Part shown: positions 1 to 35,623 of the stretch, piece after piece
How positions within the stretch are numbered: position 1 is the stretch's first letter
How the letters are laid out: every line of letters starts with the position of its first letter
From: Acidimicrobiales bacterium
GTDB taxonomy: Bacteria > Actinomycetota > Acidimicrobiia > Acidimicrobiales > MedAcidi-G1
Length of the DNA stretch: 35,623 nt
Assembly (NCBI GenBank): GCA_014240365.1
Contig: JAAZXC010000014.1
Coordinates: forward strand, 1-35,623
Reading direction: 5' to 3'
Program-made: the position numbers and the translations under genes
Notes under the pieces: model-generated
What the model was told of the DNA's origin: nothing
The model's input: only the letters and a program-made list of their open reading frames with translations
Databases searched by the model: none

Positions 1-473
1 GGCAGGCCCAGCATGGTGTGGATGACTGCGAACGGAATGACGAAGGCGTAGTCGGCAATGAGGTCGATTTCGTCACGACCGGAGAGCTCGTCGAGGAGAT
101 CGTCCACGATGGCCGTGGTCTGTTCACGCATCCGGCTGATGGCCCGGGGCGTGAAGGTCCGCTGCACCAGCTTGCGAAGACGCGTGTGGTCGGGTGGGTC
201 CAGTCCGAGGATGGACGGGGCGCGTTCCATCTGCCTGTCGCGCAGCGGGAGCATGTGCTCCGGGGTCATGTCCGACGTCTCGAAGCGTTGCACCGAGGTG
301 GCCGGGTCGCGCAGGATCTGGTTCACGTCCTCGTAGCGCGAGACGATGAGGATGCCCATCGGAGTGCGGTGGACCGGGTCCTCATCCCGGAGGCGCTCGT
401 AGTGCGGGTACGGGTCGAGGAGGAAGTCCGGGTCGAACGGATTCCACGACGGAGCGGCCACCTTGCTGTTCAT
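1..473 (-). CDS. Cytochrome P450, N-terminal part (cut by window edge)
   Basis: Reading leftward from ATG at 473, the first ~157 residues match the start of a soluble bacterial cytochrome P450, a haem monooxygenase. It opens with an FDPDFLLDPYPHYERLRDEDPVH-type substrate-recognition start and an I-x-V-S-R-Y-E-D-V segment. The P450 motif LGLDPPDHTRLRKLVQRTFTPR follows, and then the start of the helix leading to the I-helix. The haem Cys loop and the I-helix Thr lie outside the window, so catalytic competence and substrate cannot be judged. It begins 56 bp after the OYE-type gene on the same strand and is probably the last or a late gene of the corrinoid/C1 operon. An oxygen-dependent enzyme here argues for an aerobic host. 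Family assignment is firm; a role in methylamine breakdown is only a guess from position. Confidence 0.88.
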   Translation of the reverse strand, partial: MNSKVAAPSWNPFDPDFLLDPYPHYERLRDEDPVHRTPMGILIVSRYEDVNQILRDPATSVQRFETSDMTPEHMLPLRDRQMERAPSILGLDPPDHTRLRKLVQRTFTPRAISRMREQTTAIVDDLLDELSGRDEIDLIADYAFVIPFAVIHTMLGL

Positions 474-529
474 GGGCGGGACGCTATCCAGTCGTGTTCT
501 GCCGCGACGAGACGGGTCGGAGTGCGTGG

Positions 530-2656
530 TCACAGGGCGTTGGCCACCTGGTTGCCGGAGCGGATGGCGCCCTGGATGTACCCGGTCGTTGCTGCGTCGC
601 CGATGACGTCCACGTCGAGGCCGGTGGTTTCCCGGATCAGCTCGCCGAGAGATGCGTCAGGCTGGATCCCACCTGCCAGCACCACCGTGTCGGCCGCCAC
701 CGTATGGGTCTCGTTGCCCAGCCGGAACTCGACGTGGCTGGCTGTGATGGCTGTGATCATCGCTCCGGTCCGGAAGACCACCCCGCGGCGGCGTGCTTCG
801 TGGAGGGTTCGCCACCGTCGAGGGTGGGCCATCTCCGTAGCCAGGTCATCTCCCTCCTCGAGCACGGTCACCGCTCGGCGACGCTCGGCCAGGAATTCGG
901 CTAGTTCCACGCCGACCAGCCCGCCGCCCACAACCACGATCCGGCGCCCTACGGGCATCCACCGCCGCGACAGCGACCTGACACGGCTCATGTCGGCTGT
1001 CAGGCCCAGGAGTCGGCCACAGAGGAGGACGAGACGTACAGCGGTTCGGGGTCGTCTCCCACCGAGGTCGCCTTCACCGGTGAGCAGGCCTCGCAGGTCG
1101 TCGCCGGAAAGGACGTGTGGGAGCTGTGCCCCGGGTACGTCAGGTCTGCTGCGCACGGCGCCGGTGGCGACGACCACGGCATTCGGGTGGAGGCCCGCCA
1201 CCATCTCCGGCGTCGCCGTGGTTCCGGTCCTGATGTCCACGTCGAGCTCGGCCAGCGACGCCGTCAGGTAGCGGACCAGCTCACCGTTCATCGGGGTGGT
1301 CAGTGCGGAGAAGAGGGCCGTGCCGCCCAACCGGCGGGACTTCTCCAGGAGGGTCACACGGTGGCCGCGTTCGGCGGCCACCCGGGCGGCCTCCATGCCG
1401 CCGGGTCCGCCACCCACCACCACGATATGGCGACGGAAGTCGGCGGGTCCCGCTGGCGGGTCGTCGTAGTGGCCCAGACGGGCGTTGACGGCACAGACCG
1501 GCCTGGCGGACCAGAAGTTCTGGGCGACACAGACGAAGCAGTTGATGCATGGCCGTACGAGGTCGGGGCGACCGGCGGCGAGTCGCAGGGGCAGGTCGGG
1601 GTCCGCCAGGAGCTGGCGACCCATGGCGATCAGGTCGGCGCCGCCGCCCACCAGGATCCGTTCGCCGTCGTCGGGACCGATGCGGCCCACGGCAATGACG
1701 GGAACGTCCACGGCGGCCTTCACGGAGCGTGCCAGATCCTCGTACTGGCATTCCAGCCATGGAAGTGGCCCGTCGGTGAAACCCGGGCCGCCGGCGGTGG
1801 TGGAGTAGGCGGTCACGTGGATGGCATCGGCTCCGGCTCCGACGGCCATAGCGGCGTAGCGGGCGGCCAGTTCCGGGGTGATGCCGTTGGCCATGGCGTA
1901 GTCCCGACCGTCCAGCCGGACCAGAATCGTGAAATCAGGTCCGCACCGGTTGCGGATTGCCGTGACGACCTCGACGAGGAGGCGGGCCCGGCCATCGGTG
2001 GATCCGCCGTATCGGTCGGTGCGGCGGTTCCAGGCTGGCGACAGGAACGTCGCCAGCAGGTATCCGTGGCCGGCGTGCACCTCCACGCCGTCCAGTCCGG
2101 CGGCCTGGACACGCTCCGAGGCGTCGGCGAACCTTTCGACCACCTCGTCGAGCGTCTCGGCCGAGGCCTCCTCGTATGTGGGCATCTTCCCGCCGGTCAG
2201 GGTCGCCATTCCCATGAGCTCGTCCATGGTCGTGTCGACCATGATCTCCGAGACGTCCACCTCCGGGACCGGCAGGCTCGGGACCAGCGAGGGCCGACCC
2301 TCGGCGGTGTCCACACCGGAGATCCGTCCGTGGTGGTTCACCTGGACGACCATCCGGGAGCCATGGGCATGGACAGCGTCGGCCAGTCGAGCCAGCCCGT
2401 CGATCACGCCATCGTGTGACAGCGAAGGTTGGTGACGCGACGTCGCCCCGTGGGGGTAGGCCACGGCGGAGGTCTCCAGGATCAGGAGCCCCGCACCGCC
2501 TTGGGCCCGTTCCTCGTAGTGGGCAACGGTTTCGTCGGTGATCAGCCCGTCGTCGCAGTTGTTCTGGTCCATTGCGGGCAGGACGATGCGGTTGCGGAGT
2601 TCCAGCGTCCCCACTCGAATGGGAGACAGCAGGTGAGGGTGGGAGCCGGGCGACAC
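530..2656 (-). CDS. Old-Yellow-Enzyme/2,4-dienoyl-CoA reductase-type FMN/[4Fe-4S]/FAD oxidoreductase
   Basis: A 708-residue three-part flavoprotein. Residues 1-360 form an FMN TIM barrel, with family signatures QVNHHG near 105-110 and NRRTDRYGGS at 210-219. C370, C373, C376 and C388 (CxxCxxC-x11-C) would hold a [4Fe-4S] cluster. Residues ~410-708 carry two Rossmann motifs (VVVGGGPGG and VVVGGGLVG) for FAD and NAD(P)H. This is the architecture of 2,4-dienoyl-CoA reductase, trimethylamine/dimethylamine dehydrogenase and related N-demethylases. The LPAM segment at residues 26-29 has no Cys where trimethylamine dehydrogenase carries its cysteinyl-FMN, so true TMADH identity is unlikely. It lies 45 bp downstream of metF, which suggests a role with methylated amines or their products. 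An enoyl/dienoyl reductase or an N-methyl amino-acid demethylase are both possible. Confidence 0.85.
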   Translation of the reverse strand: MSPGSHPHLLSPIRVGTLELRNRIVLPAMDQNNCDDGLITDETVAHYEERAQGGAGLLILETSAVAYPHGATSRHQPSLSHDGVIDGLARLADAVHAHGSRMVVQVNHHGRISGVDTAEGRPSLVPSLPVPEVDVSEIMVDTTMDELMGMATLTGGKMPTYEEASAETLDEVVERFADASERVQAAGLDGVEVHAGHGYLLATFLSPAWNRRTDRYGGSTDGRARLLVEVVTAIRNRCGPDFTILVRLDGRDYAMANGITPELAARYAAMAVGAGADAIHVTAYSTTAGGPGFTDGPLPWLECQYEDLARSVKAAVDVPVIAVGRIGPDDGERILVGGGADLIAMGRQLLADPDLPLRLAAGRPDLVRPCINCFVCVAQNFWSARPVCAVNARLGHYDDPPAGPADFRRHIVVVGGGPGGMEAARVAAERGHRVTLLEKSRRLGGTALFSALTTPMNGELVRYLTASLAELDVDIRTGTTATPEMVAGLHPNAVVVATGAVRSRPDVPGAQLPHVLSGDDLRGLLTGEGDLGGRRPRTAVRLVLLCGRLLGLTADMSRVRSLSRRWMPVGRRIVVVGGGLVGVELAEFLAERRRAVTVLEEGDDLATEMAHPRRWRTLHEARRRGVVFRTGAMITAITASHVEFRLGNETHTVAADTVVLAGGIQPDASLGELIRETTGLDVDVIGDAATTGYIQGAIRSGNQVANAL

Positions 2657-2701
2657 GCCAGAGATCCTGCCCGAGGGCGGGTGTCCGCTGCCAGCCCGGA
2701 G

Positions 2702-3559
2702 CTAGACGAGCTTCTGCAGGGCCTTCAGGCGCCAGTCCTCGGTGGTGTCCACGGCGTTGAAGGTGAAGCAGTGGATTCCCGTTATGTCGAGTTCGACTGC
2801 CACTCCTGAGAGCGGACCAATGAGCTTGCTCGGGTTGTAGCCACCCGGGGAGAGGAGGCGCATCACCGATGCGGAGTTCTTCTTCAGGTACCGGGCCGAG
2901 TGCCCGATTCCCAGTCGGACGGAGATGGCCAGCAGCCTGGCCCGGTCGATCGCCCCGGGTACCCCGAGTTGGCATGGCAGGTCCACCCCGGCGGCGCGGC
3001 GACCCTTCAGCCAGTCGGCGATGGTCGAGGCGTCGAAGCACATCTGGGTGGCCATGTAGCCCTTGAGGCCCGCCTCGCGGATCATCTCCTGCTTCTCGAC
3101 GAGGCCGTCCACCAATGCCTGGTCCGGGATGGTGGAGTGTCCATCCGGATACGACCCGACACCGACCATGTCGATCTCCGGCCCACGATCCAGGAACGAC
3201 CGGAGGAACCCGGCCGTGTCGATGAACGGTCCCCGGGGATCGGCGTCACCACCGATGCAGAAGACAGTCCTTATGCCCAGATGGTTGATCCTCTGGACGA
3301 TTCTCTCGACGTGGTCCTCGTCGTCCACCATGCGTGCCGCAAGGTGCGGGATCACTGTGAAGCCCTGTGCGCTGTAGTGGGCGCAGATGTCGAGGGTGTC
3401 GTCGACGGTCTTGGCCGGCGAGCAGGTCACCGACACCGTTGAACCGGCCGGCAGGAACATGGACTGGTCGGCGAGGTTTTTGAGCGGTATCAGCTCGTAA
3501 GTGATGTCCTCGAGCAGGCGCTTCTGTACTGCGTGGTCGGGCTTGTTGCGGGTACTCAT
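2702..3559 (-). CDS. metF: 5,10-methylenetetrahydrofolate reductase (MetF family)
   Basis: A 285-residue FAD TIM-barrel protein that interconverts 5-methyl-THF and 5,10-methylene-THF. The YELIP segment with E22 corresponds to the FEFFPP active-site Glu of MetF. V-S-V-T-C-S-P, VFCIGGD and GVGSYPDGHS follow in family order. Length matches bacterial MetF. The start is ATG at 3559, with GGGAGG just upstream on the coding strand. It sits 28 bp after fhs and downstream of a corrinoid methyltransferase set. Here it most likely runs in the oxidative direction, taking methyl groups delivered to THF toward methylene-THF; this is inference from context, because the same enzyme could serve methionine synthesis. 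The electron acceptor for the oxidative direction is not evident. Confidence 0.9.
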   Translation of the reverse strand: MSTRNKPDHAVQKRLLEDITYELIPLKNLADQSMFLPAGSTVSVTCSPAKTVDDTLDICAHYSAQGFTVIPHLAARMVDDEDHVERIVQRINHLGIRTVFCIGGDADPRGPFIDTAGFLRSFLDRGPEIDMVGVGSYPDGHSTIPDQALVDGLVEKQEMIREAGLKGYMATQMCFDASTIADWLKGRRAAGVDLPCQLGVPGAIDRARLLAISVRLGIGHSARYLKKNSASVMRLLSPGGYNPSKLIGPLSGVAVELDITGIHCFTFNAVDTTEDWRLKALQKLV

Positions 3560-3587
3560 GGTGCCTCCCGGTGGGTTGCAGGGAGCC

Positions 3588-5285
3588 TCAGCTGAGGCCG
3601 ACTATCTCGCCATTCTCGTCGATGTCGATGCCCATGGCTCCCGGCTTGGATCCCAGGCCCGGCATTGTCCGCATGTCGCCGCAGATCGGGTAGACGAAGC
3701 CGGCGCCGATCGATGCCCGGACCTCGCGCACGGGCAGTGTCCAGCCGGTGGGAGCACCCTTGAGTGCAGCGTTGGAGCTGATCGACAGGTGGGTCTTGGC
3801 AATGCAGACGGGCAGGTTGCCGAAGCCGTTGGCCTCGTGGGCGTCGATCTGCTTCTCGGCCTGCGGCGAGAAGTCCACGCCGTCGGCGCCGTACACCTTG
3901 TCGGCCACCGTCCTGATCTTGTCCCGGATGGACATCTCGTCCGGGTACAGGACCTTGAACTCGCTGGGCTCCTCGGCGGCCTCAGCCACTGCATGGGCCA
4001 GCTCGGCGGCACCTGAGCCGCCATCGGCGAAGTGGGTGGTGATAGCCGAGCGGGCGTTGAACTCCTCGGCAATCTCCTTGATGGCCTGGATATCGATGTC
4101 GTGGTCACCCGGGAATACGTTTATGGCCACGACCGGTGACACGCCGTGGACCTGCATGTTCTCCAGCTGCTTGCGGAGGTTGTCTCCGCCCTGATGTACC
4201 TCGTCGGGGTTCTCCGCCAGGAGCGCCTCGGGCAGCGGCCTGCCGGCCACGATCTTGTGGTTGCCGGAGTGGGCCTTGAGGCCGCGCACTGTGGCTACCA
4301 GCACGGCGGCATCCGGGGCGATGCCCGAGTAGCGGCACTTGATGTTGAAGAAGCGCTCGGCTCCCATGTCGGCACCGAAGCCGGCCTCGGTGAGGAGGAA
4401 GTCTCCGGTGTGGATCCCGATCTGGTCGGCGATGATCGACGAGTTGCCGGTGGCGATGTTTCCGAATGGACCGCAGTGGACGAGTGCCGGGGTGCCCTCC
4501 AGGGTCTGCATGAGGTTCGGCTTGATGGCCTCCTTCAGGATGACCGTCATCGAGCCGGCCACTCCGAGGTCCTCGGCGGTGATCGGGGTGCCCGATGAGT
4601 CGTAGCCGACGACGATGCGACCCATGCGGACCCGGAGGTCGGCGAGCGAGGTGCACAGCGCCAGGGCGGCCATCACCTCGGAGGCTGCGGTGATGTCGAA
4701 GCCCGTTTCGCGAGGGATGCCGTCGAGGCGGCCGCCGAGACCGACGACGATGTTGCGGAGGGCGCGTTCGTTGATGTCCATGACCCGGCGCCACGTGATG
4801 TTGTGGAGGTCGAGGTCCAGCTCGTTGCCGTGGAACAGGTGGGCGTCGAGCATCGCGGAGCACATGTTGTGGGCCGCTGTCACAGCGTGCATGTCGCCGG
4901 TCAGGTGGAGGTTGAACAACTCCATCGGAACGACCTGGCTGTAGCCGCCACCGGCGGCCCCACCCTTGATGCCGAAGGTCGGGCCCATTGATGGCTGGCG
5001 GATGGCAATGGTGGCCTTCTTGCCAATGTGGCTGAAGCCCATTCCGAGACCGACGGTGGTGGTGGTCTTGCCCTCGCCCAGGGGGGTCGGGGTGATTGCC
5101 GAGACCACGACGTAGCGGGCCTTGGGCAGGTCCGACATCCGCTCGATGGCGCTCAGCTTGATCTTGGCTGCGCCCTCGCCATACGGCTCAAGGCAGTCGG
5201 CCGGGATTCCTGCGTCGGCTGCGACGTCGGCCAGCGGGCGCAGGTTGGCGGCGCGGGCGATTTCGAGGTCTGAGGGGAACGACAT
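3588..5285 (-). CDS. fhs: Formate-tetrahydrofolate ligase
   Basis: A 565-residue cytosolic enzyme catalysing formate + THF + ATP = 10-formyl-THF + ADP + Pi. The P-loop TPLGEGKT lies at residues 67-74, followed by the long conserved GxGFSHIGKKA, IRQPSMGPTFGIKGGAAGGGY and HLTGDMHAV regions. The C-terminal ICGDMRTMPGLGSKPGA block is intact. Length is normal for the family. ATG at 5285 was chosen because the reading frame farther upstream has no family similarity and MSFPSDLEIAR starts like other Fhs proteins. The Shine-Dalgarno is weak (AGAGAAGAG). In this neighbourhood (metF 28 bp downstream, formate dehydrogenase in the same window) it probably runs in reverse, releasing formate and making ATP from methyl-derived C1 units. 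That direction is inferred. Confidence 0.97.
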   Translation of the reverse strand: MSFPSDLEIARAANLRPLADVAADAGIPADCLEPYGEGAAKIKLSAIERMSDLPKARYVVVSAITPTPLGEGKTTTTVGLGMGFSHIGKKATIAIRQPSMGPTFGIKGGAAGGGYSQVVPMELFNLHLTGDMHAVTAAHNMCSAMLDAHLFHGNELDLDLHNITWRRVMDINERALRNIVVGLGGRLDGIPRETGFDITAASEVMAALALCTSLADLRVRMGRIVVGYDSSGTPITAEDLGVAGSMTVILKEAIKPNLMQTLEGTPALVHCGPFGNIATGNSSIIADQIGIHTGDFLLTEAGFGADMGAERFFNIKCRYSGIAPDAAVLVATVRGLKAHSGNHKIVAGRPLPEALLAENPDEVHQGGDNLRKQLENMQVHGVSPVVAINVFPGDHDIDIQAIKEIAEEFNARSAITTHFADGGSGAAELAHAVAEAAEEPSEFKVLYPDEMSIRDKIRTVADKVYGADGVDFSPQAEKQIDAHEANGFGNLPVCIAKTHLSISSNAALKGAPTGWTLPVREVRASIGAGFVYPICGDMRTMPGLGSKPGAMGIDIDENGEIVGLS

Positions 5286-5521
5286 TGTTCTCTTCTCTGT
5301 TCTCTTGTTGGTTTCTGTCGGTCCGTGCTCGTTCGCAGCGGGCCGGGTTCTTGCTTTTCCGTAATGGCTTTTCTGGATTGGATGTTGGCCGATCGTCCGG
5401 GTGCCGGTGTTCGGTGCAATGACAGGCCCGCGGACCCCGCGAGTGTAGTCAGTCGAGGACCGTGGATCTACTGTGCGGAAAGGATCACCAATCCCAGTGA
5501 ATCCATCGGCTGGGCCTCCGG
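5286..5521 (-). promoter_or_regulatory. 236-bp gap upstream of fhs; weak promoter/hairpin candidates
   Basis: This is the only long gap inside the leftward operon, so fhs-metF may have a second promoter. On the minus strand a TACACT hexamer (5447-5442) fits the actinobacterial -10 TANNNT pattern. The hexamer 17 bp upstream (TAGATC) is a poor -35. Directly downstream is a perfect inverted repeat, CGCGG-ACC-CCGCG at 5429-5441. No CCC-N7-GGG operator of the type found near 12000 was recognised, and no cobalamin or THF riboswitch core was recognised by eye. Reads as a possible internal promoter only. Confidence 0.25.
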
Positions 5522-7063
5522 TCAGCCGAACTCCTCGGGAATGACCTCCTTGCGGCGGGCGATGAAGTCCAGCATCGCCTCGTCGGCCGATTCGTCCAGC
5601 GGTGGCGCCTCGTAGTCGTCCAGCATCTTCTTCCAGATGCCGTTGGCCCGTTGGGCGGCGTCGAGGCTCCCGTCCTCCTCCCACTGTTCGAAGGAGTCGT
5701 TGTTGGCCACCTCGGATCGGGCGAAGGCCGTCTCGAAGTTGGCCAGCGTGTGGGCCGTGCCGAGGAAGTGTCCACCGGGGTTCACCTCGCCAATGGCTTC
5801 CATGGCCTGCCCGTTCTCCGACATGTCCACGCCGTCCACGAACGTGGCGGCCAGGCTGCACTGGTCGGCGTCGATGATGAACTTCTCGTAGCCCATGGTG
5901 AGGCCTCCCTCCAGCCAGCCGGCTGAGTGGAGCATGAAGTTCACGCCGGCCATGAGCGACGGGATGAACGTGGCCATTGACTCCGAGGCCGCCTGGGCGT
6001 CGGGCACCTTGGAGGCGCAGAGGTTTCCGCCTGAACGGAACGGCACGCCGAGGCGGCGGGCAAGGGCTGCGACCGTGTAGAGGACCAGGGCCGGTTCCGG
6101 TGTTCCGAATGTCGGCGCCCCGGTCTGCATCGACATCGAGCTGGCGAACGAACCGAAAACCACCGGCGCCCCGGGGTTCACCAGCTGCACGAACGTCATG
6201 CCTGCGAGGGCCTCGGCCAGGGTCTGCGCGGCGACGCCGGCCACCGTCACGGGTGCCATTGCTCCGGCCAGGATGAAGGGACTGATCATGGTGGCCTGGT
6301 TGGATCGGGCGTACGCCTCGGCGGACCCCAGCATGGTGGCGTCCCAGGCCATGGGCGAGGAGGCGTTTATGAGGCTCGTCATCACGGTGTTGTGCCGTAC
6401 GAACTCCTCACCGAATACGAAACCGGCCAGGTCAATGGAGTCCTGGGCCCGCTCGGCGGCGGTGACCGACCCCATGAACGGCTTGTCGCTGTAACGCAGG
6501 TGGGAATACACCATGTCCAGGTGCCTCTTGGACACCGAAATGTCGACGGGTTCGACGATCGTGCCGCCGGAGTGGTGGAGCCCCGGGCTGAGGTAGGCCA
6601 ACTTCACGAAGTTGCGGAAGTCCTCGATTGTGGCGTACCGGCGGCCTTCGTCGAGGTTGCGTATGAACGGTGAGCCGTATGCGGGGACCAGCACGGTGGC
6701 GTCGCCGCCCACCTGGACGCTGCGCTCCGGATTGCGGGCGTGCTGGGTGTAGACGGCCGGGGCCGAGGCCTGGATGATCTGGCGGCACATGCCGCGTGGG
6801 AACCGGACCCGTTCGCCGTCCACGTCGGCCCCGGCATCGGCCATCAGGGTGAGGGCCGACGGGTAGTCGCGGAAGTCGATGCCCATCTCGGCGAGGATCG
6901 TGTCGGCATTGTGCTCGATGATCTCGAGCCCCTCGACGGACAGCACCTCGAAGGGGGCCATGGTCCGGGTCAGGAACCCGCGAACCTCGGTCGAGGTTTC
7001 GGCCCTGAGTGCCTGTCGGGCTGCGCGACCGCCGCTGCGGCGGCCTCGTGGTGCATCGCTCAT
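5522..7063 (-). CDS. mtgB: Pyrrolysine-free MttB-family methyltransferase, probable glycine betaine:corrinoid methyltransferase
   Basis: A 513-residue TIM-barrel protein of the trimethylamine methyltransferase (MttB/COG5598) superfamily. It moves a methyl from a quaternary or tertiary amine to a Co(I) corrinoid protein. Family blocks seen include LEIIEHNADTILAEMGIDF near the start, GSPFIRNLDEGRR, SPGLHHSGGTIVEP, MTSLINASSPMAWD, FGTPEPAL, PFRSGGNLCASKVPDAQAA, and a C-terminal GGHFLGTAHTLANFE. The frame runs without an in-frame TAG, so it is a non-pyrrolysine member like the characterised glycine betaine, carnitine and proline-betaine methyltransferases. Its stop overlaps its own start region with the activator gene (ATGA at 7060-7063), and its corrinoid partner is in the same operon. 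A carnitine-to-betaine pathway and a dimethylglycine dehydrogenase nearby make glycine betaine the best substrate guess. Carnitine itself is an alternative. Confidence 0.82.
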   Translation of the reverse strand: MSDAPRGRRSGGRAARQALRAETSTEVRGFLTRTMAPFEVLSVEGLEIIEHNADTILAEMGIDFRDYPSALTLMADAGADVDGERVRFPRGMCRQIIQASAPAVYTQHARNPERSVQVGGDATVLVPAYGSPFIRNLDEGRRYATIEDFRNFVKLAYLSPGLHHSGGTIVEPVDISVSKRHLDMVYSHLRYSDKPFMGSVTAAERAQDSIDLAGFVFGEEFVRHNTVMTSLINASSPMAWDATMLGSAEAYARSNQATMISPFILAGAMAPVTVAGVAAQTLAEALAGMTFVQLVNPGAPVVFGSFASSMSMQTGAPTFGTPEPALVLYTVAALARRLGVPFRSGGNLCASKVPDAQAASESMATFIPSLMAGVNFMLHSAGWLEGGLTMGYEKFIIDADQCSLAATFVDGVDMSENGQAMEAIGEVNPGGHFLGTAHTLANFETAFARSEVANNDSFEQWEEDGSLDAAQRANGIWKKMLDDYEAPPLDESADEAMLDFIARRKEVIPEEFG

Positions 7064-9114
7064 GGCTGGATTTCCTCTCCCGTTGCGGCTCCGCGACGGC
7101 GTCGTCCGGACCGTTGCGGTCCGGTTGTGGATATGGCGGGTCGCTGCGGGAGTGTGATGCGTCTCGTCAACCCGGGGTATTCGGCGGTGCGATGGGGGAT
7201 GGCCATGGCGTCCACGAAGTGCGCCTGGAAGGAGGGTTCGAGGGCTGTCTCGATCTTCTCGATCCGGCCAACCACGTCCTGGATTCCAGTTCGGGCCCGG
7301 CGCGATAGCAGGGCGATGACGGCGCCGGCCCCGGCGGCGTTGCCCACGCTGGAGACCTGGTCGGGGTCGCAGTCCGGGACCAGGCCCAGCACCGTCGCGC
7401 GCACCGTGTCGATGTGGCTGCCGAAGGCCCCCGCCAGCCCGATCCTGTCGATGTGATCCACCTCCAGGTGGTCCATGAGTAGTCGGATCCCGGCGTAGAG
7501 GGCTGCTTTGGCCAGTTGTATCGCCCGTATGTCGTTCTGGGTCACGAGGAGCCGTTCGCCACCGTCGCCCGGATCGTGGAGAAGGTAGGAGAAGGTCCTA
7601 CCGTCGGCTTCTATGCGGTCCGACGGCCTGGTGCCGTCCCCGCCGATCACGCCGTCGGCGGTCATGAGGCCAGCCAGCCAGAGCTCGGCCACGACCTCGA
7701 TGATGCCTGATCCGCAGATGCCGGTCACCCCGGTGGAGGCGGTCCCTTCGGCGAAGCCCTCCTCGTCGGACCACGGCTCCACCCCGATCACGCGGATCCT
7801 GGGTTGGCTGGTGGCCGGATCGATCCGGACCCGCTCGATGGCTCCCACTGTGGCCCGCTGCCCGGCGCTGATCTGCGCGCCCTCGAATGCAGGTCCGGTG
7901 GGACTCGATGCAGCCAGGATGCGGCCGCCGCCGGCAAGCACGATCTCGGCGTTGGTGCCGACGTCCACCACCAGGTACACGTCGTCGGCCTCGTGTGGCC
8001 GGGTGGCCAGGATCACAGCGGCGGTGTCGGCTCCGACGTGGCCGGCTATGCACGGCAGAACATGGACGCGGGTGGAGGCATGGGCGTTCAGGTCCAGGTC
8101 GCTGGCCGCCAGGTCGAGTGCCCCGTCGACGGCAAGGGCGAACGGCGCACCACCCAGGGGGGTGGGGTCGTAGCCCAGGAACAGGTGGTGCATGACCGGG
8201 TTTCCCACGAGGACCAATTCGAGCACCTCGTCGCGCTCGGCACCGGCCTGCACGCAGAGCTCACCCAGCAGGCTGTCCAGGGTCTCGCGCACGGCGTTGG
8301 TGAGGGCCACCTCGCCGCCCGGGTTCATCATCACGTAGGAGACCCGGCTCATCAGGTCCTCGCCGAACCGGATCTGGGGGTTCATGGCGCCGGTCGTCGC
8401 CAGGACCGTGCCGGTGGCCAGGTCGCAGAGGTGGCCGGCAATGGTCGTGGACCCGACGTCGACAGCCACGCCGAGGGCACGGTCCCGGAGGCCGGGCCAC
8501 GCTGCCACCACGAGGTTCCCGTCGCGGATCGCCACGGTGATGGTGCGCTTCCCGCTGGTAAGTGCCGCCTGGAGTTCGGCGACGATCCCGGCGGCGACCG
8601 ATATTCCCGTCATGCCCCACTGGTCGTCCAGGGCCTCGACCAGGCGTCGCACCTCGCCGATCGACTCGTCCAGGGTCGGCTCGGGCACCTCGACCAGGCG
8701 AAGGACCACGACGGGATCCAGTTCCAGGTCGCCGAGGTCCAACTCCTTGCGGACCACTTGTCGGTGGACCTGGCTTCCGGCCGGTACGTCGACCACGAGG
8801 TCGCCGCAGACCGTTGCCGCGCAGGACAGTCGGTGGGACCCGTCCAGCGGCCGACGGCCCCGGTAGGAGTCCTCTACCTTGCTGCGGGGCGATACGTGGT
8901 CGGCGGCGACGGTCATGCCGTGCTTGGCGAAGTCGCCGAAGGTCGGCTCCACCTGGCAACGCCCGCATATCCCACGGCCCCCACACACCGAGTCCAGGTC
9001 GACGCCCAGTTGTCTGGCGGCATCCAGAAGCGTCGTCCCGACGGCTATCTGGCCGCGCCGACCTGACGGCGTGAACACCACGAGGTGTTTGTCAGGTTGG
9101 TCATCGGTGCTCAT
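7060..9114 (-). CDS. RamA-like [2Fe-2S]/ASKHA corrinoid-activation protein (DUF4445 family)
   Basis: A 684-residue predicted reductive activator of corrinoid methyltransferase systems. It returns accidentally oxidised Co(II) to Co(I) in an ATP-dependent step. The N-terminus is a plant-type ferredoxin domain with C44, C50, C53 and C98 (CxxxxxCxxC...C). The C-terminal two thirds is an ASKHA (actin/Hsp70-fold) ATPase-like region with phosphate-binding VAVDVGSTTIAGHL and VVDVGTNAEIVL loops, a GICGSGIIEVVAEL block and a C-terminal GLAGAFGSHI. ATG 9114 (MSTDDQPD) was preferred over an upstream ATG at 9198, which would overlap the preceding gene and adds no family sequence; AGGACC precedes it. It overlaps mttB by 4 bp, implying translational coupling. 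The reductant is unknown. Corrinoid activators of this family are best known from anaerobes, which makes the P450/ETF context notable. Confidence 0.88.
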   Translation of the reverse strand: MSTDDQPDKHLVVFTPSGRRGQIAVGTTLLDAARQLGVDLDSVCGGRGICGRCQVEPTFGDFAKHGMTVAADHVSPRSKVEDSYRGRRPLDGSHRLSCAATVCGDLVVDVPAGSQVHRQVVRKELDLGDLELDPVVVLRLVEVPEPTLDESIGEVRRLVEALDDQWGMTGISVAAGIVAELQAALTSGKRTITVAIRDGNLVVAAWPGLRDRALGVAVDVGSTTIAGHLCDLATGTVLATTGAMNPQIRFGEDLMSRVSYVMMNPGGEVALTNAVRETLDSLLGELCVQAGAERDEVLELVLVGNPVMHHLFLGYDPTPLGGAPFALAVDGALDLAASDLDLNAHASTRVHVLPCIAGHVGADTAAVILATRPHEADDVYLVVDVGTNAEIVLAGGGRILAASSPTGPAFEGAQISAGQRATVGAIERVRIDPATSQPRIRVIGVEPWSDEEGFAEGTASTGVTGICGSGIIEVVAELWLAGLMTADGVIGGDGTRPSDRIEADGRTFSYLLHDPGDGGERLLVTQNDIRAIQLAKAALYAGIRLLMDHLEVDHIDRIGLAGAFGSHIDTVRATVLGLVPDCDPDQVSSVGNAAGAGAVIALLSRRARTGIQDVVGRIEKIETALEPSFQAHFVDAMAIPHRTAEYPGLTRRITLPQRPAISTTGPQRSGRRRRGAATGEEIQP

Positions 9115-9151
9115 TGGAAGGTCCTGGCTCCAGGGCTGGTCGGGGCCAGCC

Positions 9152-10054
9152 TCAGGCGACCGTACGGTGGCGACGGCCCTCGCGCTGTCCGCGGGCACCC
9201 AGGGCAGCGTTGGGGTCCCGATTGGCCCGGATCCAGGCGGCGCAGTCGCGATCGGCGCCGGTCATGACGTCGGCGGCCTGGATGGCGGTCTTCACCTCAG
9301 GGTGGAGCGGGCTCATGATCGCCGACGTCATGCCGTGGCTGATCGCCATGGCCAGGAAGGTGCCGGTGATCGCATGACGGTTGGGCAGGCCGAAGCTCAC
9401 GTTTGAGGCGCCGCAGGTGGTGTTCACCTTCAGCTCTTCGCGTAGGCGCCGCATCAGGGCGAACACCTGGCGCCCGGCGGAACCCATGGCGCCAATGGGC
9501 ATGACCAGTGGATCGACCACGACGTCCGCAGCCGGTATGCCATGGTCGGCGGCCCGTTCGACGATCCTCTTCGCCACGGCGAATCGGACGTCGGGGTCCT
9601 CCGATATGCCGGTCTCATCGTTGGAGATGGCGACCACCGCCGCGCCCGCCCGGGCCACCAGAGGAAGGACCCGCTCCAGGACCTCCTCCTCGCCGGTCAC
9701 CGAGTTGACCAGGGGCTTGCCCTGGTAGACGGCCAGGCCTGCCTCCAGGGCCTCGATGATCGACGAGTCGATGGAGAGGGGAACGTCGGTCACTGCCTGG
9801 ACGAGCTGGATGGCCCGGGCCAGGAGGGCGGGCTCGTCGGCCAGCGGGATGCCGGCGTTGACGTCCAGCATGAGAGCGCCTGCCTGGACCTGGGCAATGG
9901 CATCGGCCTCCACCCGACTGAAGTCGCCGGCCTTCATCTCCTCGGCGAGGAGCCTGCGGCCGGTCGGGTTGATCCGCTCGCCGATCATCACGAACGGTCT
10001 TCCGAAGCCGATAGCCACTTCACGGGTGGCGGAACTCAGGATTGTGTCGGTCAT
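9152..10054 (-). CDS. Methyltetrahydrofolate:corrinoid methyltransferase (MeTr/AcsE-like)
   Basis: A 300-residue pterin-binding TIM barrel that transfers methyl between a corrinoid protein and tetrahydrofolate. Signatures in order are VMIGERINPTGR, MLDVNAGIP, VPLSIDSS, LVNSVTGEEE, VVVDPLVMPIGA and GASNVSFGLPNR, the last being typical of AcsE/MtgA-type MeTr. Length fits the family. ATG 10054 (MTDTILSS) was chosen; an ATG at 10129 would overlap the preceding gene, and its extra 25 residues are low-complexity. In this operon it would accept the methyl from the corrinoid protein loaded by the MttB homologue and make 5-methyl-THF for MetF. It is the MtgA role in the glycine-betaine system of Desulfitobacterium. 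Direction is inferred from the neighbours. Confidence 0.92.
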   Translation of the reverse strand: MTDTILSSATREVAIGFGRPFVMIGERINPTGRRLLAEEMKAGDFSRVEADAIAQVQAGALMLDVNAGIPLADEPALLARAIQLVQAVTDVPLSIDSSIIEALEAGLAVYQGKPLVNSVTGEEEVLERVLPLVARAGAAVVAISNDETGISEDPDVRFAVAKRIVERAADHGIPAADVVVDPLVMPIGAMGSAGRQVFALMRRLREELKVNTTCGASNVSFGLPNRHAITGTFLAMAISHGMTSAIMSPLHPEVKTAIQAADVMTGADRDCAAWIRANRDPNAALGARGQREGRRHRTVA

Positions 10055-10112
10055 CTGGATCGTGCTCTCTGGTGGGGGACCGTCGGCTGTGACGGTCTCT
10101 GGGTGGGTTGAC

Positions 10113-10412
10113 TCAGTCCTCGACGCCACCCGAACGCACCAGGCGCTCGAGCCGGTCCTTCGGGTAGGACCCGTCGAGGCGGGCGGTCTCTTCTGCCACG
10201 GCTGCTGCCATGTCGGCCGGGCATGGAGTGCTGACGCGGCGCCATTGGGTGATGTACGAGTCGGAGTCCTCCATCCCGGCCACCATGGCTGCGCGGTCTA
10301 TGGCGTGCTGGAAGCGTGCGTCGAGCAGCGCCTTCTCCCTGGTCCTGCCCTGCTGGGCGGTTACCTGTGCGGGGATATCGCGCCAGTAGATGGTGACGAG
10401 CTTCGCTGCCAT
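10113..10412 (-). CDS. Small conserved 'virulence factor'-type protein (PF13769-like)
   Basis: A 99-residue protein starting MAAKLVTIYWRDIPAQV, followed by a charged helical region with FQHAIDRAAM and DSDSYITQWRR. This resembles the short conserved family named 'virulence factor' in databases. The name reflects a historic hit and not a known function; the molecular role is unknown. It lies 4 bp after the DUF1638 gene and 58 bp before the MeTr gene on the same strand, entirely inside the corrinoid methyltransferase operon. A job in corrinoid methyl transfer or reactivation is therefore likely. No Cys cluster, signal peptide or membrane segment is visible. The longer upstream reading (to 10619) overlaps DUF1638 and was not used. 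Confidence 0.78.
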   Translation of the reverse strand: MAAKLVTIYWRDIPAQVTAQQGRTREKALLDARFQHAIDRAAMVAGMEDSDSYITQWRRVSTPCPADMAAAVAEETARLDGSYPKDRLERLVRSGGVED

Positions 10413-10416
10413 GGGT

Positions 10417-11121
10417 TCAGGCGCTCCTCGTGTAACCGGTACCGGATCCGACGGTAACCAGGTCGGCTGCGGCGGGCTCCCGACCGGTGGAGGCAACGGC
10501 GGGTAGGCCCAGCCGGACGATGCTTGCCTCCAGGTTGCCGAGGCCCGTGCGTCGAAGCTCGAAGTCCAGGCCGAGTCGCACAGCGGCGGCCCTGGCCCTC
10601 TCGACGAGCTCTGGGTCATCTGATTGGGCCAGGTAGACGAGGCGTCGGTAGTTGGCGAACACCTGGGGCAGCAGCTCCGGGTGTGTGTCCAGCCAGAAGG
10701 CCTTCACGACCAGGCGGTCGAAGTGCTTCACCAGGTAGTCGGTGAGGAAGAAGGTGCCCAGTTCCTCGGCGTGCAGCTGGGCGAATGCCGAGGAGCCGGT
10801 GAAGAACTCGTAGCAGTGGTCACCCGGCAGGCGTTCCACGCCCAGTTCCGCGCATACGGCGTCGAGGCGTCCTCCCGTGCCGCAGTCTCCGTAGCCCACG
10901 AAGATCCTGTCGTAGCGTCCCGCTGCGGCACGAACGCGCTCGGCGACGGCGTCGGGGATCACGTCGGGGGTGTTGTGGTACGAGGCGGGAAGGCATTCCA
11001 CGTCAACGTGGTCGAGGCCGTTGGCCTGTACGACCTGGAGTAGTTCGCGGGCGAGCGCACCACAGGCGACGACGAGGGTGCGACCGCCCGGTGCCGTTGG
11101 GGCGCCGGGTGGGTTGGTCAT
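10417..11121 (-). CDS. DUF1638 protein in corrinoid operon
   Basis: A 234-residue protein matching the DUF1638 family, whose biochemical function is not established. The N-terminus has TLVVACGALARELLQV, followed by FVGYGDCGTGGRLDAVC and LPGDHCYEFFTG, the family hallmarks. Cysteines C20, C43, C80, C90 and C103 are candidates for metal or corrinoid-related chemistry. It begins 10 bp after the corrinoid protein gene and ends 4 bp before the small conserved gene, so all three are almost certainly co-expressed. ATG 11121 (MTNPPGAP) was chosen; the upstream extension runs into the corrinoid gene and is Pro-rich. A role as chaperone, activator or corrinoid loader for the neighbouring methyltransferase system is a reasonable hypothesis, not a demonstrated one. 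Confidence 0.85.
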   Translation of the reverse strand: MTNPPGAPTAPGGRTLVVACGALARELLQVVQANGLDHVDVECLPASYHNTPDVIPDAVAERVRAAAGRYDRIFVGYGDCGTGGRLDAVCAELGVERLPGDHCYEFFTGSSAFAQLHAEELGTFFLTDYLVKHFDRLVVKAFWLDTHPELLPQVFANYRRLVYLAQSDDPELVERARAAAVRLGLDFELRRTGLGNLEASIVRLGLPAVASTGREPAAADLVTVGSGTGYTRSA

Positions 11122-11131
11122 CTGGAGCGGT

Positions 11132-11839
11132 TCAGGCTGCTGCGGCGCGCCGCTCGGCGATGAGGCTGGAGGCGGTCTCTGCGGCCACGGCGGCGTCACG
11201 GCAGTAGGCATCGGCACCGATGGCCTCACCGAACTCGTCGTTCAGCGGTGCGCCGCCCACGAGCACTATGTAGTCACCGCGGAGGCTCTTCTCCACCAGG
11301 GTGTCGATGACGACCTTCATGTACGGCATCGTCGTGGTCAGGAGGGCCGACATCCCGAGGATGTCCGGCTTGTGCTCGTCCAGTGCTCCGAGGAACTCCT
11401 CGACGTCGGTGTTGATGCCGAGGTTGATCACCTCGAAGCCGGCGCCCTCGAGCATCATTGCGACCAGGTTCTTGCCGATGTCGTGGATGTCGCCCTTGAC
11501 GGTGCCGATGACGACCTTGCCAATGGGCTTGGCGCCGGTCTCGGCCAGGAGGGGCCGCAGGATGGCCATGCCGGCCTTCATGGCGTTGGCGGCCAGGAGG
11601 ACCTCGGGAACGAAGAGGATGCCGTCGCGGAAGTCGATGCCCACGATCCGCATTCCCTCTACGAGGGCGTCGTTCAGGACCCGGTTGGGGTCCCAGCCGC
11701 GCCCGAGCAGCAGGTTGGTGCCCTCCGTGATCTCATCGGCCAGGCCGTCGTAGAGATCGTCGTGCATCTGGGCGGTGAGCTCGTCGTCCGGCAGGTCCGC
11801 CAGGATGATCTCGTCGTCGATGGGGTTCTCTTCAGCCAT
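11132..11839 (-). CDS. mtgC: Corrinoid (B12-binding) methyl-carrier protein, MtgC/MttC type
   Basis: A 235-residue two-domain corrinoid shuttle. Residues ~20-100 form the four-helix 'cap' (B12-binding 2) domain, with LNDALVEGMRIVGIDFRDGILFVPEVLLAANAM. Residues ~105-235 form the Rossmann-like cobalamin domain. D117-I-H119-D-I-G gives the lower-axial His ligand H119, followed by GMSALLTTTM and VLVGGAPLND for the nucleotide-tail pocket. It carries methyl as methyl-Co(III) between the MttB homologue and MeTr. It is the first gene of the leftward operon, preceded by the promoter and operator cluster described at 11954-12044. ATG 11839 was chosen because the upstream frame has no family sequence and would run past the predicted promoter. 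The mtgC name depends on betaine being the substrate. Confidence 0.93.
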   Translation of the reverse strand: MAEENPIDDEIILADLPDDELTAQMHDDLYDGLADEITEGTNLLLGRGWDPNRVLNDALVEGMRIVGIDFRDGILFVPEVLLAANAMKAGMAILRPLLAETGAKPIGKVVIGTVKGDIHDIGKNLVAMMLEGAGFEVINLGINTDVEEFLGALDEHKPDILGMSALLTTTMPYMKVVIDTLVEKSLRGDYIVLVGGAPLNDEFGEAIGADAYCRDAAVAAETASSLIAERRAAAA

Positions 11840-11953
11840 GATGCGCTCCGTTGCGAATCGGGGACCACCGTCGGCGGCCTGCTTGAGCCTTTGGACGCCC
11901 TGTGGGCTGCACGGGACTGACGCAACGCCAGCCAGAAGAACCAACAATCGGTT

Positions 11954-12044
11954 CCCATGGAGTGGGAAGCACCCGTATGATGGGAACTCTACAGATCGAG
12001 CGTCGGTCTGTCCACACTTTGGGAACTAAAGCCCACAATGTGGG
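11954..12044. promoter_or_regulatory. Cluster of four CCC-N7-GGG operator-like sites (predicted IclR targets)
   Basis: Four 13-bp dyads lie in the 241-bp divergent region: CCCATGGAGTGGG (11954-11966), CCCGTATGATGGG (11972-11984), TCCACACTTTGGG (12011-12023) and CCCACAATGTGGG (12032-12044). The shared form is YCC(A/G)-N5-TGGG, three of the four followed by AA. Site 1 extends to a 17-bp inverted repeat TTCCCATGGAGTGGGAA. Sites 2 and 3 overlap the start point and -35 of the leftward promoter. Site 4 lies just upstream of TATACC, a possible -10 for iclR, which suggests autoregulation. CCC-N7-GGG alone is common in GC-rich DNA; the clustering and the A/T constraint are what carry the call. Confidence 0.6.
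11986..12014 (-). promoter_or_regulatory. Predicted promoter of the corrinoid/C1 operon
   Basis: On the minus strand, TGGACA (12014-12009) and TAGAGT (11991-11986) are separated by exactly 17 bp. They match TTGACA in 5 of 6 positions and the actinobacterial -10 pattern TANNNT. Transcription would start near 11979, leaving a leader of about 140 nt before the corrinoid-protein ATG at 11839. The -35 overlaps operator-like site 3 and the start point overlaps site 2, so regulation by the divergent IclR protein is likely. Seen by eye; no transcript data. Confidence 0.6.
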
Positions 12045-12080
12045 ATATACCTGAGATCCGGACAACAAGGGAGTCTGACA

Positions 12081-12833
12081 GTGCAGACGGTTCAGAGCAT
12101 CGACCGTGCATTCCAGATCCTCGAAGAGGTGGCCAGTGACCCGGGGGGCATAAGCGACCTCTCGCGGCGCCTCGATCTCCCGACCAGCACGGTGGCCAGG
12201 TTGTTGACCACCCTCGAGCGCCTCGGGGCCGTCGAGCGACTGGTGGACGACAACGGCTACCGCATCGGATCGGCCATCGTGACCATGGCAGGCAGCATCG
12301 ACCCCAACCAGAGTCTCTTCGCCGTCGGCCAGCCCCACATGGTCGACCTTGTGGAGCAGGTGGCCGAGGCGGTCGGACTCTCCATCCCCGCCGGCTACGA
12401 CGTCCACTACATAGGCCAGGTGAACTGCGCCAACCCCGTCCAGGTGAGGGACTGGACGGGTGTCAGCCTGCCCATGCACGTCGTGCCGTCAGGCATGGTG
12501 GTCCTCGCCCACTGGCCCGACGAGGCCATTGACCGCTACCTGTCCAGGAAACTGGATCGGTACACGCCCGGGTCGGTGACCGATCCGCGACGCATCCGGG
12601 AACGCATCGAACGGATTCGGGACGAGGACGTGTCGTGGATGGAGGAGGAGTTCGCCGAAGGGATCAGCTCGGTGGCCGCACCGTTGTTCAACGCATCCGG
12701 TGTGGTGGTCGGGGCCCTCCACAGCCACGGGCCCACCTACCGCTTCCCGGACGAGGCGCTACGGGACGTCATCTCCGGCCGGGTGCGGTCCACCGCCCAG
12801 GCCATCTCGGCTGCCCTCGGCCACGTGGCCTGA
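12081..12833 (+). CDS. IclR-family transcriptional regulator
   Basis: A 250-residue regulator. Residues 1-65 form the winged helix-turn-helix (VQSIDRAFQILEEVA, ISDLSRRLDLPTSTVARLLTTLERLGAVER). The rest is the IclR effector domain, with the conserved closing block EFAEGISSVAAPLFNASGVVVGALHSHGP. The start is GTG at 12081, with GGGAG seven bases upstream. It is transcribed divergently from the ten-gene corrinoid/C1 operon, with dyad sites in between, and ends in a terminator shared with the SDR gene. Effector candidates from the neighbourhood are glycine betaine, carnitine or dimethylglycine; the sequence does not show which. Whether it represses or activates is not known, but a site over the predicted -35 fits repression. 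Confidence 0.92.
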   Translation: MQTVQSIDRAFQILEEVASDPGGISDLSRRLDLPTSTVARLLTTLERLGAVERLVDDNGYRIGSAIVTMAGSIDPNQSLFAVGQPHMVDLVEQVAEAVGLSIPAGYDVHYIGQVNCANPVQVRDWTGVSLPMHVVPSGMVVLAHWPDEAIDRYLSRKLDRYTPGSVTDPRRIRERIERIRDEDVSWMEEEFAEGISSVAAPLFNASGVVVGALHSHGPTYRFPDEALRDVISGRVRSTAQAISAALGHVA

Positions 12834-12868
12834 CCCCACCGGACCCGGAGTAGGACGGGTGGGGTCAG
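12830..12868. terminator. Bidirectional hairpin terminator between convergent iclR and SDR genes
   Basis: Perfect 11-bp arms CTGACCCCACC (12830-12840) and GGTGGGGTCAG (12858-12868) enclose a 17-nt loop. The stop codon of iclR (12831-12833) is in the left arm and the stop codon of the SDR gene (12865-12867, minus strand) is in the right arm, so one hairpin serves both directions. There is no clear U-tract, which is common for actinobacterial terminators. Confidence 0.65.
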
Positions 12869-13626
12869 CTCCGCCAGGTGTTGCGAAGGGTCTCCAGGCC
12901 GCCGTCGACGGCAATGGTCTGGCCGTTCACGTATCGGGCTGCAGGTGAGGCCAGGAAGACCGCCATGGCAGCGATGTCGCGACCTTCCACGAAGGTCCGC
13001 ATGGACACCTGCTTCTCGTAGGCGTCGCGGAGTTCCGCCACCGGTACCCCGGTGACCGCGGACTCGGCCGCGATCACACGCTGCATACGGTCGCCGTCGA
13101 CCGAGCCGGGACACAAGGTGTTAACCCGGATGCCGAACTCGCCCACCTCCATGGCAAGCGTGTCTGACAGCCCGATCACGGCGTACTTGGATGCGGCGTA
13201 GGGAGATCGCATCGGGAACCCGGTCACCCCGGCCGTCGACGAGGTCAACAGGATCGAGCCGCCACCTGCCTCACGCAGGATCGGCACCGCAAGTCGACAG
13301 CACAGGAAGGCGCTGCGCACGTTCACCGCCATCGTCAGGTCCCATCCCTCGACCTCGAGGTCCTCGATAGGGCCGACGGGGCCGGCGATGCCGACGTTGG
13401 CGCAGAGCACGTCGAGGCCCCCCAACGTCGCCGCCACGTCTACGAACAACTCGTCAACGGCGTCGGCGTCAGACACATCGAGGGTGCTCAGGCCACAGCC
13501 CTCCGGAGGCTCGCCGGCGATGTCGGCGACGTGCACCCGGGCGCCGTCGGCCACGAAGGCCTCGGCCATGGCGCGCCCGATCCCGGAGGTACCACCGGTG
13601 ATGAGCACCCGCTGCTGGTCTGCCAC
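12865..13626 (-). CDS. Short-chain dehydrogenase/reductase (SDR)
   Basis: A 253-residue classical SDR with an NAD(P)-binding Rossmann fold. TGGTSGIG lies near residues 10-17, CANVG replaces the usual NNAG, the catalytic Ser region is LLTSSTAG, and YAASK gives the Tyr-Lys pair. A C-terminal RYVNGQTIAVDGG completes the fold. D35 in VHVADI at the end of beta-2 favours NAD over NADP. The substrate is unknown. It stands alone between the iclR terminator and the (TCGGC)7 tract, convergent with iclR and divergent from the dimethylglycine-dehydrogenase-type gene, so operon context gives no strong hint. A hydroxy-acid or sugar dehydrogenase are both possible. Confidence 0.9.
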   Translation of the reverse strand: MADQQRVLITGGTSGIGRAMAEAFVADGARVHVADIAGEPPEGCGLSTLDVSDADAVDELFVDVAATLGGLDVLCANVGIAGPVGPIEDLEVEGWDLTMAVNVRSAFLCCRLAVPILREAGGGSILLTSSTAGVTGFPMRSPYAASKYAVIGLSDTLAMEVGEFGIRVNTLCPGSVDGDRMQRVIAAESAVTGVPVAELRDAYEKQVSMRTFVEGRDIAAMAVFLASPAARYVNGQTIAVDGGLETLRNTWRS

Positions 13627-13710
13627 CCGGTGTCCACCTTTCCTCAGAGTGGGGACGGCCGTCGGTCGCCGGGAGGGGTCCGTCGGTCGTTGGTGGCGAA
13701 ACTAGTGCTC

Positions 13711-13745
13711 TCGGCTCGGCTCGGCTCGGCTCGGCTCGGCTCGGC
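13711..13745. repeat. (TCGGC)7 pentanucleotide tandem repeat in divergent intergenic region
   Basis: Seven perfect copies of TCGGC lie in the 291-bp gap (13627-13917) between the divergent SDR and FAD/GcvT genes. On the minus strand a TAGTTT hexamer (13704-13699) immediately beyond the repeat could be an SDR -10, which would put the tract in the spacer and -35 region. Toward the plus-strand gene, TAGGAT (13817-13822) is a possible -10 without a good -35, and AGGAG (13904-13908) is the ribosome binding site of the gene at 13918. The rest of the gap holds nothing else recognisable. Confidence 0.9.
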
Positions 13746-13917
13746 CTGGCCGGGCCGAGGGTCGCCACCCGAGATTTCGTCCACCGGGTCCGTCAGCATC
13801 CGGTGGGGGTCGTCGGTAGGATCACGCCGCTCTGCGGCGATCGCCGAAGGGCCAGCCCCAACCGCCCCGGGAATGTCTCCACGAGCCGTCCCGGCTGCGC
13901 TCCAGGAGAACAATCGA

Positions 13918-16437
13918 ATGAGTGACTTCCCGACTCGCGCCAACGTCGTCGTGATCGGAGCAGGCATCGTCGGCAACTGTCTTGTCGGCCACCTGGCCCG
14001 TCTCGGCTGGACCGACATGGTCCTTCTGGACAAGGGCCCCCTGCCCAACCCCGGCGGTTCCACTGGCCACGCCTCGAACTTCATCTTCCCGGTGGACCAC
14101 AACAAGGAGATGGCGCTGCTCGGTGAGCAGAGCGCCAACCAGTACCGGGATGCGAACCTCTCCGTGGACTGCGGGGGCATAGAGGTGGCCCGCACCGAGG
14201 ACCGGATGCGTGAGCTGGATCGCCGGATGACGTCAGCCAGGGCATGGGGCATCGAGGCGCACCTGCTCACGCCGGCAGAGGTGAAGGAGCTGGTGCCGTT
14301 CATCAACGAGGATGTCATCCTGGGTGGCTTCTACTGCCCGACCGTCTCGGTGGTGGACTCGCTCGAGACAGGCACCACGATGCGCAGGGAGGCCGTCGAG
14401 ACGGCCGGCTGCCAGGTTTTCGCCAACACCGAGGTCCTCGACGTGGAGACCATCGAAGGCGAAGGCGGGGTGACCACGGTGTCGTCGGTCGTCACGGACA
14501 AAGGCACCATTGCGGCCGACTACGTCGTCATCGCCTGTGGCGTCTGGTCCAACCGGATCGCCAACATGGCCGGCGCCACCATCCCGCTGGTCCCCGCCGT
14601 CCACCAGATGGCCGACGTCGGCCCCATGGACATCCTCGCCGAGACCAACAACGAGATCGGCTACCCGATCGTCCGGGACATGGACACCTTCTGCTACGAG
14701 CGCCAATCGGCCGGTTCCATGGAGGTCGGCTCGTACGGCCACCGGGCGATCCTGCACCACCCGGACGAGATTCCGTCCAACCAGGAAGCGGCCCTCTCGC
14801 CGACCGAACTGCCGTTCACCGATGACGACTTCGACCCGCAGATGGAGTCGGCCATCGAGCTGATGGACATGCTGGGCGATGCTGAGATCAGGTACGCCAT
14901 CAACGGTCTCCTGTCGCTCACGCCGGACACCATGCCCTGCCTGGGGGAGACGACCGAGGTCCGCAACCTCTGGTCGGCCGCCGCCGTATGGGTCAAGGAG
15001 GGCCCCGGAATGGCCCAGGTCGTCGCCGAATGGATGACCTACGGCTACCCCCGGGTGATCGATGTGCACGGAGCCGACATCGCCCGCTTCTACGACGACG
15101 AGCGGACCGAGGAGCACATCTGGTCGCGTGCCGACGAGCACTTCATCAAGACCTACGGCATCGTCCACCCGGCCGAGCAGTGGGACGGGCAACGCAACCT
15201 CCAGGTCGGCCCCTACTTCTCTCGTCAGGAGGACCTGGGAGCCGAGTTCTTCCAGGCTCGCACCTGGGAGCGGCCCCAGTGGTACGGGTGCAACGCCGAT
15301 CTGGCGGAGCGCTATGACCTCTCGGAGCGTGAGGTCGAGTGGGACAACAGGTGGTGGAGCCCCATAACCATCGGTGAGCACCTCAACCTGCGTGAGAACT
15401 GTGGCGTCGTCGACCTGAGTGCCTTCCAGATATACGAACTGGAGGGTCCGGGTGCCGTGGAGTACGCCGACCGCCTGGCCGTCAACAAGGTCGACGTGCC
15501 GGTTGGCCGCTCGATATATACGCCGTGGCTGACCCCCGACGGTGGCTTCCACTCCGACCTCACGATGATGCGCCTGGGCGAGGACCGCATGCGAATCGTC
15601 ACCGGCGTATTCGATGGTGGCCGCGACGAGTTCTGGACACGGCGTCACATGCCGACCGATGGTTCGGTGACCTTCTCGAACATCACGAAGCAGCTCACCA
15701 CGCTGGGACTCTGGGGCCCCAATGCCCCGGCGGTGCTGTCGCAGCTGACCGGTCAGGACCTCAGTCAGGAGGGCTCCCCATACGGCTCGATCCTCGATGC
15801 CGATGTGGCCGGAGTTCCCTGCCAGTTGTTCAGGATCTCGTACGTGGGCGACACCGGCTGGGAGATATACGCCCGCTGGGATGACGGCCCGAAGTTGTGG
15901 GATGCCCTAATGGAAGCTGGTGCCGACATGGGAATCCGCCCGACCGGCGGTGGCGTGTACGGCTCGTCTGGACGCCTAGAGAAGGGCTACCGCCTGATGG
16001 GCGCCGAGCTGGAGAGCGAATACAACCCGCTCGAGGCCGGGCTGGCCCGACCGAGGGTGAAGGCGGCTGACTTCATTGGCAGGGACGCCTACCTCGCTGC
16101 CCGCGCCGCGGGCGACCCGGAGGTGCTCATGTGCACCCTGACCGTCGAGGATCAGACCGACAGCCAGGGCCGGAAGCGCCACATGATGGGCGGCAACGAG
16201 CCGATCCTGACCCTCGACGGTGGTCGGATCACTGACAGCCACGGCCGTGTGAGTCGGGTCACTTCGGCCGGCTACGGACCTTCGGTGGGTAGGCACCTGC
16301 TCATGTCCTACCTGCCCCTCGAACTGTGCACGCCGGGAACCGACCTCCAGGTCATGTACATGAACGAGCTGTTCCCGGTGAAGGTGGCCGGCAGCGGCGC
16401 CGTGTTCGACCCCGCCGACACCCGGCTGAAGGCATGA
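13918..16437 (+). CDS. Dimethylglycine dehydrogenase-type FAD oxidoreductase with GcvT folate domain
   Basis: An 839-residue protein of the dimethylglycine/sarcosine dehydrogenase family. The N-terminal DAO domain has VVVIGAGIVG (G14-A-G-I-V-G19) and GGSTGHAS, with H51 at the position of the covalent-FAD His of mammalian DMGDH. A linking FAO-type segment follows. From about residue 430 a GcvT (aminomethyltransferase) fold begins, including LNLRENCGVVDLSAFQIYELEGPGA and YVGDTGWEIYARWDDGPKLWDALMEAG, and it ends in the GcvT C-terminal barrel. The family oxidatively demethylates N-methylglycines and passes the methylene to THF; electrons go to ETF. The EtfB gene starts inside its stop (ATGA at 16434-16437), strongly supporting ETF as acceptor. 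Dimethylglycine, the product of betaine demethylation by the MttB homologue, is the likely substrate; sarcosine is an alternative. AGGAG nine bases upstream fixes ATG 13918. Confidence 0.85.
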   Translation: MSDFPTRANVVVIGAGIVGNCLVGHLARLGWTDMVLLDKGPLPNPGGSTGHASNFIFPVDHNKEMALLGEQSANQYRDANLSVDCGGIEVARTEDRMRELDRRMTSARAWGIEAHLLTPAEVKELVPFINEDVILGGFYCPTVSVVDSLETGTTMRREAVETAGCQVFANTEVLDVETIEGEGGVTTVSSVVTDKGTIAADYVVIACGVWSNRIANMAGATIPLVPAVHQMADVGPMDILAETNNEIGYPIVRDMDTFCYERQSAGSMEVGSYGHRAILHHPDEIPSNQEAALSPTELPFTDDDFDPQMESAIELMDMLGDAEIRYAINGLLSLTPDTMPCLGETTEVRNLWSAAAVWVKEGPGMAQVVAEWMTYGYPRVIDVHGADIARFYDDERTEEHIWSRADEHFIKTYGIVHPAEQWDGQRNLQVGPYFSRQEDLGAEFFQARTWERPQWYGCNADLAERYDLSEREVEWDNRWWSPITIGEHLNLRENCGVVDLSAFQIYELEGPGAVEYADRLAVNKVDVPVGRSIYTPWLTPDGGFHSDLTMMRLGEDRMRIVTGVFDGGRDEFWTRRHMPTDGSVTFSNITKQLTTLGLWGPNAPAVLSQLTGQDLSQEGSPYGSILDADVAGVPCQLFRISYVGDTGWEIYARWDDGPKLWDALMEAGADMGIRPTGGGVYGSSGRLEKGYRLMGAELESEYNPLEAGLARPRVKAADFIGRDAYLAARAAGDPEVLMCTLTVEDQTDSQGRKRHMMGGNEPILTLDGGRITDSHGRVSRVTSAGYGPSVGRHLLMSYLPLELCTPGTDLQVMYMNELFPVKVAGSGAVFDPADTRLKA

Positions 16438-17201
16438 GAATCCTGGTCTGCGTGAAGCGGGTGCCCGCCCCGGGTGCCCGCATCAACGTCACCGCCGACG
16501 CCATGGGGGTCGACTCGGCCCATCTGGGCTTCACCACAAGCCCTCACGAGGAATGCGCCGTGGAGGAGGCGGTCACTCTCGTTGCCGAACACGGCGGCGA
16601 GGTCACCGTCATGACGCTTGGGCCGCCCGAGGCCGAGGAACAGCTGCGCTACGCCGCCAGCGTCGGAGCGAACCACTTCGTCCTGGTTCCGATCCAAGAG
16701 GTGGACTGGGACCCACAGCGCACGGCAGCAGCCCTGGCTGGTGCCATTGCCGACGTCGAATCTGTCGACGGAGCGTTCGACCTGATCCTCTTCGGGAACG
16801 AGTCAGCCGATGCCGGTGGCTTCCAGGTCGGGGTCCGGGTGGCCCACGCCCTCGGCCGGCCGGTGGTCAACGGCATAAAGGGAGTCGACATCGCAGATGG
16901 CGTGGCGACGGCCCGCCGGGAGGTTGACGGCGGCTTCGAGGTCTACAACCTGCCCATGCCGGCGGTCCTCGGCGTCAAGGAGGGGATCAACCTGCCCCGC
17001 TATCCGACGATGAAGGGCCGATTGGCTTCCAAGAAGGCCGAGGTGGTCGTTGACGAGCGCTCACCGACTGTCGGCGGCCAGGTCCGTGTACGGCTGCACC
17101 GTCCGGTCGAGACCGTGAGCGAGACGGTGATCCTGGGGACCGGTCCGGAGGCCGCTCCAGCGGTAGTCGACCTGCTGGAGGAACTGGGGCTGCTCACATG
17201 A
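16434..17201 (+). CDS. etfB: Electron transfer flavoprotein beta subunit
   Basis: A 255-residue EtfB that binds AMP and forms the heterodimer with EtfA. It begins MRILVCVKRVPAPG, and continues with HEECAVEEAVTLVAEHGGEVTVMTLG, LILFGNESADAGGFQVGVRVAHALGRP and the recognition-loop region LPMPAVLGVKEGINLPRYPTMKGRLASKK. ATG 16434 overlaps the stop of the upstream FAD/GcvT gene, and its own stop overlaps etfA by 4 bp, giving a tight three-gene unit. It would carry electrons from the dimethylglycine-type dehydrogenase, and perhaps from the acyl-CoA dehydrogenase at 25013, to an ETF:quinone oxidoreductase that is not in the window. Confidence 0.95.
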   Translation: MRILVCVKRVPAPGARINVTADAMGVDSAHLGFTTSPHEECAVEEAVTLVAEHGGEVTVMTLGPPEAEEQLRYAASVGANHFVLVPIQEVDWDPQRTAAALAGAIADVESVDGAFDLILFGNESADAGGFQVGVRVAHALGRPVVNGIKGVDIADGVATARREVDGGFEVYNLPMPAVLGVKEGINLPRYPTMKGRLASKKAEVVVDERSPTVGGQVRVRLHRPVETVSETVILGTGPEAAPAVVDLLEELGLLT

Positions 17202-18172
17202 GCCTTCTGGTGGTATGCGACCACGATCGTGGGGCCCTTGCCGAGGCGTCGCTGGAGGCTCTCGCCTTCGGGCGCCCCCTGGCTGCCTCGGCCGGGCTGG
17301 AGATGGCGGCCGTGGTCGTCGGCGAGGGTGCCGAGAGCGCCGCTGTGGACCTCGCAGCCCATGGGGCGTCGACCGTCCACGTGGCCTCACACGAACTGCT
17401 CGTCGACTTCGGTCCCGAGGCCTGGGGTGAGACGGTCACGCAGCTGGTGCGGTCAAGCGGCGCCAAGGTGGTGCTCGCCTGTGGCACGGACCGTGGCAAC
17501 GAGGTCATGGCCCATGTGGCGGCCCGCCTCGACCATCCGTTCGTCGCCAACTGCAGGTCTGTGGAGCCCGGTGCCGGCGACTGGACGATGACACGCGTGC
17601 AGTGGGGTGGATCGCTGCTCGAGGACATCAGCCTGACCGCCGAGGTGGTGCTCGTGACCGTCGCCCACCATGCGGTGGAGTCCGCCCTGGCCGATGCCCC
17701 GGCATCCGGGGTGGTTGTCGATTTCAGACCCGACCTGGATGCGGCGCTCGCCCACACCATCGTGGCCGACCGGGTGGTCCTCACCAGGGGCGTGACCCTG
17801 TCGACCGCACCGGTGGTGGTGGGAGGGGGCCGTGGCGTGGGTTCCGCCGAGGCCTTCGGCCCGCTGGAGGAACTGGCCGGACTACTCGGCGGCGTCGTCG
17901 GGTGCTCGCGTGCGGTGACCAACAACGGGTGGCGTCCGCACAGTGACCAGGTCGGGCAGACCGGCACCAGGATCGCCCCGGACATCTACATCGCCAGCGG
18001 CATCTCCGGCGCCATCCAGCACTGGGTTGGAGCCATGGCGGCCAAGAACATCCTGGCCATCAACACCGACAGCGAGGCCAACATGGTCGCCCGCGCTGGT
18101 CACGCAGTGATCGGTGACCTGCACCTGGTCATACCGGCGGTTATCGACGAGATCCGGCGTAGACGAGGCTGA
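17198..18172 (+). CDS. etfA: Electron transfer flavoprotein alpha subunit
   Basis: A 324-residue EtfA with the conserved C-terminal FAD-binding domain. The run VVVGGGRGVGSAEAF is followed by CSRAVTNNGWRPHSDQVGQTGTRIAPDIYIASGISGAIQHWVGAMAAKNILAINTDSEANM. The Q-V-G-Q-T-G and G-I-S-G-A-I-Q-H motifs that hold FAD are intact. The N-terminal half is the less conserved alpha/beta domain (MSLLVVCDHDRGALAEASLEAL). It starts inside the etfB stop (ATGA). Its 3' end overlaps the oppositely oriented pabBC gene by 32 bp, with no room for a terminator outside coding sequence. Confidence 0.95.
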   Translation: MSLLVVCDHDRGALAEASLEALAFGRPLAASAGLEMAAVVVGEGAESAAVDLAAHGASTVHVASHELLVDFGPEAWGETVTQLVRSSGAKVVLACGTDRGNEVMAHVAARLDHPFVANCRSVEPGAGDWTMTRVQWGGSLLEDISLTAEVVLVTVAHHAVESALADAPASGVVVDFRPDLDAALAHTIVADRVVLTRGVTLSTAPVVVGGGRGVGSAEAFGPLEELAGLLGGVVGCSRAVTNNGWRPHSDQVGQTGTRIAPDIYIASGISGAIQHWVGAMAAKNILAINTDSEANMVARAGHAVIGDLHLVIPAVIDEIRRRRG

Positions 18173-19907
18173 TCGGGACCCAGCCCCTGACGGAGTTGAC
18201 CATCCATACCCCGTCGGCCCGGCCCAGGTCGCCACGCCGGACCACCTGCTCGACCACCTCGCCATCGGCAAGGAGTTGGGCACGGAACGTGCCCGGGAGC
18301 AGACCGCATGAGACCGGCGGGGTCACGAGCCGACCGTCGAGGCGCACGACCAGGTTCCCGATGGTTGTCTCGGTGAGCTCGCCGACCTCGTTCCAGAGCA
18401 GGACGTCCGGGGCTTCGGGGAATCGGGCCCTGGCATCGTCGTAGACCTCGCGCAGGGTCGTCTTGTGGAACAGGAACTCGTGCCCGCTGGTCACAGGTTC
18501 CAGGTCGATCGGAACGTCCCATGCCCCGGTGGTGGGTTCCGGCGCCTCGGCGACCTGGAGTTCCACCCCACCGTCGGGCGCGCCCAGGAGTCGGAGGCGG
18601 CGGGGTCCGTCTGCATCCACGCCGTCAAGCAGCGCGTCCACCGCCCCAGCGTCGAACTCGAACCCGAAGTGGTCGGCCGAGGCGGCCATGCGGTCCACGT
18701 GACGGCTCCGGAGGGCGACCCCTCCATCCGGGGTCCACGCCATCGTCTCGAGGAGTCGGAAGTCGGATCGGGCCCGTCCCAGCACCCGGCTCTTGTGCTC
18801 CACCTCGGTCCACTCCTCGTCCGGATTCGAGTCCCAGACGATGCCGCCGCCGACCCCGTACTCAGCGGTTCCGAGGTCCCGGTCGATCCAGATCGTCCGG
18901 ATGGCGATGTTGAACTCCATTGTCCCGTCCGGTGCAATGGCTCCAATGGCACCGGTGTAGATGCCCCGGCCGTCGCCTTCGAGTGCCTCGATGATCTCGC
19001 TGGTGCGGACCTTCGGTGCCCCGGTGATCGACGCAGCGGGGAACAGCGCCAGGAACACCTCGGCCAGCCCGGCGTCGGAGTCGGCCACGACGGTCGAGGT
19101 CATCGTGTGGAGTGTGGGATACGTCTCCACCGTGTGGAGAGCAGGCACCCGGACCGTGCCGCACTCGGCGATCCGGCCGAGGTCGTTGCGCACCATGTCC
19201 ACGATCATCGTGTTCTCGGCCAGGTCCTTTTCGGAACGCGCCAGGTGGGCCGCCGCCAGCCGGTCGAACTCGGGATCCTGGTGGCGGCCGATCGTGCCCT
19301 TCATCGGGCGTGAGGTGAGGCGGCGTCCCTCCTTCCGGAAGAACAGCTCCGGTGAGGCTGAGCAGACTGCACGGTCACCCAGGTCCAGGTACGCCCCGTG
19401 GTCGGCCTGCTGGGCCCGGATCAGGTCCCCGAACATCCCCAGTGGGTCTCCGCTGAAGGGCGACCGGAGTCGGATCGTGTAGTTGACCTGGTAGGTCTCG
19501 CCGGCGGCGATGAGCTCGCGCACAGTCCGTACCGACGTCAGGTAGGCGGTCTTTGAGCGGTTGGGCGTCCAGGGGCCGACGTGGTAGCCACCGGTGGCCG
19601 ACGGCTGGCCATCCGGACCGCCGGTGGCTGGTCTCGGAGCATCGAACACCCCGAATGACACCAGCGGGCACCGCGGCACGCGGGCCGCCCGGACGGCGTG
19701 GTCGAAGGCCGGTCCTGCGTCGTAGGAGACCATGCCGACCACCCAGCTGCCATCGGCAGCGGCCCGTTCCGCGGCCTCCATCGCAGCCGGCACCTCACTC
19801 AGTTCGTCCGCCACGATGGTCCGGCGCGGCGAGTCGAACGAGAGCCAGACACGTTCGCCGTCCATGGGGAACTGCAGTACCGCCCGCTGTACCTCAGGTC
19901 CGGTCAT
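18141..19907 (-). CDS. pabBC: Aminodeoxychorismate synthase component I / aminodeoxychorismate lyase fusion (PabB-PabC)
   Basis: A 588-residue bifunctional enzyme for p-aminobenzoate. Residues ~1-370 are the chorismate-binding PabB domain. It has GETYQVNYTIRLRSPFSGDP, the PabB-type RPMKGTIGR with the nucleophilic Lys, the ENTMIVDMVRNDLGRI block, and the closing SITGAPKVRTSEIIEALE and GVGGGIVWDS motifs. Residues ~400-588 are a class-IV PLP aminotransferase-like PabC domain with FHKTTLREVY (Schiff-base Lys) and WNEVGELTETTIGNLVV. The product feeds folate synthesis, relevant next to so many THF enzymes. It lies 24 bp downstream of DUF1015 in an operon with serA. No glutamine amidotransferase (PabA) gene is in the window. 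Confidence 0.93.
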   Translation of the reverse strand: MTGPEVQRAVLQFPMDGERVWLSFDSPRRTIVADELSEVPAAMEAAERAAADGSWVVGMVSYDAGPAFDHAVRAARVPRCPLVSFGVFDAPRPATGGPDGQPSATGGYHVGPWTPNRSKTAYLTSVRTVRELIAAGETYQVNYTIRLRSPFSGDPLGMFGDLIRAQQADHGAYLDLGDRAVCSASPELFFRKEGRRLTSRPMKGTIGRHQDPEFDRLAAAHLARSEKDLAENTMIVDMVRNDLGRIAECGTVRVPALHTVETYPTLHTMTSTVVADSDAGLAEVFLALFPAASITGAPKVRTSEIIEALEGDGRGIYTGAIGAIAPDGTMEFNIAIRTIWIDRDLGTAEYGVGGGIVWDSNPDEEWTEVEHKSRVLGRARSDFRLLETMAWTPDGGVALRSRHVDRMAASADHFGFEFDAGAVDALLDGVDADGPRRLRLLGAPDGGVELQVAEAPEPTTGAWDVPIDLEPVTSGHEFLFHKTTLREVYDDARARFPEAPDVLLWNEVGELTETTIGNLVVRLDGRLVTPPVSCGLLPGTFRAQLLADGEVVEQVVRRGDLGRADGVWMVNSVRGWVPISLVYAGSRR

Positions 19908-19931
19908 GGGTCTCTGGTCACGCCCCGCCGG

Positions 19932-21179
19932 TCACCGCGAGGTGGTACCGGTGGGACCCTCGCGGTCGAGGCGTCGGACGAACACGCCGGAACGGGGCTT
20001 GGGCTCGAAGTAGGAGGACTTGGGTGGCATCAGGTCGTTGTCGTCGGCCACGGCCATCAACTCGCCGACCGACGTGGCGTGCACGACGAAGCCGACCCGG
20101 TCGTCGGCGTCACACCTCCGGACCAGGGCTGTGAGGCCGACCGGCTCCGGTATGTAGTCGATCATCGGATCGCTGCCCGGGTCGGTGATGCCGAACGTCG
20201 GCGCCAGGACGCCGTCCTGTAGGCGGGACACGTCGAGGCGGTCCACCGCCCGTGAACCGGTCGCCGCCGGGAGCTCCAGGGAGAACCACTGGCCACCCAC
20301 GTAGACGCCGACCGTGCCGGGTCCCGTGGGCCTGGCGTCCTCGGCGTCCGCCCTGGGCTGCAGGGGTCCGCATTCCGAGAGTGCCTCGATGATCGTGGCG
20401 GCACTGCGCCCGGCCCGATCACCCACCCGGCGGTGGAAAGGCAGAACCAGCATCTGGGCATCCGGGAACAGCACGGCCTCTGTCCACTGCAGGGGATGGT
20501 CCGGGTGCGTGGGAGCCACCCGGTTCCGGGCCTCCTCGGCTGCGGCCAACCGGTGGTGGCCGTCAGTCACGTAGAGGGTCCTGTCGCCCATGGCGCCGAT
20601 CAGGGCATCGGCGTCTCCGCCGGCCACGGCCCAGACCGTCTGGTGGACGCCTTCGCTGGTGGATTCGAGGATCGGCTGGCCGGCGGTGCACGACGCGATC
20701 ACGGAATCCAGTGCCTCGTCGGTCCGGTAGGTGAGCGAGATCGGGCTGGATGACATGCCGACCTCCAGGAGGTGACGGGTCAGGAGGTCGGCCCGACCCG
20801 GCCGGACCGACTCGTGGCGAAGGATCCGCCGGTCGTCGGGATCGGTCACAGGGACCACACCCAGGATCCCGGTCTGGGAGTGGTCGCCCACCTCCATCCG
20901 GTACAGGAACAGCGATGGTTCCCCGTGTTCCACGTAGGCGCCGGCGTCGTAGATGCGTTGCATGGAGGTGGCGCACCCGGCAATGAGGCCGTCGATGTCG
21001 TCCTGCTTGTCTGCCGGCACGTCCTCCTGGGAGCGCGTCACGTGCAGGAAGCTGTACGGATTGGCTTCGGCGAGTGCAGCCCGCTGCTTCGGTGTGTAGG
21101 CGTCGTAGGGGCCGGTGGTGACGCTGTCAGCCCACTCGGTGCCGATCACCGGGCCCGGAAAGCCCCGCAGGACGGTCAC
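19932..21179 (-). CDS. DUF1015 family protein linked to serA
   Basis: A 415-residue DUF1015 protein (function not established). Hallmarks are PYDAYTPKQRAALAEANPYSFLHV near the N-terminus, the central LYVTDGHHRLAAAEEAR, and the C-terminal MPPKSSYFEPKPRSGVFVRR. The D-G-H-H-R motif recalls the ParB/serine-kinase fold, a loose resemblance that does not establish activity. ATG 21179 overlaps the serA stop (ATGA), and pabBC follows after 24 bp. DUF1015 beside serA is a recurring arrangement in many bacteria, so a role in serine metabolism or its control is probable. Confidence 0.88.
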   Translation of the reverse strand: MTVLRGFPGPVIGTEWADSVTTGPYDAYTPKQRAALAEANPYSFLHVTRSQEDVPADKQDDIDGLIAGCATSMQRIYDAGAYVEHGEPSLFLYRMEVGDHSQTGILGVVPVTDPDDRRILRHESVRPGRADLLTRHLLEVGMSSSPISLTYRTDEALDSVIASCTAGQPILESTSEGVHQTVWAVAGGDADALIGAMGDRTLYVTDGHHRLAAAEEARNRVAPTHPDHPLQWTEAVLFPDAQMLVLPFHRRVGDRAGRSAATIIEALSECGPLQPRADAEDARPTGPGTVGVYVGGQWFSLELPAATGSRAVDRLDVSRLQDGVLAPTFGITDPGSDPMIDYIPEPVGLTALVRRCDADDRVGFVVHATSVGELMAVADDNDLMPPKSSYFEPKPRSGVFVRRLDREGPTGTTSR

Positions 21180-22387
21180 TGGTCGCGGCCCCGGGTCTGG
21201 ATCTGGATCACGTTGTCCAGGGCAGCCAACTGTGTGGTGACCTCGGAGGTCACCTCTCCGGATACATCAATGATTGCCATCGCCGCGTTCGAGCCCTCAA
21301 AGACCCTGTTTGCCATGGTCTGGACGTTTATGTCGGCTTTCCTGAGCACCGCCAACGCTGCCGCCAGTACGCCAACCCGATCGAAGTGGCGAATTGTGAT
21401 GGTGGACGTTCCCACCCGTGTCCGGACCACGTTCACGCAGTTCGTCGGATCACCGGCCCGGTAGGCCTCGATGACATCGATGGCGCCCGCCGAGGTGGCG
21501 TCCTGGGCCTGCTGGGTGGAGGCACCGATGTGGTGGGTGCCTACGACCATCGGGTGTGCCGCCAGCCTGGAGGCGAACTCGCCGACGCTGCTGTCCGGTT
21601 CGTCCCTGAACACGTCCAGGCCCGCCCTGATGCCCTTCGATTCGATTGCGTCCAGGAGGGCCTGTTCGTCGACCACCTCTCCACGGCTGGTGTTCAGGAG
21701 GATCGAATTCGGCTTCATCTTTCCGAGGAAGTCGGCGTCCACGAGGTTCACGGTCCGTTCACCGCCGGGCACGTGGATCGACACGATGTCGGACTCGGCG
21801 AGGATCGCATCCAGGTCGTCGACCAGGCGGATGCCGACGGAGCGGATGCGCGCCTCGATGTCGGGCCGCCGACCGGCCTTGCGTTCGGCGATCACGGCCA
21901 TGCCGAACGAGCGGACCCGCTCGGCGACGGCGAGGCCGATCTCGCCCACGCCGATGATGCCGAAGGTCCTGCCCATCAGGCCATCGGCCTTCGAGTAGTC
22001 CTTCTTGTTCCAGATGCCGTTTCGTAGGTCGTTGGCGGCTGCCGGGATGTGCCGGTCGAGGGCCAGCAGGAGGCCGAGGGTCAGCTCGGCGACGGCCACC
22101 GAGTTGGTGCCGGGCACATTGCATACGTAGATGCCGGAGCCGGCTGCGGCATTGCAGTCAATGGTGTTGGTGCCGGCGCCGGCACGGACAATGAGGCCCA
22201 GGTTGTCGGACCTGTCAATGGTCGCCGCGGTCACCTTGGTGCTGCGTACGACCAGGACGTCGACGCCTTTGATTACATCGGGTATGTCGTCGGCGTCCAG
22301 CTCGGGAGAGACGATGCACTCGTCTCCGGCCTGGCGGAGGAGGTCGACGTAGGAGTCGGGAAGTGCATCGGCAAACAGGATCTTCAT
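21176..22387 (-). CDS. serA: D-3-phosphoglycerate dehydrogenase with ACT domain
   Basis: A 403-residue NAD-dependent 2-hydroxyacid dehydrogenase that commits 3-phosphoglycerate to serine. It has the substrate loop VRAGAGTNTID, the NAD-binding motif GIIGVGEIG, and the catalytic Arg in LNTSRGEVVDE, Glu in LDVFRDEP and His in VGTHHIGAST. The last ~75 residues (TITIRHFDRVGVLAAALAVL onward) form an ACT regulatory domain, the usual site of serine feedback. It heads a leftward operon serA-DUF1015-pabBC and is divergent from the carnitine operon across 188 bp. Serine/glycine and C1-THF metabolism are linked through glycine hydroxymethyltransferase, so placement beside a glycine-betaine pathway makes sense. 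Confidence 0.93.
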   Translation of the reverse strand: MKILFADALPDSYVDLLRQAGDECIVSPELDADDIPDVIKGVDVLVVRSTKVTAATIDRSDNLGLIVRAGAGTNTIDCNAAAGSGIYVCNVPGTNSVAVAELTLGLLLALDRHIPAAANDLRNGIWNKKDYSKADGLMGRTFGIIGVGEIGLAVAERVRSFGMAVIAERKAGRRPDIEARIRSVGIRLVDDLDAILAESDIVSIHVPGGERTVNLVDADFLGKMKPNSILLNTSRGEVVDEQALLDAIESKGIRAGLDVFRDEPDSSVGEFASRLAAHPMVVGTHHIGASTQQAQDATSAGAIDVIEAYRAGDPTNCVNVVRTRVGTSTITIRHFDRVGVLAAALAVLRKADINVQTMANRVFEGSNAAMAIIDVSGEVTSEVTTQLAALDNVIQIQTRGRDQ

Positions 22388-22575
22388 GGGAACTCCTTCG
22401 GCACGCCGACGCCGGCACCTCTGGTGCGGACGGCGGGGTAACCTGCGCGGGTCTGGGATGGCTCTCGGCCGCTGGAAAGACTACGTATGGCCATGCCGGA
22501 GCACAATGGGCGGTCCGCGACAAGTTCGATCGGGCCAGGTCACCCTGCCGTTGGCGGGGAGTCAGGGGATGGGCA

Positions 22576-23469
22576 ATGACCCGAGCCATGAACCGCGAGG
22601 TGATCATCTCGTGTGCCGTTACCGGCTCCGGTGACACGACCCGGCGCAGCGAGCACGTGCCGGTCACGCCTGAACAGATCGCAGCTTCAGCTCTGGACGC
22701 TGCCGCCGCAGGTGCGGCCATCGTGCACTGCCACGTCCGGGACCTCGAATCCGGAAAGGGGACCAGGACGGTCGCCCTCTACCAGGAGGTGGTGGAGAGG
22801 ATCCGGGAGAAGGACGACGAGGTCATCATCAACCTGACCGCCGGTATGGGCGGCGACCTCAACGTTGGACCGGATGACGACCCGATGTCATGGCAGCCCG
22901 GCACCGACCTTGTGGGTGGCCTCGAACGCCTGGCCCATGTGGAGGCGATCCGTCCGGACATCTGCTCCATGGACTGTGGTTCGCTGAACTTCGGTGACGA
23001 CAATGAGGTGTATGTCTCCACACCGTCGATGCTCAGGATCATGGCGGCACGGGTCCGCGAGCTGGGCGTGCGTCCCGAGCTGGAGGTCTTCGATACCGGA
23101 AACCTGTGGTTCGCCGAGACGATGATCGCCGAGGGACTGATCGACCCCCCGTACTGGATCCAGCTCTGCCTGTCGATCCCGTACGGCACGCCGCTCGACG
23201 TCGGGATCCTCCAGGCAATGGTGAACCGTCTGCCCGCCGAGGCCGAGTTCACGTCGTTCGGTCTGGGCGCCATGCAGATGCCCATGGTCACCCAGTCGGT
23301 GATGCTGGGAGGCCACGTGAGGGTCGGGTTGGAGGACAACCTCTACCTGGAACGCGGGGTGATGGCCACCAACGCCCAACTGGTGGCGAAGGCCGTGACG
23401 CTCGTCGAGCTGATGGGCGCCCGTATCCAGTCGCCGGCCGATGCGCGCCGGCTGCTTGCGATCGGATGA
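22576..23469 (+). CDS. BKACE-family beta-keto acid cleavage enzyme, probable 3-dehydrocarnitine cleavage
   Basis: A 297-residue zinc-dependent TIM-barrel protein (DUF849/BKACE). The zinc ligands H51 and H53 are in IVHCHVRD, followed by INLTAGMGG, SMDCGSLNF, ELEVFDTGNL and VRVGLEDNLYLERG. In carnitine catabolism (CdhC of Pseudomonas) the family condenses 3-dehydrocarnitine with acetyl-CoA to betainyl-CoA plus acetoacetate. A carnitine dehydrogenase-thioesterase fusion follows 24 bp downstream, which makes that reaction the best reading. ATG 22576, with GGGGA six bases upstream, was preferred over ATG 22588. The preceding 188 bp (divergent from serA) holds no confident promoter and no CCC-N7-GGG dyad that I could pick out. 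cdhC would be the symbol if activity is confirmed. Confidence 0.85.
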   Translation: MTRAMNREVIISCAVTGSGDTTRRSEHVPVTPEQIAASALDAAAAGAAIVHCHVRDLESGKGTRTVALYQEVVERIREKDDEVIINLTAGMGGDLNVGPDDDPMSWQPGTDLVGGLERLAHVEAIRPDICSMDCGSLNFGDDNEVYVSTPSMLRIMAARVRELGVRPELEVFDTGNLWFAETMIAEGLIDPPYWIQLCLSIPYGTPLDVGILQAMVNRLPAEAEFTSFGLGAMQMPMVTQSVMLGGHVRVGLEDNLYLERGVMATNAQLVAKAVTLVELMGARIQSPADARRLLAIG

Positions 23470-23493
23470 TCCGGACTCCGAGCTGAAGGGTCC

Positions 23494-24978
23494 GTGCCAG
23501 TGATGCAGACTCGCACGATCGGGGTTGTGGGCACCGGGGTGATCGGTGCCGGCTGGGCCGTACGGGCCCTGGCCCGTGGCCATGACGTGCTGGCCTGGGA
23601 CCCGGCACCTGGAGCCCAGGAGCGGCTTCGCTCCGCCGTGTCGAGGGCATGGCCGTCGGCTCTCAGGCTGGGGCTGTTCCCGGGCGCCGATCCAGCCCGG
23701 ATCACCTGGATGGAAACCGTCGAGGAACTGGCAGCCCGAGCGGACTGGATCCAGGAGAACGCACCGGAGAATGAGGATGTAAAGCGGCCGTTGATGCGCA
23801 CCCTGGCGGACCATTCGGGCCCCGAGGTGGTGATCGCCTCCAGCTCGTCAGGCCTGCTGCCTACACGGCTCCAGGATGGTTGCCGGCACCCGGAACGGAT
23901 CCTCATAGGTCATCCGTTCAACCCCGTCTACCTTCTGCCGCTGGTCGAGGTCGTTGCCGGTGTGCAGACCTCTCAGGCGGCCATGGACGTCGCGGTTGCC
24001 CACTATGACGACCTGGTGATGTACCCGCTGGTGGTACGTACCGAGATCGAGGGCTATCTCTCGGACCGTCTCCAGGAGGCCCTGTGGCGCGAGGTGCTCC
24101 ATCTCGTCAACGACGGTGTGGCGACCACGGGCGAACTCGACGATGCCGTGAGCTACGGCCCTGGGCTGAGGTGGGCCGGCATGGGCACCAACCTCACGTT
24201 CCACCTGGCCGGAGGCGAAGGCGGCATGCGCCACATGCTCAGCCAGTTCGGGCCGGCCCTGAAGCTCCCGTGGACGAAGCTGGTGGCACCCGAGCTGACC
24301 GACGGTCTGGTCGAGGCCATGGCGGACGGTTGCGAGGCACAGGCCGACGGTCGGTCGGTTGAGCAGTTGGAACGCCTCAGGGACGACTACCTGATCGGTG
24401 TGATGCGCTCGCTGCGCCCACTGGAACTGGGTGCCGGTCGTCTCATTGCCGAGCGCGAGGCTCGTATCCACGAAGCCTCCGGCATCACCGCGTGGGCTGC
24501 TGGTGACCCGGTATCGGCGCCGCTGGCCCTGTACGAGGCGCCGGTCGAGCCGGACTGGGTCGACTACAACGGCCATATGTCGGAGTGGGCCTTCCTGACC
24601 GCTTTCGGCTGGGCCAGCGACAAGTTGTTCCGGTACATCGGGATCGACGAGGAGTACCGCGCTGCTGGATACTCGTTGTTCACGGTGGAGACCCACCTCA
24701 ATTATGTGAAGGAGGCATCGCTGGGGGATCCGCTGCGCTTCACGACACAGATACTCGGCGTCGACGCCAAACGCCTCCATCTCTTCCATGCCATGCGCCA
24801 CGCTGGAACCGGCGAACTGCTGTGCACCACCGAGCAGATGCTGCTCCACGTGGACACCGGGACCGGTTCCACGGCGCCGATCCTGCCGGGCCCGGCCTCA
24901 ACCCTTGCCGCTATCGCCGCCGTCCATGCCGACCTGCCGGTCCCACCACAGGTGGGGCGGGTCATGGGCCTCACCTGA
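23494..24978 (+). CDS. L-carnitine dehydrogenase / betainyl-CoA thioesterase fusion
   Basis: A 494-residue two-domain protein. Residues ~1-320 are a 3-hydroxyacyl-CoA dehydrogenase-type fold: NAD loop GVVGTGVIGAGWA, IASSSSG, catalytic His in IGHPFNPVYLLPLVEVV, and a helical C-terminal domain with GLRWAGMGTNLTFHLAGGEGG, as in L-carnitine 3-dehydrogenases. Residues ~345-494 are a hot-dog thioesterase of 4-hydroxybenzoyl-CoA type with VDYNGHMSE (catalytic Asp/Asn region). This pairs oxidation of carnitine to 3-dehydrocarnitine with hydrolysis of betainyl-CoA to glycine betaine, the steps flanking the BKACE reaction. The same fusion is known in rhizobial carnitine catabolism. The GTG at 23494 has GAAGGG upstream at short spacing; ATG 23503 is an alternative. 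Substrate is inferred from fusion and neighbours. Confidence 0.87.
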   Translation: MPVMQTRTIGVVGTGVIGAGWAVRALARGHDVLAWDPAPGAQERLRSAVSRAWPSALRLGLFPGADPARITWMETVEELAARADWIQENAPENEDVKRPLMRTLADHSGPEVVIASSSSGLLPTRLQDGCRHPERILIGHPFNPVYLLPLVEVVAGVQTSQAAMDVAVAHYDDLVMYPLVVRTEIEGYLSDRLQEALWREVLHLVNDGVATTGELDDAVSYGPGLRWAGMGTNLTFHLAGGEGGMRHMLSQFGPALKLPWTKLVAPELTDGLVEAMADGCEAQADGRSVEQLERLRDDYLIGVMRSLRPLELGAGRLIAEREARIHEASGITAWAAGDPVSAPLALYEAPVEPDWVDYNGHMSEWAFLTAFGWASDKLFRYIGIDEEYRAAGYSLFTVETHLNYVKEASLGDPLRFTTQILGVDAKRLHLFHAMRHAGTGELLCTTEQMLLHVDTGTGSTAPILPGPASTLAAIAAVHADLPVPPQVGRVMGLT

Positions 24979-25012
24979 CCGCCCAGCCGGTCCCCGACCC
25001 ACGGAGCACACC

Positions 25013-26173
25013 ATGGACTTCGCCCTGACAGACGAGCAGGAGATGATCGTCGAGACGGTCCGGTCATTCGTCGAGCGCGAGCTGGTTCCCCACGAGGACG
25101 AGGTGGAACGGCTCGGCGACATGCGCCCTGAGCTGGTGGCCGAGATCCGAGAGCGGTCTCTGGCCGCCGGCATCTACGCGGCCAACATGCCGGTTGACCT
25201 GGGTGGTGGTGGTCTGGACAACCTCACGATGGCGCTGGTCGACCGGGCCTTCGGCTGGACGTCGTACGCGCTCCACTACGTGGTGGCCAGGCCCTCCAAC
25301 ATCCTGCAGGCCTGCACGGGCGACCAGATCGAGGAGTACCTGCTCCCGACGATCCGTGGCGAACGGGTTGACTGCCTGGCGATGAGCGAGCCGGACGCAG
25401 GCTCCGATGTGCGGGGCATGTCATGTAGGGCGGTTCGCGACGGCGACGACTTCGTCATAAACGGCACCAAGCACTTCATAAGCCACGCCGACCTGGCCGA
25501 CTACACCATTCTCTTCGCTGCAACCGGCGAGGAGGAGACGCCCCGGGGGCCGAAGAAGCTCATCACCTCCTTCCTGGTCGACCACGACACGCCGGGCCTC
25601 GAGCTGGCCCCGGGCTACGAGTCGGTCTCGAACCGCGGGTACCACAACCTGATCCTGAACTTCGACGACTGCCGGGTGCCGGCGTCAAAGGTGCTGGGCG
25701 AGCAGGACCGGGGTTTTGACGTGGCCAACGAATGGCTGGGGTCCACTCGCCTCCAGGTGGCATCGGTGTGCCTGGGGAGGGCGGACAGGGCGATGTCGGT
25801 GGCGCTGGACTGGGCGGCCTCCCGGGAGCAGTTCGGCCAGAAGATCGGGAAGTTCCAGGGCGTCTCGTTCAAGTTGGCCGACATGCGCACTGCCATGATC
25901 GCCGCCGAACTGATGACCTACCGGGCGGCCTGGCTGATGGACCGGGGCACCATGTCCGACGGTGACGCTGCGATGGCGAAGATCTCCTCAACCGAGATGC
26001 TGCAGTTCGTTTCCGACGAGGCCATCCAGATCCTGGGCGGCATGGGCCTCATGAAGGAACTTCCCCTGGAGCGGATCTGGAGGGATGCTCGGGTGGATCG
26101 CATCTGGGATGGCACCAGTGAGATCCAGCGGCACATTCTGAGCCGCGAGATGCTCCGCCCTCTGGGCGCCTGA
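25013..26173 (+). CDS. Acyl-CoA dehydrogenase, probable gamma-butyrobetainyl-CoA/crotonobetainyl-CoA enzyme (CaiA-like)
   Basis: A 386-residue FAD acyl-CoA dehydrogenase with the usual three domains: N-terminal helices, a beta domain with CLAMSEPDAGSD and FVINGTKHFISHADLADYTILFAATG, and a C-terminal helical domain with SREQFGQKIGKFQGVSFKLADM and QILGGMGLMKELPLERIWRDARVDRIW. GGAG seven bases before ATG 25013 supports the start. The catalytic-base position, Y-E-G-T in most short/medium-chain enzymes, reads W-D-G-T here (D366). The alternative helix-G site used by isovaleryl-type enzymes has no Glu (STRLQ). Followed by a CoA ligase and caiD, it probably oxidises gamma-butyrobetainyl-CoA to crotonobetainyl-CoA, donating electrons to ETF. 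Another quaternary-amine acyl-CoA is possible. Confidence 0.85.
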   Translation: MDFALTDEQEMIVETVRSFVERELVPHEDEVERLGDMRPELVAEIRERSLAAGIYAANMPVDLGGGGLDNLTMALVDRAFGWTSYALHYVVARPSNILQACTGDQIEEYLLPTIRGERVDCLAMSEPDAGSDVRGMSCRAVRDGDDFVINGTKHFISHADLADYTILFAATGEEETPRGPKKLITSFLVDHDTPGLELAPGYESVSNRGYHNLILNFDDCRVPASKVLGEQDRGFDVANEWLGSTRLQVASVCLGRADRAMSVALDWAASREQFGQKIGKFQGVSFKLADMRTAMIAAELMTYRAAWLMDRGTMSDGDAAMAKISSTEMLQFVSDEAIQILGGMGLMKELPLERIWRDARVDRIWDGTSEIQRHILSREMLRPLGA

Positions 26174-26202
26174 ACCGGTCGACGGCAGGGGGTCAGGACC
26201 GC

Positions 26203-28227
26203 ATGCACCGACTGGCCCGACTCCTGGCTCCGACGTCGATCGCCGTGGTGGGAGGTCGTCCGGCCGAGCTGGCCATACAGCAGTGCCTTGCGCTCGGGTT
26301 CGAAGGCGAACTCTGGCCGGTCCACCCGACCCGGTCGGAGCTGGCCGGCCACGCGACCGTCCCGAGCATCGCGGAGCTGCCGGGGTCACCGGACGCCGCT
26401 CTGGTGGCGGTCAACCGGCACGAGACGATCGAGGTGGTGGCCGCCCTTGCGGCCGTAGGTGCAGGCGCCGCCGTCTGCTACGCATCGGGCTTCGCCGAGG
26501 TGGGCGGGGTCGGCATCGACCTCCAGACCGACCTGGTGGCGGCGGCCGGGTCGATGCCTGTGCTGGGCCCGAACTGCTACGGCACGGTGGCTGCGACGGT
26601 GGGGGCGGCCCTGTGGCCTGACCAGCAGGGCCTACGGCGATGCCGGCGGGGGGTGGCCTTCGTGACACAGAGCGGCAACATCGCCCTGAACCTCACGATG
26701 CAGAGTCGCCGGATGCCGATAAGCCACGTGCTGACCGTCGGCAATCAGGCGGACGTCGGCATCGAGGAGTGCATCGAGGCCCTCGTCGGCGACCCGTCGG
26801 TGTCGGCGATCGGCCTGCACATGGAGGCCCTCGGCGACGTCCCCAGGTTCGAGGCCGTCTGCAGGCGGGCATCGGAAGCCGACGTGCCGGTGGTCGTCCT
26901 GAAGACGGGTTCCTCGACCCTGGGTGCCCGGATCGCCGTCTCGCACACCTCCTCGATGGTCGGTGACGCCACCGCCTACCGGGTTCTCTTCGAGCGCCTC
27001 GGCGTTCGACAGGTCGAATCGATCCCGGAGCTGCTGGACACGCTGGCCGTCCTGGACCGCCTCGGTGGCATCCCGGGGCGGCGGCTGGTCTCGATGAGCT
27101 GTTCGGGGGGCGAGGCATCGGTGGTCGCCGACCGGGCCGAGTCCTTGGACCTGGACTTTCCGGCGTTCGACGAGGGGCATGGTGCCCGCATCGCCGGCAC
27201 GCTCTCCGAGCTGGTGTCGGTCTCCAACCCGCTCGACTACCACACCTTCATCTGGGGCGACCCCGGGCGTCTCAGGGCCACCTTCACGGCGGTGATGGAC
27301 GGGCCGCTGGATGCGGCGATGCTCGTACTCGACTTCCCGTCGGCGGGTCTCGACGACTCCGGATGGTGGCCGACCCTGGGCGCCTTTGCAGAAGCCTGCC
27401 GAGACACCGGGGTGCCCGGGGTGGTGGTGGCATCGATGGCCGAGAACCTCCCCCCGGAGGTGGAGGCGGCGACCGATGAGGCCGGCATGGTCGCCATCCG
27501 TGGCATCGGTGAGGCGCTGAGGGCACTGGAGGCGTCGGCGTGGTGGGGCAGCCGGCGGACCCGATCTCCGCTGCTGGCGGTTGCGCCGTTCGATCGCGAC
27601 GGCCTGCGGACCCTCTACGAGGTGGAGGCCGGCGGCCTCCTGGAGGCGGCGGGGGTGCCCGTTCCACGTGGCTTCGTCGTTCCAGCCGTCGATGCCGTGG
27701 CGGCCTGTGGGTCCCTGGCTGGGCGGGTCGTGGTGAAGGCCATCGGGACGGCGCACAAGACCGAGGCCGGCCGGGTGGCTGTAGGGCTGGCCGGTGCCTC
27801 CGAGGTGGGCGCCGCTCTGGATGCCATGGACCTTGCCGACGACGCCGAGGTGCTGGTCGAGGACTTCGTCGACGACGCCGTCGTCGAGTTGCTGGTCAGC
27901 ATCCGGCGGGAGCCGCCGGTGGGCTGGCTCCTCACGCTGGGAATCGGCGGCACGCTGGTGGAGCTGCTGGGCGACACCACCAGCCTGCTGCTCCCAGTGG
28001 ATGCCGCCGAGGTGATCGTCGCCCTTAGGAGCCTGGCCGGGTGGCCGCTGATCGAGGGACACCGGGGGAAGCCGCCAGCCGACCTGGATGCGCTTGTGGC
28101 GACCATCCTCGGGATTGCCGGGGTGGTGGAGATGCGCCCCGACCTGGTGGAGCTGGAGTGCAATCCGGTGCTGGCCCGCCCGGTCGGAGCGATCACGGTC
28201 GACGCCCTTGCAACCGTGGTGGACTGA
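26203..28227 (+). CDS. NDP-forming acyl-CoA synthetase, predicted carnitine/gamma-butyrobetaine CoA ligase
   Basis: A 674-residue single-chain member of the acyl-CoA synthetase (NDP-forming) family. Domains in order: an N-terminal CoA-binding Rossmann fold (APTSIAVVGGRPAE); succinyl-CoA-ligase-like domains with the phospho-His motif VSHTSSMVGD; and a C-terminal ATP-grasp domain (LLEAAGVPVPRGFVV, VVVKAIGTAHKTEAGRVAVGL, LVEDFVDDAVVELLVSIRRE, ELECNPVLARPVG). It forms acyl-CoA with ATP giving ADP + Pi. Position between an acyl-CoA dehydrogenase and caiD (20 bp before the latter) implies activation of gamma-butyrobetaine, crotonobetaine or carnitine. Enterobacterial cai operons use the unrelated AMP-forming CaiC and the CoA-transferase CaiB, so this would be a non-homologous replacement. 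The substrate is inferred only. Confidence 0.85.
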   Translation: MHRLARLLAPTSIAVVGGRPAELAIQQCLALGFEGELWPVHPTRSELAGHATVPSIAELPGSPDAALVAVNRHETIEVVAALAAVGAGAAVCYASGFAEVGGVGIDLQTDLVAAAGSMPVLGPNCYGTVAATVGAALWPDQQGLRRCRRGVAFVTQSGNIALNLTMQSRRMPISHVLTVGNQADVGIEECIEALVGDPSVSAIGLHMEALGDVPRFEAVCRRASEADVPVVVLKTGSSTLGARIAVSHTSSMVGDATAYRVLFERLGVRQVESIPELLDTLAVLDRLGGIPGRRLVSMSCSGGEASVVADRAESLDLDFPAFDEGHGARIAGTLSELVSVSNPLDYHTFIWGDPGRLRATFTAVMDGPLDAAMLVLDFPSAGLDDSGWWPTLGAFAEACRDTGVPGVVVASMAENLPPEVEAATDEAGMVAIRGIGEALRALEASAWWGSRRTRSPLLAVAPFDRDGLRTLYEVEAGGLLEAAGVPVPRGFVVPAVDAVAACGSLAGRVVVKAIGTAHKTEAGRVAVGLAGASEVGAALDAMDLADDAEVLVEDFVDDAVVELLVSIRREPPVGWLLTLGIGGTLVELLGDTTSLLLPVDAAEVIVALRSLAGWPLIEGHRGKPPADLDALVATILGIAGVVEMRPDLVELECNPVLARPVGAITVDALATVVD

Positions 28228-28247
28228 CCCGTGAGGAGGACACCCGT

Positions 28248-29087
28248 ATGAACGAAGCCAACGATGCCGACGCTGAGACAGACGCGAACCAGACCGCCGC
28301 CGCCTCCGGCCCGAGGGTGCACACCAGGGTGGACGGAGGCGTCCTGTCGGTGGTGCTGGACCGCCCGAAGGCCAATGCCATCGACGCGGCAACCAGTCGC
28401 GAGCTGGGCTCGGTGTTCGCAGGGTTCAGGGACGATCCGTCCCTGAGGGTGGCGGTATTCACGGGTGCCGGAGAGCGGTTCTTCTCAGCCGGATGGGACC
28501 TCGGGGCGGCCGCTGCCGGTGAGGACTTCGAGGCCGACTACGGCGAGGGCGGATTCGGAGGGTTCTGCGAGCTGCCGGGGCGCGGCAAGCCGGTGGTCTG
28601 TGCGGTGAACGGAATGGCCGTCGGTGGTGGATTCGAGATCGCCATGGCAGCGGAGTTCGTCGTGGCCGCCGACCATGCCCGGTTCTTCCTGCCGGAGACG
28701 GGTCTGGGGATCATCCCGGATGCGGGTGCCATCCGCCTGCCCCGGATGCTCCCGCACGCGATCGCCAACGAGGTGCTCTATGGCGGTAGGAGGTTGGACG
28801 CGTCCGAGGCCGAGCGCTGGGGTCTGGTGAACCAGGTCGGGGCCGCCGCCGATCTGGAGGATGCCGCTATGGAACTGGCCAGCCGGATCGCATCTGCCGC
28901 ACCGCTGGCGGTGGAGGCGGTGATGGCCATCGACCGGGCCACCCGCCACCTATCCCTGGGCGAGGCCTTCGGGCACCTCCGATCCGGCGACCTCGAGGCC
29001 TATGAACGCATGCTCGTGTCGGAGGACGCGAAGGAGGGCCCCCGTGCCTTCGCCGAGAAACGCGATCCCTACTGGCAGGGGGCATGA
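28248..29087 (+). CDS. caiD: Carnitinyl-CoA dehydratase
   Basis: A 279-residue crotonase-fold protein closely resembling enterobacterial CaiD from residue ~36: LDRPKANAIDAATS, FRDDPSLRVAVFTGAGERFFSAGWDL, and the C-terminal SEDAKEGPRAFAEKRDP block match it almost residue for residue as remembered. The two active-site glutamates of CaiD (E111/E131 in E. coli) correspond to E130 in GGGFE and E150 in FLPETGLG, with identical spacing. The family interconverts crotonobetainyl-CoA and L-carnitinyl-CoA. An Asp/Ala-rich stretch of ~20 residues at the N-terminus is extra. AGGAGG eight bases before ATG 28248 sets the start. This gene gives the strongest substrate evidence for the whole plus-strand block. 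Its stop codon overlaps the 19-bp palindrome at 29086. Confidence 0.93.
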   Translation: MNEANDADAETDANQTAAASGPRVHTRVDGGVLSVVLDRPKANAIDAATSRELGSVFAGFRDDPSLRVAVFTGAGERFFSAGWDLGAAAAGEDFEADYGEGGFGGFCELPGRGKPVVCAVNGMAVGGGFEIAMAAEFVVAADHARFFLPETGLGIIPDAGAIRLPRMLPHAIANEVLYGGRRLDASEAERWGLVNQVGAAADLEDAAMELASRIASAAPLAVEAVMAIDRATRHLSLGEAFGHLRSGDLEAYERMLVSEDAKEGPRAFAEKRDPYWQGA

Positions 29088-29104
29088 TTTCCCAGGGGGA
29101 AATC
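29086..29104. promoter_or_regulatory. 19-bp palindrome at caiD 3' end
   Basis: GATTTCCCAGGGGGAAATC has perfect 8-bp arms and a 3-bp centre, starting within the caiD stop codon. It could be a short terminator hairpin closing the carnitine operon or an operator for the fdh operon. It shares TTCCC...GGGAA with the dyads near 12000, but the half-site spacing is 3 instead of 7, so it is not clearly the same site. Confidence 0.45.
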
Positions 29105-29144
29105 CGTATGTCTGCAAACCGCGCTAGGTTCGGGGCCGACGAGC

Positions 29145-29159
29145 GCCCCTGAAGGGGGC
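29145..29159. terminator. Hairpin in caiD-fdhA intergenic region
   Basis: GCCCCT-GA-AGGGG(G)C folds with one bulged G, and flanking AGC/GCT nearly extends the stem. It sits between caiD and the fdhA start, with no U-tract. It may terminate or attenuate readthrough from the carnitine operon. The remainder of the 126-bp gap holds TAGGTT (29125-29130), a -10-like hexamer without a matching -35, and a GGGGGA run just before ATG 29214. Confidence 0.35.
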
Positions 29160-29213
29160 TGGTCGCAATGGTCGGACGACGAGGTCCGATCTGACACCAT
29201 TTATGGGGGACAC

Positions 29214-31145
29214 ATGAGCCAGCGCCTCACGACGCCGATGGTCCGCGATGACGGAGTTCTCCGCGAGGCGACCTGGGAGGAGGCCCTCCAACGGGCCGCC
29301 GACGGGTTCCGCTCGGTGCTCGACGCACACGGACCTACGGCCTTCGGCATGTTCAGCTGTTCGAAGACCACCAACGAGGTGAATTACGCCGCACAGCGGT
29401 TCACCCGCAGGGTCATCGGTTCCAACAACATCGACAGCTGCAACCGAACTTGACACGCTCCCAGCGTCGTCGGTCTGGCGACAGTCTTCGGAGCGGGTGG
29501 CGGTACCTCCTCGTATGTGGAGGTCGAGAATGTGGACGCCGTCGTCATGTGGGGCACGAACGCCCGTAACGCCCACCCGATCTTCTTCCACCACGTGATC
29601 AAGGGCATCGACAATGGTGCCCGCTCGTGGACCATTGATCCACGACGGACCAGCACAGCTAAGTTCACCGACTCGTGGCTGGGCCTGAACGTCGGAACCG
29701 ACATCGGTCTGGCGAACGGCGTGGCCCGTGAGATCATCGCAGCGGGTCTCACCGATGACGAGTTCATCCGCAATGCCACCACCGGCTACGAGGAGTTCGT
29801 GGCATTCGTGGAACCGTGGACTCTGGAGCACACCGCTGAGGTGACCGGCGTGCCGGCCGAGGCGATCCGGGACCTGGCACACGGCTACGCCACCGCACCC
29901 ACAGCCCAGATCTGCTGGACGCTGGGCATCACCGAGCACCACACGGGCGTCGACAACGTCCAGTCCCTCTGCAACCTGGCGTTGCTCACCGGACACGTGG
30001 GCCGCTGGGGTTCGGGCCTTGTTCCCCTGCGCGGCCAGAACAACGTGCAGGGTGGCGGCGACATGGGTGCCCTACCCAACAAGTTGACCGGGTTCCAGGA
30101 CGTGGAGGACGACGAGGTTCGGGCGAAGTTCGAGGCGGCATGGGATTGCGAGATCCCTCCGAAGAACGGCTGGAACCTCACCCAGATGTTCGAGGCCATG
30201 GAGCGCGACGAGTTGAAGGCCGTGTACGTCATCGGCGAGAACCCAGCAGACTCGGAGGCAGACGTCAAGCACGCACGGGCCATGTTGGAGAAGCTCGACA
30301 TGCTGGTCGTACAGGACGTTTTCATGACCCGGACGGCAAAGATGGCCGACGTGGTCCTGCCCGCCGCCCTTGGATGGGCAGAGTCCGACGGCACTGCCAC
30401 CAACAGCGAGCGTCGGGTCCAGCGAATGCGCGCAGCCGTGCCACCTCCCGGTCAGGCCCGTCAGGAGATCGGGATCATCAACGACCTGGCCGCCCTCATG
30501 GGCGACGACGCCTGGGGGAACCCGACGGCCGAGGAATTCTGGGAGGAACTCAGGACCGTGTCACCAATGCACGGCGGGATGTCGTGGGAGCGTCTCGAGG
30601 CGGAGGGCGGGATCCAGTGGCCCTGTCCGACCGAGGACCATCCGGGGAGCCCTTTCCTGCATGGTCGTCTATGGGAACGGCCGGTCCAGGGCCGACGGGC
30701 CCCCTTCTCGTGCGTGGAGGACCGTCCGCCGCTGGACGTGCTTAGCGAGGAATTCCCGTTGCGTCTCACGACCGTCAGGGCACTGGACTCGTACAACACA
30801 GGTGTCCAGACCAGCGGGTACTCATCGCCGATTCGCAGCGGGGAGGCCCTCCAGGTGTCGGTTGTGGATGCGGCAGCCCTGGGTGTCGTGGCTGGCGAGC
30901 GTGTGCTTGTCTCCTCGCGGCGCGGCGCCATCCGGATGACGATCGGAATCGAGCTGGAGTTGGCTGTGGGCCTCTGTCACACGACCTTCCACTTCCCCGA
31001 ACTGGCCGACGTGAACCAGATCACCAGCGACGCCGTTGACCCGAAGTCGGGGACCGCTGAGTTCAAGGCGGCGGCGATCCGCATCGACCGACTGGACGAG
31101 GACGACCGGGCGGAACTTGACGAGAGGGTCGGGGCAGGTGCCTGA
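29214..31145 (+). CDS. fdhA: Formate dehydrogenase catalytic (Mo/W-bis-MGD) subunit, selenoprotein with in-frame TGA at 29451-29453
   Basis: A 643-residue molybdopterin oxidoreductase read through a TGA at codon 80. Upstream sequence ends NNIDSCNRT and downstream continues HAPSVVGLATVFGAGG in the same frame, exactly the FdhF-type context where Sec or Cys ligates Mo/W (CRVUHGPSV in E. coli). A SECIS-like hairpin follows (separate entry), so the TGA encodes selenocysteine rather than breaking the gene. Later blocks VDAVVMWGTNARNAHPI, LLTGHVGRWGSGLVPLRGQNNVQGGGDMG, VYVIGENPADSE and the C-terminal MoCo-binding CHTTFHFPE are intact. It oxidises formate to CO2. The protein lacks the usual N-terminal Fe-S region; that part is a separate gene at 32967. 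The start MSQRLTTPMVR corresponds to the point in fused FdsA just after the first [4Fe-4S] domain. Confidence 0.93.
29456..29495 (+). promoter_or_regulatory. SECIS-like stem-loop for selenocysteine insertion
   Basis: Directly after the TGA, CGCTCC (29456-29461) pairs with GGAGCG (29490-29495). An upper stem GUCGUC/GGCGAC (29466-29471 with 29477-29482, one U-G) closes a GGUCU loop at 29472-29476. Exactly 18 nt separate UGA from GGUC, the same distance and the same GGUC loop as in the E. coli fdhF SECIS. The hairpin lies inside coding sequence, as bacterial SECIS elements do, and would bind SelB. Confidence 0.85.
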
Positions 31146-32970
31146 CCTCTACTTCAGCGCCGTCGACGAGGCCACCGATGCCGAGAAGATGGCGGTCGAC
31201 GAGGCCATATCCGACTGGGGTCCGGTCACGATCCGGGTGTCCGAACGGCTCGTGACCGGCGGTCGTGCCCGCGCCCGTGAGCGCCGGCACCTCCTGCTGC
31301 CCGCACTCCACGCTCTTCAACGTGCCGCCGGTTGGATCAGCCCCGGAGGGCTCGACCATGCCTGCCGAGTCCTTGAGGTGCCACCGGCCGAGGCCTACGG
31401 CGTGGCGACCTTCTACCACCTGTTCACCCATGAGCCGCCGGCCGCCGACGACACGATCCACGTGTGCGACGACATCGCCTGTCGCCTCGTAGGGGCATTG
31501 GGCCTGATCGACGACCTGCGGACCGGGGGCCACAATGTGAAGGCCAGCCCGTGTCTGGGCCAGTGCGAGCGGGCTCCGGCGGTGATGGTCCAGCGCATGG
31601 GCCGGCCGGACCTGACGGTCACCGCCACCGACGGTGGAACCGTGAGGGTGGCCGATGTGGCCGTGGCCATCGACTCGGGCGTCTCGACCCCGTCGGTGAC
31701 GGTTCCCCAGGAGGGCGACCCCGGCCTTCGCCTTTTGGCACGTGTCGGCGTGGTGGATCCCACCAGCCTCGAGGAATACAGGGCCAGCGGCGGCTATCAG
31801 GCACTCGAGGCCTCGGTGGCCCTCGGCGGCGATCAGGTCATTGCCGAGGTGACCGCCTCCGGTCTCTCCGGACGCGGTGGAGCGGCCTTTCCGACCGGCA
31901 TCAAGTGGCGGGGCGTCGCCGACCAGGAGGGGCGCCCGCGTCATCTCGTGTGCAACGCGGACGAGTCCGAGCCCGGAACCTTCAAGGACCGGGTGATCAT
32001 GGAGGGTGATCCCTTCTCCCTGGTGGAGGCCATGACGGTGGCAGGCCTGGCGATCGGTGCCGAGCAGGGCTGGCTGTACATCCGCGGCGAGTACCCCGTG
32101 GCGATCGAACGTCTCTCCGGTGCCATCTCAGCGGCCCGTAGTGCCGGGCTGCTGGGCGACGATGTCGCCGGCTCCGGTCGACGCTTCGACATCTCCCTCC
32201 GTAGCGGCGCCGGTGCGTACATATGCGGTGAGGAGACGGCGCTGTTCAACTCGGTTGAGGGCTTCCGTGGCGAGCCGCGCAACAAGCCGCCTTTCCCGAC
32301 CACGCACGGGCTCTTCGGAGAGCCGACGGCCATCAACAACGTGGAGACGCTCGTCAACGTGCTGTCCGTCGTGCTGGCCGGCAGCGCCGCCTACGCGGCG
32401 GTGGGTACCGAGCGCTCACCGGGCACCAAGCTCTTCTGCCTCTCAGGCCGGGTGAACCGTCCTGGTACCTATGAGGTCGAGTTCGGAGCGACGCTGGGCG
32501 ACCTGATCGATCTGGCCGGCGGCCTTACGGATGGAAGCCGGTTGCGGACCGTGCTGCTGGGTGGTGCGGCCGGGAGCTTCGTGGGGCCGGAGTCCCTGGA
32601 CCTCCCGTTGACCCTGGAGGCCACGCGGGAAGCTGGTGTATCGCTGGGGTCGGGCGTGATCATGGTGTTCGACGAGTCCGACGACATGGTCGAGACCGTG
32701 CGCCGGATAGCCGAGTTCTTCCGTGACGAGTCGTGCGGCCAGTGCGTGCCGTGCAGGGTCGGAACTGTTCGCCAGGAGGAGGTCCTGGTCCGCCTGGGTC
32801 GCGGCGCCGTCCTCGACGACGAGCGGGAACTGCTCGACGACCTGGCAGCCGTGATGAAGGACGCCTCGATCTGTGGCCTGGGCCAGACTGCGTCCGGTGC
32901 CGTGAGGAGTGCCCTGGACATGGGGCTCCTGGCCGTAATCGCTGAAGGGATTGAAGGGGGAGGGCAGTGA
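31138..32970 (+). CDS. Fused diaphorase subunit of NAD-dependent formate dehydrogenase (FdsG-FdsB / NuoE-NuoF type)
   Basis: A 610-residue fusion. Residues ~25-175 are a NuoE/FdsG thioredoxin-like [2Fe-2S] domain with C110, C115, C139 and C143 (CDDIAC...CLGQC). From ~195 a NuoF/FdsB part follows: FMN motif GRGGAAFPTGIKW (245-257), NADESEPGTFKDR (273-285), GAGAYICGEETALFNSVEG for NAD, an SLBB segment, and a [4Fe-4S] site at C533, C536, C539 and C579 (ESCGQCVPC). It passes electrons from formate oxidation to NAD+. GTG 31138 overlaps the fdhA stop by 8 bp and is in frame with VPDLYFS; an upstream ATG at 31036 lies within fdhA and adds only shadow sequence. In R. capsulatus these are two proteins, FdsG and FdsB. 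Confidence 0.93.
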   Translation: MPDLYFSAVDEATDAEKMAVDEAISDWGPVTIRVSERLVTGGRARARERRHLLLPALHALQRAAGWISPGGLDHACRVLEVPPAEAYGVATFYHLFTHEPPAADDTIHVCDDIACRLVGALGLIDDLRTGGHNVKASPCLGQCERAPAVMVQRMGRPDLTVTATDGGTVRVADVAVAIDSGVSTPSVTVPQEGDPGLRLLARVGVVDPTSLEEYRASGGYQALEASVALGGDQVIAEVTASGLSGRGGAAFPTGIKWRGVADQEGRPRHLVCNADESEPGTFKDRVIMEGDPFSLVEAMTVAGLAIGAEQGWLYIRGEYPVAIERLSGAISAARSAGLLGDDVAGSGRRFDISLRSGAGAYICGEETALFNSVEGFRGEPRNKPPFPTTHGLFGEPTAINNVETLVNVLSVVLAGSAAYAAVGTERSPGTKLFCLSGRVNRPGTYEVEFGATLGDLIDLAGGLTDGSRLRTVLLGGAAGSFVGPESLDLPLTLEATREAGVSLGSGVIMVFDESDDMVETVRRIAEFFRDESCGQCVPCRVGTVRQEEVLVRLGRGAVLDDERELLDDLAAVMKDASICGLGQTASGAVRSALDMGLLAVIAEGIEGGGQ

Positions 32971-33833
32971 ACGACACGCCGGTAGCGGTTCCGACCACAT
33001 TGGTGGAGATCACCCTTGACGGTGAGGCCGTGAGGGTTCCCAAGGGCTCGACGATCCTGGATGCCTGCCGCCGTGAGGGAATCGACACCCCGACGCTCTG
33101 CTGGGCCGAGAACCTGACTCCGGTCAACGTCTGTCGCGTCTGTGTCGTGGAGGTCGAGGGCTCACGTGTGCTCGTGCCGTCGTGCTCTCGACCGGTGGAG
33201 GATGGCATGGTCATCGCCACGGACTCCGAACGGGTCAGGACCAGTCGGCGGATGGTCTACGAACTGCTCGCCTCTTCCGTTGAGATGGATCGGGCCGACC
33301 GCGAGGTCCACGAATGGATGGAGCACTACGGGGCACGTCCGGAACGGATGGGGAAGCGTTCGGAGATCGCCACCGTGGCCCAACCGGTGAAGGTCCAGGA
33401 CGACCTCTACGTTCGGGACTATGAACGTTGCATCCTCTGCTACAAGTGCGTCGAGGCCTGTGGCGACGATGCGCAGCAGACCTTCGCGATCGCCACGGCA
33501 GGCAGGGGCTTCGATGCCCACATCTCCACCGAGCACGATGTCACCCTGCCCGACTCGGCCTGCGTCTACTGCGGCAACTGCATCGGCGTCTGCCCTACCG
33601 GAGCCCTGACATTCAAGACGGAACACGACATGCGCCTGGCCGGTACCTGGGACGAGGACATCCAGGAGGTCACCACCACCGTCTGCTCGTTCTGTGGTGT
33701 GGGATGCAACCTCGAGCTGCACACCCAGGACGACCGCATTGTGAAGGTGACATCACCGTCGGACCACTCGGTCACCCACGGACACCTGTGCATCAAGGGT
33801 CGATTCGGATGGCAGCAGCACGCCCACTCCTGA
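32967..33833 (+). CDS. Detached N-terminal Fe-S part of formate dehydrogenase alpha subunit
   Basis: A 288-residue protein starting at GTG 32967, overlapping the previous stop (GTGA). It carries a [2Fe-2S] ferredoxin fold (C45, C56, C59, C73), two [4Fe-4S] sites (C155, C158, C161, C165 and C199, C202, C205, C209), and the molybdopterin-oxidoreductase [4Fe-4S] domain (C240, C243, C247, C275, with K277 in CIKG, the Lys that relays electrons in FDHs). In ordinary FdsA this whole region is fused in front of the catalytic domain; here it ends at KGRFGWQQHAHS, just where fdhA begins at MSQRL. The His/Cys cluster normally between the [2Fe-2S] and the double cluster is missing: residues ~104-135 contain no Cys. 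It probably docks against FdhA to complete the Mo site. Its 3' end overlaps the methyltransferase gene by 41 bp. Confidence 0.9.
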   Translation: MNDTPVAVPTTLVEITLDGEAVRVPKGSTILDACRREGIDTPTLCWAENLTPVNVCRVCVVEVEGSRVLVPSCSRPVEDGMVIATDSERVRTSRRMVYELLASSVEMDRADREVHEWMEHYGARPERMGKRSEIATVAQPVKVQDDLYVRDYERCILCYKCVEACGDDAQQTFAIATAGRGFDAHISTEHDVTLPDSACVYCGNCIGVCPTGALTFKTEHDMRLAGTWDEDIQEVTTTVCSFCGVGCNLELHTQDDRIVKVTSPSDHSVTHGHLCIKGRFGWQQHAHS

Positions 33834-34485
33834 CCAGGACGACCACCCAGCCCATGATGTCGGCCCCGGGTAGGTGCTCACCGTGCTCACGCGACACTAC
33901 GGACGCCAGGCCGTCGGCTTCGATGGCATCCAGCTCAGCGGGGAACGTGCCTACGTCCCAGAAGTGGTCGTTCAGGCCCACCACCACGGCCCCGCCCGGT
34001 CGCACGGCCCGGATGACGCTGCGCAGGGCATCGGGTCGGATGTGGGCGAACGAGAACACGCCCACGGCCACGGCATGGTCGTATGTCCCGTCTTGAATAC
34101 CCAGTCCGGCGTTCAGGTCGGCTTCGAAGAGCCGCCTGTAGACCCCGGTCCCGGCTGCGCGTTCCAGCATGGGTGGCGAGAAGTCGCAGCCGTCCAGGTC
34201 GGCGAAGCCGACATCTCGCAGGGCGATGCCCGAGAGCCCGGTGCCACAGCCGACGTCCAGGACGCTCCCTGAGCGGTCGGCCACCTCATCCAGGGCGGCG
34301 GCGCATCGGGCCGGCTGGGCGTACTCGTTGTCGACGCCGATCTCCTGGTCGTAGGTGGCGGCCCAGCGCTGGTAGTGGGCGAGGGTCTCCTCGCCGGTTT
34401 CCAGGTCGTATGCCGTGGCTAGGAGGCCTTGGGGTGGCCGACCTTCGGGTGGGAGGTCTGGCCCGTTCGCGTGATGGTCCGACAT
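33793..34485 (-). CDS. SAM-dependent methyltransferase (class I)
   Basis: A 230-residue Rossmann-fold methyltransferase. Motif I is VLDVGCGTGLSG, preceded by HYQRWAATYDQEIGVDNEYAQP as in small-molecule methyltransferases of the Williams-Beuren/UbiE-like group. DGCDFSPPMLERA (motif II acidic) and HAVAVGVFSFAHI, then AVRPGGAVVVGLND complete the core. The substrate is unknown. ATG at 34485; the stop lies within the oppositely oriented Fe-S gene. Its position opposite the fdh operon gives no functional link, although transfer of methyl groups to or from quaternary amines cannot be excluded. Confidence 0.85.
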   Translation of the reverse strand: MSDHHANGPDLPPEGRPPQGLLATAYDLETGEETLAHYQRWAATYDQEIGVDNEYAQPARCAAALDEVADRSGSVLDVGCGTGLSGIALRDVGFADLDGCDFSPPMLERAAGTGVYRRLFEADLNAGLGIQDGTYDHAVAVGVFSFAHIRPDALRSVIRAVRPGGAVVVGLNDHFWDVGTFPAELDAIEADGLASVVSREHGEHLPGADIMGWVVVLVRSGRAAAIRIDP

Positions 34486-34581
34486 GGCTGAACACTACGA
34501 CGGTCACCTGCGGGGGACATACAGGGCCGGTGTCGTGGGTAGTCGTACTGTTCTCCAGCCTGCCGTTTGAGACGATCATTT

Positions 34582-34594
34582 CCCATGATACGGG
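34582..34594. promoter_or_regulatory. Isolated CCC-N7-GGG dyad upstream of ABC binding-protein gene
   Basis: CCCATGATACGGG is the reverse complement of operator-like site 2 (11972-11984) apart from one central base; including the next base, 13 of 14 match. It lies about 55 bp upstream of the predicted -35 of the gene at 34761. It suggests the IclR regulator also acts on this transporter, with the distance fitting an activating or looping position. Confidence 0.5.
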
Positions 34595-34648
34595 AGGGCC
34601 TGGCCGCATTACGAAAGGGTGACGTATGGGCCTGTAGGGAAGATTCAT

Positions 34649-34677
34649 GTGACAGACGTCCCATTCGCGCTTAGCGT
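34649..34677 (+). promoter_or_regulatory. Predicted promoter of ABC substrate-binding protein gene
   Basis: GTGACA (34649-34654) and TAGCGT (34672-34677) are 17 bp apart, matching TTGACA in 5 of 6 positions and TANNNT. The predicted start near 34684 leaves a ~75-nt leader with GGAGG at 34747-34751. The -10 and spacing resemble the promoter of the corrinoid operon (TGGACA-N17-TAGAGT). The rest of the 275-bp gap (34486-34760) shows only the dyad at 34582. Confidence 0.55.
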
Positions 34678-34760
34678 GGTGCGCTGGTGGTCGAGGGCCA
34701 CCGAACCGGTCGCCGAACTGACGGCATGGACCGGTGTTCGCCAAATGGAGGAAAATGACA

Positions 34761-35623
34761 ATGTTTCGATGTGCGCGCGTTCCACTCGCGCTGCTTTTGG
34801 GCTTCTCACTGATCGCCGGAGCCTGTGGCTCCGACGATGCCGATGAGGCCGCTCCTGCGGCGACGACCGCTGCTCCTGCTGCGACGACCGCTGCTCCTGC
34901 TGCTCCTGCGACGACTGCTGCTCCGGCCCCTGAGGCTGTGGCGACGGTCGAGGACCATCTTGGTGATGGTTCCCTCGGGACCGTCGAGGTTGGTCCCGGC
35001 GAGGAGATCCAGATTCGTTCGTTGAACGCCATTTCCGGTGATGTGGCGTTCCTTGGTATTCCGAACCAGCGTGGTGTCGAGCTCGCTGTTCGTGACTACG
35101 GGCCCATTGGTGGCCATGACGTCACGATAGGCACCGGTCTTGATGACCTCTGTTCGGCTGATGGTGGTCAGGCTGCGGCCCAGACAATCGTTGCCGACGA
35201 GGATGTCGTAGGCATTATCGGTACCAGTTGTTCTGGTGCGGCTACGGCTGCTTCGCCTCTCGTTTCTGAGGCCGGCATGGTGATGATCTCGGGTTCGAAC
35301 ACGTCTCCGGCACTCACCAGCGACCTTGCTGGTACGGCTGGTCCGAACTACAACCCGGGCTACTACCGCACGGCGCACAACGACCTCTACCAGGGTGCTG
35401 CTGCAGCGAACTTCGCCATTGACGTGCTCGGCGTGTCGACCGCTGCTGCGATCCATGACGGTGACCCGTACACCCAGGGTCTTGCGCAGGCTTTTGCTGA
35501 TGCGTTCGAGGCTGGTGGTGGCACGATCACCGGGTTCACGGCTGTGAACAAGGGCGACACCGACATGGTTCCGGTCCTGACCGAGATCGCTGCCGGTTCA
35601 CCCGAGATGTTGTTCTTCCCGAT
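34761..35623 (+). CDS. ABC transporter substrate-binding lipoprotein, type-1 periplasmic binding fold (cut by window edge)
   Basis: The first 287 codons of an exported binding protein. A hydrophobic signal peptide (LALLLGFSLIAGAC) ends in a lipobox with C22. A low-complexity Ala/Thr/Pro linker of ~35 residues follows. From ~residue 80 it has the Leu/Ile/Val- or amide-binding fold: IRSLNAISGDVAFLGIPNQRGVELAV, VVGIIGTSCSGAATAASPLVSEAGMVMISGSNTSPAL, and YYRTAHNDLYQGAAAANFAI. The substrate cannot be read from the fold. Given the dyad at 34582 and the neighbours, a quaternary amine or its relative is possible; branched-chain amino acids are the family default. ATG 34761 has GGAGG at 9-nt spacing; ATG 34755 is too close. 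Codons strongly favour GCT and GGT compared with the GCC/GGC of neighbours, as expected of a highly expressed gene. Permease and ATPase genes lie outside the window. Confidence 0.85.
   Translation, partial: MFRCARVPLALLLGFSLIAGACGSDDADEAAPAATTAAPAATTAAPAAPATTAAPAPEAVATVEDHLGDGSLGTVEVGPGEEIQIRSLNAISGDVAFLGIPNQRGVELAVRDYGPIGGHDVTIGTGLDDLCSADGGQAAAQTIVADEDVVGIIGTSCSGAATAASPLVSEAGMVMISGSNTSPALTSDLAGTAGPNYNPGYYRTAHNDLYQGAAAANFAIDVLGVSTAAAIHDGDPYTQGLAQAFADAFEAGGGTITGFTAVNKGDTDMVPVLTEIAAGSPEMLFFP

Follow-up and report, generated by a model that had tools for sequence, protein, structure and literature searches.

The window analysed here, a 35,623-bp stretch of an Acidimicrobiales genome, carries a dyad at 34582-34594 in front of an ABC binding-protein gene, and the question raised by this locus is whether that gene is controlled together with the betaine/carnitine system encoded elsewhere in the window. 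The first-pass annotation had proposed such shared control on the strength of a similar dyad 22 kb away and had drawn from it a prediction of the transporter's ligand. We consider it probable that the dyad is genuinely bound by the IclR-family protein encoded at 12081-12833, which would place betaine/carnitine demethylation under common control with an importer of the ProXVW type. The same 17-bp putative operator stands at the regulator gene, at the divergent mtgC operon, and at the binding-protein gene 22 kb off, and this arrangement is kept in the family. For uncultured marine Actinobacteria, the result would be a regulatory link, open to testing, that joins the uptake of betaine-type osmolytes to their corrinoid-dependent demethylation, with a ligand class predicted for an importer otherwise annotated as branched-chain amino acid.

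The dyad upstream of the binding-protein gene

The dyad itself is confirmed. CCCATGATACGGG occupies positions 34582-34594 on the forward strand and forms the core of the 17-bp sequence TTCCCATGATACGGGAG (34580-34596, forward strand), an IclR-type putative operator upstream of the binding-protein gene. Positions 11972-11984, read on the opposite strand, give CCCATCATACGGG, one mismatch from CCCATGATACGGG and exactly the one-base difference reported earlier; within the window the 13-mer occurs with at most one mismatch at these two places only. Counting it across the whole assembly (G000, 2.22 Mb), a check that had been set for the claim, gave four matches when one mismatch was allowed, and a reversed control pattern had none; the two matches outside the window sit within coding ORFs that resemble PEP carboxykinase and indole-glycerol-phosphate synthase genes by sequence. 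With up to three mismatches, the window holds 11 occurrences against 14.6 expected, which is chance level, so the bare 13-mer by itself is weak evidence. This count favors the view that the dyad is a chance match in front of an unrelated branched-chain amino acid binding protein, a view that we regard as highly improbable given the conservation described below. A looser search pattern, TTCCC-N7-GGGAA with one mismatch, was rejected as too permissive, as it hit 58 places versus 34 for its reversed control.

Putative operator copies between iclR and mtgC

To score the site as a whole, we took 47 distinct sites from iclR promoters across 29 family genomes and derived a 17-bp matrix from them; the training set included the iclR sites of the window itself and left out the binding-protein sites. 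Four copies of the 34580-34596 motif lie in the stretch that separates iclR (12081-12833) from the divergent mtgC (start 11839, reverse strand), and the iclR promoters of family relatives bear the same dyads. Given on the forward strand, operator A (TTCCCATGGAGTGGGAA, 11952-11968, score 19.9) covers the candidate -35 element of iclR, and operator B (CACCCGTATGATGGGAA, 11970-11986, score 14.5), the "site 2" of the first-pass annotation, covers its candidate -10 element. The weak operator C (TGTCCACACTTTGGGAA, 12009-12025, score 7.5) covers the candidate -35 element of mtgC, and operator D (AGCCCACAATGTGGGAT, 12030-12046, score 17.1) has its center near position -59 relative to the candidate start site of mtgC. 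A, B, and D are conserved, and C is kept in close relatives. With a score of 18.3, the site at 34580-34596 is the second best of the window behind A, and the top four scores (A, 34580-34596, D, and B) stand far ahead of the rest, which begin at 7.5. Scores equal to 18.3 are expected 0.010 times per 35.6 kb and 0.64 times per genome; the latter figure makes the rank alone suggestive and insufficient, so that conservation decides. Neither the carnitine genes (22363) nor the dimethylglycine genes (13531) proved to have an operator in front of them in the matrix scan of the window.

The family consensus, TTCCCRYAWTRYGGGAA, is a palindrome of 7+3+7 bp that agrees in length and in its RY...RYG core with the group-1 IclR consensus GKTYCRYW3-4RYGRAMC, with the outer T/A changed to C/G. 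Group-1 IclR regulons (PcaU, PobR, PcaR, and NdgR type; Suvorova and Gelfand 2021, PMC8222616) have tandem operators 18-22 bp apart and combine autoregulation with the control of one or two further operons. The system predicted here resembles them in its 17-bp palindrome, its RY-N3-RY core, its tandem spacing (18 bp for A-B and 21 bp for C-D), and its autoregulation together with one or two further operons. It differs from them in its outer half-sites, which are TTCCC/GGGAA rather than GKTYC/GRAMC, and in its target, a corrinoid betaine demethylation system. The locus at 34580 has one full site only, in contrast to the tandem pairs at iclR/mtgC.

Conservation of the putative operator in relatives

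In marine Acidimicrobiia relatives with long enough contigs, the formate dehydrogenase and binding-protein genes lie 21-28 kb from iclR, as they do in the window. For phylogenetic footprinting, the 300 bp preceding the binding-protein gene's start codon were scanned in each of 20 genomes, and the best motif match was assigned a p-value against dinucleotide shuffles. The best match falls at -140 to -195 bp of the start codon in 19 of the 20. It reaches p<=0.05 individually in 15 genomes, with degenerate versions in four more, although these p-values come from related MAGs and are not independent. Perfect copies, TTCCCACAATGTGGGAA, precede the binding-protein gene in G030 and G034, while genera g4 and g6 have a low-scoring variant, TTRCCAC..GTGGCAA. 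No site was found before the binding-protein gene in G011 (among the 20) or in G006. The motif is also missing upstream of 12 paralogous binding-protein genes elsewhere, and no convincing site precedes proV in G001, G005, G010, and G012, in which the formate dehydrogenase genes and proV have no binding-protein gene between them.

When 48 whole family genomes were searched with the profile, the best matches were chiefly the iclR promoter and the binding-protein promoter, along with, in two other genera, a position some 6.3 kb upstream of iclR; the remainder included an IclR2 paralogue in G017 and G022. A chance match is hard to reconcile with conservation at an aligned position in many genomes, with paralogues that have no site, and with the binding-protein promoter being a top match of the whole-genome search. 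It is the footprinting, beyond the 13-mer alone, that supports the proposed shared control of the transporter and the betaine system.

The position 6.3 kb upstream of iclR is thus a further locus with a strong copy of the operator. In G030 (L215:2099-2115), this copy sits between mttB and the formate-THF ligase gene, in front of the latter, and similar places were seen in genomes of g2 and g3; this window has none there.

The candidate regulator

The protein encoded at 12081-12833 (forward strand) matches HTH_IclR (7.1e-14) and IclR_C (1.1e-30), and its closest NCBIfam models are BhcR and PcaR/PcaU/PobR, both below their cut-offs. We propose it as the binder of all the sites described above. 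The operator could instead be real and read by an IclR2 paralogue, or by both proteins, in which case the loci would share a motif rather than one regulator. Such paralogues, 33-43 percent identical, are present in many relatives, and in G022 (L213:5879-5895) and G017 (L214:13107-13123) a strong motif copy stands before the IclR2 gene. However, IclR2 of the present genome (L212, G000:C162) has no such site before its gene, and the 12081 IclR has four adjoining sites in nearly all family genomes. We therefore consider a reading by IclR2 unlikely, and the absence of an operator at this genome's IclR2 makes the 12081-12833 protein the best candidate for the regulator that would read the sites. 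We found no IclR regulon for betaine demethylation described in the open-access literature searched. In G017 and G022, IclR2 adjoins a second MttB and a dimethylglycine-type dehydrogenase.

Predicted betaine and carnitine catabolism in the window

The divergent operon begins with an mtgC-like corrinoid protein gene (11132-11839, reverse strand; NCBIfam MtgC glycine betaine corrinoid protein, 9.5e-60, below cut-off). The remaining demethylation operon (5522-11229, reverse strand) encodes an MttB-superfamily methyltransferase, a RACo-type activase, a pterin methyltransferase, and two small proteins. The MttB protein matches 4yyc (7e-204) and the glycine betaine methyltransferase 9yce (8e-116). 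Thus, an MttB-superfamily gene without pyrrolysine, a corrinoid protein gene, and a pterin methyltransferase gene are found together, the gene combination of glycine betaine demethylation (MtgB/MtgC), with the substrate being a prediction. On the forward strand, a fusion of BKACE with a 3-hydroxyacyl dehydrogenase-thioesterase (22363-24978) probably leads from carnitine to betaine, and the formate dehydrogenase genes (29517-33833; Mo subunit and NuoEF/NuoG-like subunits) are conserved neighbors of the binding-protein gene. With formate-THF ligase and a dimethylglycine/sarcosine-type dehydrogenase also encoded in the window, we infer from the protein families a route that would lead from carnitine or betaine towards glycine and CO2.

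MtgBCD demethylation is known in the marine bacterium Ruegeria pomeroyi (PMC12478193). As in the MtgBC(D) systems of that species and of Desulfitobacterium, the MttB-superfamily, corrinoid, and pterin methyltransferase genes stand together here, but the actinobacterial cluster additionally contains RACo, an ABC importer, and an IclR regulator, the last of which has no mention in the Ruegeria paper.

The corrinoid operon also includes two genes at 10113-11229 (Pfam Virulence_fact PF13769, DUF1638), which are kept with it in relatives. Downstream of the formate-THF ligase gene, 530-2656 encodes a FadH/OYE-type flavoenzyme with weak likeness to mycofactocin-linked and bile-acid enzymes.

The binding-protein gene and its predicted ligand

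The binding-protein gene (34761-35623, forward strand) encodes a lipoprotein with a signal peptide, a lipobox, an Ala/Thr/Pro-rich linker, and a LIV-type module, inside which the gene stops at the contig end. The visible part of its product matches Peripla_BP_6 (2.5e-23), and the LIV-type domain matches the leucine-binding protein 2LBP (E 4e-24). A worry attached to the original proposal, that the protein might be specific for branched-chain amino acids, is thus half right, because the visible domain is of LIV type. Comparison of the module of a relative with the leucine-binding protein pocket showed Ser79 and Thr102 kept, which speaks for the branched-chain reading, and Tyr202 and Glu226 replaced by Phe and Asp. 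The visible domain therefore shares the fold family of the LivJ/LivK leucine-binding proteins, but it differs from them in these two pocket residues and in serving as a fusion module.

Against the branched-chain reading stand the relatives, where the same slot is occupied by ProX, or by a LIV-ProX fusion, next to ProV. In G014 (same genus) and G022, which are intact at the slot, ProX is followed by ProV, and proV-proW adjoin. In G017, G021, G025, and G029, the first thing encoded on the ProV contig is the tail of a LIV module, fused to ProX, and proV-proW lie on these continuing contigs. The formate dehydrogenase contig stops within the start of the LIV module in G021, G025, and G029 and just past the operator and start codon in G017. 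Relatives' contigs thus break in the same LIV domain as the window's contig, as is expected from that domain being repeated within relatives' genomes. A search of the rest of this genome's assembly recovered neither a piece of the missing 3' half of the window gene nor a close orthologue of ProX or ProV. Since relatives carry LIV-ProX with ProV-ProW at this slot, the window gene most likely encodes a LIV-ProX fusion and is followed by ProV-ProW. In one relative (L130, G021:C4), two tandem and apparently identical ProX domains stand behind the LIV module end, just before proV.

E. coli ProX is matched by the relatives' ProX domain at 2.8e-30, with Trp65, His69, Trp140, Cys142, and Trp188 kept, which we take to be the betaine cage. 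In these residues, and in the accompanying ProV and ProW genes, the system is like E. coli ProXVW (ProU); it is unlike it in that ProX stands behind a LIV-type module in several relatives, that the system lies in a catabolic cluster, and that ProX would lie beyond the visible window gene. The tie of the transporter to the carnitine/betaine system is supported by the gene neighborhoods, while the predicted ligand is a weaker point of the original proposal: the betaine-type class is suggested by the ProX domain of relatives, outside the truncated window gene.

Candidate promoters and predicted mode of regulation

The genes behind the two dyads had also been credited with similar predicted promoters having 17-bp spacers, which is only partly upheld. 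A promoter scan gave a candidate mtgC promoter with such a spacer, TGGACA-17-TAGAGT (11986-12014, reverse strand), whose bases are kept in relatives. The iclR candidate promoter (forward strand) has an 18-bp spacer, and the consensus promoter scan at the binding-protein gene returned none above threshold. The sub-threshold candidate there, GTGACA-17-TAGCGT (34649-34677, forward strand; GTGACA at 34649 and TAGCGT at 34672), has 8/12 consensus matches and is kept in four relatives (G009, G007, G002, and G003). All start sites are predictions.

Under the proposed mechanism, the regulator would bind A/B and C/D as tandem pairs and repress its own promoter through A and B; the coverage of the iclR -35 and -10 elements by these two sites suggests such autorepression. 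When a betaine-type compound is present, the regulator would act from upstream sites on mtgC and on the binding-protein gene, the latter being predicted to encode a LIV-ProX fusion lipoprotein and to be followed by proV-proW, so that betaine-type uptake would be controlled jointly with demethylation and methyl-group oxidation. We lean moderately towards this action being activation. In G014 and in genera g2, g4, and g6, the operator begins about 54 bp ahead of a candidate -10 element (TAGAGT/TAGGGT or similar), and at mtgC, operator D begins 55 bp ahead of TAGAGT, a near-equality that suggests activation from an upstream site.

The same protein and site could also work by repression, with the regulator blocking the uptake and demethylation genes and releasing them on substrate binding. 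The positions of A and B over the iclR promoter and of C over the mtgC -35 element would fit, and repressors are common in the IclR family (PMC8222616). We nevertheless hold repression to be the less probable mode, though a serious one, as the operator at the binding-protein gene never overlaps a candidate core promoter and its center lies near -58 in four genera, the same as site D at mtgC. Counting against our preferred reading, activation from upstream, is the geometry of the window itself: here and in the closest relatives, the candidate promoter, itself conserved, is shifted downstream, with the operator centered at about -96, some 38 bp further from the candidate promoter than in other genera.

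Mosaic binding proteins in relatives

Among 80 related loci, the LIV module is mostly stand-alone, at about 430-500 aa. In-frame fusions of the module occur in the marine Acidimicrobiia family and in a small number of other MAGs; the partner is SBP_bac_5, Bmp, OpuAC, a second Peripla_BP_6, or a hydrolase of the beta-lactamase fold, and the open frames span about 770-1250 aa (L219, L220, L222, L225, L231, L232, L235, L239, L043, and L054). Assembly artefacts are an unlikely source of these fusions, which are in-frame ORFs with stops on both sides and recur with the same partner families in many independent MAGs. We found no description of mosaic binding proteins of this sort in the open-access literature searched, and both automatic annotation and short-read assembly would obscure them. 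Tentatively, and with confidence falling a little short of even, we suggest that the window gene encodes a so far undescribed type of mosaic lipoprotein, in which a highly conserved, swappable LIV-type module is fused to unrelated binding domains or to a serine hydrolase. One anchored protein might in this way collect several nutrients for several importers, each copy being controlled by the adjoining pathway.

Other mosaics involve ProX (L138, L134, L135, and L124), namely Bmp-SBP_bac_3-ProX in G009 and G002 and ProX-SBP_bac_3-SBP_bac_5 in G063, and in G066 an amino-acid-type domain is N-terminal to ProX. One LIV-SBP_bac_5 frame (L224:1-4077) has N-terminal PD40 beta-propeller repeats; its contig is labelled Verrucomicrobia, perhaps through a binning error.
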